Shown: positions 1-58,892 of the stretch, piece by piece
Layout of the letters: each line of letters starts with the position of its first letter
Position numbering within the stretch: position 1 is the stretch's first letter
Virus record (IMG/VR): IMGVR_UViG_3300007516_000020
Coordinates: 1-58,892 of that record
DNA length: 58,892 nt
Origin: a virus
Reading direction: 5' to 3' (one strand)
Notes under the pieces: model-generated
What the model was told of the DNA's origin: nothing
Seen by the model: only the letters and a program-made list of their open reading frames with translations
Database searches by the model: none
Program-made: the position numbers and the translations under genes

Positions 1-1
1 C

Positions 2-58
2 AAATTCGCGAAATTGAAGGATGAAAACACGGCGTTACGTTGCAGGGATGAAGTTTAG
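2..58 (+). pseudogene. Truncated duplicate of the gene at 1373
   Basis: The window opens inside a reading frame that ends at TAG 56-58. Its first 40 bases repeat 1389-1428 of the downstream 136-codon gene, then jump directly to the sequence found again near 1567-1590. It is therefore a copy of that gene with an internal deletion that puts it out of frame. The start lies outside the window. Probably a remnant. Confidence 0.55.
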
Positions 59-79
59 ATACAAGGGGAGCAAGCAAAC

Positions 80-184
80 ATGCCAGTCGTTATATTTCTG
101 ACCATCATTCTTATTACTCTCGCGGTCGTGTTACCCAAAGCAGTGGGTTCTATGACCCGTATTGTGCAGAGGGAGAACCGATAG
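80..184 (+). CDS. Small membrane protein, 34 aa
   Basis: An ATG frame preceded by an AAGGGGA-like ribosome site. The product has one hydrophobic stretch (residues 3-21) followed by a short basic tail, typical of a phage single-pass inner-membrane peptide. Its TAG overlaps the GTG of the next gene, suggesting coupled translation. No function is recognised. Confidence 0.45.
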   Translation: MPVVIFLTIILITLAVVLPKAVGSMTRIVQRENR

Positions 185-327
185 TGTGTAACAAGGAATT
201 ACATGACGTTCAGATCCTCGTCGAAGATCAAGCCTTGTTGGTGCAGTCACAACTTTTGGTCCCTACCACCTTCAATTGGATGGATGCCGCGCAGATTGCC
301 TTTATTGAAAGCCTAACACGAACATGA
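184..327 (+). CDS. Hypothetical protein, 47 aa
   Basis: GTG start sharing a base with the upstream stop (TAGTG), and its own TGA overlaps the next ATG (ATGA). This tight chaining supports translation although there is no separate ribosome site. No motif is recognised. Confidence 0.4.
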   Translation: MCNKELHDVQILVEDQALLVQSQLLVPTTFNWMDAAQIAFIESLTRT

Positions 328-530
328 GACAAGTACACTTGACCCCAAAGACGAATAAGGGAAAAACACGGATCGGGAATTCTGGTAACGTGTGGAATGT
401 AGTTGAGGGCGCAGTCGAGTCGCTTACCCCTTCTCCTATCGATTCGCTGATGATACGGTCACTCGATGGTCACGATTTTCGTTGGGTGAAACTCAAGGAT
501 GACGTGAATTTTGTTGTGGAGGTATTATGA
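324..530 (+). CDS. Hypothetical protein, 68 aa
   Basis: Starts at the ATGA overlap with the preceding ORF and ends overlapping the next ATG. The sequence looks like a small beta-rich domain with a GNVWNVVEG segment and a DGHDFRWVKL segment. No family is recognised. Operon position suggests a non-essential early accessory gene. Confidence 0.5.
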   Translation: MRQVHLTPKTNKGKTRIGNSGNVWNVVEGAVESLTPSPIDSLMIRSLDGHDFRWVKLKDDVNFVVEVL

Positions 531-823
531 AAACTTCGAAGACAATGGTATGGCATTCAGCAAAGTCTCCAATAGTGGTGTCAAAGACGGCGGCGACGGA
601 GTTGGTCGATCTCATTGTGGCACTTCGAGAAGAAATTGCATCCCTCAAAGAAGAGAATCAGGCTCTTGCTGAGGATTCTACTTCTCTCATTTCCAGGAAC
701 GATCAACTTGAAGATGAATGGGAGACTGAAGTTGACGGAACATATCGAAGTGGACACGCTGCGGGACATGACGAGGGATATGCCAAGGGATTTTCTGATG
801 GGTACGAGTCAGCCAAGAACTAA
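527..823 (+). CDS. Coiled-coil / GY-repeat protein, 98 aa (paralog A)
   Basis: First of three adjacent related genes. A TELVDLIVAL helix leads into a heptad-rich coiled coil (about residues 30-65) and a C-terminal tract in which Gly-Tyr/Phe pairs alternate every four residues, ending KGFSDGYESA. The C-terminal motif recurs in four other small proteins here. The DNA around its stop is duplicated before the next two paralogs, which indicates recent tandem duplication. Function unknown; oligomerisation through the coiled coil is an inference. Confidence 0.6.
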   Translation: MKTSKTMVWHSAKSPIVVSKTAATELVDLIVALREEIASLKEENQALAEDSTSLISRNDQLEDEWETEVDGTYRSGHAAGHDEGYAKGFSDGYESAKN

Positions 824-859
824 ATTCAAGAAATTGAAGGATGCAAACAAGGGGACATT

Positions 860-1036
860 ATGAAAACGATTATGACGGAGTTGGTAGAACGCATTTTGGT
901 ACTCGAAGCAGAGATCGCAACCCACAAAGAAGAGAATCGGGCTCTTCAGGCTCTTGTTGATGGGGGATATAATCAGGGATATGGTGATGGGTATGCGAAA
1001 GGCGTTCGGAGATGCTCGACACAATATGAGAACTGA
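860..1036 (+). CDS. Coiled-coil / GY-repeat protein, 58 aa (paralog B, shortened)
   Basis: A short ORF that begins with the same MKTIMTELV sequence as the following gene and keeps the GYxxGYxxGY tract, but lacks most of the coiled coil. A ribosome site AGGGGAC lies just upstream. The stop overlaps an ATG at 1036. It looks like an internally deleted paralog of its neighbours; it could still be translated. Confidence 0.5.
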   Translation: MKTIMTELVERILVLEAEIATHKEENRALQALVDGGYNQGYGDGYAKGVRRCSTQYEN

Positions 1037-1092
1037 TGGCCGAGGTAAGAACTAAATTCAAGAAATTGGAGGATGCAAACAAGGAGGACATT

Positions 1093-1368
1093 ATGAAAAC
1101 GATTATGACGGAGTTGGTAGATCTCATTGTGGCACTTCAAGCAGAAAACGCAACCCTCAAAGAAGAGAATCAGGCTCTTGTTGAGAAGTCAACTTCTCTC
1201 GCTTCTATGCACAAGGGAGTTGAACTTGAAGCTGAATTGAAGCTCCCATTTATCTTCAAGCACGATACGTATCAAAGTGGACACGATGATGGATATGATG
1301 GGGGGTATTTTGTGGGATATGATGTTGGATATGGCATAGGACTCAGAGAGGGTCTAGAGGGTGCGTGA
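1093..1368 (+). CDS. Coiled-coil / GY-repeat protein, 91 aa (paralog C)
   Basis: AAGGAGG at 1081 sets the start at 1093; an in-frame ATG at 1036 would add 19 residues resembling the start of the gene at 1373, so a fusion product is possible. The protein has the family plan: TELVDLIVAL, coiled coil, then a run of GY/GF pairs (about residues 62-86). The unknown function is presumably shared with its two neighbours. Confidence 0.6.
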   Translation: MKTIMTELVDLIVALQAENATLKEENQALVEKSTSLASMHKGVELEAELKLPFIFKHDTYQSGHDDGYDGGYFVGYDVGYGIGLREGLEGA

Positions 1369-1372
1369 TCTG

Positions 1373-1783
1373 ATGGCCGAGGTAAAAGTCAAATTCGCGA
1401 AATTGAAGGATGAAAACACGGCGTTACGTTCTCGCCGGCGCCATATCATCGAAGAGTGGTATGGAATGTTGGGGCAACAGATCGTGGACTTAGAACGGAA
1501 CCTGAATTCCGCAGTCGATTCAGACTTTCCACGACCAACCGACGTTGCGGTACTGTGCTACAAGGCCGGGATGAAGTTTAGATACAAGGATACACACGGC
1601 AAAATCGGAGATCAGATCTTTATCCTTGCAAAAACAGAATCCGTGGTCTACAATCTCATTGGCCTGAACGATGGAAACTGTTGGTCGAATGCCCTTATGT
1701 GCGTGGGGGATATTTCAAAGACCGTTTTCGATAAGCATTTCTGTGACGCAGAAGCCGCCGAATGGTTGTTACTAACTTCCTAA
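1373..1783 (+). CDS. Hypothetical protein, 136 aa
   Basis: ATG at 1373, or GTG at 1361 which overlaps the previous stop. The N-terminus (MAEVKVKFAKLKDENTAL) matches the leader region of the upstream paralog and looks coiled-coil; the remaining 100 residues form a mixed domain with FRYKDTHGKIGDQIF and DGNCWSNALM segments. A deleted copy lies at the start of the window. No family is recognised. Confidence 0.55.
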   Translation: MAEVKVKFAKLKDENTALRSRRRHIIEEWYGMLGQQIVDLERNLNSAVDSDFPRPTDVAVLCYKAGMKFRYKDTHGKIGDQIFILAKTESVVYNLIGLNDGNCWSNALMCVGDISKTVFDKHFCDAEAAEWLLLTS

Positions 1784-1795
1784 TACGAGGATACC

Positions 1796-1972
1796 ATGAA
1801 CATTCTGAAATATTTCAAAGGACGTTCGCGAGCCAAACAACTGAAGATTAACGCCCTCACTCTTCTGGCCAAGAGCGGAACACTCCGTAACGGGGATCAT
1901 GCAATTCGTCACGTCATGTCCAAGAGGGAAATGCGGAAACTAATGAGCCCTGAAGGAAGGTCAACTGTATGA
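1796..1972 (+). CDS. Small basic protein, 58 aa
   Basis: ACGAGG ribosome site, ATG start, and a TGA overlapping the next ATG. About 13 of 58 residues are Lys or Arg, so nucleic-acid or acidic-protein binding is possible but unproven. No motif is recognised. Confidence 0.5.
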   Translation: MNILKYFKGRSRAKQLKINALTLLAKSGTLRNGDHAIRHVMSKREMRKLMSPEGRSTV

Positions 1973-2178
1973 GACAACCACATACACCGAACGCGAACCC
2001 CGCGGTCGAAGAGATCATGCAAGCGTATCTGAAAACCTATATGTCTGAACGACAATTCGAAGAGTTGGTTGAGAAAGCTATTCTAGATGCGAAGGCAGAG
2101 GGTGGCGGTGGAAGTACCGTGGAAGCATATGACAAGGGATTTTCTGATGGGTACGATTCAGCCGTGGCGGGAGGCTAA
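1969..2178 (+). CDS. Small protein with C-terminal KGFSDGY motif, 69 aa
   Basis: Starts at an ATGA overlap. After a helical N-terminal half and a GGGGS linker the protein ends in YDKGFSDGYDSA, almost identical to the end of the 98-aa protein at 527. The shared tail on otherwise unrelated N-termini suggests a modular docking or oligomerisation peptide. Function unknown. Confidence 0.55.
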   Translation: MRQPHTPNANPAVEEIMQAYLKTYMSERQFEELVEKAILDAKAEGGGGSTVEAYDKGFSDGYDSAVAGG

Positions 2179-2180
2179 CC

Positions 2181-2396
2181 ATGTGTTACGGAGGTTGTGA
2201 TTGTAGACGTTGCGGCGGCGACCCGCCAGTGATCAAGAACGCGGATCGACATAAGGACGAGCCGCCAGTGATCAAGAACGTGTATCGACATAAGAACGAG
2301 GATGAGGATATTGACTGGGACAGCTATAAAAAAGGTGTTTCAGATGGATTTGCGCTAGCGAGGAAACTATTTTCGCACAACTTACCGAGGGAGTGA
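2181..2396 (+). CDS. Cys-rich small protein with KGVSDGF tail, 71 aa
   Basis: The N-terminus carries four Cys in CYGGCDCRRC, a possible metal site. Next comes an imperfect repeat PPVIKNxxRHK, also visible as a 36-bp DNA duplication, and a YKKGVSDGFALA tail of the family seen at 527 and 1969. Function unknown. Confidence 0.5.
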   Translation: MCYGGCDCRRCGGDPPVIKNADRHKDEPPVIKNVYRHKNEDEDIDWDSYKKGVSDGFALARKLFSHNLPRE

Positions 2397-2403
2397 AAAT
2401 AAC

Positions 2404-2607
2404 GTGATCATCTCAGAATTGTTGCTCGCCACTCTTGTTGGCACCACCATCTACTTCCTGGTCAGGAGAACACACTTTAGGAGAACACACTATTGGGTCT
2501 CTCTGGTTGGTTATATCCTGGCATTTTTTATCATCGTTGCCATTGTGTTCGCTTTGGGCTACTTTTGGCATATGTGCGAGTCTGATATTCCCACATATTA
2601 CATGTAA
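2404..2607 (+). CDS. Membrane protein, 67 aa
   Basis: GTG start. Two hydrophobic helices (about residues 4-19 and 32-53) flank a basic loop with a duplicated RRTHF/Y element. A small inner-membrane protein of unknown role closing the first operon. Confidence 0.45.
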   Translation: MIISELLLATLVGTTIYFLVRRTHFRRTHYWVSLVGYILAFFIIVAIVFALGYFWHMCESDIPTYYM

Positions 2608-2627
2608 AATCAATGACTTAGAGCTTC

Positions 2628-2655
2628 TTGACATTTTCTCCCACTATGTTATACT
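2628..2655 (+). promoter_or_regulatory. sigma70-type promoter
   Basis: TTGACA, 16-bp spacer, then TATACT preceded by TG (extended -10). It faces the 2692 gene with a strong AAGGAGG ribosome site downstream. Confidence 0.75.
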
Positions 2656-2691
2656 AATAGTGTAGGGATTGGGGAAAACAAGGAGGATATC

Positions 2692-3111
2692 ATGGCATTT
2701 ATGAATCAGGATCGCAAAAAGGTGTTAGCCGTTCATCTCAAGAAGGCAATGGCAGGTTACAATATCAAGTATACGCTTGGGGTCAACCACCATTCCACTA
2801 TTGTTATGAGGATTACTGAGGGGGATCTTGACATTATTGGAAATGCTCAGGCTGTCAATGATAGTCACCCCAACCCAGATCGCCATAGAAATTCGCGTGG
2901 GAACGGACCAGCCACCCACCTATCAGTGAATAACTATTATATTGATGACCACTACACTGGCGTGGTCAAGGGAATGTTGAGTGCTGCGAATGCTGCCCTG
3001 TCTGTAGGCAACCACGACAGATCGGATATTCAAAGCGATTATTTTGATGTGGGATGGTATATTAGCATCTCAGTGGGGACGTGGGACAAACCCTACAAGT
3101 TGGTGAACTAA
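2692..3111 (+). CDS. Conserved phage protein, 139 aa
   Basis: First gene after the 2628 promoter, with AAGGAGG eight bases ahead of the ATG. The pattern FMNQDRKKVLAVHLKK, then a HHSTIVMRI segment and an acidic middle, resembles a small conserved protein found in many large phages;  its role is not known to me. A second half contains DIQSDYFDVGWYISISVG. The identification rests on remembered sequence pattern only. Confidence 0.6.
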   Translation: MAFMNQDRKKVLAVHLKKAMAGYNIKYTLGVNHHSTIVMRITEGDLDIIGNAQAVNDSHPNPDRHRNSRGNGPATHLSVNNYYIDDHYTGVVKGMLSAANAALSVGNHDRSDIQSDYFDVGWYISISVGTWDKPYKLVN

Positions 3112-3112
3112 C

Positions 3113-3301
3113 ATGAAACAGTTGACCGAGAAACAGTGGAGGATCGCGGTCGATCTTCTTATTGATTGTGTGGAGATATCACAGACTCAGATAGCCCAAG
3201 TAATCAATGACCCCGAAAATCCCAAGCACCTTAACGATCTGGCTATACGTTTCAAACTCAGCAAGATGACCGTTGCAGCGGTGAAAAGGTGTATCACATA
3301 A
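3113..3301 (+). CDS. Putative helix-turn-helix protein, 62 aa
   Basis: Starts one base after the previous stop. The C-terminal half (LAIRFKLSKMTVAAVKR) has the spacing of a helix-turn-helix recognition element, so a small DNA-binding regulator is possible. No family assignment. Confidence 0.45.
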   Translation: MKQLTEKQWRIAVDLLIDCVEISQTQIAQVINDPENPKHLNDLAIRFKLSKMTVAAVKRCIT

Positions 3302-3329
3302 ATCTCTATACGGTTCATAGGAGAATGGT

Positions 3330-3746
3330 ATGGCTACTCGCTGTCAAGTAAAAATTACAGGGAAGAATGATGCTACAGAAGCCGTCACCCTCTATCACCA
3401 CTACGATGGATGTCCAACCAGTATGGTCCCACTCATTGCAGACGCCTATGCCGCAGATTGGAAGCACGGCTTTGTGGGGAAGGTTGCTAGCTTTGTGGTC
3501 TCGCGAGACCCCGCAGGATATGATATTGAGGCGGATCATGGGATTCATGGTGACATCGAGTGGTATTATGTTTTGGAAGTAGGATCCGAAACGCATGTCG
3601 AATTCGTCCCAAAATGGTTCCTCACCGTCTATGACGCGAAATCTGCTTATGTTGTTTCTGATATGCGAAAGGTATTCAGTGGTTTGATCCAGGATGCCAT
3701 ACCACTTGCCGAGTCGATGGAACAGTATGAGGGGGAGGACGAATAG
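3330..3746 (+). CDS. Conserved phage protein, 138 aa
   Basis: Good AGGAG site. The N-terminus (MATRCQVKI) and the YHHYDGCP segment are typical of a small family common in phages and mobile elements, alpha/beta with a C-terminal acidic tail. Function not known. The stop overlaps the next GTG. Confidence 0.6.
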   Translation: MATRCQVKITGKNDATEAVTLYHHYDGCPTSMVPLIADAYAADWKHGFVGKVASFVVSRDPAGYDIEADHGIHGDIEWYYVLEVGSETHVEFVPKWFLTVYDAKSAYVVSDMRKVFSGLIQDAIPLAESMEQYEGEDE

Positions 3747-3883
3747 TGTTTGCTGGATTATACACAATCCTCGTGAGGAGTGTTCCTGAGATGCCGTTAT
3801 GGTTCGCGGTGAGTTTTTCGGCCACCGCCACCATAATCCTAGGTTTATCAGTGGCTTTAATCATGAAGCGAGGTCGTATCTAA
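3746..3883 (+). CDS. Small membrane protein, 45 aa
   Basis: GTG overlapping the previous TAG. One hydrophobic helix (about residues 18-40) ends in the positive tail KRGRI, giving an N-out topology by the positive-inside rule. Function unknown. Confidence 0.4.
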   Translation: MFAGLYTILVRSVPEMPLWFAVSFSATATIILGLSVALIMKRGRI

Positions 3884-3932
3884 ATAACCATTTAGTCAAC
3901 CAAACTTCCAACATATACCACTAGGAGGCCCT

Positions 3933-5390
3933 ATGAAGAAGCTGTTCGCCGCGATAGTATTTGCCATGACATTGGCATGTTTGCCATTGATGGCAGATGC
4001 AAAAGACCTATATGTTCGTGCCCTACCAGCCTGTGCCCTTTCGGGCAATGGATTCGAATATGGCTGTGCAACAGTCGCCGGTGGGGTGGGAGCTATTCGC
4101 GGAACCGCCGCAATCCCATGGGCAACCGTCGTGCCTAATGATAAAGTAATCATTTGTGGTGTACATGAAATCACTAATCCCGCGTTTCGAGTGACCCCTA
4201 CGGTCAGTGGAGCGTTAGGGAAGCCTATCACAATCACTGGTTCATGCGTGAATGATCCTGGTGTACTTGACGGTATGAACCATGCCGCTGGTATCCGTCT
4301 TATCAATCTTGGAAGTGCTGGACCTATCAATCATTTTGTGATTGATGGATTGTGGATCAGAAACGTACCCAATACCACTGACTATGCTCTTTCGGGTCAC
4401 GACAATGCAGCGGGCGGAGTTGTAGATCGTCATATCACAATTGTCAACAATCGATTCACCAACATCGGCTGGATTGGTATGTGGCTATGGGGATCAGAAT
4501 TCACGGTCGTGAATAACACTCTTGATGGTGTCGGCGACGATGCAATTTATGTGAAGGGCGGAAAGAATACTGTCATTGCTGGAAACAAAGTCATAAATGT
4601 CAGTACGAATGGTATTGGGGGAGATTGTATCCAATTCGATTCAGCGGCAACACAGGGCACGATTGGAACAGGTACCGTTATCGTGAGTGATAACCTCTGT
4701 GACAAACGCGGCGGCACGAATGTGAAGTATGGGGTATTAGTGGGACCAGTGACAGGATTGACCGTCATTGAAAATAACAAGATTTACTGCCCAGCACCTT
4801 CCACACTTCAGACAGCGTGTAGCCCAATCTACATCAATGCAGCGGGTACCGCAAAGACCGCACAAGTGATCATCCGAGGCAACTTCGTCTCAATGGGATG
4901 GAGAGGTATCACACTCGCAACCGCGGATAATCCTAATGTGCGCCATCATCTGACAGGTAACGTGATTGAGAAAGCAGGAACATTTGGTGTATGGCTGGAT
5001 GCAAACACCGATAATGTTGATGTCACCAACAATGTATTTGGACAGAATGCTGATGTGGGATTGTATCTTGGTAAAGTGTCAACCACCCATCGCATTGAGA
5101 ATAACATATTCTACGGAAACGCTAAGGGTATCTTCTACTTGAATGCCCCAAGTCGTGGACATAAGTATAATGACTTCTTTCAGAATAGCGTAGCGAATAT
5201 CACAGATTCGTCGGGACCAAAGGCTCTTGATGCAACCGACGTGACTATTGATCCCCAGTTTACATTCACAACGGATTGGAAGCTTCCAGCAGATTCGATC
5301 CTGCGTAATGTTGGACAACCATTGCCCCTTCTCTGTCTCGATAAGGTCTTAGGGTATTGCTGGACACCAGCGAACCTGGGCGCATACTAA
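3933..5390 (+). CDS. Secreted right-handed beta-helix protein, 485 aa
   Basis: AGGAGG site and a clear Sec signal peptide: MKK, an Ala/Leu-rich core, then ADA before residue 24. The rest is a parallel beta-helix. From about residue 130 to 430, turns of about 22 residues repeat an xNNxF/xGNxI pattern (VNNRF, VNNTL, AGNKV, SDNLC, RGNFV, TNNVF, ENNIF). Six or more Cys may form disulfides. The C-terminus (TIDPQF..., ending GAY) is the usual end of bacterial exported beta-helix polysaccharide-active proteins. It is not near the virion genes and has a signal peptide, so it is probably exported by the infected cell and not a tail spike. Catalytic residues cannot be assigned. Confidence 0.75.
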   Translation: MKKLFAAIVFAMTLACLPLMADAKDLYVRALPACALSGNGFEYGCATVAGGVGAIRGTAAIPWATVVPNDKVIICGVHEITNPAFRVTPTVSGALGKPITITGSCVNDPGVLDGMNHAAGIRLINLGSAGPINHFVIDGLWIRNVPNTTDYALSGHDNAAGGVVDRHITIVNNRFTNIGWIGMWLWGSEFTVVNNTLDGVGDDAIYVKGGKNTVIAGNKVINVSTNGIGGDCIQFDSAATQGTIGTGTVIVSDNLCDKRGGTNVKYGVLVGPVTGLTVIENNKIYCPAPSTLQTACSPIYINAAGTAKTAQVIIRGNFVSMGWRGITLATADNPNVRHHLTGNVIEKAGTFGVWLDANTDNVDVTNNVFGQNADVGLYLGKVSTTHRIENNIFYGNAKGIFYLNAPSRGHKYNDFFQNSVANITDSSGPKALDATDVTIDPQFTFTTDWKLPADSILRNVGQPLPLLCLDKVLGYCWTPANLGAY

Positions 5391-5416
5391 GTTCGTCTTT
5401 ATTATGGGGTGATGTG

Positions 5417-5974
5417 ATGTTGCCAGAATTTGAGTCATTCAAGAAAATTCCCAGGCTCAGCCGTGTGTGTACCGTCACAGAAAAGCTGGACGGTACCAAC
5501 GGTCAGATCCTTATCACTGAGGATGGACTGTTATACGCTGGCAGCCATCGCCGCTGGCTCTTGACCCCCGAAGGGTTGGGTGAAGATAACCATGGATTCG
5601 GTCGCTGGGTGCTTGAGCACAAGGACGAACTCCTCCTAGGCCTGGGTATCGGTCGACACTACGGAGAGTGGTGGGGACAAGGTATACAGCGAAAGTATGG
5701 TTTGACTGAGAAACGATTCTCATTGTTCAATACGCATATGTGGGGCGACGAGACTGTCAGACCTGCTTGTTGCTCTGTGGTGCCTGTGTTGTACAAAGGA
5801 ATGTTCGATCAGATCATCATACAGGATTGCCTGAATGGTTTGGGGAAAAATGGAAGTGTGGCCTCCCCAGGATTCATGAAACCAGAGGGTGTTGTGATTT
5901 ACCACGAAGCGGCAAAGACATATTTCAAGAAGACTATCGAAGGGGACGAGAAACCCAAAGGGTCGCAAGAATGA
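5417..5974 (+). CDS. Minimal RNA ligase (nucleotidyltransferase fold), 185 aa
   Basis: An ATP-dependent ligase of the Rnl2-like RNA ligase domain family. Visible motifs: I, EKLDGTN with the predicted adenylated Lys23; IIIa, GEWWG near residue 82; IV, PEGVVIY near 156; V, FKKTIE near 169. It is about half the length of T4 Rnl2, so it is essentially the adenylyltransferase domain alone. An in-frame ATG at 5357 lies inside the upstream gene, so 5417 with GGGGTG upstream is preferred. Likely nick sealing in RNA such as damaged tRNA; the window also encodes RtcB. The substrate is an inference. Confidence 0.8.
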   Translation: MLPEFESFKKIPRLSRVCTVTEKLDGTNGQILITEDGLLYAGSHRRWLLTPEGLGEDNHGFGRWVLEHKDELLLGLGIGRHYGEWWGQGIQRKYGLTEKRFSLFNTHMWGDETVRPACCSVVPVLYKGMFDQIIIQDCLNGLGKNGSVASPGFMKPEGVVIYHEAAKTYFKKTIEGDEKPKGSQE

Positions 5975-6138
5975 TCAAACACCACATATGGTGCTCTGAG
6001 GCGGCAACTATCATTGAAGGCAGTTGCCGCCAATGTGAGGACCTGGAAAGACAATATCCACCACAAGGCAGTCTGGACTATACAGACATGCTCAATGAAT
6101 ATTTCCTCATTACCGACGAACCCCCAACAGACTCCTAG
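5971..6138 (+). CDS. Hypothetical protein, 55 aa
   Basis: ATGA overlap with the RNA ligase stop. It contains three Cys (CSEAA...CRQC) that could form a small metal site, and an acidic Pro-rich end. Translational coupling suggests an accessory of the ligase, unproven. No family is recognised. Confidence 0.5.
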   Translation: MIKHHIWCSEAATIIEGSCRQCEDLERQYPPQGSLDYTDMLNEYFLITDEPPTDS

Positions 6139-6160
6139 AACCTCCTAAAACGGTCCAGGA
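6133..6160 (+). repeat. Dispersed 28-bp repeat, copy 1
   Basis: The first 21 bases, starting TCCTAGAACCTCC, are identical to 32000-32020, and 27 of the first 28 agree. Both copies lie just behind the last gene of an operon and end in a small GC hairpin (GTCC-a-GGAC here). Confidence 0.6.
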
Positions 6161-6244
6161 CGGTCGATCCCCCACAACCTCTGCCTTACCATCCATTTAG
6201 ATGTGTGTTTTTAACACACTACCAAAGATGATCGAAAATAGTGC

Positions 6245-6272
6245 TTGACATCTTACCCCAATCTGTTATACT
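6245..6272 (+). promoter_or_regulatory. sigma70-type promoter
   Basis: TTGACA, 16-bp spacer, TG-T-TATACT, in front of the 6328 gene. Confidence 0.75.
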
Positions 6273-6327
6273 AAGAGAGTAGAAGCAAGGGAAGATGTGA
6301 GATAACCACTGCATGGGAGAAACGGGA

Positions 6328-6516
6328 ATGAACAAGCCTAAACTGAAATTGATTGGGAAGGATGGGAATGCGTTCATGGTACTCGGTCTTGCCAAGAAAG
6401 CCGCAGACCGAGCGAAGTGGCCCAAGGAGAAGTGGGAAGGTGTTCGTAAAGAGATGTTGGCGGGAAACTACTCCCATCTGTTAGCAGTAGCAAAGGAACA
6501 CTTTGACGTTTCATAA
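6328..6516 (+). CDS. Conserved small phage protein, 62 aa
   Basis: The start at 6328 is chosen over 6313 because GGGAG lies correctly ahead of it. The K-L-x-GKDGNAFMVLGLAKKAA pattern is typical of a widely shared small phage protein that I know only as hypothetical. First gene after its own promoter. Confidence 0.65.
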   Translation: MNKPKLKLIGKDGNAFMVLGLAKKAADRAKWPKEKWEGVRKEMLAGNYSHLLAVAKEHFDVS

Positions 6517-6599
6517 ACGTGTGTCGTGTCTGTTCGGCGGGATTGGAGAAGTGTACGCAGCAAAGAAGTCTAAATAGATGAATGCACAAAGCTGACACC

Positions 6600-6734
6600 A
6601 TGGAAATACAACTTCTCAAGCAACTAGAAACGCTGACCGATAGGCATGGCAGTTTCTCGTTGGCTAATCCAGCAGCCCAAGCAAAGATGCGAGCGGTGGT
6701 CATTCAATTTCTTTCGAAGGCTGGTAAAAAATAG
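6600..6734 (+). CDS. Hypothetical protein, 44 aa
   Basis: A short amphipathic helical ORF between two promoter-led genes; the ribosome site is weak, and the basic C-terminus (KAGKK) abuts the next promoter. Real but tiny, or chance. Confidence 0.35.
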   Translation: MEIQLLKQLETLTDRHGSFSLANPAAQAKMRAVVIQFLSKAGKK

Positions 6735-6737
6735 TTG

Positions 6738-6766
6738 TTGACAATGACCCGCGGTTGTGTTATCAT
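6738..6766 (+). promoter_or_regulatory. sigma70-type promoter
   Basis: TTGACA, 17-bp spacer, TG-T-TATCAT, in front of the 6793 gene. Confidence 0.65.
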
Positions 6767-6792
6767 GTGCCTATAACTTGGTAAGGAGTAAC

Positions 6793-7029
6793 ATGGTAAA
6801 GAATGATTCTGACATTATCGAGACTGCCGATCCTCTGTATGGTACGGGCAACATGGTCGTACTCAAGTACATGGCACTAGAGGATCCGTGGACTGTGGAG
6901 AACAGTTCTTGGGATTTTCTTCAGAAGTCGTGGACTTACACAATTTCGAAGCCAGCAATCGGTGCAGAAATTCGCGAAGGCCGGGCATTTGAAAACGATC
7001 TGAGGCTGGTTTCTTTGGGACGAAAGTAA
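6793..7029 (+). CDS. Hypothetical protein, 78 aa
   Basis: TAAGGAG sets the start at 6793. A mixed-charge protein with two Trp-rich segments (DPWTVENSSWDF). No family is recognised. Monocistronic between two promoters. Confidence 0.55.
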   Translation: MVKNDSDIIETADPLYGTGNMVVLKYMALEDPWTVENSSWDFLQKSWTYTISKPAIGAEIREGRAFENDLRLVSLGRK

Positions 7030-7055
7030 AAGTTGTATAAATAGAAAGAAAGTGC

Positions 7056-7084
7056 TTGACATTGAGGAATGGTTGTGTTATACT
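7056..7084 (+). promoter_or_regulatory. sigma70-type promoter of the tRNA island
   Basis: TTGACA, 17-bp spacer, TG-T-TATACT. A TATAAATA late-type element sits just upstream at 7036-7043, so the island may be served early and late. Confidence 0.75.
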
Positions 7085-7128
7085 CCTCAGTACGATGCAC
7101 AAACGATTTAGCGAAACAATAGGAAGAT

Positions 7129-7242
7129 ATGCAGCAACTAGATTTGACCGATACGAAACTGAATACCCCCGAATGCCCATCACCTGTAAGATATACAGCA
7201 TGGCAGGCGTCTAAGATTCAATTCGGAGGTATGAAAGCCTAA
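7129..7242 (+). CDS. Leader ORF of the tRNA island, 37 aa
   Basis: An AGGAAG site and ATG follow the 7056 promoter; a terminator hairpin lies 45 bases after the stop. This promoter, peptide, terminator, tRNA order resembles an attenuator, but no run of regulatory codons is obvious. No homology is recognised. Confidence 0.4.
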   Translation: MQQLDLTDTKLNTPECPSPVRYTAWQASKIQFGGMKA

Positions 7243-7285
7243 GTCCTCGTTACCCATCTCCCGGGTAACTGGGAAAGTCGAAGAA

Positions 7286-7316
7286 AGCCAGGGAGAAATC
7301 TCTGGCTTTTTGTTTT
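7286..7316 (+). terminator. Rho-independent terminator/attenuator before the first tRNA
   Basis: AGCCAGGGA-GAAA-TCTCTGGCT followed by TTTTGTTTTT. An upstream hairpin GTTACCC/GGGTAAC (7250-7267) may interact with it. Read-through must feed the tRNAs. Confidence 0.7.
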
Positions 7317-7318
7317 TC

Positions 7319-7392
7319 GGGGCCATCGTCCAATAGGAAGATAGCTGAATGGCATTCAGCAGACGAGGGGGCGGTACCCTCTGGCTCCACCA
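7319..7392 (+). tRNA. tRNA-Ala(GGC)
   Basis: The acceptor GGGGCCA/TGGCTCC includes the alanine-specific G3-U70 pair; A73, CCA encoded. Anticodon loop ATGGCAT. T-loop GGCGGTA (G55, C56) with D-loop A18-G19: the altered elbow. Confidence 0.9.
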
Positions 7393-7399
7393 CAAATAT

Positions 7400-7475
7400 G
7401 CGCTGGTACTCTAACTAGCAAGGGGCCCACCCGATAAGTGGGAATATGTGAGTGCAAATCTCACCCGGCGCACCA
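7400..7475 (+). tRNA. tRNA-Ile(GAT) with C33
   Basis: Acceptor GCGCTGG/CCGGCGC, A73, CCA. Anticodon stem CCCAC/GTGGG with loop CCGATAA, so position 33 is C and not the near-universal U. T-loop TGCAAAT with A18-G19. Confidence 0.85.
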
Positions 7476-7482
7476 AGCGTAT

Positions 7483-7556
7483 ATGGGATAAGTGTTACAG
7501 CAGCACAGTAGTCTCCAAAACTACGGGCGCAGGTGCGACTCCTGCATCCCATGCCA
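7483..7556 (+). tRNA. tRNA-Trp(CCA)
   Basis: Acceptor ATGGGAT/ATCCCAT with A1-U72 and G73 as in bacterial tRNA-Trp; anticodon loop CTCCAAA; CCA encoded. Position 8 is A, not U. T-loop TGCGACT with A18-G19. Confidence 0.9.
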
Positions 7557-7574
7557 AAAGAAGAGGAATGTATC

Positions 7575-8102
7575 ATGTTGTCAATGACTTTGTTACTCAA
7601 CACCACCTATGAACCTATCCAGGTCGTTGGTTGGCAGCGAGCGATTACCCTGTTGTTTCAGGGAAAGTGTGAAGTCCTTGAGGAACACGATGAAGAAATC
7701 CATTCGATTTCTTTCACGATGAAGATTCCTTCAGTACTCAGAATGTTGATGCCAGCAAGGATCAAGCGTAAGGTCCCAGTGAAGTTCACCAGGTTGAACA
7801 TCTTTACGCGAGACGGTTGGAAGTGTCAATACTGCGGCGACAAGTTTTCCAGCAATGAATTGACTTTCGACCATGTTGTTCCTGTGACTCAGGGTGGCCG
7901 TAAAAGTTGGGAAAACATCACGACCGCGTGCGTGGACTGTAACTCTCGGAAGGCTGGGCGTACTCCTCAGCAAGCAGGAATGAAGCTCTTGAAGAAGCCC
8001 AAGCAGCCTATGTGGTCACAAGTAATCACTGTTACCGCGGGGCTACGAAAGACCCCTGATAACTGGGCATCATACTTGTACTGGAATGTTGAGCTGACAT
8101 AA
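7575..8102 (+). CDS. HNH endonuclease, 175 aa
   Basis: The N-terminal segment (LLLNTTYEPIQVVGWQRA, ITLLFQGKCEVLEE) and the HNH core are those of a common bacterial/phage HNH family. The core shows CQYCG, then FDHVVPVTQGG with the catalytic His, a WENITTAC segment with Asn, and CxxC, near residues 88-140, so the zinc ribbon and ββα-metal fold look intact. It lies inside the tRNA array between tRNA-Trp and a structured spacer, a frequent site for mobile nucleases. AGAGGAA upstream supports the ATG at 7575. It may cut competitor DNA to spread by homing, or be a free-standing phage nuclease. Confidence 0.85.
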   Translation: MLSMTLLLNTTYEPIQVVGWQRAITLLFQGKCEVLEEHDEEIHSISFTMKIPSVLRMLMPARIKRKVPVKFTRLNIFTRDGWKCQYCGDKFSSNELTFDHVVPVTQGGRKSWENITTACVDCNSRKAGRTPQQAGMKLLKKPKQPMWSQVITVTAGLRKTPDNWASYLYWNVELT

Positions 8103-8107
8103 ATCCT

Positions 8108-8197
8108 GTGGAGTGGTGTAAACACCAAGCACGATAAACGCAGAGGGGAAGACCCTCAAATGCGGGATAAGTAGGAGTCTAGAAATCTCCTCTCCAC
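8108..8197 (+). ncRNA. Cloverleaf-like structured spacer
   Basis: The ends pair (GTGGAG/CTCCAC) and enclose three hairpins: TGGTG/CACCA, GAGGG/CCCTC and GGAG/CTCC. It looks like a decayed tRNA or a tRNA-mimic: there is no CCA and no acceptable anticodon loop. Confidence 0.4.
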
Positions 8198-8209
8198 TGA
8201 AAATAGTTC

Positions 8210-8238
8210 TTGACAAACGGTTCGGAATTTGTTATAGT
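8210..8238 (+). promoter_or_regulatory. sigma70-type promoter inside the tRNA island
   Basis: TTGACA, 17-bp spacer, TG-T-TATAGT, 30 bases before tRNA-Thr(TGT). Confidence 0.75.
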
Positions 8239-8267
8239 AAGAGAGTGAGATAAGAAATTGAGAGTTT

Positions 8268-8343
8268 GCCGCTGTGAGTCAGATAGTTGATTGCCTCTCT
8301 TGTAAGGAGGATTAGGCTGGTGCAAGTCCAGTCAGCGGCTCCA
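8268..8343 (+). tRNA. tRNA-Thr(TGT)
   Basis: Acceptor GCCGCTG/CAGCGGC with G1-C72 and C2-G71, U73, CCA. Anticodon loop CTTGTAA. T-loop TGCAAGT with A18-G19. Its 3' end is copied in the repeat array that follows. Confidence 0.9.
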
Positions 8344-8575
8344 TTGTTGATAGGCAATCCAACGTAGTGTTGGATGGGACGCCAGGGAAAGTGCCACGTG
8401 CAACTCTTTCCCAGTCAGCGGCTCCATTGTTGATAGGCAATCCAACGTAGTGTTGGATGGGACGCCAGGGAAAGTGCCACGTGCAACTCTTTTCCGGTCA
8501 GCGGCTCCATTGTTGATAGGCAAACCAACGTAGTGTTGGATGGGACGCCAGGGAAAGTGCAACTCTTTCAGACCC
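8341..8575 (+). repeat. 83-bp tandem repeat, about 2.8 copies, tRNA-like
   Basis: Units begin at 8341, 8424 and 8507. Each has a 7-bp hairpin ATCCAAC/GTTGGAT (one base weaker in copy 3), a T-arm-like hairpin GAAAG/CTTTC and, in copies 1-2, the 3' end of tRNA-Thr. In copy 3 the T-arm loop is exactly 7 nt (TGCAACT), and GATAGG (8515) pairs with CCTATC (8574), giving an acceptor stem, one hairpin and a T-arm but no D-arm. Copies 1-2 carry a 7-nt insert in that loop. Confidence 0.7.
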
Positions 8576-8653
8576 TATCGAATAGCGCGGAAATGGGTGT
8601 AGCGCGATACAAATAGCCCGTACATTTTCCTCTTGAGAAACAGAGGATCGATT

Positions 8654-8728
8654 GTGATCGTAGCATAAGTAGTAATGCGCTAGTTTGTGGCACTAGTTAA
8701 GAGGGTGCAAGTCCCTTCGATCACCCCA
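8654..8728 (+). tRNA. tRNA-His(GTG)
   Basis: Acceptor GTGATCG/CGATCAC with the histidine-specific C73; CCA encoded; anticodon loop TTGTGGC. The base before G1 is U, so the required G-1 is not encoded and would need addition or special processing. T-loop TGCAAGT with A18-G19. Confidence 0.9.
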
Positions 8729-8730
8729 TA

Positions 8731-8808
8731 GCCAATCATGACGATTGGCACGAAGCATGATAGCATCCACCTGAGACGTGGACTGTGAGCAACAGGGAAA
8801 CTGCTATC
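8731..8808 (+). ncRNA. Structured spacer with D-armless tRNA-like fold
   Basis: A hairpin GCCAATC/GATTGGC (8731-8749) precedes a second element: GATAGCA (8759) pairs with TGCTATC (8802-8808), enclosing TCCAC-CTGAGAC-GTGGA with a 7-nt loop and a CTGT/ACAG hairpin. It shares TGATAG, TCCA...TGGA and CAGGGAAA with the 83-bp repeats. No CCA. Confidence 0.45.
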
Positions 8809-8815
8809 GATATAC

Positions 8816-8891
8816 GGGCCCTTAGCTCATTCAGGAGAGCGCCGCACTTGCAATGCGGAGGTGGTCGGAGCAAAGCCGACAGGGTCCACCA
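8816..8891 (+). tRNA. tRNA-Ala(TGC)
   Basis: Acceptor GGGCCCT/AGGGTCC with G3-U70, A73, CCA. Anticodon loop CTTGCAA. T-loop AGCAAAG (G55) with D-loop A18-G19. Confidence 0.92.
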
Positions 8892-8950
8892 TAAAGTCCT
8901 GGTAGGGATTTAGAAGGCAGAATATCGGGACCAGAATTTTGAGAAAATAT

Positions 8951-9025
8951 CTAGGTGTGGGTCAATGGCAGACCACTCGGTTTGGGGCCGAGACCATGCA
9001 GGTTCGAGTCCTGTCACCTAGACCA
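8951..9025 (+). tRNA. tRNA-Pro(TGG)
   Basis: Acceptor CTAGGTG/CACCTAG with proline-type C1-G72, A73, CCA. Anticodon loop TTTGGGG. Canonical elbow (GG, TTCGAGT). Confidence 0.92.
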
Positions 9026-9097
9026 CTAACTCGGCACAATCGCTATTGTGCGATGCCCCCACGGTTCGGTGGGGTTAGAGTGCCGGCACTAAAATAC
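9026..9097 (+). ncRNA. Structured spacer with paired ends
   Basis: CGGCAC (9032) can pair with GTGCCG (9080), enclosing CAAT-CGCT-ATTG and CCCCAC/GTGGGG hairpins; AGTGCCGGCACT is also a perfect palindrome. A tRNA-sized RNA without anticodon or CCA; function unknown. Confidence 0.3.
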
Positions 9098-9172
9098 GCT
9101 CCCATCGAATACTGGCTAGTTCATCTGGCTTTCAACCAGAAAAAGAGAGATCGATACTCTCTGGGAGCACCA
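9098..9172 (+). tRNA. tRNA-Glu(TTC)
   Basis: Acceptor GCTCCCA/TGGGAGC, A73, CCA. Anticodon loop CTTTCAA. With T-stem GAGAG/CTCTC the T-loop is ATCGATA (U55, C56) and the D-loop has GG: canonical elbow. Confidence 0.9.
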
Positions 9173-9183
9173 TTAGAATAGAC

Positions 9184-9261
9184 GCCGGCGTGAAGGGAAT
9201 TGGTATACCTGTTTGGTCGAGAGCCAGACGCTTGTGGGTTCGACTCCCACCGACGGCACCA
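9184..9261 (+). tRNA. tRNA-Leu(GAG), short variable loop, C33
   Basis: Acceptor GCCGGCG/CGACGGC (one G-A mismatch), A73, CCA, and a Leu-type D-arm. Anticodon loop TCGAGAG has C33. The variable loop is only 5 nt, whereas bacterial tRNA-Leu normally has a long arm. Canonical elbow. Confidence 0.8.
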
Positions 9262-9271
9262 AAAGAATTAT

Positions 9272-9347
9272 AGCGGGTGGATGGGGATAGTTCTCCTATT
9301 GGGCTCATAACCCGATGTCCGTAGTGCAATTCTACGACCCGCAACCA
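9272..9347 (+). tRNA. Initiator tRNA-fMet(CAT)
   Basis: Position 1 (A) cannot pair with A72, and the anticodon stem carries three consecutive G-C pairs (GGG/CCC) around loop CTCATAA: the two hallmarks of bacterial initiator tRNA. A73, CCA. T-loop TGCAATT with A18-G19. Confidence 0.88.
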
Positions 9348-9355
9348 CATAGTAC

Positions 9356-9429
9356 TGCGGTAAGCACAAGCGTAGCAGAACGATTTCATAAGTCGTTTCT
9401 AGAGGGTGCGACTCCCTCTACCGCAACCA
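9356..9429 (+). tRNA. tRNA with CAT anticodon (elongator Met or Ile2)
   Basis: Acceptor TGCGGTA/TACCGCA fully paired, so not an initiator; A73, CCA; anticodon loop TTCATAA. Whether C34 becomes lysidine (Ile, AUA) or the tRNA is Met cannot be decided here. T-loop TGCGACT with A-G in the D-loop. Confidence 0.88.
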
Positions 9430-9436
9430 ACTTTGT

Positions 9437-9513
9437 GCGCCTGTAGCCCAACGGCAGGAGGCGACGGTCTTAGAAGCCGTACAGTACAGGTTCAAATCCT
9501 GTCAGGCGCACCA
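9437..9513 (+). tRNA. tRNA-Leu(TAG), short variable loop
   Basis: Acceptor GCGCCTG/CAGGCGC, A73, CCA. Anticodon loop CTTAGAA. The variable loop is 5 nt, unlike normal leucine tRNAs. Canonical elbow (GG, TTCAAAT). Confidence 0.82.
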
Positions 9514-9525
9514 TAATAGAATTAT

Positions 9526-9600
9526 GGGTTGCAAGCTTTCAAAGTGAAGCTCCCGGCTTTTAACCGGAGGAACTCGGCGCGATACCGAGGCGACCCACCA
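9526..9600 (+). tRNA. tRNA-Lys(TTT)
   Basis: Acceptor GGGTTGC/GCGACCC, A73, CCA. Anticodon loop CTTTTAA, a target for 2-thiouridine at 34. T-loop CGCGATA (G55) with A18-G19. Confidence 0.9.
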
Positions 9601-9749
9601 ACGAATTGCTCAGTGTACGAGTCAATGGAAGTTGTTTTGATGTCTTTGACTCAGATACGAAGCACGAATTTAGCGAGGCTCTACAATTACTGAGACACCG
9701 TAGAGCGTAAAGGGAAATGGAGTTAGTAATTTCCCCCTCGTAAAGTCAC
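9601..9749 (+). ncRNA. Structured intergenic RNA, no ORF
   Basis: Three strong 7-bp hairpins in 149 bases: GAGTCAA/TTGACTC (9619-9652), GCTCTAC/GTAGAGC (9678-9706) and GGGAAAT/ATTTCCC (9712-9735). CGAG (9674) and CTCG (9737) can close the last two into a three-way junction. No coding frame is seen and no family is recognised. Confidence 0.4.
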
Positions 9750-9839
9750 GCACCCGCGCCTTGATAGGCAGAGGGGCCTTATAAGCCCGTCGCTCTAGAT
9801 CAGAGCCTTGACTGGGTTTGATTCCCAGCGGGTGTACCA
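9750..9839 (+). tRNA. tRNA with TAT anticodon (Ile, AUA) and long variable arm
   Basis: Acceptor GCACCCG/CGGGTGT (G1-U72), A73, CCA. Anticodon loop CTTATAA. The variable region is about 20 nt and contains hairpin GCTCT/AGAGC, a class II feature not expected for isoleucine. D-loop G18-A19 and T-loop TTTGATT (U56) give an A19-U56 pair. Confidence 0.75.
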
Positions 9840-9859
9840 TACATATAAAGGGGATGCTC

Positions 9860-10072
9860 ATGAAGGTCAAGGACAGAAACTTAAAAGTTTTGGTCGATGT
9901 AGCCGAGAAAGGTTGTCAGGGGTTCAAGTGCTACTGGCCGCGCCCAGACCCAGGCGTCTTCACTCAAGGCTCTGGATATCGGTCCCGCGACCCATCTGGC
10001 AAAACCAAGCCCGGTTGGTTGTGCGGCACCCGAGAAATACGTGGTTGCCCGGACAATCCTGTACCACGATAG
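9860..10072 (+). CDS. Hypothetical Cys-containing protein, 70 aa
   Basis: Within the tRNA island. The start at 9860 has AAAGGGG six bases upstream. It contains four Cys (KGCQGFKC...WLCGT...GCP) and is rich in Gly and Pro, so a small zinc-binding fold is possible. No family is recognised. Confidence 0.45.
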   Translation: MKVKDRNLKVLVDVAEKGCQGFKCYWPRPDPGVFTQGSGYRSRDPSGKTKPGWLCGTREIRGCPDNPVPR

Positions 10073-10096
10073 ATGACCCGAAACACAGGGATTCTG

Positions 10097-10114
10097 GTGT
10101 ACACAAGTGTACAC
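10097..10114. promoter_or_regulatory. 18-bp perfect palindrome, candidate operator
   Basis: GTGTACACAAGTGTACAC is an inverted repeat whose half-site GTGTACAC is itself palindromic. It lies 31 bp before the -35 of the 10146 promoter. Confidence 0.45.
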
Positions 10115-10145
10115 ATTAGAATTCTCTAATGTTGAAGAAAAGCCC

Positions 10146-10173
10146 TTGACTTATTTCCTCGTTATGCTATAAT
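10146..10173 (+). promoter_or_regulatory. sigma70-type promoter
   Basis: TTGACT, 16-bp spacer, TG-C-TATAAT. Confidence 0.75.
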
Positions 10174-10198
10174 TAGAGCATAGGGAATGGAGAACAAG

Positions 10199-10402
10199 AT
10201 GACTGAGAACAAAAATAGGAACATCATCATTGCCCAGTTCACCAACCACGATGATGCAATGACCGCATTCGTTGTTGAGTCGTTTCTAGGTGGATACGGT
10301 GTCTCCCTTCGCGACGACGACTCCGGCGAGTTCGTCGGATTCGCGATCCACGGCATCAAGAGCTTAGGGACCGCGATTGCTAAGGCGAAGGAAGTGCTTT
10401 AA
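10199..10402 (+). CDS. Hypothetical protein, 67 aa
   Basis: GGAG sets the start at 10199, with 10187 as an alternative. The IIIAQFTNHDDAMTAFVVESFLGGYGVSL pattern (beta strand, helix, beta strand) resembles a small ferredoxin-like domain. First gene behind the 10146 promoter. Function unknown. Confidence 0.55.
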   Translation: MTENKNRNIIIAQFTNHDDAMTAFVVESFLGGYGVSLRDDDSGEFVGFAIHGIKSLGTAIAKAKEVL

Positions 10403-10409
10403 ATAAGGC

Positions 10410-10437
10410 TTGTATTAGTGATAACGTAGTCTATAGT
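10410..10437 (+). promoter_or_regulatory. Weak sigma70-type promoter
   Basis: TTGTAT, 16-bp spacer, TATAGT, before the 10463 gene. Confidence 0.4.
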
Positions 10438-10462
10438 GTTTTCAACGCAAAGGAGACTTATA

Positions 10463-10738
10463 ATGGAAATGTCAGAGCATGAATTGGTGACGGTCTCGAC
10501 GCCTGGTGGGGACCTACATTATCGCCTGCACGATGGCGAGATTGTTCAACAATGGGTCGAGGGAGAGGGAGAGTGGGTGGATCAAACCAGTAGTGGGCCG
10601 AAAGATGAAGTGGCATTGACCCAACTCTCGGTGACTCCTGGCCATGTATTTTACGCGACGAGGTTCGGGGAACGGTGGCAGTGGGTTCAGACGACAGAAC
10701 AGTGGATGATGGTCACCGGCAAACATATTTCGGCGTGA
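10463..10738 (+). CDS. Hypothetical protein, 91 aa
   Basis: AAAGGAG site at the chosen start. The product is beta-rich with many Trp (EWVDQT, RWQWVQTTEQW). No family is recognised. It is directly followed by tRNA-Tyr, so the transcript probably continues into the tRNAs. Confidence 0.5.
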   Translation: MEMSEHELVTVSTPGGDLHYRLHDGEIVQQWVEGEGEWVDQTSSGPKDEVALTQLSVTPGHVFYATRFGERWQWVQTTEQWMMVTGKHISA

Positions 10739-10752
10739 AGAGACTCAATAAC

Positions 10753-10836
10753 GGAGGTATAGTCTCGTACGGCGCGAGGGCTGGCTGTAAACCAGTTGTT
10801 AATACCCAGAGGGTTCGATTCCTTCTACCTCCACCA
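10753..10836 (+). tRNA. tRNA-Tyr(GTA)
   Basis: Acceptor GGAGGTA/TACCTCC, A73, CCA. Anticodon loop CTGTAAA. The variable region is 12 nt, a reduced class II arm as fits Tyr. Canonical elbow. Confidence 0.9.
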
Positions 10837-10869
10837 TAATGCCAATAGTCACTGTGAAGAGACTCAAGA

Positions 10870-10930
10870 GTAGTAGCATACCGCGGGGAAGGCATGGGGG
10901 AGGACCTGGTTCAATTCCAGGCATGACTAC
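10870..10930 (+). pseudogene. tRNA remnant
   Basis: It has a perfect T-arm CCTGG-TTCAATT-CCAGG and matching ends GTAGT/ACTAC, but no paired D or anticodon arm and no CCA; 61 nt in all. Probably a deleted tRNA, or a further tRNA-like RNA. Confidence 0.5.
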
Positions 10931-10945
10931 ATAAGATCAGATATC

Positions 10946-10988
10946 TTGTAGGCATATAAGATGTACAGCGTGTAGGCATACAAGCTGT
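10946..10988 (+). repeat. Imperfect 24-bp tandem repeat
   Basis: Two copies of a TTGTAGGCATAYAAG-type unit (10946 and 10970) in the leader of the 11019 gene. Confidence 0.45.
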
Positions 10989-11018
10989 GTGGCGTGTACA
11001 GCCGTGATCGGAGTAGTC

Positions 11019-11204
11019 ATGGAGTATGATGGATTGTATACCCCTGTATTTTGGAGTCAGATGAAAGTTTACAAGAAGAAGCGCCGAAGTTGCCCAATGT
11101 GCAAACCAAATAAGATGGGGATAGAGCCCTGTTGGACAGCGAAGGATCTTGATAGACTGAAGCGAATGGAAAAGGAAGCGAGAGAAATAAAGAGAACAGA
11201 TTAG
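11019..11204 (+). CDS. Small putative zinc-binding protein, 61 aa
   Basis: CGGAG site before the ATG at 11019; a GTG at 10989 would add 10 residues. It contains CPMC and a later Cys (PCW) and has a very basic, helical C-terminus (RLKRMEKEAREIKR). Nucleic-acid binding is possible. It lies between tRNA-Tyr and tRNA-Asp. Confidence 0.45.
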   Translation: MEYDGLYTPVFWSQMKVYKKKRRSCPMCKPNKMGIEPCWTAKDLDRLKRMEKEAREIKRTD

Positions 11205-11210
11205 AAATAT

Positions 11211-11286
11211 GCACTCGGAGCCTGTAGGATGGGCGCTTGATTGTCAATCAAGAATAAAGCGGGATCGTTACCCGTCGAGTGCGCCA
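11211..11286 (+). tRNA. tRNA-Asp(GTC)
   Basis: Acceptor GCACTCG/CGAGTGC, G73 as expected for Asp, CCA. Anticodon loop TTGTCAA. T-loop ATCGTTA (U55, C56) with GG in the D-loop. Confidence 0.92.
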
Positions 11287-11290
11287 TGAT

Positions 11291-11364
11291 GTCGATGTAG
11301 CCAAGGGGATTGGCACCGGTCTGCAAAACCGTTTACGTTGGTTCGATTCCAACCATCGACTCCA
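11291..11364 (+). tRNA. tRNA-Cys(GCA)
   Basis: Acceptor GTCGATG/CATCGAC, U73 as expected for Cys, CCA. Anticodon loop CTGCAAA. Canonical elbow. Confidence 0.92.
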
Positions 11365-11372
11365 TACAATAC

Positions 11373-11447
11373 GCACTGCAAGCATTAGTGGTGATGCTTC
11401 CGGCTCTTAACCGGAAGAACCGAGTTCGACTCTCGGGCGGTGCACCA
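11373..11447 (+). tRNA. tRNA-Lys(CTT)
   Basis: Acceptor GCACTGC/GCGGTGC, A73, CCA. Anticodon loop CTCTTAA. Canonical elbow (TAGTGGTG, TTCGACT). Confidence 0.92.
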
Positions 11448-11450
11448 TAT

Positions 11451-11524
11451 AGGGATATCGTCTAATAGCAAGACAACAGGCTTTGAACCTGTGAACCTAG
11501 GGGCGGTACCTAGTATCCCTTCCA
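11451..11524 (+). tRNA. tRNA-Gln(TTG)
   Basis: Acceptor AGGGATA/TATCCCT, U73, CCA. Anticodon loop CTTTGAA, a 2-thiouridine target. T-loop GGCGGTA with A18-G19. Confidence 0.9.
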
Positions 11525-11535
11525 TAGAGGTTATC

Positions 11536-12048
11536 ATGACAGTCTTTTTGACAGCGGATACACATTTCGGCCACGCGGGTATCTGTACATTCTTGAATGC
11601 AGATGGAACGAAAGTGCGACCCTGGACTGATGTTGCCGAGATGGATGAAGAGTTGGTCAAGCGGTGGAATGAAGTCGTAAAGCCAACAGACAAAGTGTAT
11701 CACCTGGGCGATGTGGTGATCAGCCGAAAGGCACTAGCGATCCTGGGTCGTTTGAATGGGGACAAGGTACTTATCAAGGGAAATCATGACATCTTCAAGG
11801 TGTCTGACTATCTGAAGTATTTTCGTGATATCCGTAGTTACCATGTGACGGATAAGCTGATTTTATCGCATATCCCTATTCACCCCGATAGCAAAGGTCG
11901 CTTTCGTGGAAATGTTCATGGACACTTGCATGGGCGAGCATTAGAGGATACGTGGTATCAGTGTGTATGTGTTGAGCATACAGATTATCGACCAATTGCT
12001 TTTGAGGAGATTCAAAGAAGGACTAACAAAGGAATTATTGCGGATTAG
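11536..12048 (+). CDS. Calcineurin-like metallophosphoesterase, 170 aa
   Basis: All metal-site blocks of the calcineurin-like superfamily are visible: ADTHFGH near residue 7, HLGDVV near 57, GNHD near 82, LSHIP near 110 and GNVHGHLHGR near 123. The substrate (phosphodiester, cyclic nucleotide or RNA end) cannot be told from sequence. AGAGG sets the start at 11536. It is embedded among tRNAs, and its stop codon lies within tRNA-Gln(CTG), so gene and tRNA compete for the same transcript. A role in end healing before RtcB/ligase is possible but speculative. Confidence 0.8.
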   Translation: MTVFLTADTHFGHAGICTFLNADGTKVRPWTDVAEMDEELVKRWNEVVKPTDKVYHLGDVVISRKALAILGRLNGDKVLIKGNHDIFKVSDYLKYFRDIRSYHVTDKLILSHIPIHPDSKGRFRGNVHGHLHGRALEDTWYQCVCVEHTDYRPIAFEEIQRRTNKGIIAD

Positions 12049-12112
12049 CCAAACGGCCAGGCAGTGGACTCTGAATCCACCTAACAAGGTTCGACTCCTT
12101 GATCCGCAACCA
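12039..12112 (+). tRNA. tRNA-Gln(CTG)
   Basis: Acceptor TGCGGAT/ATCCGCA with U1-A72, A73, CCA. Anticodon loop CTCTGAA. Canonical elbow. The first 10 bases overlap the end of the phosphoesterase gene. Confidence 0.92.
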
Positions 12113-12129
12113 AATATCGCAGAATGTAT

Positions 12130-12207
12130 TCCGGTCTAGCATTCAGGGTGAGTGCGCTCCGCTGTTAACGGAGAACGAGCCAGGTTCGATCCCTGGGACC
12201 GGAGCCA
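12130..12207 (+). tRNA. tRNA-Asn(GTT)
   Basis: Acceptor TCCGGTC/GACCGGA, G73, CCA as expected for Asn. Anticodon loop CTGTTAA. Canonical elbow. Confidence 0.93.
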
Positions 12208-12211
12208 ACAT

Positions 12212-12285
12212 GCTCCTATAGCACAATGGTAGTGCGACCGCCTGAAGAGCGGTACACCGAGGTTCGATTCCTCGTGGGAGCGCCA
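12212..12285 (+). tRNA. tRNA-Phe(GAA)
   Basis: Acceptor GCTCCTA/TGGGAGC, G73 (bacterial Phe usually has A73), CCA. Anticodon loop CTGAAGA. Canonical elbow. Confidence 0.9.
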
Positions 12286-12292
12286 AGAGAAT

Positions 12293-12367
12293 GCGGGTGT
12301 GGCAGAATGGTTTTGCACTTCCTTGCCAAGGAAGACTACGCGGGTTCGATCCCCGCCACCCGCTCCA
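12293..12367 (+). tRNA. tRNA-Gly(GCC)
   Basis: Acceptor GCGGGTG/CACCCGC, U73 as for bacterial Gly, CCA. Anticodon loop TTGCCAA. Canonical elbow. Confidence 0.93.
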
Positions 12368-12393
12368 TTAGAGATCCAGGGCGTAGGAAAGTC
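12358..12393 (+). repeat. 36-bp direct repeat, copy 1, with 5' fragment of a tRNA-Pro
   Basis: Identical to 12509-12544. It spans the 3' end of a Gly tRNA, the spacer and the first 17 bases of tRNA-Pro. Here the Pro tRNA is not completed, so this copy is a truncated duplicate. Confidence 0.7.
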
Positions 12394-12444
12394 GCCCCTC
12401 AAGAAACAATAGAGAAAATTCGACAAGGTGTTTTGAAATATAAT

Positions 12445-12518
12445 GCGGGTTTGGTATAGAAGCTGTGCCTCAGCCTTCCAAGCTGAAGAGGCCGTTGCGA
12501 GTACGGCAACCCGCTCCA
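12445..12518 (+). tRNA. tRNA-Gly(TCC)
   Basis: Acceptor GCGGGTT/AACCCGC, U73, CCA. Anticodon loop CTTCCAA. T-loop TGCGAGT with A18-G19. Confidence 0.9.
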
Positions 12519-12544
12519 TTAGAGATCCAGGGCGTAGGAAAGTC
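12509..12544 (+). repeat. 36-bp direct repeat, copy 2
   Basis: Identical to 12358-12393; here it runs into the complete tRNA-Pro(CGG). Confidence 0.7.
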
Positions 12545-12605
12545 TGGTTGATCCTCTCCCCTCGGAAGGGAGAAATCGGTGGTTCAAATCCACCCGCCCT
12601 GACCA
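12528..12605 (+). tRNA. tRNA-Pro(CGG)
   Basis: Acceptor CAGGGCG/CGCCCTG with C1-G72, A73, CCA. Anticodon loop CTCGGAA. Canonical elbow. Confidence 0.92.
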
Positions 12606-12615
12606 AAATGAGTGC

Positions 12616-12644
12616 TTGACATTGATATACTATTGCCCTGTAAG
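12616..12644 (+). promoter_or_regulatory. Possible promoter, weak -10
   Basis: AGTGCTTGACATTGA matches the -35 region of the 7056 promoter exactly, but the -10 at 17 bp is only TGTAAG and lies inside tRNA-Thr(CGT). Confidence 0.3.
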
Positions 12645-12709
12645 ACTAGAAAGCGAGTTGCCTGTTTCGTAAGCAGGAGAGAACGATGCAAGTTCGTTAC
12701 GGGGCTCCA
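12635..12709 (+). tRNA. tRNA-Thr(CGT)
   Basis: Acceptor GCCCTGT/ACGGGGC, U73, CCA. Anticodon loop TTCGTAA. T-loop TGCAAGT with A18-G19. Confidence 0.9.
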
Positions 12710-12715
12710 TTATAT

Positions 12716-12792
12716 GCTGGTGTAGACCAAGGGCAGAGTCACCAAACTTAAAATCTGGACAAGTGCAGGTTCGATTCCTGTCACCAGCACCA
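12716..12792 (+). tRNA. tRNA-Leu(TAA), short variable loop
   Basis: Acceptor GCTGGTG/CACCAGC, A73, CCA. Anticodon loop CTTAAAA with one A-C mismatch in the anticodon stem. The variable loop is 6 nt, abnormally short for Leu. Canonical elbow. Confidence 0.82.
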
Positions 12793-12796
12793 ATAC

Positions 12797-12873
12797 GCCG
12801 AAGTGATGCAACTGGCAGACATGGCTGATTCAAAACCAGTCTCTTGTGGGTTCGACTCCCACCTTCGGCACCA
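12797..12873 (+). tRNA. tRNA-Leu(CAA), short variable loop
   Basis: Acceptor GCCGAAG/CTTCGGC as in many bacterial tRNA-Leu, A73, CCA. Anticodon loop TTCAAAA with an A31-C39 mismatch. The variable loop is 5 nt. Canonical elbow. Confidence 0.82.
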
Positions 12874-12918
12874 ATGCGTAGATTAGAGTAGGTTTTCTCC
12901 GCAAAATAGAAAGGAAAA

Positions 12919-13198
12919 TAGGACAACTAAACCATCACAAGTCTTACGACTTGAGGAACTTCGGGACACCAAGAACAGGACAGTGGCTAACGACCACCCA
13001 GAGTAATCTGAGGATTAGAGCCACAGTGACGATGCCGCGCAAGCGGAGTGAAACGAGCAATCTCTGTCCGGTGCAACTCCAAATAGGCTGGTGTGCTGTT
13101 CGCACAAGACCCAGCGGGTAGGAGGCTTGAGGGTATCAGTAATGATACTCCTAGAGAAATGATGGTTCACGACAGAATCCCGGGTATCGGTTGTCCTA
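12919..13198 (+). ncRNA. rnpB: RNase P RNA (bacterial type, 280 nt)
   Basis: The catalytic RNA of RNase P, which removes tRNA 5' leaders. The ends pair as P1 (TAGGACAAC/GTTGTCCTA). P3 is CAAGTC-TTAC-GACTTG. The first conserved region begins GAGGAA at 12953. A GNRA-capped helix CCGC-GCAA-GCGG (13035-13046) matches P9, followed by GTGAAACGAG. CAACTCCAAATAGG (13074-13087) and GCGGGTAGGAGGCTTGAG (13114-13131) follow the E. coli order. P18 is GTATCA-GTAA-TGATAC, again GNRA-capped. The universal CACGACAGAA is at 13168-13177, followed by CCCGGGTATCGG. At 280 nt it is shorter than the 377-nt E. coli RNA. It lies among tRNAs, 8 nt before tRNA-Thr(GGT), and must itself be released from the transcript. 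No protein subunit (RnpA) is seen in this window. Confidence 0.92.
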
Positions 13199-13206
13199 CA
13201 ATTTAC

Positions 13207-13281
13207 GCCCTCAAAGAATAGATAGCGATTCGCCACCTTGGTAAGGTGGATAGACCGGCGCAAGTCCGGTTGAGGGCTCCA
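13207..13281 (+). tRNA. tRNA-Thr(GGT)
   Basis: Acceptor GCCCTCA/TGAGGGC, U73, CCA. Anticodon loop TTGGTAA. T-loop CGCAAGT (G55) with D-loop AGATAGCG (A18-G19). Confidence 0.9.
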
Positions 13282-13289
13282 TGAAATAC

Positions 13290-13364
13290 GCACCGCGAGC
13301 CGGTTGAATAGGCACCTGCCCTACAAGCAGATTCAAAGAGGTTTGATTCCTCTGCGGTGCACCA
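13290..13364 (+). tRNA. tRNA-Val(TAC) with C33
   Basis: Acceptor GCACCGC/GCGGTGC, A73, CCA. Anticodon loop CCTACAA has C33. D-loop G18-A19 with T-loop TTTGATT: A19-U56 replaces G19-C56. Confidence 0.85.
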
Positions 13365-13374
13365 TGAGGTTGCA

Positions 13375-13440
13375 ATGACACGCAACCAGACCGAAGTGTT
13401 ACTAGAAGATATGTTTCAGTGCGCGGCCGTAAAGAAATAA
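13375..13440 (+). CDS. Possible 21-aa peptide
   Basis: A short ATG frame between tRNA-Val and tRNA-Arg with GAGG a few bases upstream. Too short to judge; possibly chance. Confidence 0.2.
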   Translation: MTRNQTEVLLEDMFQCAAVKK

Positions 13441-13441
13441 T

Positions 13442-13518
13442 GTCCCTGTGGTCCAGATGGAAAAGACGCCTCCCTGCGAAGGAGGAGATCGGTGGTTCAA
13501 GTCCACCCAGGGACACCA
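13442..13518 (+). tRNA. tRNA-Arg(GCG)
   Basis: Acceptor GTCCCTG/CAGGGAC, A73, CCA. Anticodon loop CTGCGAA. Canonical elbow. Confidence 0.92.
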
Positions 13519-13524
13519 TAAGAA

Positions 13525-13551
13525 AGGAACGTGATTGGACGTTCCTATTTT
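13525..13551 (+). terminator. Rho-independent terminator in the tRNA island
   Basis: AGGAACGT-GATTGG-ACGTTCCT followed by ATTTT. It closes the transcript that carries RNase P RNA. Confidence 0.65.
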
Positions 13552-13563
13552 GATCGGGGATCT

Positions 13564-13641
13564 ATGTTTGCTTTTACATTGCTGTTCTTATATGAGTTTT
13601 TTCTGTTTAGGCAAGCAGCAAAGTACTACGGTATGAAATAG
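13564..13641 (+). CDS. Hydrophobic peptide, 25 aa
   Basis: GGGGAT upstream of ATG; the product is one hydrophobic helix (FAFTLLFLYEFFLF) with a short basic tail. It could be a small membrane peptide. It ends three bases before tRNA-Ser(GCT). Confidence 0.3.
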   Translation: MFAFTLLFLYEFFLFRQAAKYYGMK

Positions 13642-13643
13642 AG

Positions 13644-13730
13644 GGAAGATTGGCAGAGAGGCCTATTGCGCTGGTTTGCTAAACCATGCGGGGTAACACC
13701 CACGAAGGTTCGAATCCTTCATCTTCCGCC
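13644..13730 (+). tRNA. tRNA-Ser(GCT)
   Basis: Acceptor GGAAGAT/ATCTTCC, G73 as for Ser, CCA; long class II variable arm. Anticodon loop TTGCTAA. Canonical elbow. Confidence 0.92.
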
Positions 13731-13736
13731 ATGTTT

Positions 13737-13825
13737 TGGAAGGTTCACCGGACAGGCGCGCCGGGACCGTCTCGAAAGCGGATCGAGGGTAACACCTTGG
13801 GGATCAAGACCTCAGCCTTCCGCCA
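13737..13825 (+). tRNA. tRNA-Ser(CGA)
   Basis: Acceptor GGAAGGT/GCCTTCC, G73, CCA; long variable arm. Anticodon loop CTCGAAA. T-loop ATCAAGA (U55, C56). Confidence 0.88.
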
Positions 13826-13842
13826 TTGTTATGAAAGGATAT

Positions 13843-14196
13843 ATGTCTCTTTTTGATGTTCTTGGTAATCCTAATAAGACTCCTGTCATATCCGCGGCCG
13901 TGGAATTGTACGCTGAGAGGTTGGAGGAACAAAATCATCGAGTGAAGATATTCGACACACCAAAGGGATTGTGTATGTCGTGTTACATGTCGCACATTTA
14001 TCGGTCACCGAAACTCGAAGGTGGGAACTGGCATATCACTTGTACGGTTCCCAAAGGACCATCACTCATTATGCCCGACGATATCTCTTACTGCAATCGC
14101 TTCGAGAAGAAGGGTGAACAGACACTTGATGATATGAAGCGGGTAGCAAGACTCATTGAAAAAGAAGATGGGAAAAAGGTTGGATTCACGGCATAA
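13843..14196 (+). CDS. Hypothetical protein, 117 aa
   Basis: AAAGGA sets the start at 13843. It contains CMSCYMSH and a later Cys, a possible metal site, and an acidic/basic helical C-terminus. Located between two serine tRNAs and possibly moved there as a cassette. No family is recognised. Confidence 0.5.
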   Translation: MSLFDVLGNPNKTPVISAAVELYAERLEEQNHRVKIFDTPKGLCMSCYMSHIYRSPKLEGGNWHITCTVPKGPSLIMPDDISYCNRFEKKGEQTLDDMKRVARLIEKEDGKKVGFTA

Positions 14197-14199
14197 TAT

Positions 14200-14287
14200 G
14201 GAAGAGTGACCGAGAGGCTAATGGTGCTCGCTTGGAAAGCGATGCGGTGTAACAGCCACGCAGGTTCAAATCCTGTCTCTTCCGCCA
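14200..14287 (+). tRNA. tRNA-Ser(GGA)
   Basis: Acceptor GGAAGAG/CTCTTCC, G73, CCA; long variable arm. Anticodon loop TTGGAAA. Canonical elbow. Confidence 0.92.
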
Positions 14288-14297
14288 TAATTAGTGC

Positions 14298-14326
14298 TTG
14301 ACATTCTTAGTCAGTTTGTGTATAAT
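14298..14326 (+). promoter_or_regulatory. Consensus sigma70 promoter abutting tRNA-Ser(TGA)
   Basis: TTGACA, 17-bp spacer, TG-TATAAT. The -10 ends one base before the tRNA 5' end, so initiation would fall inside the tRNA; it probably serves the downstream gene and tmRNA. Confidence 0.75.
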
Positions 14327-14327
14327 T

Positions 14328-14417
14328 GGAAGTGTAATCAGGCGAGCGTACTGGGACCGCCTTGAAAGCGGATCGGCGGTGAAAGCCGTTGGGGTGCAAG
14401 TCCTCACACTTCCGCCA
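14328..14417 (+). tRNA. tRNA-Ser(TGA)
   Basis: Acceptor GGAAGTG/CACTTCC, G73, CCA; long variable arm. Anticodon loop CTTGAAA. T-loop TGCAAGT with A-G in the D-loop. The 3' end is duplicated at 14717-14750. Confidence 0.9.
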
Positions 14418-14420
14418 TTT
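14387..14420 (+). repeat. 34-bp direct repeat, copy 1 (3' end of tRNA-Ser)
   Basis: Identical to 14717-14750. The two copies flank the 14495 gene, as left and right ends of an inserted cassette would. Confidence 0.75.
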
Positions 14421-14494
14421 TATATGAAGGATGTGTTGTGTCTAATCTATTGTGGCTAGCCCTGGGTCTGTTGGTATGGTGTAAGAGGAAACCC

Positions 14495-14713
14495 ATGTTG
14501 AAATTGAAATTTGAATTGTCCGATGAGGACTGGAAAAAGGTTAATCGGTTCATACGAAAACAGGACAAGCTCACTGGCACCGGCGCAAATTATGGAGCGA
14601 TTGGTGGAGGTTATACCTACCAATTTACACCTACCTCGTTGGGGGTCATAGTCAAAGTTGAGAATTGTGTGACAAAGGCATCCATCAATCTGACAGATTT
14701 TGATAGCTGGTAA
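14495..14713 (+). CDS. Hypothetical protein in a tRNA-flanked cassette, 72 aa
   Basis: AGAGG supports the ATG at 14495; a GTG at 14438 would add a hydrophobic N-terminal segment of 19 residues. The protein has a helical, charged start (FELSDEDWKKVNRFIRKQ) and a Gly-rich beta half. No family is recognised. It is bracketed by 34-bp copies of the tRNA-Ser 3' end. Confidence 0.5.
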   Translation: MLKLKFELSDEDWKKVNRFIRKQDKLTGTGANYGAIGGGYTYQFTPTSLGVIVKVENCVTKASINLTDFDSW

Positions 14714-14716
14714 CAG

Positions 14717-14750
14717 CGTTGGGGTGCAAGTCCTCACACTTCCGCCATTT
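14717..14750 (+). repeat. 34-bp direct repeat, copy 2
   Basis: Second copy of the tRNA-Ser(TGA) 3' end (T-arm, acceptor strand and CCA) without a 5' half. att-like or a product of tandem duplication. Confidence 0.75.
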
Positions 14751-14811
14751 GGATAATTATGGAAGTTGTAGTCACATCGGGGTTGTGGTTTGAGAGATAG
14801 AATCATAATTT

Positions 14812-15155
14812 GGGGGTGAATTAGGTATCGACAGAGGCGTATAGAGAAGAACGGACATGCCGTGGACCAGGACCACGTAAATACTTGGAAAAACCAGAAA
14901 TGCCGAACAAGAGTTTGCATTAGCGGCATAAACGCCGCTCTCTGAAAGACCAAGAGGCTCCTGTAGGTCTGGAAGGGTCATTCATTGGAGGCACAGTGAT
15001 AAAGGCTAGCATGGTAGAGTGTTAGCTGAGTGTCAATCTACCACAGATCATATAAGGTGTCAGTCCCTTATGTGAGCGTTGTAAGACTGACTAGCATGGA
15101 ATATCCACTTTGACGTTGCTTTTGGACCCGGGTGCAACTCCCGGCACCTCCACCA
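14812..15155 (+). ncRNA. ssrA: tmRNA (344 nt) with tag AEQEFALAA
   Basis: Rescues stalled ribosomes by acting as tRNA-Ala and then as mRNA for a degradation tag. The ends GGGGGTG/CACCTCC include G3-U70 and are followed by ACCA. The 5' part GGTATCGAC and the 3' part AAGACTGACTAGCATG match E. coli tmRNA blocks; the T-arm is CCGGG-TGCAACT-CCCGG. The tag frame at 14902-14931 reads AEQEFALAA then TAA, with the stop inside hairpin GCGGC-ATAAAC-GCCGC as usual; the resume codon may be GCC or the preceding AAT. A pseudoknot-type helix CGTGG/CCACG precedes it. T-loop G55 follows the altered elbow of the neighbouring tRNAs. Confidence 0.93.
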
Positions 15156-15201
15156 ATTCATTCGCTCGACTGCCATGTGTAGGAAATGGGCATACGAGAG
15201 G

Positions 15202-15236
15202 GACCCTCAAGACTTCAGATTGGGGTCCCAGCTTTT
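15202..15236 (+). terminator. Possible terminator after tmRNA
   Basis: GGGACCC/GGGTCCC stem with a 14-nt loop followed by AGCTTTTA; only a short U-tract, so termination may be partial or the hairpin may be a processing signal before tRNA-Glu. Confidence 0.4.
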
Positions 15237-15238
15237 AC

Positions 15239-15312
15239 GCTCCCATAGATTATTAGTAGATCGCTGGATTCTCAATCCAGAGAGCCGGGGGCAGTACCCG
15301 GTGGGAGCACCA
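15239..15312 (+). tRNA. tRNA-Glu(CTC)
   Basis: Acceptor GCTCCCA/TGGGAGC, A73, CCA. Anticodon loop TTCTCAA. T-loop GGCAGTA with A18-G19. Confidence 0.9.
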
Positions 15313-15318
15313 AAATAT

Positions 15319-15394
15319 GTCCCTGTGGGCCAACTGAAAGGTCACCCGCCTTCTAAGCGGGATTATGCGAGTTTGAGTCTCGCCGGGGACACCA
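15319..15394 (+). tRNA. tRNA-Arg(TCT)
   Basis: Acceptor GTCCCTG/CGGGGAC, A73, CCA. Anticodon loop CTTCTAA. D-loop AACTGAAA (G18-A19) with T-loop TTTGAGT: A19-U56. Confidence 0.92.
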
Positions 15395-15463
15395 AAGTAT
15401 ATTATGAGATTGACAGAAATCAAGCGCGAATTCAGAGGTTCAAACTGGAATGAAAGAATAAAC

Positions 15464-15538
15464 GCCGCTGTAGCCTAGTGTACAGGCACCTGCCTCCTAA
15501 GCGGGATAACGTGGGTTAGATTCCCACCAGTGGCACCA
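15464..15538 (+). tRNA. tRNA-Arg(CCT)
   Basis: Acceptor GCCGCTG/CAGTGGC, A73, CCA. Anticodon loop CTCCTAA. D-loop TAGTGTACA (G18-U19) with T-loop TTAGATT: U19-A56. Confidence 0.92.
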
Positions 15539-15544
15539 CATAAC

Positions 15545-15622
15545 CTCCCTGTGATGGCAATTGGACGCCGACCGCGCTTCGAACGCGGGATTATGTAGGT
15601 TCGAATCCTATCAGGGAGACCA
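15545..15622 (+). tRNA. tRNA-Arg(TCG)
   Basis: Acceptor CTCCCTG/CAGGGAG, A73, CCA. Anticodon loop CTTCGAA. Canonical elbow. Confidence 0.9.
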
Positions 15623-15626
15623 TTAC

Positions 15627-15700
15627 AGACCCTTAGTACATTAGCAGTATCCCGCCCCGACACGGCGGAGAGGACAGGGCAGAACTGTCAGGGTCTACCA
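15627..15700 (+). tRNA. tRNA-Val(GAC) with C33
   Basis: Acceptor AGACCCT/AGGGTCT, A73, CCA. Anticodon stem CCGCC/GGCGG with loop CCGACAC (C33). T-loop GGCAGAA with A18-G19. Confidence 0.82.
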
Positions 15701-15703
15701 TAT

Positions 15704-15780
15704 CGGACCGTAAACTTTAACTAGATGAGTGCCTGGCTTAAGCCAGGAAAACGAGGCGCGCTTCCTCGGCGGTCCGGCCA
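15704..15780 (+). tRNA. Atypical tRNA, anticodon uncertain (TAA?)
   Basis: Acceptor CGGACCG/CGGTCCG, G73, CCA, T-arm CGAGG-CGCGCTT-CCTCG, A18-G19 with G55. The anticodon stem CCTGG/CCAGG leaves a 6-nt loop CTTAAG, so the anticodon is unclear, and an extra G lies between T-stem and acceptor. Damaged or highly divergent. Confidence 0.55.
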
Positions 15781-15781
15781 A

Positions 15782-16396
15782 TCAATTCGCCAGTTTCGTG
15801 ATACTGAGTGCCACAGATCGTAGTGCAGGTCCACCAGCCAATGTTGTCGCCGCCCGTAACCCCGTTGACCCCGAGGTATTGTTAATTGCCTGAACCAACT
15901 CAATATAGTCATTGGCATTTAACCGTGTCGTGGCGCGCAATGTCATAGGGTACCCCAAGGTTGGTTTGGTAATTGTGGTGCGCGTTGCGGTGCCAATAAT
16001 ATTCACATTATTTTTCCGTAACCAACAGTCGGCAAAGCGTCCGTTCCCCCCGCCACCTGTGCGTAGGTAATTCCCTGTTGCAACAATATGATACCATCCA
16101 TTTGAGAGTACTGAGACACGAGAATTGGCGAGAGCATGGGCTGCACCAATCAAGAGGTCATTGGAATTGAATGTGACGATATACGCAGAAGTATTGGTGG
16201 GCACCTGATCGATGGTGCTAGACACTTGTGCTGTTGAGAGGGCGAACAACGAGGCACCGTTTGCTAAGATGACCACGGCGCCATTGGCATGTTTACAATA
16301 GAGGAGTTGGTCGCCAGCGTTGAGTGCAAGCTCCCCGTTCGCTAACACGACTGGTGTATTTCCAGGATTTGTAGAGTGTTTGACTTTAACGATCAT
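15782..16396 (-). CDS. Fiber-like structural protein, 204 aa
   Basis: The N-terminus has the LANGELALNAGDQLLYCKHANG pattern used by many T4-like fiber/collar proteins as a repeat attachment unit. The C-terminal 140 residues (SAYIVTF...GWYHIVATG...ANDYIELVQ) have the strand pattern of a jelly-roll (C1q/TNF-like) head domain. Third gene of a minus-strand operon with two related genes. A virion receptor-binding or decoration role is inferred. Confidence 0.6.
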   Translation of the reverse strand: MIVKVKHSTNPGNTPVVLANGELALNAGDQLLYCKHANGAVVILANGASLFALSTAQVSSTIDQVPTNTSAYIVTFNSNDLLIGAAHALANSRVSVLSNGWYHIVATGNYLRTGGGGNGRFADCWLRKNNVNIIGTATRTTITKPTLGYPMTLRATTRLNANDYIELVQAINNTSGSTGLRAATTLAGGPALRSVALSITKLAN

Positions 16397-16402
16397 GAAA
16401 AA

Positions 16403-16936
16403 TTAGAATGTACCGCCATCAATGTCGGTGACCGCGAAGGTGATTCTATCATTCGCTTGATCAGTCGTAATGTTGATACTTTCTCCCGCAACCAAGGTTA
16501 GAGTGTCCGTATTAGAATCAGCCACAACATTGTTCTGGCCCGCGACATTGAAGATTGAGAATGTGTTTTGTTGCGACCCACTGGCAGCAATAGTGATAAT
16601 AGAATTCTGGGCATCTGTGTTGATAATAATACCAACCCCAGCTTGCAATGTCAGGGTATCATTATTGGAATCCGCTGTAATATTAGACTGTCCTGCTACG
16701 TTGATGGTCGAAAAGGAGAGATTTGCGGCTGCGTTGGCTTTGTCGAATGCTCCATTGGCACGGAGCCGCGCATAATCATCGACCCCAAGCTGTGCGCCAT
16801 TGGCAAGCTGAAGGATGGAACCGTTCGCATGTTTGTAATAGAGAATTTGATCGGCAAAATTGATTGCCAACTCACCATTTGCCAAGGTGACAGGAGCGTT
16901 GCCTGTATTGCCTGAATTTTTGATCTGAATTTGCAT
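16403..16936 (-). CDS. Fiber-like structural protein, 177 aa
   Basis: Shares the N-terminal unit (KNSGNTGNAPVTLANGEL, then AINFADQILYYKHANG) with the next gene. The middle has two copies of a repeat built on INVAGQSNITADSNNDTLTL / FNVAGQNNVVADSNTDTLTL, a triple-beta-helix shaft pattern. It ends in DIDGGTF, similar to the NGGTF end of the preceding protein, as if domains were shuffled. The start overlaps the previous stop. Confidence 0.6.
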   Translation of the reverse strand: MQIQIKNSGNTGNAPVTLANGELAINFADQILYYKHANGSILQLANGAQLGVDDYARLRANGAFDKANAAANLSFSTINVAGQSNITADSNNDTLTLQAGVGIIINTDAQNSIITIAASGSQQNTFSIFNVAGQNNVVADSNTDTLTLVAGESINITTDQANDRITFAVTDIDGGTF

Positions 16937-17133
16937 TAGAAGGTTCCTCCGTTTACGGACGTGATGGTTGCGTTGGCACCTGAGAATATAGTGCCGCCTT
17001 GTGTTACGCCGTCTGAAATTCTGAGGATACCGTCAAAGGGATCATAGAACAACTCACCATAGCTTCCAATGAAGCTGAGGGCGCTTGAACCGCCTAACTT
17101 TTCCACATATGGTCGGTAAATGACATTTGACAT
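16936..17133 (-). CDS. Small fiber-like protein, 65 aa
   Basis: First gene of the minus operon; TTTGAGGAAA ribosome site. The GSYGELFYDPFDGILRISDG pattern is another version of the fiber attachment unit. It probably contributes to the same virion appendage. Confidence 0.55.
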   Translation of the reverse strand: MSNVIYRPYVEKLGGSSALSFIGSYGELFYDPFDGILRISDGVTQGGTIFSGANATITSVNGGTF

Positions 17134-17153
17134 GATTTCCTCAAAGTATAATA

Positions 17154-17162
17154 CTATTTATG
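17154..17162 (-). promoter_or_regulatory. T4-type late promoter (minus strand)
   Basis: CATAAATAG read on the minus strand, 21 bases before the ATG at 17133. Confidence 0.6.
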
Positions 17163-17221
17163 GTTAATGTGAGCCCACTCCCACCCCCCACTAATACTAT
17201 ACAATCAATGAGTTATAGGAC

Positions 17222-17250
17222 TTGACAACGTGCCTAGACTCTGTTATACT
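17222..17250 (+). promoter_or_regulatory. sigma70-type promoter
   Basis: TTGACA, 17-bp spacer, TG-T-TATACT. The predicted start of transcription falls on the ATG at 17257. Confidence 0.75.
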
Positions 17251-17256
17251 TATAAC

Positions 17257-18195
17257 ATGATGAGAACACACATAGTGAATATGGTTTTCGGTTCCCACCT
17301 CTACGGCACGTCAAGCCCTTTGTCCGATAAGGACTACAAGGGCGTCTTTGTGCCTACCACCGACGAAATGCTATTGGGAAGATTCCCTAAGTCTATCAAT
17401 GAGTCCACGAAACTAAACTCAGGCGAAAAGAACACCGCCGCTGACACAGATAAGGAAACGTATTCCCTTCACTACTTCTTGGAATTGGCCAGGAAGGGTG
17501 AGACTGTGGCACTTGATATGCTTCATGCTCCAAAATCAGCGTGGGTGTCGCATAGCTGGCATTGGGAATATCTTGTTGCCAACAGACAAAAATTCTACAC
17601 CAAAAACCTTTCATCCTTGGTTGGTTATGCGCGGAAGCAATCGGCAAAGTATGGGGTGAAGGGAAGTAGACTTGCGGAAGCTAAGACTGTGTTGTCGCTT
17701 CTTGAAGCTACATTCTCAGGGGTCAAGGTGTCTGATATTGTGACACTTCTTCCTGTGGGTGAGCATTGTGGTATGATGACTGGGAATGGGGTCACGTTCT
17801 ATCAAGTGTGTGGAAAGAAATTGACTCTCAATGCCCTTGCTTCTCACTATGTCCCTATGATGGAAAAGTTTGTCAAGGAATATGGGGATCGGGCGAAGCA
17901 AGCAGAGGCGAACATGGGTGTGGACTGGAAAGCTGTGAGCCATGCTTTTCGTGCCGCCTATCAAGTTCGTGCGATCTTGCGAGATGGGGATTTCACCTAT
18001 CCATTATCTGAGACTGAGTTTATTCGTGCGGTGAAGTCGGGTACGCTGAACTTCAAGACTGAAGTGGGACCTAAGCTTGATGAACTGATGGATGAAGTTG
18101 AAAAACTATCCTCAGAATCAACTCTTCCCGAAGAAGTGAGTGGTGAGTTTGTTGATGCGGTGCTGTTGCACCTTGTAAAGAATACGGAGTTATAA
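17257..18195 (+). CDS. Nucleotidyltransferase (pol-beta superfamily), 312 aa
   Basis: The motif GSHLYGTSSPLSDKDYKGVF near residue 11 is the GS-x10-DxD catalytic signature of predicted nucleotidyltransferases common in large phages. The rest is helical. It would add a nucleotide to an unknown acceptor (RNA end, protein or small molecule). ATG 17257 coincides with the expected transcript start and has no ribosome site, so translation may be leaderless or start at ATG 17281. Next gene: DNA ligase, two bases away. Confidence 0.7.
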   Translation: MMRTHIVNMVFGSHLYGTSSPLSDKDYKGVFVPTTDEMLLGRFPKSINESTKLNSGEKNTAADTDKETYSLHYFLELARKGETVALDMLHAPKSAWVSHSWHWEYLVANRQKFYTKNLSSLVGYARKQSAKYGVKGSRLAEAKTVLSLLEATFSGVKVSDIVTLLPVGEHCGMMTGNGVTFYQVCGKKLTLNALASHYVPMMEKFVKEYGDRAKQAEANMGVDWKAVSHAFRAAYQVRAILRDGDFTYPLSETEFIRAVKSGTLNFKTEVGPKLDELMDEVEKLSSESTLPEEVSGEFVDAVLLHLVKNTEL

Positions 18196-18196
18196 A

Positions 18197-19324
18197 ATGA
18201 GAGAGAAGAAATTTCCTACGTTGTATGGTTTGTCCTCAAGTGGCGTGGTCAAGTCTTGGAAGATTTGGGTCGCCGAATTTCCTCTGGATACGGCGATTTT
18301 TGTCGAACATGGTCAGTTGGATGGCAAGAAACAATTGTCGCCTGAGAAGATCCGTGAGGGAAAGAACCTCGGCAAGGCGAATGAAACCTCGCACTTCGAA
18401 CAGGCTTGCCTTGAGGCAGAATCGAAGTGGAAGAAGAAGCATGACGCAAACTACACCGAGAATAAGCCAGAAACTCAGGAAGCCGCAGCGTCTTCTCCAA
18501 AGCTGTTGCCGATGTTGGCGCAGAAGTACAAGGAACGCAAGCATAAGATTGTCTGGCCTGCGTTTGGGCAACCTAAGCTGAACGGTGTTCGCTGTCTCGT
18601 GGAACGGAAGAATGGGAAGATCACTTACTGGTCAAGGAAAGCCAAGCAGTATAAGAATTTCAATCTGTTCATGGATCAAGAATTCCTGAGTTTCATGAAG
18701 GATGGTGATATCCTTGACGGTGAGATGTACAATCACGGAGATATCACATTCCAAGAATTGATGTCACTGATCAAGGATGAAAAGACTCCTGATATCGAAA
18801 AACTGAAGCGCTATGTGTCTTTTAATTGCTATGATTGTCCTAGTGTGCCGGGTGGGTTCAACACACGTTTCATGAACTGGCCAGCCCCGCTCAACCTACA
18901 GTATTTCGCAAAGGTGGTGTCCTACAAGTTGAATGATGAACTTGAGATGCTGGCCCTTCACAAGAGAGTGACCGAGCAAAATTATGAAGGCACAATGGTG
19001 CGGTCAGGTGGAGATGAAGCATACAATTTCCAGTATCGTGACAATCAATTGCAGAAGTACAAGGATTTCTTAGATGATGAATTCAAGATCGTGGGCTGCA
19101 AAGAAGGCACAGGGAAGGATGAAGGTAAGGCGATTTTCCGCTGCATAATTAAGAGTGGAAAGGAATTCGATGTTCGTTGTAAGGGTGCCGATGAAGTCAG
19201 AATCGAGCAATGGCAGAATCGGAAGTCCTACATGGGTAAGGAATTGACGGTTCGCTATCAGACTCTCAGCGATGATGGAATTCCAATTTTCCCCGTTGGT
19301 ATCACTGTGCGAGACTATGAATAG
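18197..19324 (+). CDS. ATP-dependent DNA ligase, 375 aa
   Basis: Motif I is PKLNGVR with the predicted adenylated Lys127; Asn stands where Asp is usual (KxDG). GEMYNHGDITFQ (motif III) and YEGTMVR (motif IV) follow, then LQKYKDF (motif V) and a C-terminal OB-fold. The first 85 residues form an extra domain with a VEHGQLDGKKQ segment, similar to WGR-type modules. Function: nick sealing in phage DNA replication. Operon with the nucleotidyltransferase and RtcB. Confidence 0.85.
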   Translation: MREKKFPTLYGLSSSGVVKSWKIWVAEFPLDTAIFVEHGQLDGKKQLSPEKIREGKNLGKANETSHFEQACLEAESKWKKKHDANYTENKPETQEAAASSPKLLPMLAQKYKERKHKIVWPAFGQPKLNGVRCLVERKNGKITYWSRKAKQYKNFNLFMDQEFLSFMKDGDILDGEMYNHGDITFQELMSLIKDEKTPDIEKLKRYVSFNCYDCPSVPGGFNTRFMNWPAPLNLQYFAKVVSYKLNDELEMLALHKRVTEQNYEGTMVRSGGDEAYNFQYRDNQLQKYKDFLDDEFKIVGCKEGTGKDEGKAIFRCIIKSGKEFDVRCKGADEVRIEQWQNRKSYMGKELTVRYQTLSDDGIPIFPVGITVRDYE

Positions 19325-19334
19325 GAGCTATGAT

Positions 19335-19526
19335 ATGCAAGAGTCAATTTCTGATTTGGATTTAAAGCTTGAATGGAGTCGAACTGGGGAAGATCTGAGG
19401 GTCACCAATAAGGGTAAGGTTCTTTATAGTAGTGTGAGTGGTCTGGTGTCCCCCTCTCTTTCACCGAGACAAGTCAGGTGGATTACAGAGGACTATGAGA
19501 GGAAGAGAAAACAATATGCTTACTAA
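19335..19526 (+). CDS. Hypothetical protein, 63 aa
   Basis: AGGAG behind the ligase stop sets the start at 19335. Acidic N-terminus and a helical C-terminus (SPRQVRWITEDYERKRKQ). No family is recognised. Its end overlaps the next gene. Confidence 0.5.
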   Translation: MQESISDLDLKLEWSRTGEDLRVTNKGKVLYSSVSGLVSPSLSPRQVRWITEDYERKRKQYAY

Positions 19527-19728
19527 AAGTTACTTCCCCATTCCCTTTGACCGATGGTATACCGAGAATCTGCCTGATATTCGTCGTGAGTTTAGCAAAG
19601 ATGGTCTGGATAAATTGAGGAATAGTCCAGAAAAGTTTGCTGCCTTGTTATACACTCTCAGGGTGGAGCACGATCAGAAGCGATGGACCAATTACTTGCA
19701 GTTTGTTGAGGATAATTATGTCGTATAA
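19516..19728 (+). CDS. Hypothetical protein, 70 aa
   Basis: ATG at 19516 with GGAAGAG upstream. A helical small protein (PFDRWYTENLPDIRREF...). Overlaps the rtcB start by 11 bases, which suggests coupled expression. Function unknown. Confidence 0.5.
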   Translation: MLTKSYFPIPFDRWYTENLPDIRREFSKDGLDKLRNSPEKFAALLYTLRVEHDQKRWTNYLQFVEDNYVV

Positions 19729-20908
19729 CATCTTACAGTCGGGGCATACTCCAATCAAGGTCTGGGCGCCCCTTCACGAAGTCGAGTCGGGAGCTATCTC
19801 TCAGTTACACAACGCCGCTTCGTTGCCATTCATCTTCAAGCACGGTATGGCAGTTATGCCCGACGTGCACCAGGGCTACGGTGTCACTGTAGGTTCCGTT
19901 ATGCCTACGGTCAAGTCTATTGTGCCTGGTGGTGTGGGGGTCGACATTGGCTGTGGAATGGGTGCTAAGAGGATGCCGTTCAAGTCAAATCGTTTGCCTG
20001 ATAACTTGCGGGGTTTGTACGATGCAATCTGCAAGGCCGTGCCTGTGGGTCAAGGTATGCATTCCTATGACTCAGCCGTAAGACATGATCTAACCATTGA
20101 TGAAGGCTACAAGACCCTTCCTGAAGCCTTACAAGACGATCCTGGACGTGTCTGGAAGCAGGTAGGAACGCTCGGTGGTGGAAACCACTTCATCGAAATT
20201 TGTCTCGATACCGAAGACAATGTGTGGGTGATGTTACATTCTGGTTCGCGCGGTATCGGAAACAGGATTGGTAACTACTACATCGACGAAGCCAAGAAGA
20301 TCATGGACATTCAGGAAATCAAGTTGCGGGACCCCGATCTTGCTTACTTGACTGAAGGGACCACGATATTTGATGACTACTGGCGCGACTTGCAGTGGGC
20401 CCAGCACTATGCACTCAAGAACCGCGAAGTGATGATGTCATTAGTCATGTCCTGTATCTCTGAAGTGATTTTCGGTGACAAGCGAACTGTGGTGTCTCCT
20501 ACGTTCTCAGTGAACTGTCACCACAACTATGCAGAGCGCGAAGATCACTTTGGTGAAAACATCATTGTGACCCGTAAGGGAGCGGTGCGAGCACGAGTGG
20601 GTGACTATGGTATCATCCCTGGGTCGATGGGTACCCGCTCATATATCGTAGAAGGATTGGGAAACGTGGATTCCTATTGTTCGTGTTCACATGGCGCAGG
20701 TCGTGTGTTGTCACGAGGAAAGGCAAAGAAGAAGTTTACCTTAGCGGACATCGAATCACAGACCGCGGGTATCATGTGTCGAAAGGATGAAGGTATCCTT
20801 GACGAATTGCCAGGCGCCTATAAGCCCATCGACCAGGTGATGGAGCACCAAAAGGACTTGGTAAAGGTGTTTGCTACACTCAAGCAAGTCTTGTGTGTGA
20901 AGGGATGA
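19718..20908 (+). CDS. rtcB: RtcB RNA-splicing ligase, 396 aa
   Basis: GTP/Mn-dependent ligase that joins 2',3'-cyclic phosphate (3'-P) to 5'-OH RNA ends. All signature blocks are present in order: MPDVHQGYG, GVDIGCGM with the metal Cys, TLGGGNHFIE, MLHSGSRGIGN, SVNCHHNYA, PGSMGTRSYI and CSCSHGAGRVLSR with the guanylylated His; the C-terminus reaches the usual LKQVLCVKG end. The true start is 19718 (MSYNILQ); an earlier in-frame ATG lies within the previous gene. In a phage with 41 tRNAs the likely job is repair of cleaved tRNAs or rRNA during host defence. Confidence 0.95.
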   Translation: MSYNILQSGHTPIKVWAPLHEVESGAISQLHNAASLPFIFKHGMAVMPDVHQGYGVTVGSVMPTVKSIVPGGVGVDIGCGMGAKRMPFKSNRLPDNLRGLYDAICKAVPVGQGMHSYDSAVRHDLTIDEGYKTLPEALQDDPGRVWKQVGTLGGGNHFIEICLDTEDNVWVMLHSGSRGIGNRIGNYYIDEAKKIMDIQEIKLRDPDLAYLTEGTTIFDDYWRDLQWAQHYALKNREVMMSLVMSCISEVIFGDKRTVVSPTFSVNCHHNYAEREDHFGENIIVTRKGAVRARVGDYGIIPGSMGTRSYIVEGLGNVDSYCSCSHGAGRVLSRGKAKKKFTLADIESQTAGIMCRKDEGILDELPGAYKPIDQVMEHQKDLVKVFATLKQVLCVKG

Positions 20909-21033
20909 TCAATCCACGAACAGTTGCAGAGGAAGTTACCAGGGGCCATTTCTACTCGATGACTCCTGGTACTCCTGCCCCCTTGCCCATGAGGTGCCAG
21001 AGGGCATCTGTAATTGTGAATTGTAAGAGGTGA
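20905..21033 (+). CDS. Hypothetical protein, 42 aa
   Basis: ATGA overlap with the rtcB stop. Pro-rich middle (TPGTPAPLP) and two Cys near the end. No family is recognised. Confidence 0.35.
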   Translation: MINPRTVAEEVTRGHFYSMTPGTPAPLPMRCQRASVIVNCKR

Positions 21034-21105
21034 TAGAGAGGTCCCGCAAGGTGCTTGAGCGAATCTATAAGGCTGGGTTGTGTTGTGAACCCATAAAGGA
21101 ACATC

Positions 21106-21192
21106 ATGGAACCGTTTAGTGAAGGCATACTTGAAGGCATACTGATAGGATTGATAGTGGGCATGATAACTATCATGCTCATATGGAATTGA
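21106..21192 (+). CDS. Small membrane peptide, 28 aa
   Basis: AAAGGA site. After an acidic start, one hydrophobic helix (GILIGLIVGMITIMLIW). Its 3' third lies in the first copy of a 38-bp tandem repeat. Confidence 0.35.
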   Translation: MEPFSEGILEGILIGLIVGMITIMLIWN

Positions 21193-21226
21193 TAGTGGGC
21201 ATGATAACTATCATGCTCATATGGAA
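21151..21226. repeat. 38-bp tandem duplication of a palindrome
   Basis: Two identical units (21151-21188, 21189-21226), each containing GCATGATAACTATCATGC, an 8-bp inverted repeat around AC. Operator pair or RNA hairpins. Confidence 0.75.
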
Positions 21227-21293
21227 CAGATAGTCATGTGGCATATTGTAGTCATAAGGATGATGAAGTGATCCACCGATCTGATATTTGTGC

Positions 21294-21322
21294 TTGCTTT
21301 TTCTGTGTGTCTGTGTTATGCT
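21294..21322 (+). promoter_or_regulatory. sigma70-type promoter
   Basis: TTGCTT, 17-bp spacer, TATGCT, before the 21357 gene. Confidence 0.5.
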
Positions 21323-21356
21323 GTTGCTAAATAGCAGTATCACTGGAAAGGGTACG

Positions 21357-22451
21357 ATGAAAATCAAACGACAAACTACAGATTCGCGAGTCAAAGCACT
21401 TCTCTCCAAAGATGAGCCTACCTACGGGTTCATGGAATTGTCAGGGACAGAATTGACCCTGGCACTCAATTGGTATTCTCAGAACAAAGAGAAGGAAACT
21501 GCATTCAAGTATATGGCAGAGTACTGTAAGGCTAAGGGAATTTCTGCCAAGACAGAACAGATCGAACAAACAGTCAGTACAGTTGGATTTGTGTGTAGGA
21601 TGATCACCCGCGGTGCAATACTTGATAGCAAATCCCTCAAATGGCTTGCTGAACATCTGAAGGCCATGACCCTCATTCCTGTCGAGTATAATGCTCCAGT
21701 CGCGGTAGCCCCAGTCAAGGTCGTCTCCATTCAGGATCGTATCAAGGCAAAATCCAGTGAAAGCATCGGTCTCCTGGAAGGATTGGTTGACGAGTTTATC
21801 CTGTCAGATTTCAAAAAGATCCCCAATATTCTGCAACGCATGAGAGACAGTGAAGTGAAGGCATCTCATGGCCCCCATATTGTCAACTTCTTCAAGAAGT
21901 ATCGTGACGAGATCAGACTAGCACTCGCGAAGACTGACAGCCAGATTTCAGAAGGCTATAGCAATTATAGCACTCATGAATTGAGGAAGATGGATAGTCT
22001 CTACGACCAGATCATCTCAGATACACTCTCCATCATGGGCGAAGCGAATGTCGAAAAGTCACCCCGAAAAAAGAAAATCAAGTCTCCTGAAAAGCAAGTC
22101 CATTCCCTGAAGTATTGTGTGGAAGATACCGCACTCAAGATCAAGTCCATTCCCCCCACTCGCATGATTGGTGCAGAGGGTGTCTGGGTCTACAATCGAA
22201 AGAACAGAATGCTGTCATGTTATATGGCCGACGATGCATCGGGGTTGGGAGTAAAAGGTTGTGCGTTTCAGAATACCTCCAAGACAAAATGCCAATCAAA
22301 GAAGCTTCGCAAGCCCGAAGAGACGCTAGCTAAGGTGATGACTGGTGGGAAGGTTGCACTGAAGAATTTGTTTGAAAGCCTTTCAACCAAGGATGCCAAG
22401 CCAACAGGACGAACCAACAAAGAAACCCTATTGCTACGAGTAATCGTATAG
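21357..22451 (+). CDS. Hypothetical protein, 364 aa
   Basis: GAAAGGG sets the start. A mostly helical N-terminal half, a Lys-rich linker near residues 235-250 (KSPRKKKIKSPEK), and a C-terminal beta-rich domain (GVWVYNRKNRMLSCYMADD...GVKGCAF) that looks like a small sensor/DNA-binding fold. Directly upstream of the rnh-like nuclease, so a replication or recombination role is plausible. No family is recognised. Confidence 0.55.
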   Translation: MKIKRQTTDSRVKALLSKDEPTYGFMELSGTELTLALNWYSQNKEKETAFKYMAEYCKAKGISAKTEQIEQTVSTVGFVCRMITRGAILDSKSLKWLAEHLKAMTLIPVEYNAPVAVAPVKVVSIQDRIKAKSSESIGLLEGLVDEFILSDFKKIPNILQRMRDSEVKASHGPHIVNFFKKYRDEIRLALAKTDSQISEGYSNYSTHELRKMDSLYDQIISDTLSIMGEANVEKSPRKKKIKSPEKQVHSLKYCVEDTALKIKSIPPTRMIGAEGVWVYNRKNRMLSCYMADDASGLGVKGCAFQNTSKTKCQSKKLRKPEETLAKVMTGGKVALKNLFESLSTKDAKPTGRTNKETLLLRVIV

Positions 22452-22475
22452 AATCAAATTGAAAGTGACTATATT

Positions 22476-23327
22476 ATGATCATTGTGGACTTTTCACAGA
22501 TATCTTACGCTTGCATCCTCGATCACCTCGCTTCTACCAAGACAGTGAGCCCAGACATCAAACTGGTGCGATACATCATTTTGAATTCTCTCAGGTCACA
22601 TGTCAAGAGATTCAAAGCTGAGTATGGCGAAGTGGTCATTGCGTTTGATGATAAGTCCTATTGGCGAACAGACTACTTCCCCCACTATAAAGCCAACCGC
22701 AAAAAGAGCCGAGCGAAATCCCCCTTCGATTGGAATTCAATCTTCCTCTGTATGGATGCATTGAAGAAAGAACTTCGCGAAAATCTCATGTACAAAATCA
22801 TTCAGGTTGACAAATGTGAGGCGGACGATATCATTGGACTCTTGACACAGGTGAATGCCCCTAGTCAGAAGATTATGATTGTGTCGGGGGACAAGGACTT
22901 CAATCAACTCCAAACCAACTCCAATGTGCGCCAATATTCCCCATTGCTCAAGAAACAGATCATTGAGCAGTTTCCTCAAGCCTCACTTCGTCAATTGATT
23001 ATCCGCGGTGACACGAGTGATGGGGTACCCAACATCCTCTCACCGGATGATGTCTTCGTGAGTGGGGGCCGACAGAGGCCCATCATGGAGAAGAAGATTA
23101 TTACATGGATAAATACACCTGTTGAGATGTTTTGCACAAACGAAGAAATGCTCAGGAACTTCAGACGCAACGAGAAGTTGATTGATTTGAGGCAGATTCC
23201 TGCCGATATCAATACCAAGATTGCAGAGGCTTACGAGGGTGCCACCGCACATAGTCGTGGACATTTCTTGAAGTACCTCATTACCTCTGGATTGCGTGAA
23301 CTGACATCTTCGGTATCGGATTTCTAA
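22476..23327 (+). CDS. rnh: T4 RNase H-like flap/5' nuclease, 283 aa
   Basis: A FEN-family 5'-nuclease like T4 RNase H, which removes RNA primers. It begins IIVDFSQISYA (first metal Asp). DDKSYWRTDYFPHYKANRKK is the typical arch region, KCEADDIIG carries the acidic pair, and SGDKDFNQLQ the next acidic set, followed by GDTSDGVPNI, the helix-hairpin-helix-like part. Length fits the T4 family (305 aa). Works with gp59/gp32 encoded downstream. Confidence 0.88.
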   Translation: MIIVDFSQISYACILDHLASTKTVSPDIKLVRYIILNSLRSHVKRFKAEYGEVVIAFDDKSYWRTDYFPHYKANRKKSRAKSPFDWNSIFLCMDALKKELRENLMYKIIQVDKCEADDIIGLLTQVNAPSQKIMIVSGDKDFNQLQTNSNVRQYSPLLKKQIIEQFPQASLRQLIIRGDTSDGVPNILSPDDVFVSGGRQRPIMEKKIITWINTPVEMFCTNEEMLRNFRRNEKLIDLRQIPADINTKIAEAYEGATAHSRGHFLKYLITSGLRELTSSVSDF

Positions 23328-23341
23328 CCAATGAGGTGACT

Positions 23342-23920
23342 ATGAATTACTCAAGTGTTTTGTTCAATGAGATTTTCGCTGAATTTGATCTATGTAAGAA
23401 TCGCGAAACCCGCCTGGCCGTCCTGCAAAAGTACGGGCGGAATATCTGGTTCAAGGAATTCTTGAACTACGCATTCAATCCAAAGATCCAATTCGACATC
23501 TCTCAAATTCCTAACTACAAGCCAGCCGTCGAGCCAGCAGGGGTCTGCTATTCAAACCTCAGCAATGAGATGCGTAGGTTATATATCTTCATCGTCGGAC
23601 ACCCAAAGCGTACTGTCAAATTGCCAGCAGTGAAGGAAGCACGAATCCTCAATGCCTTACTCGGCGCAATCCACAAGGAAGAAGCCGAATTATTGGTCAA
23701 GTGTTTCAAGAAGGACCTGGAAATTCGCTACCTCACCGCACGACTCGTGAAAGAAGCTTTCCCTGGTCTTCCATTTGAATTGCCAGAACAGGTGGTTCAA
23801 AAGGATGAAGAAGTGAAGACGATCAAAAAGGATGAAGAAGTGAAGACGATCAAGAAGGATGAAGAAGTGAAGACGATCAAGATCAAAATCAAAACAACGG
23901 GCGCAACCGTAAAGGTGTAA
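23342..23920 (+). CDS. Conserved T4-like phage protein, 192 aa
   Basis: ATG at 23342 with AGGTGA upstream. Helical protein with an HPKRTVKLPAV segment; it resembles a conserved T4-like family of unknown function encoded near rnh. The C-terminus contains three perfect copies of KDEEVKTIK ahead of a basic tail, a recent microsatellite-like expansion. Confidence 0.6.
   Translation: MNYSSVLFNEIFAEFDLCKNRETRLAVLQKYGRNIWFKEFLNYAFNPKIQFDISQIPNYKPAVEPAGVCYSNLSNEMRRLYIFIVGHPKRTVKLPAVKEARILNALLGAIHKEEAELLVKCFKKDLEIRYLTARLVKEAFPGLPFELPEQVVQKDEEVKTIKKDEEVKTIKKDEEVKTIKIKIKTTGATVKV
23801..23881 (+). repeat. 27-bp in-frame tandem repeat, 3 copies
   Basis: Units at 23801, 23828 and 23855 encode KDEEVKTIK. 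Nearly identical at DNA level, so recent and probably length-variable. Confidence 0.85.
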
Positions 23921-23922
23921 CT

Positions 23923-24108
23923 ATGGACACAGTTGAAGTGAAATTGTTAGTTGCTGATGATGGTACGCTGATCCTCAAGTACCCAAAGACTGAACCTCTT
24001 TGGAATATGGAAGGATACTATTTCCTTTCGTCGATGCCTGGATTCAATGGAGCTATGGCGAAGTTGAGTGATGAGCAGGTGGCAGAATACGGACTCGATT
24101 CAAAATGA
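23923..24108 (+). CDS. Hypothetical protein, 61 aa
   Basis: AAAGG before the ATG. Small alpha/beta protein (VKLLVADDGTLILKYPK...). Stop overlaps the next ATG. No family is recognised. Confidence 0.5.
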   Translation: MDTVEVKLLVADDGTLILKYPKTEPLWNMEGYYFLSSMPGFNGAMAKLSDEQVAEYGLDSK

Positions 24109-24887
24109 AATCCTTTGCTGTAATCACCCCAACAATCGGCTCATTTCATCTGAGGCAGAATATCCTCTCGCTTCGTGGTCAAAACTGTACACACTATATT
24201 GTGGTGGATGGGAAGGAATACTTAGCAGAGGTAAATAAGATTCTCCTGGGTGTCGGTCTAACAGAGCAGGAGAAGATTATCTCCTTGGAACACAACATCG
24301 GTAAGGGGTGGTATGGACATCGGGTCTATGCGGCAGCATCGTTTCTGGTGAATGAAGATGTGCTATGTTACCTTGATGAAGATAACTATGTACAACCCAA
24401 TTTTATCAATGGGTTCCAAGAGGTCTTCGAAGATCCTAAATATGCATGGGCATACACGCTCAGGAACATCATCGGACCAAAGGGGCAGTATATTGGCCAG
24501 GATAATTGTGAAAGTTTAGGACACTGGCCAGTCTCATTTAGTGCTGACAGGAGAGAGCATATCGACACGGGTTGCTTTGCTGTGCCGCGGGATCTTGCTG
24601 TAAGGGTAGGTCATGCTTGGTACGCACAATGGGGTGCAGATCGACAATTCTTTGCCGCACTGAAAGCAGTCGCACCAGAATTTGGATGCACCACACAGCA
24701 CACACTGAATTATAGAATGGGCAGTGAGACAAATCGTGCAACGGTAGATATGTTTATAGATGGGAACAAACTCTCCGAACAAGCTTATGTAAGCGAAAGG
24801 TATTACCCTTGGCACGAACAAAGAAGCCCGAAAAAGCAACTCCCGACCCAGTGGACGTATCAAACCACACAGGCGAGACAACCATAA
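24105..24887 (+). CDS. Glycosyltransferase, GT-A fold, 260 aa
   Basis: The N-terminus FAVITPTIG, then HYIVVDGKEY and the acidic triplet YLDEDNYV (near residue 89), gives the nucleotide-sugar binding pattern of family 2-type glycosyltransferases; DTGCFAVPRDLA and a WGADRQFFAAL segment fit the acceptor side with a catalytic acidic residue. It may glycosylate phage DNA bases or host surface sugars; the substrate is unknown. The 3' end overlaps the ClpP-like gene by 79 bases. Confidence 0.75.
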   Translation: MKSFAVITPTIGSFHLRQNILSLRGQNCTHYIVVDGKEYLAEVNKILLGVGLTEQEKIISLEHNIGKGWYGHRVYAAASFLVNEDVLCYLDEDNYVQPNFINGFQEVFEDPKYAWAYTLRNIIGPKGQYIGQDNCESLGHWPVSFSADRREHIDTGCFAVPRDLAVRVGHAWYAQWGADRQFFAALKAVAPEFGCTTQHTLNYRMGSETNRATVDMFIDGNKLSEQAYVSERYYPWHEQRSPKKQLPTQWTYQTTQARQP

Positions 24888-25456
24888 TTCTACAAGAGCC
24901 CATGGCTGATGCAGATGTGGTTGGCCAAGGATTGTTGGGCCATCACACACATTTTCTTACAGGAGAAATCAGCTACGAGAATACCAACAGAGCGATTCAG
25001 TGGATTGTGTTTGAACACACGGCCGCAGATAGGCCTGATCATCTCACGATCTATATCAATTCGGGAGGAGGTGACTTGTACAACGCATTCGCCCTTGCAG
25101 ACATCATGAAGTTGTCGAAGATCCCTGTGTACACAGTAGGCATCGGAAACATCATGTCAGCCGCCGCGTTGATTTTTGCTTGTGGTGCCCCAGGACGTAG
25201 ATATATCGCTAAGCACACAGGTATTATGATGCATGAATTTTCTTCTGACATGGAAGGAAAAGAGCACGAACTCAAAGCAGGAATGGTCGAACTGGGTTAT
25301 TGCAGGGCCCGTGTCAACGATTTGTTGACCTCGCATTGTGGTATCACTGAGAAGAAGATCAAGCAGAAGTTGTTACAACCTTCCGACGTGTGGCTAACTG
25401 CGGAGGAGGCAATCAAGTACAGACTAGCCGATCAAATACTCACCCAAATCCTTTAG
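24809..25456 (+). CDS. clpP: ClpP-like serine protease, 215 aa
   Basis: Crotonase-fold ClpP family: FLTGEI, IYINSGGGDLYNAFALADIM, the nucleophile Ser in GIGNIMSAAALIFACG, the catalytic His in GIMMHEF, and the Asp in QPSDVWLTAEEAIKYRLADQIL. The start is probably TTG 24809, which has GAAAGG upstream and overlaps the glycosyltransferase; ATG 24902 would remove 31 residues. ClpP needs a Clp ATPase, not seen here, so it may pair with the host ClpX/ClpA. The phage tmRNA tag ends ALAA, the classic ClpXP degron. Alternatively a prohead-type protease, but no capsid genes are adjacent. Confidence 0.85.
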   Translation: MARTKKPEKATPDPVDVSNHTGETTIILQEPMADADVVGQGLLGHHTHFLTGEISYENTNRAIQWIVFEHTAADRPDHLTIYINSGGGDLYNAFALADIMKLSKIPVYTVGIGNIMSAAALIFACGAPGRRYIAKHTGIMMHEFSSDMEGKEHELKAGMVELGYCRARVNDLLTSHCGITEKKIKQKLLQPSDVWLTAEEAIKYRLADQILTQIL

Positions 25457-25465
25457 GAGGATACA

Positions 25466-25621
25466 ATGTTTCAGTCGAGACAGATAGAGAAGCCCACGAC
25501 CAAGACGAAATTCCGCAAGCAGCCAGAAGAAGAGATTACTGCCAAGCAGAGAAAAAAGCAGCAACAAAAGCAGATGTCACAGAAACGCAGCTTTGATATG
25601 TGGGAGGATGAAAATGAGTAG
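25466..25621 (+). CDS. Small basic, Gln-rich protein, 51 aa
   Basis: AGGAGG site. Long Lys/Gln-rich helix (KQRKKQQQKQMSQKR) and an acidic end (WEDENE). Perhaps an RNA-binding helper; no family is recognised. Overlaps the next gene. Confidence 0.5.
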   Translation: MFQSRQIEKPTTKTKFRKQPEEEITAKQRKKQQQKQMSQKRSFDMWEDENE

Positions 25622-25796
25622 CGATGAAGCTTTCGAAGCAATGATTCGTAATGCCAAGGACGAGCTGAAAGATGCAGAGTCTGGCGTGAAGCATAAGCGG
25701 GAGTGGTTGCGGGGCTTGGAAGATGAATACGCCCAGTCCAAGCGTCGAAAAGTCTCTGAAGAACACAAGGACACCCGGACCCTTCTCAATGACTAA
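25614..25796 (+). CDS. Hypothetical helical protein, 60 aa
   Basis: GGAGG before the ATG at 25614. Predicted single long charged helix (coiled coil). Ends overlapping the tusA-like start. Confidence 0.5.
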   Translation: MSSDEAFEAMIRNAKDELKDAESGVKHKREWLRGLEDEYAQSKRRKVSEEHKDTRTLLND

Positions 25797-26025
25797 TCCA
25801 GGAGTGTTGGTTGTGGATTGCAGGGGGCTTGAATGCCCCATGCCCATCCTACAAGTTCGCCTTGCCTTGAATGTCTCCAAGAAGGATGACATTCTAATCG
25901 TGTATGCTGATGACTCCACTTTTGAGAGTGAATTTGCCCGATTCTGCTACCTCGCGGACATCAAACTCCTCAATAAACACCACCGTGATACCTTCCAAGA
26001 GTATGAAGTTCAAGTTATCAAATAA
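25789..26025 (+). CDS. tusA: TusA/SirA-family sulfur carrier, 78 aa
   Basis: The family signature is complete: VDCRGLECPMPILQVRLAL with the persulfide-carrying Cys in CPMP, then ILIVYADDSTFESEFARFC. TusA-type proteins pass sulfur from a cysteine desulfurase to the relay that makes 2-thiouridine at U34 of Lys, Glu and Gln tRNAs, and also serve other sulfur routes. This island encodes tRNA-Lys(TTT), Glu(TTC) and Gln(TTG). ATG 25789 overlaps the preceding gene, indicating coupled translation. Which sulfur pathway it feeds is inference. Confidence 0.85.
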   Translation: MTNPGVLVVDCRGLECPMPILQVRLALNVSKKDDILIVYADDSTFESEFARFCYLADIKLLNKHHRDTFQEYEVQVIK

Positions 26026-26053
26026 ATCAACAACTTACACACCAAAATAGTCC

Positions 26054-26081
26054 TTGCTTTTTCCTGTGGGTATGATATACT
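26054..26081 (+). promoter_or_regulatory. sigma70-type promoter, twin copy 1
   Basis: TTGCTT, 16-bp spacer, TATACT, in a 43-bp segment repeated exactly 87 bp downstream. Confidence 0.65.
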
Positions 26082-26140
26082 CATAGTATGGTTGTTTATA
26101 CCCAATACGCATTTGACGTTGTTGTACCGAAAAATAGTCC

Positions 26141-26168
26141 TTGCTTTTTCCTGTGGGTATGATATACT
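26141..26168 (+). promoter_or_regulatory. sigma70-type promoter, twin copy 2
   Basis: Same sequence as the promoter at 26054; drives the 26198 gene. Confidence 0.7.
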
Positions 26169-26197
26169 CATAGAGTGGTTAACATCACGGAGGACCA

Positions 26198-26386
26198 ATG
26201 GTAAAGAAGATTAGGAAGGCATCCAAGAAAGCTCAACATCCTGAGAAGGATACTGAGTTGCCCGAAGAAATCACCTTAGTTGAGGAGGGCGACGAATTAG
26301 ATTCTTTGTATAGCTTGTTCGGTGTGGGAGAGGATACTGATATCGGGGCAGTGATGGACGGCAGAGTAGAATCTGAAGAGTGGTAA
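26198..26386 (+). CDS. Acidic hypothetical protein, 62 aa
   Basis: GGAGG site after the twin promoters. A basic first 15 residues followed by a strongly acidic body. No family is recognised; strong, duplicated promoters imply high expression. Confidence 0.6.
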   Translation: MVKKIRKASKKAQHPEKDTELPEEITLVEEGDELDSLYSLFGVGEDTDIGAVMDGRVESEEW

Positions 26387-26408
26387 AGTAAACAATTTGG
26401 AGAACATA

Positions 26409-26621
26409 ATGACACAAACACAGCAAGGAACACGAGCGGTATTTTCGTCATGGCTGTCTACAAAAAAGAGCATGACATACACAAAATATTGTGGTTTACC
26501 AACAGACAAGAAGCTGGCAATTCAGAAGGAATATTCCGGCCGAGGAAGGGAGTCAAACCGTGAGCCTGGACAAAGCAATTCGACACAAGAAGGAACAGCG
26601 GGAGCCGTATCGAAAGTCTAA
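26409..26621 (+). CDS. Hypothetical protein, 70 aa
   Basis: ATG 26409 with GGAG (or 26397). The C-terminal third overlaps the start of the next gene by 62 bases in another frame and looks low-complexity, so the frame may be partly damaged or run past its original end. Confidence 0.4.
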   Translation: MTQTQQGTRAVFSSWLSTKKSMTYTKYCGLPTDKKLAIQKEYSGRGRESNREPGQSNSTQEGTAGAVSKV

Positions 26622-26748
26622 GTCATTCGATAGTAGTTGCCGCAATCATGGGCGTTGCTCATGGTGCGTAAGTAACAGAACGGTTCACGACCAAAAGGCC
26701 GAATCATCTGCCAATGAAAGAGGAGAATTAGATTATGTCGATGAATAA
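26560..26748 (+). CDS. Conserved phage Cys-His protein, 62 aa
   Basis: GTG start with GAGGAAGGGAG upstream. KAIRHKKEQREPYRKSKSFD followed by CRNHGRCSWCVSNR is a recognisable small phage protein pattern; three Cys and one His probably bind zinc. Function unknown. Overlaps the next ATG. Confidence 0.65.
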   Translation: MSLDKAIRHKKEQREPYRKSKSFDSSCRNHGRCSWCVSNRTVHDQKAESSANERGELDYVDE

Positions 26749-26962
26749 GGAAATGCTTGCACCCAAGGAATTGACCTCCAAGGAACTCCAGGTGTTGGTC
26801 GATGAATATGTTGCCAACGGTGGCGTCATTACTCAGTGTGACCCGGGCGTGGCCCTCAATTTCAGGACTCCCGAAATCCCCAAGGTGAGCCGACCGAAGC
26901 ATCTCAGGAAACCTGTGAAGAAGACCAAAAAGCCTGTCAAGAAGACGAAAGCGAAGCGATAA
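26735..26962 (+). CDS. Basic-tailed protein, 75 aa
   Basis: GAGGAG site. After a helical/beta domain the C-terminus is a Lys-rich repeat (RKPVKKTKKPVKKTKAKR), a histone-like DNA- or RNA-binding tail. No family is recognised. Confidence 0.55.
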   Translation: MSMNKEMLAPKELTSKELQVLVDEYVANGGVITQCDPGVALNFRTPEIPKVSRPKHLRKPVKKTKKPVKKTKAKR

Positions 26963-26979
26963 TAAAAGACTTGACAAGC

Positions 26980-27009
26980 TTGACAAGTCAGTCAGAATTG
27001 TGTTATAAT
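26980..27009 (+). promoter_or_regulatory. sigma70-type promoter
   Basis: TTGACA (also at 26971), 18-bp spacer, TG-T-TATAAT. Confidence 0.7.
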
Positions 27010-27026
27010 TCATCATGGAGAATATT

Positions 27027-27344
27027 ATGGTACGTGGTAAGAATAAGAAATCGGGACAGCCAGAAAAACTTTTGCTTGTGTTGTTGGATGGGCGGGAAGT
27101 TCCCGTTGGGGAAATCGAAGCCCTTCTCGGTTCACAAGTTGTGCTTGCTCGCCTCTCTACCTACTTTTGGGAACTCCGAAAGAAGTTTGGTGCCCAGATC
27201 AAGACTAACAGGGTAGGTCGTAAGATCGTGTCCCATCAGCTTATCAATGTCGATGAAATGACCACCTACGCAAGGGAACGCAAACTCATTGCTCCGTTGC
27301 CTGTCGTGCTGACCGCCGATGATCTCATGGTTGCCGCAGGGTAA
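27027..27344 (+). CDS. Hypothetical protein, 105 aa
   Basis: GGAG before ATG 27027 (27015 alternative). The region VVLARLSTYFWELRKKFGAQIK, then GRKIVSHQLIN, looks like a winged-helix module. First gene of the operon that leads into the late-transcription and replication genes. A regulator is plausible, unproven. Confidence 0.5.
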   Translation: MVRGKNKKSGQPEKLLLVLLDGREVPVGEIEALLGSQVVLARLSTYFWELRKKFGAQIKTNRVGRKIVSHQLINVDEMTTYARERKLIAPLPVVLTADDLMVAAG

Positions 27345-27346
27345 AT

Positions 27347-28006
27347 ATGGGACTGAGAATTGTCGCCCTCAGCGATACTCACGGGTATCATACTAGGCTC
27401 AAGGTTCCCGATGGAGATGTATTGATCCATGCGGGTGACTTTTCAATGCGAGCACAGCGAAGCCATGTCAGGGAGTTTGCTCATTGGTTCAAACAGCAAC
27501 CCCACAAGCACAAAATCATTGTGCCGGGCAACCATGATGTGGCGTGTGACGGGCATCGTCTTTGGGCAGCAGAGGAATTCAATCCAGTCCAATACTTGGA
27601 TCATGAGTCCTGTCTGATAGAAGGCTACACGGTGTTTGGTTCGCCATACACTTCTTCAATACAAGAGCCTTCGTATTGGTCCTTTGATTATCCTCGCTAT
27701 GGGGCCCAGGCAAAGCATTTGTGGGGAACGGTGCCTGATCATGTGGATATCCTCGTGACGCACGGCCCCCCACACAAAATCATGGATCGTGTGCCATGCG
27801 CTGCCCCTGGGGAAGATCCGAATGTAGGTGACCCCTATCTCATGAGTCGAATCGAACAGATTCTTCCGCGTGTTCATATTTTTGGACACATTCACGAGGG
27901 GTATGGTTCCTTCTCAACCCCGGGGTTGACAACAAAGTTCTACAATGTCTGTGTCTGTGATGGTTACTACACGCCATCTAATCCTATCACTGTTATTGAT
28001 CTATAA
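27347..28006 (+). CDS. Calcineurin-like metallophosphoesterase, 219 aa
   Basis: Metal motifs: LSDTHGY near residue 8, HAGDFS near 28, GNHDV near 60, VTHGPPH near 139 and FGHIHEGYG near 180. A full-size family member, distinct from the 170-aa enzyme in the tRNA island. The substrate is unknown: phosphodiesters or phosphoprotein. Confidence 0.8.
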   Translation: MGLRIVALSDTHGYHTRLKVPDGDVLIHAGDFSMRAQRSHVREFAHWFKQQPHKHKIIVPGNHDVACDGHRLWAAEEFNPVQYLDHESCLIEGYTVFGSPYTSSIQEPSYWSFDYPRYGAQAKHLWGTVPDHVDILVTHGPPHKIMDRVPCAAPGEDPNVGDPYLMSRIEQILPRVHIFGHIHEGYGSFSTPGLTTKFYNVCVCDGYYTPSNPITVIDL

Positions 28007-28015
28007 GGGGGTCCT

Positions 28016-28162
28016 ATGCCATTCTATGTTGTTGAGAATACTGAAACCAAGGTCGTGAGTGATCTTCCACAGATGTCTTTTGTGGAATTACAGAAGTTCC
28101 TCACCGACAATCCAACCTATTCGCACGTTATTACACCGCCCGCGTTCGTCAAGGTGAACTAA
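28016..28162 (+). CDS. Hypothetical protein, 48 aa
   Basis: AAGGGGG site. Pattern ENTETK...DLPQMSFVELQKFLTDNP resembles the start of the next protein, so the two may be paralogs. Stop overlaps the next ATG (TAATG). Confidence 0.5.
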   Translation: MPFYVVENTETKVVSDLPQMSFVELQKFLTDNPTYSHVITPPAFVKVN

Positions 28163-28422
28163 TGCGCTACGACATGAAGAACAAAGAGACAGGGGAAATT
28201 ACTGAGTCGGCAATGCCTTACGCTGATCTTGAAGGATTCTTGGTGAGCCACCCAGAACTTGAAGTGGTGTTTTTGTCCATGAACATCGGCGACCCTGTGA
28301 TCTTGGGTGTCCAGCGGCCGCCGGCGGATTTCACGAACCATGTACTCGCTCCAATCGAACGTCGTTACAATAGCGGCAAACAGCGCGAGACTCGATTCGG
28401 TCGCAAGGCCCAGCAACTATAA
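28162..28422 (+). CDS. Conserved T4-like phage protein, 86 aa
   Basis: KNKETGEITESAMPYADLEGFLVSHPELE is a pattern seen in small conserved proteins of T4-like phages, whose role is not known to me. Basic C-terminus. Coupled to both neighbours. Confidence 0.55.
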   Translation: MRYDMKNKETGEITESAMPYADLEGFLVSHPELEVVFLSMNIGDPVILGVQRPPADFTNHVLAPIERRYNSGKQRETRFGRKAQQL

Positions 28423-29105
28423 TGGAATTCAAGCACACTACCATCGCCGGGTTAGCCTATCAGTTACCTGCAAAGACCAGTATGACTGGGCGATGGTACA
28501 CCACACCCGAGGGTAAAAGCTATCCCTCTGCTTCATCCGTTGCTGGTCTTCTAAACCGTGATGCGATTGCAAAGTGGAGAGCTAAGGTGGGTGCTGAGGA
28601 AGCTGACAGGAAGACGAAGAAGGGTGCCGACCGCGGTACCTATATCCACCTTCTCTGTGAGCAATACCTCCTCAATACCATGACACTACAGACCCGCCTG
28701 GGTATGATGCCATTCATGAAGGAATTATTCCTCCAATTGAAGAAAGAATTCGACAAGCATATCACCGAAATTTACTGCATTGAACAGGCCCTCTACTCAG
28801 ATCGTTTGTGCATAGCAGGTCGGTGTGACGCTATCGTGATGTGGGATGAAATTCCTGTGGTCCTCGATATTAAGACCGCGGGGTATATCAAGCCCGAGGC
28901 GTGGATTCTCAACTACTTTGTTCAAACCACTGCCTATGCGGAGATGTTCGAAGAACGCACAGGAATTCAGATCAACCACGTTCTACTCGCCACGGCTGTT
29001 GAAGGTGAGATGTTTCCCACAATCACCCTGAAGAAGAAGGATGCCTATCTGCCCGTCCTGGATGATTGTATTGCGCGGTACTACTTGGAGCAAGACACAA
29101 AATGA
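28422..29105 (+). CDS. PD-(D/E)XK nuclease, RecB/Cas4-like, 227 aa
   Basis: Exonuclease-type core: GTYIHLLCEQYL (motif with His), GRCDAIVMWDEIPVVLDIKTA carrying the D...DxK triad near residues 133-151, and QTTAYAEMF (QxxxY). Such phage nucleases degrade or process DNA ends in replication and recombination. Operon with the lysin and late-transcription genes; start overlaps the previous stop. Confidence 0.8.
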   Translation: MEFKHTTIAGLAYQLPAKTSMTGRWYTTPEGKSYPSASSVAGLLNRDAIAKWRAKVGAEEADRKTKKGADRGTYIHLLCEQYLLNTMTLQTRLGMMPFMKELFLQLKKEFDKHITEIYCIEQALYSDRLCIAGRCDAIVMWDEIPVVLDIKTAGYIKPEAWILNYFVQTTAYAEMFEERTGIQINHVLLATAVEGEMFPTITLKKKDAYLPVLDDCIARYYLEQDTK

Positions 29106-29650
29106 AGAAATTTATGATTTTGCCATTCCTCTTCGCCCTACTACTTCCCCTCTTTCCTCTCTTGGAGATTGCAGAAGAGTTTGCCGAGTTGGTTGACCTT
29201 TCTCGTTCTGAGTATGTGATTCGTGACTTCAAGGTCGAACACACACTCCGTGAAGAGAGGTGTTTGACTGAAGCCATCTACTACGAGGCTGGAAACCAAT
29301 CAGAAATCGGCAAAGAAGCGGTAGCCCTGGTGATTATGAATCGTGTGGTCCAATCCAACAGACCCAACACAGTCTGTGGAGTGATTACCCAAGCACGCAC
29401 TGTCAATGATCGCAAGATTTGCCAATTCTCATTCTGGTGTGAGACGAAGTATAAGCCCAACAAAGTTCGTTGGGAAGAATCGAGAAATATCGCTCGTAGG
29501 TCATTGACAAATTACTGGAAACGTGATATCATATCACAATACGAAACGGCGACTTACTTTCACGCTGACTATGTAAAGCCAAAGTGGCACAAGCACAAGG
29601 AATACCTTGGCAAGATCGATAACCATTTATTCTATGGAGACAAACATTGA
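29102..29650 (+). CDS. SleB-like cell-wall hydrolase, 182 aa
   Basis: N-terminal hydrophobic signal/anchor (residues 3-22), then a cell-wall hydrolase domain: CLTEAIYYEAGNQSEIGKEAVALVIMNRV with the catalytic Glu, TVCGVITQ, and CQFSFWC. This fold is a lytic transglycosylase/amidase type used for peptidoglycan breakdown. The N-terminal helix may act as a signal-anchor-release element, giving holin-independent export. ATG overlaps the nuclease stop. Confidence 0.82.
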   Translation: MKKFMILPFLFALLLPLFPLLEIAEEFAELVDLSRSEYVIRDFKVEHTLREERCLTEAIYYEAGNQSEIGKEAVALVIMNRVVQSNRPNTVCGVITQARTVNDRKICQFSFWCETKYKPNKVRWEESRNIARRSLTNYWKRDIISQYETATYFHADYVKPKWHKHKEYLGKIDNHLFYGDKH

Positions 29651-29676
29651 GGACCGATCCTGAAAGCGTGACATAC

Positions 29677-29790
29677 ATGGTGGTGATCGCCGTCGGCGAT
29701 ATCGCCCTGGCTGTAACCTTCGTATTGTTAGTGTTGACCAAGACTGTGACGTTCGGCATTTCAATCTTCAACCTTATAATGGGAGAATAA
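29677..29790 (+). CDS. Small membrane protein, 37 aa (holin candidate)
   Basis: ATG 29677 (a TTG at 29647 overlaps the lysin stop). One long hydrophobic segment, residues 2-35. Its place right after the lysin suggests a holin or other lysis helper; sequence alone cannot prove this. Confidence 0.4.
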   Translation: MVVIAVGDIALAVTFVLLVLTKTVTFGISIFNLIMGE

Positions 29791-29792
29791 TC

Positions 29793-30062
29793 ATGGCAGA
29801 AAAAACAAATCCAGTTGCAAACTTGACAGAAGAACAGCGCACCATTCTGATGAAGACCTTCAAGGACTTCTCAGACAGCCATTTCCGCTCTGAGGCGGAG
29901 AGTGAATTTGTTCGTGAGTTGATCAAGAAGACCGCTGAGGACTTGACTATTCCCAAGAAGTTGATCGGCGTCATGGCGATGGTCTATCACAAGCAGAACT
30001 TCGATGAAGTGGTCGAAGAACATAAGCAGTTCGAACTGCTTTACAAGACCGTGGTCAAATAA
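29793..30062 (+). CDS. dsbA: DsbA-like late-transcription DNA-binding protein, 89 aa
   Basis: All-helical, 89 aa like T4 DsbA, with the C-terminal MVYHKQNFDEVVEEHKQFELLYKTV block characteristic of that family. T4 DsbA binds double-stranded DNA near late promoters. The order dsbA-33-59-32 is exactly that of T4, which strengthens the call. Ends overlapping the gp33 start. Confidence 0.75.
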   Translation: MAEKTNPVANLTEEQRTILMKTFKDFSDSHFRSEAESEFVRELIKKTAEDLTIPKKLIGVMAMVYHKQNFDEVVEEHKQFELLYKTVVK

Positions 30063-30295
30063 TGCCCACCAAAGATGAAATACGAAACTTCTCACTGATG
30101 TTGCGGGAATATGCTGAACGCAACAAACTGGGGTTGTGGGATGCCCTAAACCTTTATTGTGAGACATTCAATGTGGAGTCTGAAGTTGCTGCAAGTCAAC
30201 TATCACGTGATATCCTCGCAGACCTCACAATAGAGGTTAGTGATTTGAACCTTCTCAAAGAACGAGGCAAGAAATCGGGTCGTTTAGAATTCTAA
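30062..30295 (+). CDS. 33: gp33-like late transcription coactivator, 77 aa
   Basis: Small acidic helical protein between dsbA and gene 59, the position of T4 gene 33. T4 gp33 bridges RNA polymerase beta and the sliding clamp to activate late promoters. The C-terminal KKSGRLEF resembles the clamp-binding hydrophobic tail. Shorter than T4 gp33 (112 aa), so the call rests mainly on synteny. Confidence 0.65.
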   Translation: MPTKDEIRNFSLMLREYAERNKLGLWDALNLYCETFNVESEVAASQLSRDILADLTIEVSDLNLLKERGKKSGRLEF

Positions 30296-30296
30296 T

Positions 30297-30938
30297 ATGC
30301 GATATACAGGTCCCATGACGGGCTATGAAACATGTGTGATGTACATGGCCCTCAAACATCATTTTGATCCCTCCTCCTCATACGATTTTTTCAAGTATGA
30401 GGGGAGGCTCCGCTGGCTTACCCCTCAGAAGTACGAACTGCGCCCCGACAAGTGGTTTTGTCATGGTCTCTCGAAATTATATCCCGATAACGCAACTTGC
30501 TTATTCTTTCTCGCCTCAAACTTCTTTGAGGGGAACACCACCTGGGTTCGCGACCTTCTAAGTGAGGAGTCAAAGATAATTTTCCAAGACAAACTCAAGA
30601 TCAAAGAATCACTTGAGTACGAAGTAACCCAGGATCTCAACATTGCTCTTGCTGGTCCTGACGGTACCCTTACGACCCAGGCACTCAAGGATGCTCTACG
30701 AGTGGTCAAGGGTCGGCATCCCACCTTGCTCACCGGAGCACTTCAGGGATCGATCCGCAAAGAAACACTCATCGTCCTCAATTCCTTGATAGGATTCCTA
30801 CCGGTTTGGGAAAAGAAAATCTCCGACACAATCCTCTTTCCACCCTTCAAACACAAGTGTGTGTCCTATGAACCTTTCCTCTGTATCGACAAAAAGAAAT
30901 TTCAACAATCCTTCAGAATGAGATTGACAAATACCTAA
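30297..30938 (+). CDS. 59: gp59-like helicase loader, 213 aa
   Basis: MTGYETCVMYMALKHHF at the N-terminus and the overall helical pattern match T4 gp59 (217 aa), which loads the gp41 helicase on gp32-coated forks. Its neighbours are gp33 and gp32, as in T4. The 3' end contains the gp32 promoter. Confidence 0.85.
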   Translation: MRYTGPMTGYETCVMYMALKHHFDPSSSYDFFKYEGRLRWLTPQKYELRPDKWFCHGLSKLYPDNATCLFFLASNFFEGNTTWVRDLLSEESKIIFQDKLKIKESLEYEVTQDLNIALAGPDGTLTTQALKDALRVVKGRHPTLLTGALQGSIRKETLIVLNSLIGFLPVWEKKISDTILFPPFKHKCVSYEPFLCIDKKKFQQSFRMRLTNT

Positions 30939-30952
30939 ATATATGTTACAAT
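30924..30952 (+). promoter_or_regulatory. sigma70-type promoter for gene 32
   Basis: TTGACA, 17-bp spacer, TG-T-TACAAT, overlapping the end of gene 59. Confidence 0.65.
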
Positions 30953-31005
30953 GAATCCGTTATCCTGGATTTATTGATACACTAACGAATCCGTTATCCT
31001 GGATT
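30953..31005 (+). promoter_or_regulatory. Twin 19-bp hairpin repeats in the gene 32 leader
   Basis: GAATCCGTTATCCTGGATT occurs at 30953 and 30987; each can fold as GAATCC/GGATTC around GTTATCCT. They lie at the 5' end of the gp32 mRNA, a likely translational operator, as T4 gp32 represses its own message. Confidence 0.55.
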
Positions 31006-31040
31006 CAATCTTTACACACTATCAACAGGAGGTTTAGTTT

Positions 31041-31931
31041 ATGCCCACACCTACAAGTTTTTCCGCCCTCAAGAGGTCACGCGGCTCGGTCGCGCAGTTG
31101 ACCCAAGCCATTCAGGCATCAACCCAAGCCAAGAAAGAAGATGAGCGTTTTTGGGAATTGTCGGTCGACAAGGCTGGCAATGGACATGCCGTTCTTCGTT
31201 TTCTTCCCGCTCCACCACAGGATGGAGAGGATGGCCTTCCGTGGATTCGTACTTACTCACATGGATTCAAGGGACCAGGCGGCTGGCTGATCGATTTGTG
31301 TTTGACCACTATCGATCAAAAGTGCCCAGTTTGTGAAGCCAACAGTCTGTTGTGGAACACTGGCATCGAAGCGAACAAGACCGTGGCCCGTGACCGCAAG
31401 CGTAAGTTGTCGTACACAGCGAACGTGTTGATTGTGGCAGATCCTTCCGCACCAGAGAACGAAGGTAAGGTGAAGCTGTTCAGGTTTGGTAAGAAGATTT
31501 TCGATAAGGTATTTGAGAAGATGCATCCAGACCCAGCGTTTGGAGAAACAGCAATCAACCCATTCGATTTGTGGGAAGGTGCAAACTTCAAGCTGAGAGC
31601 CCGTAAGGTTGCCGACTATCGCAACTACGATTCCAGCGAGTTTGCTGCACCAAGTCCAGTGAGTGGTGACGATGCGAAGTTGGAAGAGATTTGGAAGTCT
31701 GAATCCTCTTTGGCAGAGTTTACTGCACCAAAGAACTTCAAGTCCCACGAACAGACCAAGAACCGTCTTGGAAAGGTGTTGGGAACAAGTGTCTTGGCAG
31801 CAACCGCAGATCAAGCACCAGCACAGAACTTCGAAGATCCCGACAATGGGGTCAAAACGGTAGACGTGGGTGGAAGTGATGAAGAACCTGAAGATATGCA
31901 GTTCTTCGCAAAGTTGGCCGAAGACAACTAA
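31041..31931 (+). CDS. 32: gp32-like single-stranded DNA-binding protein, 296 aa
   Basis: Coats ssDNA in replication, repair and recombination. AGGAGG start. The zinc-binding part shows HGF...CLTTIDQKCPVCEANSLLW near residues 75-110, followed by the OB-fold core and a C-terminal acidic tail (GGSDEEPEDMQFFAKLAEDN) that in T4 recruits partner proteins. Length matches T4 gp32 (301 aa). Has its own promoter, a repeat leader and a strong terminator. Confidence 0.9.
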   Translation: MPTPTSFSALKRSRGSVAQLTQAIQASTQAKKEDERFWELSVDKAGNGHAVLRFLPAPPQDGEDGLPWIRTYSHGFKGPGGWLIDLCLTTIDQKCPVCEANSLLWNTGIEANKTVARDRKRKLSYTANVLIVADPSAPENEGKVKLFRFGKKIFDKVFEKMHPDPAFGETAINPFDLWEGANFKLRARKVADYRNYDSSEFAAPSPVSGDDAKLEEIWKSESSLAEFTAPKNFKSHEQTKNRLGKVLGTSVLAATADQAPAQNFEDPDNGVKTVDVGGSDEEPEDMQFFAKLAEDN

Positions 31932-31954
31932 ATATCGGTTTGCAGTGTAGTTTG

Positions 31955-31996
31955 GGGTGCCATGAAGGTTTATAAACCTCTGTGGCACCCTTTTTT
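31955..31996 (+). terminator. Rho-independent terminator after gene 32
   Basis: GGGTGCCA/TGGCACCC stem, with an inner hairpin AGGTTT/AAACCT, then TTTTTT. Confidence 0.88.
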
Positions 31997-31999
31997 ATG

Positions 32000-32027
32000 T
32001 CCTAGAACCTCCTAAAACGGCCCAGGA
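32000..32027 (+). repeat. Dispersed 28-bp repeat, copy 2
   Basis: Matches 6133-6160 (21 identical bases, one mismatch in 28). Followed by hairpin GCCC-agga-GGGC, between convergent transcripts. Confidence 0.6.
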
Positions 32028-32071
32028 GGGCTTATTCTTGGCTGGATGACTCAGGATAGAGGGAACAGCTA

Positions 32072-33919
32072 TTAGGAAGAGGAAAAGCCTCTATCTAAAG
32101 AGCGGAGATAGCTGGTTTCCCCACTTCTAGGATCAGGCATACTTTGTTGCAGGTTCGTGATGTTGGAATGACTGTTTTTGACATTGTTGATGACCATCCC
32201 ACCACTTCCGCCTGTTCCTACCATTTGATTAGACATTGCAGCAGCCCTCTGGAAGTCTGAAGCCTGGGCAAGACTCAATCCTGTCTGAGGATCAACAGGC
32301 GCCAATTCAGTAGGACTCATGAGAGACCCCACCGTTGGGGGTGTAGAACTACTCACCGCCGTTGGAGGCGTTGACGTAGATAATGTCATTCCGAGAGTCT
32401 TGGTAGCCTCTCTGACCATACTTGGTACTCTCTTAGCCGCAAGCTCTGGATCATCGGTTCTTGGAGTAAGTGGGTTACCTTGTTTATCCTTGAAGACTTC
32501 TCCATAGGACTTGGAAACTAACTGTGTGACTGCACCTATGGTTGCCCTCTCTTGAGGTGTTCCGACAGGGGCAGTTCGTCCCAAGAGTGACGCACTCGCC
32601 GCGGCATCGTACTGGCCACTCTTCAATCCTTCGGCCGCACTACTTTTCGCTTCAGTAGGAATCTTGCTCGCAAAGCTTTGTGCAAACTTGGCAATGGCAG
32701 AGGAATTCTCATTGGGTGTCGCCACCTTCTCATCATTCAACGACTGGAGCTTTCGCTGTGCGCGTTCGGCATCGGGCCCCTCTCCCTTTGCGGTCTCTGA
32801 TAACTTCATCATTCGTTCTTCAGGAGTCGCCGCTTTCTTTCCAGCTTTCCCGAAACTAATGGTATAGAGCAGGTCTTGCACATACTCAACGATGGTATCA
32901 AACATATCTTTGACCACATCAAGGAACTGGGTTGCCTTGTTGGATATCCAACTACCAGCATCACTGAAGGCTCGCTTGACACCCTCCCACATCCCAACCG
33001 CAGACTCTTTGAGTAACGTGAACGACAGCTTGAGTTTATCCCATTGCTCTATGAGCATACCAGCGGCGACTCCCAATAAGGCAAACGCGCCGACCAGGCC
33101 TAGTTTGAAGTTACCTATGAGGTCTTTGATAAAGTCGAATGCTGTGTTGGATACTTCCTTGACCTTCTCTTTTACTCCTCCAAGACGGCTAGGCTTTCTG
33201 CTTGCACCAGCTAGAGCGCCAGCATCCCTTTCGGCGTCTATTTGTTGCTGTGAGAGTTTCGCAGATAGCCTTTGGATGGTTTCAATGTTCGTGAGACGTG
33301 CGAGCATTTGTGAGAGGGTGCTCGCCATCTTCGTGAGGATGGGGGCACTGTCTCCGCCACGACCACTACTGCGCTCCATTGATGGACTCCCCATACCTCT
33401 ACCAAAGAACGGCGTAGGCAAATCCATTCCAGGTGCGAGGTCAGCAAACGAACGAACCGATTTCTCAGAGCGTCCCATGACTTTACCCGCTAGGGCTGTC
33501 AACAATCTGGAACCCCCAGTGACTTTCTTGACGATGTTGAGAGGATCGAACTTGTGTTTCAGTTGTGCGACCTTGAGCCCCATTGCGGCTTTTGCAGCAC
33601 CACCAATTCCACCACCGCCGGCGAGGTGCTCGGCTGCAACATCACCCATAGTTGCACCCTGCTCCATCTGAGTCCTGCGGAGTTGACCTTGCATCGCCTT
33701 TAGAGTTTCTTTATTTGCCTTTGCAAGTTCCTTTAGTGTCTCTTTTCCCAGTTCTACCTTTGGGCCTCGTGCAGTAGGTCTATGGTCATGGGAAATTTGC
33801 GCCCGGGCAACCTTCGCCACAGGTTTCTGAGCCTCGACAAGCTTGTCAAGACTTTCGTGCATTTCCTTGAATTGATCCTTTAAATCCTTGAACTCCTCGT
33901 TGTGTTTATCTTCAGCCAT
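32072..33919 (-). CDS. Tape-measure-like protein (gp29-like), 615 aa
   Basis: A long helical, Ala/Lys/Gln-rich protein with coiled-coil N-terminus (residues 5-100), Gly-rich linker, a hydrophobic segment LGLVGAFALLGVAAGML near 280 and low-complexity Ser/Pro/Thr C-terminus. Size is like T4 gp29 (590 aa), the hub subunit that sets tail length. Encoded after gp26/gp51, as hub genes are. Family identity is inferred from composition and position. Confidence 0.65.
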   Translation of the reverse strand: MAEDKHNEEFKDLKDQFKEMHESLDKLVEAQKPVAKVARAQISHDHRPTARGPKVELGKETLKELAKANKETLKAMQGQLRRTQMEQGATMGDVAAEHLAGGGGIGGAAKAAMGLKVAQLKHKFDPLNIVKKVTGGSRLLTALAGKVMGRSEKSVRSFADLAPGMDLPTPFFGRGMGSPSMERSSGRGGDSAPILTKMASTLSQMLARLTNIETIQRLSAKLSQQQIDAERDAGALAGASRKPSRLGGVKEKVKEVSNTAFDFIKDLIGNFKLGLVGAFALLGVAAGMLIEQWDKLKLSFTLLKESAVGMWEGVKRAFSDAGSWISNKATQFLDVVKDMFDTIVEYVQDLLYTISFGKAGKKAATPEERMMKLSETAKGEGPDAERAQRKLQSLNDEKVATPNENSSAIAKFAQSFASKIPTEAKSSAAEGLKSGQYDAAASASLLGRTAPVGTPQERATIGAVTQLVSKSYGEVFKDKQGNPLTPRTDDPELAAKRVPSMVREATKTLGMTLSTSTPPTAVSSSTPPTVGSLMSPTELAPVDPQTGLSLAQASDFQRAAAMSNQMVGTGGSGGMVINNVKNSHSNITNLQQSMPDPRSGETSYLRSLDRGFSSS

Positions 33920-34139
33920 GTTTTGTCCTTGCTCGTGAAGCGTTTGCTGCGTTGAGTGCCTTGATTCGTTCGTTCTCTCGTTCGACTCGTTGCTGGACCA
34001 GGGTCAAGTAAATCAACTTCTCCCAGGGTATCATGTCTTCAAGTTCTGAGATAGAAAATTTATGATCCTGAACCAAAGCGAAAGTAGTTGTATAATAGTT
34101 CGCTAGATTATCATGGCTCAGGATTAGACGAAAAAATTC
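33912..34139 (-). CDS. 51: gp51-like hub assembly protein, read by -1 frameshift
   Basis: An ORF of about 70 codons (from around 34124) in the -1 frame relative to the preceding gp26-like gene. The sequence DNLANYYTTTFALVQDHKFS, then ISELEDMIPWEKLIYLTLVQQ resembles gp51-type baseplate hub chaperones of T4-like phages. It has no usable ATG, GTG or TTG near its start and no ribosome site. Instead U_UUU_UUC (34136-34130 on the minus strand) lies at the end of the gp26 frame, so it is probably made as a gp26-gp51 fusion. Confidence 0.65.
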   Translation of the reverse strand, partial: EFFRLILSHDNLANYYTTTFALVQDHKFSISELEDMIPWEKLIYLTLVQQRVERENERIKALNAANASRARTKHG

Positions 34140-34864
34140 TCAAGTCCCTTTATCATGATCTCTTCTTGGTATGCACACTTTGGACAGTTGAACTGGATAG
34201 GATGCTGGATCTTCGGCATTGTATCAAAGAACACATCCATTTTTTCCACTTGCTGTTTCGTCATATCATCCACAAACTCTTGAACGTCAGATGGTGTCAC
34301 GTCCTTGGTGTAGGTCACATTGTCGGCATCGTGGATCGATTCAATACAATCGATCAGGAATGCAAACGCTTCATCCGCTGGAAGATCCTTCCTGGAAATG
34401 GTACGGAAGGACTTGAATGTAGGATAACGGAACGTAAGACCCACGTCACCAGTCAATTGCACAACTTTCGAGTGACCCGGCGCAAAGCCTGGCTTGATAT
34501 CCAACAGATTGACCTCGTAGCTCGATACTGCACCGCATATTACAGATACTCCATTAGCATCCGTGACATTCTGGTTGCAACGATAGTCCAGCTTGACTAC
34601 TTCGCCGATACTGCGGGCCCTGAGATTCAGGAATAAAAATTCAACATCAAACAAGGGAAGCTTGTCGATATCTATTCCTGAGATAACCCCAACACAGTTA
34701 TCTAGGACCATCTTTGCTGAATTCAGGATGGTCGCAGTTTCATCCGACTGCATCGCGGTGATTAGCATCTTCTCTTCTTTCACGAGGAACGGTCGAAAAG
34801 ACACTTTCAATCCAGACGGACATACCACATCATAGAGGGTGATAGGTAGTTTCGGTAATGCCAT
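34124..34864 (-). CDS. 26: gp26-like baseplate hub protein, 246 aa
   Basis: MALPKLPITLYDVVCPSGLKVSFRPFLVKEEKMLI is the typical start of the T4 gp26-like hub family. The C-terminal region has CPKCAYQEEI, and a further Cys pair (RCNQN...VIC) may complete a zinc site. The zero-frame product ends NFFV at a slippery heptamer; see the gp51 entry. Needed for building the central hub before tail polymerisation. Confidence 0.8.
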   Translation of the reverse strand: MALPKLPITLYDVVCPSGLKVSFRPFLVKEEKMLITAMQSDETATILNSAKMVLDNCVGVISGIDIDKLPLFDVEFLFLNLRARSIGEVVKLDYRCNQNVTDANGVSVICGAVSSYEVNLLDIKPGFAPGHSKVVQLTGDVGLTFRYPTFKSFRTISRKDLPADEAFAFLIDCIESIHDADNVTYTKDVTPSDVQEFVDDMTKQQVEKMDVFFDTMPKIQHPIQFNCPKCAYQEEIMIKGLENFFV

Positions 34865-34884
34865 AATAATACTCCATTCTTAGA

Positions 34885-35532
34885 TTATGATTGACTGCTT
34901 CCCTTTGGAGGAACCGGAGCGGACCCTGATGGTGGTTGTGCGAGTTTCACGACACCTACGGTGCCTAGGGTATACCATTCATACGCAAGTGTTACAGAGA
35001 CACGATGCAACCCATCTTCCGACCAAGCCACAGGCATTTGATTGATCGCGGTGGGAAAGGCCTTGTGCATGGTCCAGACGGCAATTGCGGCAAGTCCTTC
35101 ACCTCGCACTTGTGGCTTGGCAACAGAGAACCCGGGTGCGGTATCTGTCACATCATATTGTGTGAGTGTGACAGGGTAACGATATGCCTGTGGGTATTGG
35201 AGAATGTTGTTCTCAGGATTATAGATGCTACTCATCCATGATTCAAAGAACCCGCGAATCACAAATGATCCTGTTTCCAAGAAGTTGAGTGTGATTTCCT
35301 GATAGACAGATTGGTAAGGGGTCTTGTACGTTGGTCCATAGGTACGTGAATCATTTGAGACGATCTGTCGACCTGGCAATTCTGTTGCCTCACAGCGCAA
35401 CCCCAAGACCCTCTGAATATCGGAGAATTTCTCATCATTCGACAAGACAGGAATAGAGACAAGATAATGAGAAGTCTTAGAAACACCATAACGACTGATC
35501 GATGATAGGAAGTCTCTGAGTTGACCCGCCAT
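34885..35532 (-). CDS. Tail-tube-fold protein (gp54/gp19-like), 215 aa
   Basis: The LRCEATELPGRQIVSNDSRTYGPTYKTPY segment and the strand pattern ITLNFLE...FFESWMSSI belong to the tube-protein fold shared by T4 gp19, gp48 and gp54. Being next to gp48 and the hub genes, it is most likely the tube initiator (gp54), but a main tube protein cannot be excluded. Pro/Ser-rich tail. Confidence 0.65.
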   Translation of the reverse strand: MAGQLRDFLSSISRYGVSKTSHYLVSIPVLSNDEKFSDIQRVLGLRCEATELPGRQIVSNDSRTYGPTYKTPYQSVYQEITLNFLETGSFVIRGFFESWMSSIYNPENNILQYPQAYRYPVTLTQYDVTDTAPGFSVAKPQVRGEGLAAIAVWTMHKAFPTAINQMPVAWSEDGLHRVSVTLAYEWYTLGTVGVVKLAQPPSGSAPVPPKGSSQS

Positions 35533-35533
35533 G

Positions 35534-36190
35534 TTAGTATTTCTCCTTGCTGTCTTTCCAAACTTGTTCTTTGTGAACGCTCGATCCGCGAGCCTTGCGA
35601 GTTTGTGAGTCTTCGTTCATGGCCGCGCGTTGTGTCTTCTGTAGCTGTGCTCTAAAATCTTGCACTGGCAATGTGGCAGCGATATCCCATTCCTCTGGGG
35701 GGATTTCGATATACCTGGACATCACATGACCAGCAAGGTAACGCTTCACACACGGTGTGGCTCGATATAACTGTGACATCGCGGAAAGGATCGGGTAACT
35801 CATCTTCAATCGTGTGTGTTCATCATTTGGGGACCCTGTAGCGAAGCGTCTAAGCTGCGTCAAGAGGATCATCCTATCCCTGGGGTAAATGTAGTGTAGA
35901 TTCAATCCCAAGAACCCATCTGGGTAGCGTTGCAGAGGGATAACCAACGGGAAACGATCCCAGTAGGGCAAGTCTTCCTTGGTCTTGGCACTATACATAA
36001 AAAAGTAGAATCGGCCGATCATCGTCCTGGTACGCTGTTGTTCACGATCCTTGATGATCTCCATACGGTCTTTGGCCGTAGGATTCAGCTTGGCCATCTT
36101 TTGGAGTAGCCAAGACCTTCCAAAAGCCGAGGACGTATCCACGTTCTTCTGTACAACCTGTTCTCTGATGCGAGTGATAATAGTGCCCAT
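35534..36190 (-). CDS. T4-like virion assembly protein, 218 aa
   Basis: ATG 36190 is chosen because an upstream extension would run through the late promoter. The core (YWDRFPLVIPLQRYPDGFLGLNLHYI...CVKRYLAGHVMSRYIEI) matches a protein found in many T4-like marine phages between head-completion and tail genes. Specific role not recognised; a head-tail assembly factor is likely from context. Confidence 0.6.
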   Translation of the reverse strand: MGTIITRIREQVVQKNVDTSSAFGRSWLLQKMAKLNPTAKDRMEIIKDREQQRTRTMIGRFYFFMYSAKTKEDLPYWDRFPLVIPLQRYPDGFLGLNLHYIYPRDRMILLTQLRRFATGSPNDEHTRLKMSYPILSAMSQLYRATPCVKRYLAGHVMSRYIEIPPEEWDIAATLPVQDFRAQLQKTQRAAMNEDSQTRKARGSSVHKEQVWKDSKEKY

Positions 36191-36194
36191 GGTC

Positions 36195-36203
36195 CTATTT
36201 ATG
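36195..36203 (-). promoter_or_regulatory. T4-type late promoter (minus strand)
   Basis: CATAAATAG on the minus strand, only 4 bases before the ATG at 36190, implying a very short or absent leader. Confidence 0.5.
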
Positions 36204-36206
36204 CAT

Positions 36207-36656
36207 TCAGAAAGAGAAATTCTTCTCTGTGATGACCTGGAAGTTCCAGCCCTGTTTTTTAGCGAACTCGACGGCTGCGTTCCATTTGGCATGGTTGGTA
36301 GCCACATCGCGAACTTCTTGGAGATATTGCCTACTGGTACGCTTCGGGGCTGTTCGAAGGTTAGTTTGGTAGTCGGGTTTGATTTCAATGATGGTGACCG
36401 TTATTTCTCCTGTACGAGTGAGGGCTCTTACCAGGAAATCGGGGAAATAGCGTCGGATTCGGTTAGAGACAGGATCAAAGTATTTTATCACCAGTTCCTC
36501 ACTCGCCCACGACAAGACTTTCTCATTTTGATCTAACTGATGCATGAATTTCAATTCCCAGGAGGAGCGATAGACGATGTTGTTTGCGTTCCCCACATAT
36601 TTGTTGGGAAACTTTGGTGTGAAAATTCCTTTATGTGATGTTCTCCTGGTTCCCAT
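36207..36656 (-). CDS. 4: gp4-like head completion nuclease, 149 aa
   Basis: T4 gp4 (150 aa) finishes packaged heads before tail joining. The pattern PKFPNKYVGNANNIVYRSSWELKFM, then RYFPDFLVR and TIIEIKPD shows the restriction-like fold with acidic residues (D in PDF, E-x-K in EIKP). Start 36656 (MGTRRTSHKG) has TTAGGAG upstream. Confidence 0.85.
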   Translation of the reverse strand: MGTRRTSHKGIFTPKFPNKYVGNANNIVYRSSWELKFMHQLDQNEKVLSWASEELVIKYFDPVSNRIRRYFPDFLVRALTRTGEITVTIIEIKPDYQTNLRTAPKRTSRQYLQEVRDVATNHAKWNAAVEFAKKQGWNFQVITEKNFSF

Positions 36657-36672
36657 GCGTCTCCTAAGGTGA

Positions 36673-36681
36673 CATAAATAG
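36673..36681 (+). promoter_or_regulatory. T4-type late promoter
   Basis: CATAAATAG, 27 bases before the gp48 ATG; the start of the rightward tail operon. Confidence 0.7.
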
Positions 36682-36707
36682 ACTTGGACATTCATTGGAG
36701 GTTATTT

Positions 36708-37802
36708 ATGCCAGAGCCGGGGTTCATAGAAACACTAAAAAACGGAGCACAAGCTGTTGGTGATGCCGTGGGTACAGTGTTCAACAAGCTAGAAGCGGTT
36801 GCTGGCACAGAAACCAAGGAACAAGGTATAGCCCGGCGCAAAGATCAGACCGATTTCAGCTACACTCATCTAATATATCCTAGTGATTTATCGCCTACGT
36901 CACGCAATCCATATTGGATAACCTTCTATATCAATAAGCAACTCTTGTCCTCGTTCAATAATGGTAGTAGTGAGGGAGCGTTTGCGAAGCTTGCCAACGG
37001 AAGAAAAGGATCACCCATACAATCGACAGCACAGATCAACGCTAACCAATCTCGCAACCTTCAACGGAACTTCAAAGGTTCAAACGTCGGATTCGGTCGA
37101 AAGACACAGCGCACTAAAATGGCCATCCGATTGTTCATGCCCGATGGACTAAGCTGGAGCTATTCTAACGGTTACAAGGATGCGAGTATTTCGGGTATCA
37201 ATGGAATGGGTATTGCCTCTTCCCTCTCTACCATCGCCCCTCTCTATCGTTCTTCAGCGGAAGCCGCAAAGAAAGGTGGAATCGAGGGGGTCATGGCAAG
37301 CTTACAGTCTAATGAACTGAAGGCGGCTGCCGGCCCTGCATTTGAGGTTTTTGGAGATGCAACTGGACAGGGCTCCGAATTTGGGGCCGCCTTCCTTGGT
37401 CTTGCTGTGAACCCACAGGTTGACGTGATCTACATCTCCCCCGAACTTCGCCAGTTCACGTTTGACTTTTTATTTGCTCCCCAGACTGCTAGAGACGCCG
37501 GCGTCGTGCAAGAGATTATCAAGCAGTTCAAATTTCACTCAGCACCAGAAATGTTCGGTGGTAAAGAGGGTACAGGTATTGGAATTGGTCGTTACTATGT
37601 TCCTCCCGCCGAGTTTGACATCGAATTCTCTGTTAACACGATGGGAAGAATCTCAACCTGTGTCCTTCAGAACATTACTCTGGACTATGCGCCTTCAGGC
37701 ACCGCGTTTTATGTAGACGGAAAACCTGTCAATATTCGTATGACACTGCAATTCAAGGAATTGGAGTTTATCACCAAGGCACTTGTTGAGAAGGGGTTCT
37801 AA
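36708..37802 (+). CDS. 48: gp48-like baseplate tail-tube cap, 364 aa
   Basis: Same length as T4 gp48 (364 aa). It sits on the hub and starts the tail tube with gp54. The C-terminal part VNPQVDVIYISPELRQFTFDFLFAP, then FDIEFSVNTMGRISTCVLQ is the family core. TTGGAGG precedes ATG 36708. First gene of the rightward late operon. Confidence 0.85.
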   Translation: MPEPGFIETLKNGAQAVGDAVGTVFNKLEAVAGTETKEQGIARRKDQTDFSYTHLIYPSDLSPTSRNPYWITFYINKQLLSSFNNGSSEGAFAKLANGRKGSPIQSTAQINANQSRNLQRNFKGSNVGFGRKTQRTKMAIRLFMPDGLSWSYSNGYKDASISGINGMGIASSLSTIAPLYRSSAEAAKKGGIEGVMASLQSNELKAAAGPAFEVFGDATGQGSEFGAAFLGLAVNPQVDVIYISPELRQFTFDFLFAPQTARDAGVVQEIIKQFKFHSAPEMFGGKEGTGIGIGRYYVPPAEFDIEFSVNTMGRISTCVLQNITLDYAPSGTAFYVDGKPVNIRMTLQFKELEFITKALVEKGF

Positions 37803-38423
37803 ATGCCAGGATCTTATTTTTCGAATTTCCCGTACATTGGTTACTCACTGAATTCCTCAGCCCAACCAGGCGAACTGCAATGGGTGACGGATATCTTTCG
37901 TCGTGTTGCACCTATCAGAAACCTTCTGAAGAACACAGAGATATTCTATTCCTATCAGGTCGTCGAAGGGGAAACCCCTGAGATGTTAGCAGATCGAATT
38001 TATGGCAGTCCTAAGTATCATTGGGTTATCACACTGATCAATAATATCCTGGACCCTCAACTGGACTGGCCAAAGGACTATGCCTACTTGGTGCGTTTTA
38101 TCATTGACAAGTATGGTTCGGTTGCAGCCGCGAGTGGATCGATCCACCACTACACGATGACGCTATCCAAGGTCGATTCTATCGGAAACTCAAGTCAGGA
38201 GACGTTCATCATCGATGTAGAGAAGTATACCTCATTGACCAGTCTCGTGCCAGTGGTTACAACCTTCAATAGTGGCGCAACAGTCACCGTCACAACTACT
38301 CGTGGAATCGTGGACAACTTTACCTATGAGACAGATCTCAACGAAGAGAAGAGGAACATTCAACTCCTCCAAGAATCCTTCCTTCCACAGATCGTCGCCG
38401 AACTTGAGAGATTACTAGCATAA
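37803..38423 (+). CDS. 53: gp53-like baseplate wedge protein, 206 aa
   Basis: FPYIGYSLNSSA..., RRVAPIRNLLKN and YQVVEGETPEMLADRIYGSPKYHWVITLIN with a LysM-like fold match T4 gp53 (196 aa), which links wedge to hub. Start immediately follows gp48; stop overlaps the next ATG. Confidence 0.88.
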   Translation: MPGSYFSNFPYIGYSLNSSAQPGELQWVTDIFRRVAPIRNLLKNTEIFYSYQVVEGETPEMLADRIYGSPKYHWVITLINNILDPQLDWPKDYAYLVRFIIDKYGSVAAASGSIHHYTMTLSKVDSIGNSSQETFIIDVEKYTSLTSLVPVVTTFNSGATVTVTTTRGIVDNFTYETDLNEEKRNIQLLQESFLPQIVAELERLLA

Positions 38424-39736
38424 TGCCTATTCAAGATGGTCTTGGACAATCAACAGATTTCGATCTCGCTAGCCTAACCATAGTCAGTGCGGGAGGTCAG
38501 AGAGTCGATCTCCGTGAGGTCATGCGAGAGCTGAGTCTCTATGAGGATCTGTTCGGTAATGTCATGACGGGCAGTGTGTTCATTAGTGACACGCAAAATC
38601 TCATCAATATCCTCCCAATCGTCGGTGGGGAATTCCTTTTGGTGACTCTCAAGAAGCCCTCCGCCCTTCTGAAGATCGAGAAGGTGTTTCGTGTCTACAA
38701 GATCACCAATCGTCGAAAAGCTTCTCCTAGCTCGGAAGATTATATTCTACACTTCTGTTCTGAGGAATTGGCGATCAATGAATCCACACGAGTTTCAAAC
38801 TCCTATAAACAACTGACCATCTCTGCCATCGTGAGGGATATCACAACCAATTATCTCAAGATTGATTCTAAGAAGTTACCATTCCAGGAAATCACCCAGA
38901 CTGTTGGGAATTTTGATATCGTGATTCCCTACTGGTCGCCGTTCCACGCCATCAATTGGTTGTGCCGCATGGCGAGAACCAGCACGGCGCCTGGATGCTC
39001 ATTTGTGTTCTTTGAGGATACTACCGGTTTTCACTTCACCTCCATCGAATTACTCTCACAGCAAGAGCCTATCCAGATCATCAATTTCATGCCTCTCAAT
39101 CTTGCGGGGCAGACACGAGAGAAAAGCGAAAAGTCTGATACCCAGATGCGTATGGAGTCAGCGGAAGATTATGAACTTACCAACTCTCCTGATTTACTAC
39201 GCAGCATCACCACTGGTGCCTATGCGAGTAAGCTGGTGCGCGTGAATACTCTCGACCAACAGGTCAAGTTCTCTACCCTAGACGGAATTGATTTTTTCGG
39301 TAGGACGAAACATACCAACGACAGCACGTTCATGCAAGCACGACAGGATAGAATGCATGTACCTCAAAATCAGCGTCATGATGCACACTATAGAGTGGCG
39401 GTCGACACGCTGAAGGTGGAAACATGGATGCTGCAACGCAATGCCTATTTGTCCAGCCTACACGGATTCCAATTGAAGATCTCAATTGCAGGTAACATGA
39501 ACATGAGGGTCGGGCTCGTCGTAGTCCTCAACCTTCCCGCGGCGTCGATAGGACTCACAGAAGGTAAACCTATGGACATATTATATTCTGGAAACTATTT
39601 GATCACTGCGATCCAGCACAAAATTGACCGCAATAAGTATGTGTGTATTCTTGAGTTATCAAAGGATTCTATCAATACACCACTACCATTCAGCCTTGAG
39701 GGAAGCCCCTTTATGAATAGATTGAGGAGTGCATAA
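38423..39736 (+). CDS. 27: gp27-like baseplate hub protein, 437 aa
   Basis: Central hub ring protein. N-terminal LREVMRELSLYEDLFGNVMTGSVFISD and IVIPYWSPFHAINWLCRMAR are the shared T4 gp27/VgrG hub motifs; the C-terminal part has paired tube-like domains. Length near T4 gp27 (391 aa). Followed by its partner gp5. Confidence 0.85.
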   Translation: MPIQDGLGQSTDFDLASLTIVSAGGQRVDLREVMRELSLYEDLFGNVMTGSVFISDTQNLINILPIVGGEFLLVTLKKPSALLKIEKVFRVYKITNRRKASPSSEDYILHFCSEELAINESTRVSNSYKQLTISAIVRDITTNYLKIDSKKLPFQEITQTVGNFDIVIPYWSPFHAINWLCRMARTSTAPGCSFVFFEDTTGFHFTSIELLSQQEPIQIINFMPLNLAGQTREKSEKSDTQMRMESAEDYELTNSPDLLRSITTGAYASKLVRVNTLDQQVKFSTLDGIDFFGRTKHTNDSTFMQARQDRMHVPQNQRHDAHYRVAVDTLKVETWMLQRNAYLSSLHGFQLKISIAGNMNMRVGLVVVLNLPAASIGLTEGKPMDILYSGNYLITAIQHKIDRNKYVCILELSKDSINTPLPFSLEGSPFMNRLRSA

Positions 39737-39737
39737 G

Positions 39738-40706
39738 ATGAACCAATCTGACTTGGGGGATCAGTTCATATGGTGGACAGGTGTGGTGGAAAGCCGACAG
39801 GACCCCTTGAAGGTAGGTCGTTGCCAGGTGCGTATTGCGGGTTCCCATACAGAAGTCAAATCGATCATTCCCACAAATTTCCTTCCATGGGCACAGGTCA
39901 TTCTTCCACCGAATGATAGTGCCTCACTTCAGATCAAGGAAGGTGACTATGTGGTGGGATTTTACTTGGATGGATCAGATCGACAGGTGCCTATCATCAT
40001 GGGTATCCTTCCTGGTATTCCCGTTGCACAAGGATCAATCACCACAGGATTTAGTGATCCTCGCACAGGACCAGAATTGTCTAGCGCACCACGCAAACCA
40101 GGCGCAAGTCCATCACGACACCCTATTCGTTTGAATGAACCGACATTCTCACGCTTGTCTCGCAATGAAAAGATTACTGATACCCCCGTAGCATCAAAGA
40201 AGATTGGTGTGAAGGTTGCAGTACCAGAAGCAGGTGGCGGAGTATGGAATGAACCCCCGACCCCATATGGTACAGTGTATCCTTATAATCGAGTCATGGA
40301 AACAGAGTCAGGTCACATTCTTGAGTTTGACGATACACCTGGCGCAGAACGAATTCATATTTACCATCGCTCAGGAACATTTGAAGAAGTGCACCCAGAC
40401 GGCACCAAGGTCACCCATATTGAGGAGAGTGCCTACGAGATTGTCTTGTCAGACAAGAAAGTCTTCATCAAGGGTGATCTTTCCATCACGACTGGTGGGA
40501 ATCTCAACCTAAAAGCTGGTCAAAGTGTAAACATTGAAGCCGGTCTAAATATTGTCTTGAATTCACTCGGTAGTGTGGTCACTCAGGCAGCTTTAGGTAT
40601 CTTCACCACGACTGTTGGCCCCATGGCATTTAATGGACTCCCTATCAATTGGAACGGTCCTCCTGTGGTTGTCCTTCCACCTCCGATTCCTGTGAGTGGA
40701 GTTTAA
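39738..40706 (+). CDS. 5: gp5-like spike protein without lysozyme domain, 322 aa
   Basis: An N-terminal OB-fold (residues 12-105, WWTGVVESRQDPLKVGRCQVRI...) is followed by a linker and a gp5/VgrG C-terminal core (PYNRVMETESGHILEFDDTPGAE...) ending in a triple beta-helix spike (ISITTGGNLNLKAGQSVNIEAG type). T4 gp5 (575 aa) has a lysozyme domain between the two; it is missing here, so wall digestion must come from another protein. Confidence 0.85.
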   Translation: MNQSDLGDQFIWWTGVVESRQDPLKVGRCQVRIAGSHTEVKSIIPTNFLPWAQVILPPNDSASLQIKEGDYVVGFYLDGSDRQVPIIMGILPGIPVAQGSITTGFSDPRTGPELSSAPRKPGASPSRHPIRLNEPTFSRLSRNEKITDTPVASKKIGVKVAVPEAGGGVWNEPPTPYGTVYPYNRVMETESGHILEFDDTPGAERIHIYHRSGTFEEVHPDGTKVTHIEESAYEIVLSDKKVFIKGDLSITTGGNLNLKAGQSVNIEAGLNIVLNSLGSVVTQAALGIFTTTVGPMAFNGLPINWNGPPVVVLPPPIPVSGV

Positions 40707-40707
40707 C

Positions 40708-41019
40708 ATGCCAATCGCACTTCCTGTCGTTCGTATGGGTGTGGATATGTGTAGCGGTCACCCGGCAGGACCGACATATTTTCCACCAAGACCGTCATTG
40801 ACAGGATCAACAGATGTTTTTGTAGAAGGGCTGCCCCTTGTTCGATCCTCCATCGATACCTGGACGCCCCACACAAATCTCATTAGTGTGCATCCTAGTA
40901 TGGGTGTAGGTGGTTCTCAGACTGTGTTCTGTAATGGAGTCCCTGTCATGCGCGTGGGCGATCCTCTTGATTGCGGATCAGTTGCCGCAATGGGTTCATC
41001 AACAGTCTTTTGTGGATAA
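40708..41019 (+). CDS. PAAR spike-tip protein (gp5.4-like), 103 aa
   Basis: A PAAR protein that sharpens the spike: D-MCSGHPAGP near the start, repeated G...VFVEG/VFCNG units, and H/C residues (CSGH, HTN, H-PSM, C) for the metal at the tip. Directly follows gp5, as in T4-like phages. Confidence 0.85.
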   Translation: MPIALPVVRMGVDMCSGHPAGPTYFPPRPSLTGSTDVFVEGLPLVRSSIDTWTPHTNLISVHPSMGVGGSQTVFCNGVPVMRVGDPLDCGSVAAMGSSTVFCG

Positions 41020-41028
41020 GGAGTTTTT

Positions 41029-41814
41029 GTGGCTTTTGATTTTGACTTCTCCCATATACCAGGAGGGCTAAGCCTTCCCGTACTACCAGAATCATCTACA
41101 GGCATCACTAATGTCTCCAGGAGTCTTGTGGACAAGATCACCACAGACCCAGGTAGCCTCTTCTCCAATCCTATGATCAACTCTGTCAACTTTCTTGGAG
41201 ATGGGGTATCTCGCTTGGAAACCAAGATGACGGGTATCTCAACGGGTGCTGAATTTAGTCCTAGCATCACCCAGGCAGATGCCGCGCAATATCTCTCAGA
41301 CGATCCTCTACAAGATATCCGATCCTCTATGGGAAATTTCATGATGCACACAGACCGTCTTTCGGGATTGCTCAAGAGTCAAGGGGTCCAGGCGCCTGGG
41401 TTGCAACAAATCTTGTCGATTGGTACACAGATGCAGAATATGGCAACACTCCTACAAGCTGGCAGTGGGTGCCTTCCTCTGATCGGTGGGGCCACAGGAC
41501 TATTCTCGCAAGATGCATTCAATGGGTTCCTAGGAACCGTGGAAGGATTACTTTCAAGGATTGAGCGCGGTGCGGCTACCATTGCAGATGTTGTGGACAC
41601 CATGGCGGGGTTGGCAAATCTCATTCGCGGTATCGCAAGCAAGGACAGCCAATTCCTCCAAAATGCCATCAATCAGTTACAAGCCGCTTCTGTGGGATTG
41701 ATCCTAGAGGCACTGAATTCCAATCCCTGTGCTGCGTTTGTGTTTCAGACCATTTCAAATACGAATCCAGGTGGATTGTTGAACGTCTTGAGTCAACCCA
41801 TCGACAGACAATAA
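41029..41814 (+). CDS. Baseplate-associated protein of unknown role, 261 aa
   Basis: GTG start with AAGGAG. Mostly helical with Gly/Ser-rich N-terminus; QNAINQLQAASVGLILEAL and two Cys. It sits between the PAAR tip and gp25, so a virion or hub role is likely. No family is recognised. Confidence 0.5.
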   Translation: MAFDFDFSHIPGGLSLPVLPESSTGITNVSRSLVDKITTDPGSLFSNPMINSVNFLGDGVSRLETKMTGISTGAEFSPSITQADAAQYLSDDPLQDIRSSMGNFMMHTDRLSGLLKSQGVQAPGLQQILSIGTQMQNMATLLQAGSGCLPLIGGATGLFSQDAFNGFLGTVEGLLSRIERGAATIADVVDTMAGLANLIRGIASKDSQFLQNAINQLQAASVGLILEALNSNPCAAFVFQTISNTNPGGLLNVLSQPIDRQ

Positions 41815-41816
41815 CA

Positions 41817-41824
41817 CATAAATA
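41817..41824 (+). promoter_or_regulatory. T4-type late promoter
   Basis: CATAAATA, 8 bases before the gp25 ATG. Confidence 0.65.
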
Positions 41825-41832
41825 CGAGGACT

Positions 41833-42222
41833 ATGGCTAGACCAATCGTTTATCAAGACTTTCCGTTAGACTTCACTATTCATCCTATCCGAAAGGATCT
41901 GGTGCTGTTGTCTAATGAGGACTCGGTGGTTAGGGCCGTCAAGAATTTGCTCCAACTGAATCACTACGAGGTTCCATTCCATCCTGAGATCGGATCAAAT
42001 ATCCGAAAATTGTTATTTGAGAACGTGAGTGACTTTACCGCGCAGGACTTGTCGCGGTTTATTGAAGAGACGATTACAAACTTTGAGCCGCGGGTCACCA
42101 TCCAATCCTTGGTTGTGAGCCCCAACGAAGATCAGAACTCGTATGCCGTCAAACTTAGAGTGATCATCAATGCATCCTCAAAACCGTTGACCGTAGACTT
42201 CATCCTGGAAAGGGTCAGATAA
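41833..42222 (+). CDS. 25: gp25-like baseplate wedge protein, 129 aa
   Basis: GPW/gp25 family, about the T4 length (132 aa). Contains DFTIHPIRKDLVLLSNEDSVVRAVKNLL, then VPFHPEIGSNIRKLLFE, with the conserved Glu (EIG), and FEPRVTIQSL. Part of the wedge core that clamps gp6. Confidence 0.93.
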   Translation: MARPIVYQDFPLDFTIHPIRKDLVLLSNEDSVVRAVKNLLQLNHYEVPFHPEIGSNIRKLLFENVSDFTAQDLSRFIEETITNFEPRVTIQSLVVSPNEDQNSYAVKLRVIINASSKPLTVDFILERVR

Positions 42223-42223
42223 C

Positions 42224-44263
42224 ATGCCTGAGAAATTAGTGGTCACAGACTTAGAGTTTGAAACCATCAAACAAAACCTCAAGACCTTTCTGGGTACCCA
42301 GCAAACCTTCTTGGATTACAACTTCGAAGGTTCGGCGCTGGCAATCCTCATCAATCTCTTGGCGTACAACACCTATTACAACTCGTTCTACACCAACATG
42401 GCTGCGAATGAATTGTTTATCGATTCGGCGCAAATACGCAACTCACTTTTGTCCCACGCAAAATCATTGAATTACACACCTGTCAGTCGCCGTGCACCGA
42501 CAGCCATGTTGAATGTGGTCGTGACACCTCCTGGTGGCAATGGACAGTCACTTTTGACCATTGATCGTTTCACAGAATTCCAGTCACAAGCTATCGATGG
42601 TGTCAACCATACGTTCGTCACAGTCGCCGCGGCATCCGTGTACAAGGAAGTGGGAGTGTTCACATTCCCTTCACTTCAGGTCAAAGGTGGTACCCCACAA
42701 GTCGCAACATTCTCCTATGACGCAATCACCAATCCAGCAGCACGTTTCGAACTACCCAACGATGATATCGACACCAGCACATTGCTAGTGACTGTGCAAG
42801 CCTCCACGGTCAACACAGCATCGGAGGTGTTCACACTTTCCACCGACATCACCGAATCAACATCTCGAAGTGCGGTCTTCTACCTCAGCACCTCAACAAG
42901 CAACAAATATCAATTGTCGTTTGGAGATGGGGAAATCTCGCGAGCCTTGGCAAACGGAAATATTATCATTGCAAGCTACCTCTCCACTTTGGGGGCGGAT
43001 GCCAACAAAGCCAACTCATTTGCCACAGGTTCAATTCAGGGATTTTCCAACGTCTCAGTCCTTCCTGTTTCATCGGCGGCAGGTGGTGCAGATCGTGAAT
43101 CGGACGATTCTATTCGTGTTCACGCCCCTCTCAGCTACACCTCACAAGGTCGTGCGGTTACCCAAAAGGATTATGAAGCACTGTTGAAGCAGCTCTATCC
43201 AGACATTCAAAGCATTTTCGTATGGGGCGGTGAAGATAATGTTCCCCCAGTCTACGGGAAAGTGTTCATCTCCATTGCACCAAAGTCTGGTGTAATTATC
43301 AACATCGCCGAGAAGATTCGAATCGCAACAGAGATTCTTGGTCCTATCTCCATTCTCACAATCACTCCTGAGTTAGTCGATCCAGATTATGTGTACCTCA
43401 AGTTTGAATCTACTGCCGAGGTTGATGGTAAATTGACACTCCTCACCACCTCACAAATTGCTGAAGTGGTGCGTACGGCCATTATCAACTATTCAAATCA
43501 AATATTCAACCAATTCGGCGCAATCTTCGTCATTTCAAAGTTTGGTCGCGCCATCGACGATTCACTCCCAGCAATCATTGGATCTGATACGGTCGTGCGT
43601 CTTGAAAAGCGTTTCATCCCCAACTTCAACATACGCTCAACCTACGTGGTCAGCTTCGCTACAGGATTGAAGAATGCACCAATTCAAAGCGCACTCAAGT
43701 CAACAGCTTTCAAGGTGTATGATGGTTCAAACGTACTGCGAACAGCCTACATCGAAGAAACCTTCAACTCCTCAACGGGTGTAGACTCGATCACCATCAC
43801 GAACCCAGGCTACGGCTACACAGAACCTCCAACAGTTACCATCACAGGAGATGGAACGGGGGTGCGGGCAGAAGCAACTATCGTGAATGGTCGTATCGAA
43901 ACCATTACCGTCACTAAGCGAGGAACATCTTACACTTCAGGTCTTGTCGCAATCACAGGGGGTGGAGGACAAGCAGGTGCAGCCTCAGCGGTTGTACAGT
44001 CAAAGTTTGGCACCTTGCGGTTGTACTACTTCAACAGCAACTCAGAGAAAGTGGTCATCAACCCCGAACTGGGAACCATAGACTACTTTTTGGGTGAATT
44101 GGTGATTAGAGATTTGACCGTGGTAGAGTCGTTGACGGATACGAACGATATTAGAATCAGCGTAGAACCTGACGCCTCCATCATTGAGACCCAACAGAAC
44201 CAACTACTCCTTCTTGATTCAGATGATCCAAGTGCTATCAACATCTCTGTGTTCATCAGGTAA
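42224..44263 (+). CDS. 6: gp6-like baseplate wedge protein, 679 aa
   Basis: T4 gp6 (660 aa) dimers ring the hub and drive sheath contraction. N-terminal LGTQQTFLDYNFEGSALAILINLLAYNTYYN is the family signature; RAVTQKDYEALLKQLYPDIQS is the mid-region. The C-terminal third includes a Gly-Tyr unit (ITNPGYGYTEPPTVTITGDG type), also found in three other tail proteins here, apparently an inserted small beta domain. Confidence 0.9.
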   Translation: MPEKLVVTDLEFETIKQNLKTFLGTQQTFLDYNFEGSALAILINLLAYNTYYNSFYTNMAANELFIDSAQIRNSLLSHAKSLNYTPVSRRAPTAMLNVVVTPPGGNGQSLLTIDRFTEFQSQAIDGVNHTFVTVAAASVYKEVGVFTFPSLQVKGGTPQVATFSYDAITNPAARFELPNDDIDTSTLLVTVQASTVNTASEVFTLSTDITESTSRSAVFYLSTSTSNKYQLSFGDGEISRALANGNIIIASYLSTLGADANKANSFATGSIQGFSNVSVLPVSSAAGGADRESDDSIRVHAPLSYTSQGRAVTQKDYEALLKQLYPDIQSIFVWGGEDNVPPVYGKVFISIAPKSGVIINIAEKIRIATEILGPISILTITPELVDPDYVYLKFESTAEVDGKLTLLTTSQIAEVVRTAIINYSNQIFNQFGAIFVISKFGRAIDDSLPAIIGSDTVVRLEKRFIPNFNIRSTYVVSFATGLKNAPIQSALKSTAFKVYDGSNVLRTAYIEETFNSSTGVDSITITNPGYGYTEPPTVTITGDGTGVRAEATIVNGRIETITVTKRGTSYTSGLVAITGGGGQAGAASAVVQSKFGTLRLYYFNSNSEKVVINPELGTIDYFLGELVIRDLTVVESLTDTNDIRISVEPDASIIETQQNQLLLLDSDDPSAINISVFIR

Positions 44264-44268
44264 ACACT

Positions 44269-46617
44269 ATGTCCAACACCGTTTCTCTATTAGTACGATC
44301 ACAACTGCCAGAATTTATCCGTAGCGATTACGATACCTTTGTCTCATTCGTTGCAGCATACTACGAATGGATGGATCAAACAGGTAATGCCATTGATCTA
44401 AGCAAAAACATTCCTGTGTACATGGACCTTGATACGACTTTAGATGATTTCACTGAATACTTCATGAAGCAGTTTGTGCCGCTATTCCCACCAGATCGTT
44501 TGAGCAATCCTACGTTCTTCATTCAACATGCCAAGGAATTCTATCGTTCAAGGGGTACCGCCAAAGCCGTGAAGTTATTTTTCCGTCTGTTGTACGGGCA
44601 AGACATTGAGATTTTCTATCCGAAAGTTAGTGTGCTCCGCGCGTCCTCTAGTGGATGGACTGAGATACCTTCGCTACGCCTTGACCCAACCATGTGGACA
44701 ATCCAGTATGGTGACGGTGTAACAACACGCTTTCGCGCATTAGATACTTCATTGGGTACAACTCCTAGTGTGTTTCTGAATGATGCGCTTCAAGTCAGTG
44801 GATTCCGACATTCCCCCAATGAACCGTATTTGATTTTTGATACCGCCCCAGTATTAGGTGTGGAATTGAAAGTTACCTATCCAGGCGAAGAACTCACTGA
44901 CCTTTTCGGTACGAATCGTATTGTGGTACGCATGGTCGGACAAACTTCGGGCGCCACTGCGGTGTCCGAAACACTTCAAGAGGTTATTGCTGATACGATC
45001 ACACAATTAGATTTGGGAGTATCCTCACCGCGGGGCACGTTCACACAGTTTGAAATCGTCAAAGGACGATGGGTATACGATACAGCTACCCAAGCCTATG
45101 TGGACATTTACGGAAGACTTGTTTCCTACCTGGCCTCAATCAGATTGACAGACGGTGGATTAGGATACAATGTTGGTGATCCTGTGATTGTCTCGGGTGG
45201 ATTTCCAGCGAATGCAGCCACCGCAGTAGTAGACTCCATCTTCTCAGCCCTCATTTCAAACATCACGGTCATTTCTGGTGGTGCAGGATATCAGCCTGGG
45301 CAAGCCGCCTACATTACTTCAACGCCTAACACAGGTTTGAATGTGTATGTGTTGTCAGTGGATACCTCTGAAGCTGTGCATCCAAATTCCTATCACATGA
45401 ACCAAGATGTCATGACCCTATGGGCAAACACAGTCATGTCTTCCCCTGATTTCTATTTCACTCCAGGTCTCTCAGAGAACGTGAACACCATCATGTCTCT
45501 TGCCCTCACTGATACGATCTTTGGGAAACAACCGAGCGAACGGTTGGGTCCAGTTTCAACTGTCACAATCACCACAAGCGCAGCGGTCTTCAATCCTGCC
45601 CCCACGCTCGCCATCGATGCACCCACATTGGTTGTCACAGGGATCAACGCAAATAGCAATGTCGCCACAGCTACAGTCTCGCTTGCCTACTTTGGTATTC
45701 TTGGCAAGATGAATGTTCGGAATGGCGGATCGAACTACCAAGTGGGAGATGAAGTGACCTTTGAGAATATCCCAGGTGTGGGGCTCGGCATTGGTGCGGC
45801 CGCTGAAGTGACAAGCCTTCACTTGGCAAATTCTGGTATCAGGACTGTCAACTTCAGACCTTCACGAGTCACAGGCACAGTCAATGTCAATCCTAGTATA
45901 TCCAATACAGAAGTCGTGGGTACAGGAACATTCTTCACCACGGAACTTATGGCAAATGACCGTATTGAAATCAACAGTGAATCGAGCTACGTCTCCACGA
46001 TCATCAACGCCACACACTTCATTGTCAATACTGCCTTCACTCGTACCTCAACCGCACGACGAATGGGTATCTATGGACGTTATTTTATCGGAGGCATGAA
46101 CTACAGTCAAAACAGCCTTCCGACAGTGATTGTGTTTTCTAATAATCCTGTAGCAATAGGGGCGAACATCGCAGCCGAATTAGTCCTCTCAGGCGGGGCG
46201 TCATTCCTCTTAGAGTCCCAAACTGAGGAGCCTGTGGGTAAGATTAGAACTATTCGTATCACGAATCACGGCTATGGCTACCAGTCTAGACCTACAATTG
46301 ATTTGTCGGGTAGCGGTAACGGAAAAGCTAATGCGGTAGCAATCATGCTGAGTAACCTGCTTAAGGGTGCAGGACGATATCAGACCACCGAGGGATTCCT
46401 CAGTTCAGATCAACGTCTACAGGATGAGAGTTATTACACCACATTCTCTTACGTCATACGATCTCAAACTGAACTTGCTAAGTATAAAATGGTCCTCAAG
46501 AACCTTGTGCACCCCGCAGGCGTATCGCTATGGGGAGAGTATGTGATTGAGAACGAGATTCCTGGGGAAACAAGTCTAGCGGCAAATGTCGCCAACACTT
46601 TCCAAGCGACCAGTTGA
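44269..46617 (+). CDS. gp7-like baseplate wedge protein, 782 aa
   Basis: Begins LLVRSQLPEFIRSDYDTFVS, FVAAYYEWMDQ and RGTAKAVKLFFRLLYG, as in the large wedge proteins that follow gp6 in marine T4-like phages. Several GYG-containing beta units (GGAGYQPGQAAY, NHGYGYQSRPTI) appear in the body. A structural wedge subunit; exact equivalence to T4 gp7 (1032 aa) is not certain. Confidence 0.7.
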   Translation: MSNTVSLLVRSQLPEFIRSDYDTFVSFVAAYYEWMDQTGNAIDLSKNIPVYMDLDTTLDDFTEYFMKQFVPLFPPDRLSNPTFFIQHAKEFYRSRGTAKAVKLFFRLLYGQDIEIFYPKVSVLRASSSGWTEIPSLRLDPTMWTIQYGDGVTTRFRALDTSLGTTPSVFLNDALQVSGFRHSPNEPYLIFDTAPVLGVELKVTYPGEELTDLFGTNRIVVRMVGQTSGATAVSETLQEVIADTITQLDLGVSSPRGTFTQFEIVKGRWVYDTATQAYVDIYGRLVSYLASIRLTDGGLGYNVGDPVIVSGGFPANAATAVVDSIFSALISNITVISGGAGYQPGQAAYITSTPNTGLNVYVLSVDTSEAVHPNSYHMNQDVMTLWANTVMSSPDFYFTPGLSENVNTIMSLALTDTIFGKQPSERLGPVSTVTITTSAAVFNPAPTLAIDAPTLVVTGINANSNVATATVSLAYFGILGKMNVRNGGSNYQVGDEVTFENIPGVGLGIGAAAEVTSLHLANSGIRTVNFRPSRVTGTVNVNPSISNTEVVGTGTFFTTELMANDRIEINSESSYVSTIINATHFIVNTAFTRTSTARRMGIYGRYFIGGMNYSQNSLPTVIVFSNNPVAIGANIAAELVLSGGASFLLESQTEEPVGKIRTIRITNHGYGYQSRPTIDLSGSGNGKANAVAIMLSNLLKGAGRYQTTEGFLSSDQRLQDESYYTTFSYVIRSQTELAKYKMVLKNLVHPAGVSLWGEYVIENEIPGETSLAANVANTFQATS

Positions 46618-46621
46618 AACA

Positions 46622-46629
46622 CATAAATA
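46622..46629 (+). promoter_or_regulatory. T4-type late promoter
   Basis: CATAAATA, 21 bases before the gp8-like ATG. Confidence 0.65.
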
Positions 46630-46650
46630 GGACAATGGATAAGGAACTTT

Positions 46651-47991
46651 ATGGCGAATAACTTTTCTAGTGTCTCCAGACGCCTCGGCTACGAGCGAGC
46701 ACTCACATTTTATGATAGCTTTGTCACGTCCGCAAACGATGCAGCCGTAGGCTATATCATGATCGGACGCAGCATCACCTGGAATGCGGGCGATGTCCCT
46801 CAGCCAATCTACGACACAGAAAAGTCACTCTTCGATACCTTCAATGACTTTCTTGGTGGAAAGAAGATCACAGGCAATGATGTATTCCCTGTTATCCCGC
46901 GACACAACTGGGTAGCCAATACTATTTGGACACCGTACGACGACGAAAGCAACACACAATTCTCCTCAACCAACTCCATGTTTGTCTACGCAAGCGGCGG
47001 CAATGTCTACAAGTGCTTGAATAATGCCAACGGTGCCTACTCAACCATTGAACCAGCGAATAACTATAGTAGCGCAAACGGATTCACCAGCCCAGGAGAT
47101 GGATACACCTGGAAGTATATGTACAAGGTGCCTAGCGGAAGCAAATTCTTGACTACAACTTGGATGCCTGTTCCACTAACTCAGAGTGGTGCCTATTTTG
47201 GATTTGCCAACAACCTGCTTTCAGGAACGATTTCACGAGTTATTCTCACGACAGGGGGAAATGGTTACTCAAATACCAATACAACGATCTCTGTTACAGG
47301 TTCAGGTCAGGGTGCCAATGTCACAGCGAATGTCAATGCCGCAGGGAACATTCAATCCGTCACTTTAGATGCTCGCGGCGCCGGATACACCAGACACAAC
47401 ACACGAGTGACTATCGTAGGCTCAGGAGCGAATGCCGCGATCCGCACGATTCTTTCACCATACGGCGGTCATGGCTTCAATCCCGCACGAGAACTGGGTG
47501 CCAACTCAGTCATGATCTCCGTGCGAGTGGGAGAAGTAGACTCTACAGAAGGTGGAACAATCACAGCCAATAACGATTTCAGACAGATAGGGGTGCTCAT
47601 GCGCCCACATCGTTACGGAGAAAGTGTCGCAGTAGCTACTGCCAATGCGAACGTGGCAATCAGCATGGTCAGTCAGATCCTTTTGACCTCTGGTTCATCC
47701 TATCTCAAGGATGAATTGGTCTATCAGGGTAGCAATGTTGCCTTCTCATCGTTCTCTGCGAACGTGTCGGACGTGTTCACAAATGCTGTGGAAACCACAC
47801 ACATGCGTGGAGGAATCACCACTGGACAACTCCTTATCGGGAACACATCAGGTATTTCTCGTACTGTTGTGGCATTTACGAACCCAGACCTTGAAGAAGA
47901 GACTGGAGATCTTGTATATACCGAAAATCGCTCACCAGTCACTAGAAGTGTGGGACAGGCCGAGTGGATAAAGATTGTGTTGAATTTCTAA
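46651..47991 (+). CDS. 8: gp8-like baseplate wedge protein, 446 aa
   Basis: ALTFYDSFVTSANDAAVGYIMIGRSITWNAGD and KITGNDVFPVIPRHNWVANTIWTPYDD are the gp8-type signature, followed by a cement-like beta region with GNGYSNTNTTISVTGSGQGA units. Longer than T4 gp8 (334 aa) because of these inserted units. Confidence 0.82.
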   Translation: MANNFSSVSRRLGYERALTFYDSFVTSANDAAVGYIMIGRSITWNAGDVPQPIYDTEKSLFDTFNDFLGGKKITGNDVFPVIPRHNWVANTIWTPYDDESNTQFSSTNSMFVYASGGNVYKCLNNANGAYSTIEPANNYSSANGFTSPGDGYTWKYMYKVPSGSKFLTTTWMPVPLTQSGAYFGFANNLLSGTISRVILTTGGNGYSNTNTTISVTGSGQGANVTANVNAAGNIQSVTLDARGAGYTRHNTRVTIVGSGANAAIRTILSPYGGHGFNPARELGANSVMISVRVGEVDSTEGGTITANNDFRQIGVLMRPHRYGESVAVATANANVAISMVSQILLTSGSSYLKDELVYQGSNVAFSSFSANVSDVFTNAVETTHMRGGITTGQLLIGNTSGISRTVVAFTNPDLEEETGDLVYTENRSPVTRSVGQAEWIKIVLNF

Positions 47992-47999
47992 ACAATGTC

Positions 48000-48008
48000 T
48001 TATAAATA
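48000..48008 (+). promoter_or_regulatory. T4-type late promoter, exact TATAAATA
   Basis: TTATAAATA, 22 bases before the 2078-aa gene; the best match to the T4 consensus in the late region. Confidence 0.75.
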
Positions 48009-48030
48009 GATCATAACCTGGAGAGATTAC

Positions 48031-51000
48031 ATGGCTATCGATTTGACGCAAGACCCGTATTATGATGATTTTGACGACACAAAGAACTTCCACAAGATTT
48101 TGTTTCGCCCCAGCTTTGCTGTGCAGGCGCGTGAACTCACACAATCTCAGACGATTCTCCAAGATCAAATCAAGAAGTTTGGCAACAACATCTTCCAGAA
48201 CGGCTCTATTGTTACTGGGGGATTGACCACACTTGAATCTCAGGGTACCAAGTATGTCTGTGTTGAAGCCACCGATCCAACGGGCGCCGTTGTTGATGTA
48301 GCGAATTTTATTGGGAAGTTCATTGTTGACGGCGACGATCAAGGCATTCGTGCGTATGTTATCGCCGGCGCTGAAGCCACACTCACGTCCCCAACCGTAC
48401 TCATTGTCAAGTACACCTCTGGACAAGTCTTCAATACCTCACTCACACAGCCTATCACCACAGATGGTGGGGCATACTCTGTTGCGATCATTGCCAGCCT
48501 CAGCACTCCTGTCAACTTCACTGATGTTGTCAGTGGTCTGAAGTTTGGTAGTGCATCTATTTGCAGTATCAATGAGGGTGTCTTTTTCGTTAGTGGATAC
48601 TTCGTGCAAGTATCCCCACAGACCACCATTCTTGATGCCTTCAGCAACACACCAACCTATCGCATAGGACTTGAGATTGAAGAAATCTTAGTTGATGCAA
48701 CAATGGATGCGTCCTTGCTTGACCCCGCACAAGCTGCGACGAACTTCCAAGCACCAGGAGCAGACCGATACCAGATCAACCTAACATTAGTAAAGCGATC
48801 ACTCACCTCTGAGGATGATAGTAAGTTCATTGAGTTGCTTCGCGTGACTGATGGAGTGCTTACCAAGAAAGTTGTGTACCCACTCTATTCAAACCTTGAA
48901 GACACACTCGCTCGGCGTACCAACGATGAATCAGGATCATACACTGTTCGTGCATTCAAGATTGCTACACTGGATCACCCAACACACGCCAATGCCTTCA
49001 ATATCGTTATAGAGCCTGGTAAAGCGTATGTGCAGGGGTATGAATTTGAAACAATTGCTCCAACAGCCATAAAGACAGAACGGGCCCGCGCTGCGGCGAA
49101 CGTCACAAATTATAACACCACCATTGACTTCCAGAATTGGATTGAAGTCACCAACATGGTTGGTCCAATTCCATTCAAGACGCTACAACCCGCAGTCCTC
49201 CATTGTGTGGGCACTGCAAACGTCGCCCTCGCAAACGCAGCGGCCGCTGCGAATACCTCAATGGGCACGCTTCGTGTCCGCGCACTTGATTATCAGAGTG
49301 GTGCGAATGGTACGTCAATCAGCACGGCAGTTTGGAGAGCCTATGCCTTCGATAGTAACATCGGCGAAAGCATCACCGCAAACTGCGCGGCCGCTGGTAG
49401 TGCGAACACCATCTTCCTTGCTCCTAACTTCTCCTCTGTAGCTAATGCCTATGTGGGAGTCAAGTTTACTGTCGTTTCCCATGCGGGTGTGTCACTTTCT
49501 GAAACGCACACGATTGGAAGATACGACGGACCCAACAATCAAGTGTTCTTGCAAGGTACAGAAACCTTTGCCTTTGGTACACCTTCAACAGCGACACGCT
49601 ACAGACTTGACTATGAAGCGAAGGATATTGAATCCATTGTCTATGCGAACACCAGCGTCAACCAACACCTCTTCTCAACGAGTATGGATATTAGCACATC
49701 CAGTAAGGAAGCGTTTCTCATTGACCGATACGAGGGTACATACTTCACTGATACCAGTTTCAATTCATCCATCATTGGACTGCCATATTCCCCTATTGCC
49801 GATCAGACAGTCGTGGGCGGTTCACCGCTAACCAACACTGAATACTTCGGACGTAAAGCCTTCACGGGTCAGAGTTTCACACAAAACGTCACGACAATTA
49901 CGAGTGCTGCGGGTATCACAAGTGCTGTGAACGGAACATTGTCTGGTTCTGATGCCGTAGACAACATCCTTGTCGTGGTAAGAAATGGTACTGGTACGCC
50001 TATTAGTAACAACCAAGTCATCAACTTTTCGTCGGGCAACCCAGGCGGAAACACCGTGGTTGTTACGACAGTTAGCAACACGTCTACTTGGACCATCACG
50101 GTTCCTGATATGAATAGTGCCTCAGCCGCAGACGTGTATGTCAAGGTCAAGCTGCCATACGCTCATGCGCTTGGAAACTTGCTCAAAAGCAAGACAGCGA
50201 GAATTGCTAACGTCCAAAGTGGATTGAATTCAGGTGGTATCCAGATTGCCGACCCAACAGGATTGGTGCAATGGTTCTCACAGGGTTCGGGTACACTAGG
50301 TGCTCAAATCACGATCTATTCTAACTCAGCCGCCTGGTTGAACCTCAAAGATCCAAGCAAGGCGCAGTCACTCTATACCTCAGACGTGATAACACTTCGT
50401 AAGGTCATCGATGTAGGATCAAACTTCATTGAAGATGGTAACGTGGGTATTGCTGCGGATATCACGAGCCGTTACACGCTTGATACAGGACAGCGTGATA
50501 ACTCTTACGATCACGCTTCAATCACACTGAAACCAAACTCTCCGGGTCCATCAGGCAACGTCGTCATCTATGTTGACTATCTCACTCACTCTGGTTTGGG
50601 ATACCTCACCGTGGATTCCTATGCCTCAGCGAACATTGGGTATGCTAATATCCCAACCTATACCTCAGCCACATCGGGAGAGGTGTACAGCTTAGCCGAC
50701 AGTATTGACTTCCGCCCACGCCGACAGGATGCGGATTACAACGGTGTATATGATGAACTGGTATTTGGAATTTCAGGACTCACCTTTGAGACCGATTTCT
50801 CCTACTACCTCCCACGTATTGATAAGGTCATCCTCACACGAGATCGTGTGTTTGAAGTCTTGACAGGCATTCCTTCGTTGGCTCCGGTTCCGCCATCCGA
50901 CAAAGAAAATGCCATGACTTTGTACACCTTGACGCTGCCGGCATATACAGCTTCAACCAAGGATATTCGTCAACGCTACAACGACAACAGACGCTACACG

Positions 51001-54000
51001 ATGCGTGACATTGGTACGTTGGAAAAGCGTATCACGAACTTGGAATACTACACGTCATTGAACTTGCTTGAGCAATCAGCAAAGAGTCTTGAAATCACAG
51101 ACGATACTGGGGCGAATCGTTTCAAGAATGGTATCCTCGTTGATCCATTCAGAGGACACTCTATTGGAGACGTATTGAATCCAGATCATCGTTGTGCGAT
51201 GGACAGAGTGAACGGCGAAATGCGTCCTCCATTCCTCATCAAGAGTCTTGGACTTGCGGTGACCGAAACCAATTCGGCCCACTTTGCCCGTCTCGGCGGT
51301 TTCGTCACGCTACCATATACTGTGGTCACATTTGTCGATCAGTCTCTTGCATCCTTTGCAATCAATGTGAACCCATTCAACACAGTTGCATTCATCGGGC
51401 AATTGAAACTTGATCCTTCCTCAGATACCTGGGTGGACAAGAACCAAGCACCTGACGTGAATGTGAACATTGCTGGTGACTCAGACGCATGGGAAGCCCT
51501 GGCATTCCAGGTCAACAAAGTATCAGCCAACCAGACCTTCGGTGCGACAACTTTTGGAACAATGTGGGATGATTGGGAAACAGATAACTTCGGGGTCACA
51601 CAAAAGAGAAATATTATCAGACCACGACGGGAAGGCAACTCGGGGGCAGCAGCGTTGCCACGATTTAGAAACATTCTCAGCCGTCAGACGGTCACGACTA
51701 CACAGAGCCAGAGCCGTGAGGGCATCAGGAGTGAATTTGGAACAGAAGCAGTCACCGAGTCACTTGGTAACAGGGTGATCGACGTGTCTGTCATTCCTTA
51801 CATGCGCTCAACAGGCGTCTTGTTTGTCGGAAAGATGTTCTCCCCTAACACGAACCTCTATGCCTTCTTTGACGAAACCGCAGTCACGAATTACTGCTTG
51901 CGCTCAAGCGTGGTCAAACTCGCTGGCACAACCTCTGTGTACAGCGACGAGTACCAAAATCCAGAATCAGTGCGTGTATGGGACCCAGCAGGTAACAAGA
52001 ATACCGCCCATGCTATCGTAGTTACGTCCCGTACTCAGTCGGATCACACGAATGTTAGCATCGTGCGTATCACAGGCGGAGACGATGGAAACGTAGCCAA
52101 TGCGTACTTCATGCACACAACCAATTCAACTTTCTTGATTGGTGAAACGAGCGGAGCCAACTCGCGTATCTCAGGCTACTACCATAACTTTGGATTCTGC
52201 GAAAACCCAAATACCTCTAGCATCCTCTTGCAGAGCGACGTAAGGAATTCAAACGTAGCATTTTCCAACACCTTCCTTGTCGGGAAGACCATTCACTTTG
52301 CGACCTCTCAGGGTCTTGGACAATCATCTGTGATTACGTCCTACAATGCGAACACTCGCAACGTGGCATTCAGTCCAGCATTGTCAATCGCACCAAGCAC
52401 CTCCACCGCGTATTCTATCGGTCAGTTCAAAACGGATTATCGCGGAGAAGTGTCTGGTGTGTTTGTTATTCCATCTACAGCCGATGTCCGATTCCGCACA
52501 GGCGAACGACAGTTCACACTTGTTGACTCCTTCTCGGGAACCCTTGAAGGATCAGCTACAAACGGATCAGTCAAGTACACTGCGTCGGGTATGTTGCAGA
52601 CCTCAGAGAATACTCTACTTACCACGAGACAGCCTGTGATTCAGCGTACTGATTTGACTGATGCGCGAACAGTTGTCACCTCAAAGGTAACAGATACCGT
52701 TATCGGTCGCCAGGTAGTCGGGTGGTATGATCCTCTTGCACAGACATTCCTAGTCGATCAGACATTCCACCCATCAGGTGTTATGTTGACGGGTATTCGT
52801 TTGTTGGTCAAGACTTCAGATCCTAACATTCCATTGGCCATACAGCTACGTCCGGTGGTCAACGGATTCCCTCACTCTTCGCAAGTCATCCCTGGTTCAG
52901 ATATCGTCTTGAATGCAAGCGACATCAACCTATGCAGCGAGGAGACTCTAGCCGCAAAGTATGCAGCAGGACTCAATCCATTGGATGATGCGACACTCTA
53001 TACACAAGCCAACTTCAGTGGACCTGTGTTCTTACAGCAAGGCGCAGAATATTGCGTGGTCCTTTTGGCGAACTCTGTGTTGTACCAGGTCTATGTGGTC
53101 CGCATGGGATCAACGATTTTGGGTACCTCGCGAATCAGTTCCGATCAGCCATACCTTGGAGTCTTGTTCAAGTCTCAGAACTCTACAACATGGACCCCAG
53201 TTCAGGAAGAGGACTTGACCTTCCGATTGCTCCGAGCAGAGTTTGACATCAGTGCCCAGGCGAACGTGGAATTTCAGTTATTGGGAAGTGATATCACCGC
53301 CAACGTGCCAATGGATACATTCTTTGTGTCCTCTGGTAACTTGTTGCTCCCAAATACCTCTATTAGTGCATTGACCGCTACAACGACCTCAACAGGATTC
53401 AAAGAAGGAAATGGTTCTATTGAATTGAACGAGAACGTCTACTTTGATGATACGCTTGGTCGTCGTGTAGCGACAACCACAACATCATCATTCAAATTGC
53501 GATTGCTCTTGAATTCATTTGATAGAAAAATTTCCCCGATTGTGGACTTGGACAGACTCTCATTGATTGCTATTGAGAACCTTGCCAATAACCTTGAGCT
53601 AGGTAACTCATCACTTGTCGTGGTCAGTTCTAGCAACAATTGGTTCAATGCAGATGGATTGACTGTTACAATCTCAGGTGGTGGTGGAAGTGGCGCAAAT
53701 GCGTACATTGCCAACACTCAGATTGACAGTAACAACCGTGTTTTGGCTAATGTGGTGGTGGATGCAACGGGCAGCGGATATACCTCTGCACCAACTGTGA
53801 CTATCACAGGAAACAACAGCATCACCGCGAACGTGCAAGTTGTAGGTGAAAATCGTTCTTCAGGTGGACCAGCATTTGCGAAGTACATTACACGTAAGGT
53901 CACACTCGCTGACGGATTAGACGCAGGAGATTTCCGTGTCTACTTTGCAGCCTACAAACCATCAACCGCGAACATCTATGTGTACTACAAGATCCTCTCA

Positions 54001-54267
54001 TCGGATGATGCAGACGTGTTTGATAACAAGGGATACCAGCTCATGACCGTGATCCAGGGTGCCAATAACCTTTCACTCAACCAAAATGACGTGAAGGACT
54101 TTGTGTACGCTCCTGGCACTGACAATGTTGCTGACAACAAGGTGCAGTATGGTTCGTTCACAAGCTTCAAGTATTTCGCAATCAAGGTGGTCCTCACATC
54201 AACGGACCCAACCAAAGTACCACGAGTTAGAGATTTCCGAGTTGTAGCCCTGCCATCTCTTTCATAA
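48031..54267 (+). CDS. Giant baseplate/fiber-network protein (DUF4815-like), 2078 aa
   Basis: The N-terminus (DPYYDDFDDTKNFHKILFRPSFAVQARELTQ) is typical of the very large structural proteins that follow gp8 in marine T4-like phages and are annotated with DUF4815. Helical segment near 960-1000 (YTMRDIGTLEKRITNLEYYTSL) and many Ser/Thr/Asn-rich beta repeats; a GSGYTSAPTVTITG unit near residue 1910. Probably the fiber-bearing outer baseplate component, in the place of T4 gp9-gp10. Own late promoter. Confidence 0.7.
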   Translation: MAIDLTQDPYYDDFDDTKNFHKILFRPSFAVQARELTQSQTILQDQIKKFGNNIFQNGSIVTGGLTTLESQGTKYVCVEATDPTGAVVDVANFIGKFIVDGDDQGIRAYVIAGAEATLTSPTVLIVKYTSGQVFNTSLTQPITTDGGAYSVAIIASLSTPVNFTDVVSGLKFGSASICSINEGVFFVSGYFVQVSPQTTILDAFSNTPTYRIGLEIEEILVDATMDASLLDPAQAATNFQAPGADRYQINLTLVKRSLTSEDDSKFIELLRVTDGVLTKKVVYPLYSNLEDTLARRTNDESGSYTVRAFKIATLDHPTHANAFNIVIEPGKAYVQGYEFETIAPTAIKTERARAAANVTNYNTTIDFQNWIEVTNMVGPIPFKTLQPAVLHCVGTANVALANAAAAANTSMGTLRVRALDYQSGANGTSISTAVWRAYAFDSNIGESITANCAAAGSANTIFLAPNFSSVANAYVGVKFTVVSHAGVSLSETHTIGRYDGPNNQVFLQGTETFAFGTPSTATRYRLDYEAKDIESIVYANTSVNQHLFSTSMDISTSSKEAFLIDRYEGTYFTDTSFNSSIIGLPYSPIADQTVVGGSPLTNTEYFGRKAFTGQSFTQNVTTITSAAGITSAVNGTLSGSDAVDNILVVVRNGTGTPISNNQVINFSSGNPGGNTVVVTTVSNTSTWTITVPDMNSASAADVYVKVKLPYAHALGNLLKSKTARIANVQSGLNSGGIQIADPTGLVQWFSQGSGTLGAQITIYSNSAAWLNLKDPSKAQSLYTSDVITLRKVIDVGSNFIEDGNVGIAADITSRYTLDTGQRDNSYDHASITLKPNSPGPSGNVVIYVDYLTHSGLGYLTVDSYASANIGYANIPTYTSATSGEVYSLADSIDFRPRRQDADYNGVYDELVFGISGLTFETDFSYYLPRIDKVILTRDRVFEVLTGIPSLAPVPPSDKENAMTLYTLTLPAYTASTKDIRQRYNDNRRYTMRDIGTLEKRITNLEYYTSLNLLEQSAKSLEITDDTGANRFKNGILVDPFRGHSIGDVLNPDHRCAMDRVNGEMRPPFLIKSLGLAVTETNSAHFARLGGFVTLPYTVVTFVDQSLASFAINVNPFNTVAFIGQLKLDPSSDTWVDKNQAPDVNVNIAGDSDAWEALAFQVNKVSANQTFGATTFGTMWDDWETDNFGVTQKRNIIRPRREGNSGAAALPRFRNILSRQTVTTTQSQSREGIRSEFGTEAVTESLGNRVIDVSVIPYMRSTGVLFVGKMFSPNTNLYAFFDETAVTNYCLRSSVVKLAGTTSVYSDEYQNPESVRVWDPAGNKNTAHAIVVTSRTQSDHTNVSIVRITGGDDGNVANAYFMHTTNSTFLIGETSGANSRISGYYHNFGFCENPNTSSILLQSDVRNSNVAFSNTFLVGKTIHFATSQGLGQSSVITSYNANTRNVAFSPALSIAPSTSTAYSIGQFKTDYRGEVSGVFVIPSTADVRFRTGERQFTLVDSFSGTLEGSATNGSVKYTASGMLQTSENTLLTTRQPVIQRTDLTDARTVVTSKVTDTVIGRQVVGWYDPLAQTFLVDQTFHPSGVMLTGIRLLVKTSDPNIPLAIQLRPVVNGFPHSSQVIPGSDIVLNASDINLCSEETLAAKYAAGLNPLDDATLYTQANFSGPVFLQQGAEYCVVLLANSVLYQVYVVRMGSTILGTSRISSDQPYLGVLFKSQNSTTWTPVQEEDLTFRLLRAEFDISAQANVEFQLLGSDITANVPMDTFFVSSGNLLLPNTSISALTATTTSTGFKEGNGSIELNENVYFDDTLGRRVATTTTSSFKLRLLLNSFDRKISPIVDLDRLSLIAIENLANNLELGNSSLVVVSSSNNWFNADGLTVTISGGGGSGANAYIANTQIDSNNRVLANVVVDATGSGYTSAPTVTITGNNSITANVQVVGENRSSGGPAFAKYITRKVTLADGLDAGDFRVYFAAYKPSTANIYVYYKILSSDDADVFDNKGYQLMTVIQGANNLSLNQNDVKDFVYAPGTDNVADNKVQYGSFTSFKYFAIKVVLTSTDPTKVPRVRDFRVVALPSLS

Positions 54268-54278
54268 TAAGGAACAAT

Positions 54279-54521
54279 ATGTCTACACTAAATACTGTCC
54301 AGATTGAAAACAATCCTGATTTGGTTCGTGATATGGATTCCAAAGCGGTATTGAGTATTGATGCAGCAGGGCTGAATCGTTACAAGGATCAACGTCGAAG
54401 AAGTCTCAGGCAAACCAAAGAGAGTCAAGAAACCAAGGCAAGGCTTGAGATGATGGAAATAGAAATGGCAAGCTTGAAGAAGATTGTGGGTGAATTGTCC
54501 AGCTTGAGGAGTCGCAGATAA
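54279..54521 (+). CDS. Small coiled-coil virion-linked protein, 80 aa
   Basis: AGGAAC site. An N-terminal segment with NPDLVRDMDSKAVLSID, then a basic coiled coil (residues 35-75). It ends directly before the fiber gene; perhaps a fiber adaptor or chaperone. No family is recognised. Confidence 0.5.
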   Translation: MSTLNTVQIENNPDLVRDMDSKAVLSIDAAGLNRYKDQRRRSLRQTKESQETKARLEMMEIEMASLKKIVGELSSLRSRR

Positions 54522-56834
54522 ATGTCTATCAACCAGATCAGTACAGCAAACACATTTGGTCAACTGATTACCGCCGTCGCGGCGATGATTGCGGTGTCAA
54601 ACAACTTGACCGATGGTCCACAAGTGACCTCCAATTCCGCATGGACGTTTACCAACCCAGGAGTAGGTGTCAACGTCTCTGGTGGATTGATCGCCACAAG
54701 GGCCACCATCGACACACTCAACACCTCTCATGCAAACGTCACCAATGAGACGGTGGTTCGGTCAAATGTCTCAACAGCGAACATCACCACCGCCAACATC
54801 GTTGGGGCGACCATCACGAACATCAACAGCACAGGTCATGCAACGGCCAATGTGAACGTGAGTGTGCTGCTTCAGGTTAGTGGTCGCGCAAATATCTTCT
54901 CAGCCAACATTGAATCCGCCAACGTCGGTACATTGATCATCACTTCATTGTCGGCTGCATCGTTGACTGTTCCTGTCCTCAATGCGTCCTTTGCCAATGT
55001 CACCACACTTTCCGTAACAGGTACCTCACAACACACGGCACTCGTTGCAGTCTTGACAACCACGGATAATGCAAACGTAAAAATACTGAATACTTCCTCA
55101 GCAAATATCTCAAACTTAACTGCGGCTACACTGAATGCGTCTTTTGCCAACATCACAACTATGACTGTTGGTACATTGAATTCAACCTCAGCGAACTTAT
55201 CACAAATCACAGTGCCTATCCTCAATGCGTCTTTTGCCAACATCACTTCATCGAATATCGTATCAACGAATGTGTCTACGGCTAACATTTCAAACTTGAC
55301 AGTCACCACATTGAATGTGTCTTTTGCGAATTTGACCACTGGCACAATGGCTTCAAACCCAACTACCAACCTAGGTATTTCTACAAAGAATTATGCCGAC
55401 ACTGGTGCGGGTGGAAATGTGGTATGGAAAAATACCTTCAGTGCCAAGGGTGATTTGCCTGTCGGAAGCGGCGTCAATACCTTTTCGATCATTAGTAGTT
55501 CTGGCAGTAATGGTCAGGTATTGTTGGTGGATACTCAAACCGCTTCTGGATTGCGTTATTCGAACCGGGCATCACAAACATTCCGCGGTTTAGTAATCGG
55601 CACCTCAGTGAAGGATAAGGTCGCTAATGGTACCCAATTGACCGTAACGGCTCTTGATGAGGTTGTTATGGATGATGGAGAAGTAGTTGGAGGATGGACT
55701 GTTCCCGCCACGATTGACATCAGCTCAAGTGGAAACGCTGCTTTACTCGATACTGGGGCTGCTATCGCCAATACTTGGTATGAAGTATATGCTATTCGTA
55801 AACGATCCGATGGAACTAAGAATTTCATTTTACATAGAGCATTAGATCGATTGGCCAACCAAAACACATTTACTACGTCGTATCCGCTTCAGACCTTCTT
55901 GGCCGCAGGCCTCGCGGCTAACAATACATCCAACTTGTATATTAGACTAGCACAGAGTTTTACACCGAATATTGCAGGTCCGTTGACCAGCATCGAAATT
56001 CGTGCATTCAGGACAAGTACACCGACTGGAAATATGTGGCTAACACTTGAAGCGAATACGGCGGGTGCACCAAGTGGTACAACCCTTGCAACAAGCAGAA
56101 GAATGGATGTAGCTAGGTTGCCACTTACAAATCCAGCGAATCTGCGATTTGTTTTTGACTCGACTGCCAACGTAGAGCTTTCAACATCATATTTTTGGAT
56201 TTTCAATTCAGATTATGCTGGTAGCGGCACTGCATTTGTCAACGTAGCCTTTTCCCTTGCCAATACCAATATCGGTGCAAACGGAGTCAATAGAGGATTA
56301 CCATACGGAAACACAGGCAGTACATGGGATCAATTGACCAGCGTAGGAACATTTATTTACAAAACATATGTGGAAGCAAACAGCACCCCACTAACTCTTC
56401 CCGCCGGATTCGATCAAAGATGTTTGATAAGTTATGCTGCAACAGATGTCAACACCAGACTTAAAGAGTATCATCAAAAAGATCGTACTATTACTGCATA
56501 CCCTACTGCACAGTGGGCGGTTCATACTTTACAAATAGCAAATCCAGAAGTCATAGACCTTGGCGTTTTTGCTACTATTCCTCCTGTGCCATGTGTGGTG
56601 TCATTCTTTGCAACCGGGACCAGTCTTAATACCTATGGAATCGGAAGATTACATGCACTCGATTTACCAAGTGCCGCGTCCACGTCTGATATACCTGGCG
56701 GAGCGGTTATTGGACAAATCAGTTTCAGTACCACCGCTTCGGCCAGTGCACCGGTATTGGTTGCGGCGCAAGCGGTACTTGTAAAATCTGGACTAGCAAA
56801 CTTCAAACTTTTTCCAGTATCGATCACGTTCTAA
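54522..56834 (+). CDS. Tail fiber protein, 770 aa
   Basis: Begins at the base after the previous stop. After an N-terminal attachment part, residues 60-290 hold over ten units built on LNASFANITT/NTSSANISNL, a trimeric shaft pattern. The C-terminal half (from about residue 345, FRGLVIGTSVKD...TWYEVYAIR) is shared with the next two genes and contains a putative receptor-binding jelly-roll (LTLEANTAGAPSGTTLATSRRM). Confidence 0.75.
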   Translation: MSINQISTANTFGQLITAVAAMIAVSNNLTDGPQVTSNSAWTFTNPGVGVNVSGGLIATRATIDTLNTSHANVTNETVVRSNVSTANITTANIVGATITNINSTGHATANVNVSVLLQVSGRANIFSANIESANVGTLIITSLSAASLTVPVLNASFANVTTLSVTGTSQHTALVAVLTTTDNANVKILNTSSANISNLTAATLNASFANITTMTVGTLNSTSANLSQITVPILNASFANITSSNIVSTNVSTANISNLTVTTLNVSFANLTTGTMASNPTTNLGISTKNYADTGAGGNVVWKNTFSAKGDLPVGSGVNTFSIISSSGSNGQVLLVDTQTASGLRYSNRASQTFRGLVIGTSVKDKVANGTQLTVTALDEVVMDDGEVVGGWTVPATIDISSSGNAALLDTGAAIANTWYEVYAIRKRSDGTKNFILHRALDRLANQNTFTTSYPLQTFLAAGLAANNTSNLYIRLAQSFTPNIAGPLTSIEIRAFRTSTPTGNMWLTLEANTAGAPSGTTLATSRRMDVARLPLTNPANLRFVFDSTANVELSTSYFWIFNSDYAGSGTAFVNVAFSLANTNIGANGVNRGLPYGNTGSTWDQLTSVGTFIYKTYVEANSTPLTLPAGFDQRCLISYAATDVNTRLKEYHQKDRTITAYPTAQWAVHTLQIANPEVIDLGVFATIPPVPCVVSFFATGTSLNTYGIGRLHALDLPSAASTSDIPGGAVIGQISFSTTASASAPVLVAAQAVLVKSGLANFKLFPVSITF

Positions 56835-56842
56835 TAGTGACT

Positions 56843-56850
56843 CATAAATA
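56843..56850 (+). promoter_or_regulatory. T4-type late promoter
   Basis: CATAAATA, 8 bases before the second fiber gene. Confidence 0.65.
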
Positions 56851-56858
56851 CCTTCACT

Positions 56859-58769
56859 ATGGCATTTATATGGAACACCGACCCCAACATTCCTCCTCTC
56901 GTACCCTCACCGGTCATAGGACCAAATGAGGTTTCCACCCAGGTGCACGTTGTCGCCAATACCGTCAACGTGCATGGTCTTGTTGTGGGATCAGTCTCCT
57001 ATAATACCGCCAACAAGGGGTATGATGTTATCTACGAACTCCCCTCATTGAACATTCAGAACGTATACGCCCGCACTCTACTCGCCCGCAATGCTTCAAT
57101 CGGCAATGCTTTCATCAATGTGGCAACAATCAATACTGTTACCATCAATACAGCAAATATTACTAGCGCCACTATTTTTAGTGGTATCATGGGGGTTCAC
57201 CCTGTTCAAAATCTTCAAATCGCCACCAAGGAATATGTTGACACTCGTGTAGCAAATTCAATTCCTCTCGGTGGAAATCTTCAATTACTCATTAGATCAA
57301 CGGGGGATCTACTTGCGGGCGTAGCAGATAATACTGCGGCTCGATTCCCAATTTCACCAACACAACGATCAATTCTTGTTGCTGGCAATACTAGCAACGC
57401 TATAGGTATTCAATGGAAGCAACCTATTCCATCTGGATATGCTGGAACATTTCGAGCATTATCGATGGGCACTGACCTCGACAGATCATCTAGAAGGACT
57501 CAAGTTAAAATAGTCTCTGTTGCTGAAATTGTTATGAATGATGGGCAGCGTATATCTAGCGGGTGGAATGGGTTGACAGCAAGCACCACTGCAAACGGGG
57601 GACCTGGATTTTTAGACACAGGAGTGGTAACCCCGAACACATGGTATGAAGTGTATGCAATCCGCAACAGCACCACCAATACTAATGCATTACTATTGCA
57701 TCGTGCGGTGGATCGTCAACTAGATGTCATAACAAATAGTGGTGTTGACCCCCTTCCTTCATTTGAAAGAAGAGTGTTATTTACAGCCACCGGGTCTCAT
57801 CCGATAAATGTGGTCAATATTTCCCAAAGTTTTATTGCTACGAAGAGTGGACCTTTTGTCGCTGTCGATGTGTCATTGGTGCGAGTTGGGCAGCCAGTGG
57901 GTAATTGTTGGATCACACTTCAGAATAATGTAAATGGAAACGCTTCAGGCACTCCATTATCCACAAGTAGGAGGCTCGATCTAACTAGACTACCTATATC
58001 GAATATGACGTTTACCCTTTGTAGGTTTATATTTGATGCAAAGGCTAATGTAGTATCGGGGAATTCATATCATTGTGTGTATCATGTGGACCACACCCCT
58101 GCCGGTCTCGCCTCCCCGCATTACAGTATACTGAGAGGGTTTAGCAATCTAATCGCTGGCACATATACCAGTGGGGAAAGTAAAAACTTCAGCGCAAACA
58201 CCAACTCATGGGAGGTGTCAAATAGTGGGGCCGGCTATAATAGCCCAGTGGGTCCTGGGGATCTATATATAAAAACGTATGTTGAAGCAAACGACACTCC
58301 TTTATCATTACCTACTGGTTATGATCAACGCTGTTTGATCAGTTACACTTGCACAGATCAATTTTCACAATTGAAAATATATACACAACAGCAACGTAGG
58401 ATGGTTATGCCACTCCTGAATGAATGGAGAGAAACCAGCTTTGGTCGAGGTGAAAGAACAGGTGATAGATACCAGATAGCTGTACACTTACACCAAGTCG
58501 TTCCCCCTGTTGTGTGTATTGTGCAATTTTCGACGACGGGATGGAGTGTCATTGCGCTTCCAGGAGGAATAGGTCAAGTATCTTGCACTGATGTTGGGGG
58601 GAATGGCCCCAGTCTTGGACCACTCGTACATGAGACTGAGGGGGTGTCATATGCAAGCGCCGGCGTCCCCGGTATCACAACTTTTGTGCCCGTGTTGGTC
58701 GAAACTCAATCGGTGATTGTGCATTTGGGAGTTGCAGCAAATGTATATGTAACTTCAGTGGATTTCTAA
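56859..58769 (+). CDS. Tail fiber protein, paralog 2, 636 aa
   Basis: N-terminal MAFIWNTDPNIPPLVPSPVIGPNEV with VHVVANTVNVHGLVVG is shared with the next gene. A short shaft follows, then the C-terminal half is homologous to that of the 770-aa fiber: RALSMGTDLD, NTWYEVYAIR, LLHRAVDRQ, GNCWITLQNN, STSRRLDLTRLP. Tandem paralogous fibers suggest alternative receptor binding or a fiber of several subunits. Confidence 0.75.
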   Translation: MAFIWNTDPNIPPLVPSPVIGPNEVSTQVHVVANTVNVHGLVVGSVSYNTANKGYDVIYELPSLNIQNVYARTLLARNASIGNAFINVATINTVTINTANITSATIFSGIMGVHPVQNLQIATKEYVDTRVANSIPLGGNLQLLIRSTGDLLAGVADNTAARFPISPTQRSILVAGNTSNAIGIQWKQPIPSGYAGTFRALSMGTDLDRSSRRTQVKIVSVAEIVMNDGQRISSGWNGLTASTTANGGPGFLDTGVVTPNTWYEVYAIRNSTTNTNALLLHRAVDRQLDVITNSGVDPLPSFERRVLFTATGSHPINVVNISQSFIATKSGPFVAVDVSLVRVGQPVGNCWITLQNNVNGNASGTPLSTSRRLDLTRLPISNMTFTLCRFIFDAKANVVSGNSYHCVYHVDHTPAGLASPHYSILRGFSNLIAGTYTSGESKNFSANTNSWEVSNSGAGYNSPVGPGDLYIKTYVEANDTPLSLPTGYDQRCLISYTCTDQFSQLKIYTQQQRRMVMPLLNEWRETSFGRGERTGDRYQIAVHLHQVVPPVVCIVQFSTTGWSVIALPGGIGQVSCTDVGGNGPSLGPLVHETEGVSYASAGVPGITTFVPVLVETQSVIVHLGVAANVYVTSVDF

Positions 58770-58770
58770 T

Positions 58771-58892
58771 ATGGCATTTATATGGCAAGATACCCCAAGC
58801 AGTCCTCCTGTACCACTGCCAGTTCCGGTGGGAGCAGATAAGATCACGTTCAAAGTGCATGAGGTCGCCAATACCGTCAATGCTGGCGGTCA
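58771..58892 (+). CDS. Tail fiber protein, paralog 3 (cut by window end)
   Basis: ATG one base after the previous stop. The 40 visible codons (MAFIWQDTPSSPPVPLPVPV..., KVHEVANTVNAGG) repeat the N-terminus of the 56859 gene. Continues outside the window. Confidence 0.75.
   Translation, partial: MAFIWQDTPSSPPVPLPVPVGADKITFKVHEVANTVNAGG

What the first reader, a model, noticed from the sequence alone, without database searches (positions are those of the whole stretch)
12919..13198. Phage-encoded RNase P RNA inside the tRNA array
A 280-nt RNA here carries the ordered conserved blocks of bacterial RNase P RNA: P1 pairing of the ends, GAGGAA, a GNRA-capped P9, GTGAAACG, CCAAATAGG, GGGTAGG...TTGAG, a GNRA-capped P18 and the universal CACGACAGAA followed by CGGGTATCGG. 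It lies between tRNA-Leu(CAA) and tRNA-Thr(GGT), in the same direction, just where a processing ribozyme for these tRNAs would be useful. I do not recall this as a known part of phage translation modules.
Basis: partly seen in the sequence, partly recalled or inferred. Interest (0 to 1): 0.95.

Follow-up and report, generated by a model that had tools for sequence, protein, structure and literature searches.

The report
RNase P ribozyme carried by phages
This virus of bacteria carries, in the middle of its own large set of tRNA genes, a gene for the catalytic RNA that trims tRNAs, a ribozyme thought to belong to cells; about thirty viral records in all, four of them from cultured phages, do the same, apparently unreported.

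Summary
Window 12919-13202 is a full-length bacterial type A RNase P RNA (RF00010, 180.7 bits, E 9e-57). Five related phage contigs (68-79% identical in this RNA) carry it after the same tRNA. Across the six, 44 of 84 base pairs change on both sides and stay paired, including 4 of 8 in the catalytic P4 helix; the bulged U and core blocks are kept. It is under selection as a ribozyme, not a relic. P13/P14 are missing. None of 29 records tested encodes the protein subunit RnpA, so the host presumably supplies it. The array also holds about 30 tRNAs and a tmRNA; RtcB, RlaP and an RNA ligase are encoded on the same contig. RNase P RNAs also lie inside tRNA arrays of about 24 further viral records in several lineages, including four cultured Microbacterium foliorum phages (A3Wally, Zooman, Big4, one name masked) whose unannotated ~215-nt version covaries too. 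It often sits 0-7 nt from a tRNA, so tRNA processing should release its ends. I found no report of phage RNase P RNA in open-access papers. Expression, catalysis and benefit are inferred, not shown.

The parts
12919..13202 (+). RNase P RNA, bacterial type A, lacking P13/P14; mature ends probably about 12919 and 13198
   Evidence: RF00010 180.7 bits, full length; own model R1 318.5 bits (by construction high); covariation over six phages
12958..12966 (+). P4, 5' strand (ACUUCGGGA) with the bulged U at 12961
   Evidence: Pairs 8/8 with 13178-13185; 4 of 8 pairs covary over six phages and none breaks
13178..13185 (+). P4, 3' strand, after the invariant ACAGAA block (conserved region V) at 13172-13177
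12973..12976 (+). P6, 5' strand (GAAC), pseudoknot with loop L17 at 13098-13101 (GUUC)
   Evidence: 100% paired, one double-change pair
13115..13122 (+). L15 CGGGUAGG, the predicted binding site for the tRNA 3' RCCA end
   Evidence: Invariant in all six; role from established RNase P knowledge
12797..12873 (+). tRNA-Leu(CAA), upstream neighbour in all six related phages
   Evidence: ARAGORN
13207..13282 (+). tRNA-Thr(GGT), downstream neighbour, 8 nt after P1
   Evidence: Read by eye; not called by ARAGORN or Rfam
7319..15780 (+). tRNA array: 27 tRNAs by ARAGORN plus more by Rfam or by eye, with some small ORFs
14812..15155 (+). tmRNA, tag AEQEFALAA
   Evidence: RF00023 119.3 bits; ARAGORN
19637..20908 (+). 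RtcB RNA ligase (same contig; part of the proposed RNA-repair context)
   Evidence: PF01139 E 7.5e-121
17230..18195 (+). RlaP-like RNA-repair nucleotidyltransferase
   Evidence: PF10127 E 1.5e-15; phrog_388
5357..5974 (+). RNA ligase (PF09414)
   Evidence: E 1.4e-13

Best explanation
The phage encodes its own RNase P catalytic RNA. It is transcribed within the tRNA array, freed by the same enzymes that cut out the tRNAs, and binds the host's RnpA protein to form a hybrid RNase P. That enzyme removes the 5' leaders of the phage's tRNAs and tmRNA, adding to or replacing host RNase P during infection. Shown here: the RNA is a full-length type A RNase P RNA, its catalytic core and pseudoknots are kept by compensatory change, it lies in tRNA arrays of several phage lineages, and no RnpA family gene was found in the records searched. 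Inferred: expression, assembly with host RnpA, catalysis and benefit to the phage.
For: RF00010 180.7 bits. Six-phage alignment: 95% of pair cells paired against 33-40% when slid, 44 pairs changed on both sides, P4 and P6 100% paired. Same position after tRNA-Leu(CAA) in all six. GGU in L15 matches the encoded CCA ends of the phage tRNAs. Second, compact lineage in four cultured phages and one contig: 56/56 pairs kept, 13 covarying, three of them in P4. About 30 viral records in all with this RNA inside tRNA arrays. No PF00825 match in 29 records checked, while ten control bacteria gave matches.
Against: No activity or expression data. P13/P14 are missing, though losses of P13, P14 and P18 occur in bacteria (PMC8172020). 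A close relative, G006, has the array and tmRNA but no RNase P RNA, so it is not essential. A strongly diverged RnpA could escape the Pfam profile, and most records are incomplete. The window and most relatives are metagenome contigs.
Confidence: 0.78

Rival explanations
1. Decoy: the RNA sequesters host RnpA, or pre-tRNAs, and lowers host RNase P activity rather than adding to it.
For: No RnpA in the phage records; part of the specificity domain is missing.
Against: A decoy needs no catalytic core, yet the P4 bulged U, ACAGAA, GAGGAA and L15 GGU are invariant and P4 is kept by compensatory change. The phage itself needs mature tRNAs.
Confidence: 0.08
2. Specialised enzyme: an active RNase P RNA whose reduced S-domain is tuned to odd phage tRNAs or to other phage RNAs, not a general copy of the host enzyme.
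For: Many array tRNAs have unusual T-loops or D-arms and are missed by standard tools; P13/P14 lost; the compact lineage has lost P12-P14 and P18 as well.
Against: The conserved tRNA-contact elements (L15 GGU, J11/12 GUGAAA) are largely kept; no substrate data.
Confidence: 0.1
3. Passenger or relic: captured with a tRNA cluster from a bacterium and drifting.
For: Absent from relative G006 at the same site; phage tRNA arrays are thought to be acquired horizontally.
Against: 44 covarying pairs over six phages and 13 over the Microbacterium-type set; no broken core in any of the six.
Confidence: 0.03
4. Chimeric assembly or bacterial DNA in a viral bin.
For: Some IMG/VR hits are plainly bacterial or prophage edges (L016, L097, L124).
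Against: Six independent contigs with the same tRNA neighbour; complete cultured phage genomes.
Confidence: 0.01

Closest known systems
Bacterial type A RNase P RNA (rnpB, M1 RNA; RF00010)
   Same: Core helices P1-P12 and P15-P18, P4 with bulged U, P6, L15 GGU, GNRA loops L9 and L18
   Different: Phage-borne, inside a tRNA array, no P13/P14, P4 sequence rewritten in pairs, no rnpA found in the phage records
Extra RNase P RNA homologues in Mycobacterium austroafricanum and M. sp. YC-RL4 (PMC9569102)
   Same: Extra RNase P RNAs with low similarity or an altered specificity domain next to an endonuclease gene; horizontal transfer suggested
   Different: Reported in bacterial genomes; the text I read does not link these RNAs to phages
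GOLLD and ROOL RNAs
   Same: Large structured RNAs; GOLLD lies in tRNA clusters of likely phage origin (PMC6582537)
   Different: Not RNase P; function not known
Phage T4 tRNA cluster
   Same: Phage tRNAs needing 5' processing by RNase P (PMC11143913)
   Different: Processed by the host enzyme; I know of no RNase P RNA in T4 (own knowledge)
Huge-phage translation genes (Al-Shayeb et al. 2020, PMC7162821)
   Same: tRNAs, tmRNA and SmpB in large phages
   Different: tRNAs and tmRNAs annotated; RNase P is not mentioned in the text

Membership tests
Bacterial type A RNase P RNA | Full-length match to the curated covariance model above gathering score | tested here: met
   180.7 bits, GA 100, model 1-367
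Bacterial type A RNase P RNA | P4 pairing between conserved regions I and V with a bulged U | tested here: met
   8/8 pairs in all six phages, four covarying
Bacterial type A RNase P RNA | P6 pseudoknot with P16/P17 (the type A arrangement) | tested here: met
   4/4 pairs in all six, one double change
Bacterial type A RNase P RNA | L15 GGU for the tRNA RCCA end | tested here: met
   CGGGTAGG invariant
Bacterial type A RNase P RNA | GNRA loops L9 and L18 | tested here: met
   GUAA, GUGA or GCAA in L9 and GUAA in L18 in all six
Bacterial type A RNase P RNA | P13/P14 in the specificity domain | tested here: not met
   23 nt where the model has 81. Not universal in type A: losses are reported in bacteria (PMC8172020), so this does not exclude membership
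Bacterial RNase P holoenzyme | RnpA protein subunit encoded together with the RNA | tested here: not met
   No PF00825 in 29 records; the phage appears to supply the RNA subunit only
Bacterial RNase P holoenzyme | 5' cleavage of pre-tRNA | not testable with these tools
   Needs a biochemical assay

The most novel reading that the evidence does not exclude
Large phages of several lineages have independently taken up the RNase P ribozyme as a unit of their tRNA arrays, forming hybrid phage-RNA/host-protein enzymes that keep phage tRNAs maturing when the host's own RNase P is limiting or under attack; the compact form (about 215 nt) would be among the smallest natural bacterial-type RNase P RNAs.
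Probability: 0.45. Interest if true: 0.92.

Novelty: new variant of a known kind. Interest (0 to 1): 0.88.

Why it matters
RNase P is treated as a cell's own essential enzyme. If phages carry its catalytic RNA, tRNA processing is something phages may need to control in infection, viral RNase P RNAs become a new natural source of minimal ribozymes, and some extra RNase P genes in bacteria may have a phage origin. The cultured Microbacterium phages make this directly testable.

Tried and rejected
blastn of the window RNA against 50,697 phage records found nothing, nor did that of relative L234; a bacterial query was needed to reveal A3Wally. The two-block pattern CAAATAGG...GGGTAGG mostly gave chance hits. 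Bacterial or prophage-edge hits were set aside: L016, L017, L124, L097, L247, L248. Microcystis phage MaAM05 (252 bits) was not counted: its neighbours fabI, engB and mtgA look bacterial and no terminase was found. Patterns from P8 and P4 also brought contigs without the RNA. No host hint: the baseplate protein had no relative in genome contigs. A FastTree of the RNAs has weak deep support and was not used to claim a donor. Ten literature searches found no report; subscription journals and preprints are mostly not held.

Full report
Observation. The window is a 58,892-base virus record. Its proteins include a T4-type baseplate wedge protein related to that of Pelagibacter phage HTVC008M, tail proteins and a gp32-like protein, so it is part of a myovirus. 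Between 7.3 and 15.8 kb lies an array of tRNAs and a tmRNA, all on the + strand. At 12919-13202 cmscan finds a full-length type A RNase P RNA (RF00010), 180.7 bits, E 8.8e-57.

Anatomy. P1-P12 and P15-P18 are present, including the two long-range helices. P4 (ACU[U]CGGGA with UCCCGGGU) is fully paired with its bulged U although its sequence differs from the bacterial AAG[U]CCGGG:CCCGGCUU, and P6 is GAAC:GUUC instead of the usual GGGC:GCCC (bacterial sequences from established knowledge and the Rfam consensus). L9 and L18 are GNRA loops. L15 carries GGU, which in bacterial RNase P binds the tRNA RCCA end (established knowledge); the phage tRNAs encode CCA. P13 and P14 are missing and P12 is short. 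Such losses of P13, P14 and P18 are not uncommon in bacteria (PMC8172020).

Relatives of the window. The baseplate protein identifies about 30 contigs at 68-100% identity. Searching 47 records gave five with the RNA, the largest three being 168-176 kb; with the window this makes six. In all six it follows tRNA-Leu(CAA); in four it is followed directly by tRNA-Thr(GGT). The six RNAs are 68-79% identical. Of 84 pairs, 44 have a change on both sides; 95.0% of cells are paired against 33-40% when partners are slid; P4 is 100% paired with four covarying pairs. The alignment was made by sequence, not fitted to the structure. This is strong evidence of selection on the structure, catalytic helix included. 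One relative, G006 (178.6 kb), has the array and tmRNA but only about 24 nt between tRNA-Leu(CAA) and tRNA-Thr(GGT), with no RNase P RNA: the gene is an optional unit at a fixed site.

A second lineage, in cultured phages. A bacterial query against GenBank phages led to Microbacterium phage A3Wally. Between two tRNA genes it has an unannotated RNA of about 215 nt: RF00010 72 bits, E 2.3e-20, below the gathering score. Phages Zooman, Big4 and a fourth whose name is masked carry it at 91-92% identity, also between tRNAs, as does a 171-kb contig, L299. It lacks P12-P14 and P18 but keeps P1-P8, P15-P17 and an 8-bp P6 (my reading). In the five sequences all 56 pairs are kept and 13 covary, three of them in P4.

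Wider distribution. Patterns from conserved regions I and V in IMG/VR found more records with the RNA inside a tRNA array. Confirmed by Rfam: L292, L280, L295, L273, L296, L270 and L283 above the gathering score (182-277 bits); L275, L267, L261 and L287 below it (64-85 bits, E 3e-17 or better), and L289 as a 3' fragment (55.9 bits, E 2e-14). Found with my own model only: L312, L313, L315, L317, L319, L320, L321 (E 2e-24 or better), with tRNAs around them. With the window family (6) and the Microbacterium type (5) this makes about 30 records; L315 and L319 look like the same or nearly the same phage. Recurring neighbours (Cys/Gly, Leu-CAG, Thr/Gly) mark several lineages. Phage terminase genes were found in G014, G024, G054, G056, G061 and G070; for the other metagenome contigs viral status rests on IMG/VR. 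In compact arrays the RNA lies 0-7 nt from a tRNA, so its 5' end should come from 3' processing of the tRNA before it and its 3' end from RNase P cleavage of the tRNA after it (inference).

Mechanism. No RnpA (PF00825) match was found in any of 29 records tested, while ten control bacteria gave one each time. The simplest reading is a hybrid enzyme of phage RNA and host RnpA that matures the phage tRNAs and tmRNA. The window also encodes RtcB, an RlaP-like protein and an RNA ligase; making and mending tRNAs may be one programme (inference). Steps not shown: expression, assembly, catalysis, benefit.

Prior work. Ten searches of open-access full text found no report of a phage RNase P RNA. The huge-phage paper does not mention RNase P. 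Closest: extra RNase P RNAs beside an endonuclease gene in two mycobacteria, thought horizontally acquired (PMC9569102). Subscription papers and most preprints could not be searched, so a report there cannot be excluded.

Noticed in passing
L246:2818-3038, L252, L253, L254: Unannotated compact RNase P RNA of about 215 nt in four cultured Microbacterium foliorum phages, between tRNA genes.
   Followed up: yes
L261, L267, L270, L273, L275, L280, L283, L287, L289, L292, L295, L296, L299, L312, L313, L315, L317, L319, L320, L321: Other viral contigs with RNase P RNA inside tRNA arrays, several lineages.
   Followed up: partly
L274, L259, L294: RNase P RNA in very large viral contigs (202, 372, 497 kb) away from a dense tRNA array; L274 also has a group I intron nearby.
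   Followed up: no
window 7319-15780: Several tRNAs (for example Thr, Val) are missed by ARAGORN and Rfam, perhaps because of odd D-arms or T-loops; by eye the set seems to cover all 20 amino acids.
   Followed up: partly
window 8330-8560: Three near-identical direct copies of a stretch containing the 3' end of a tRNA (TCAGCGGCTCCA...), like a decaying tandem duplication.
   Followed up: no
window 13780-13806, 14400-14418, 14725-14748: Repeated tRNA-Ser-like 3' ends (CTTCCGCCA), possibly more tRNA-Ser genes or remnants.
   Followed up: no
window 14298-14326: Perfect sigma-70 consensus TTGACA-17-TATAAT inside the array; none seen directly upstream of the RNase P RNA.
   Followed up: no
L245 (MW495066.1): Record named Microcystis phage MaAM05 carries a bacterial-looking RNase P RNA next to fabI, engB and mtgA; may be a mislabelled bacterial sequence.
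   Followed up: partly
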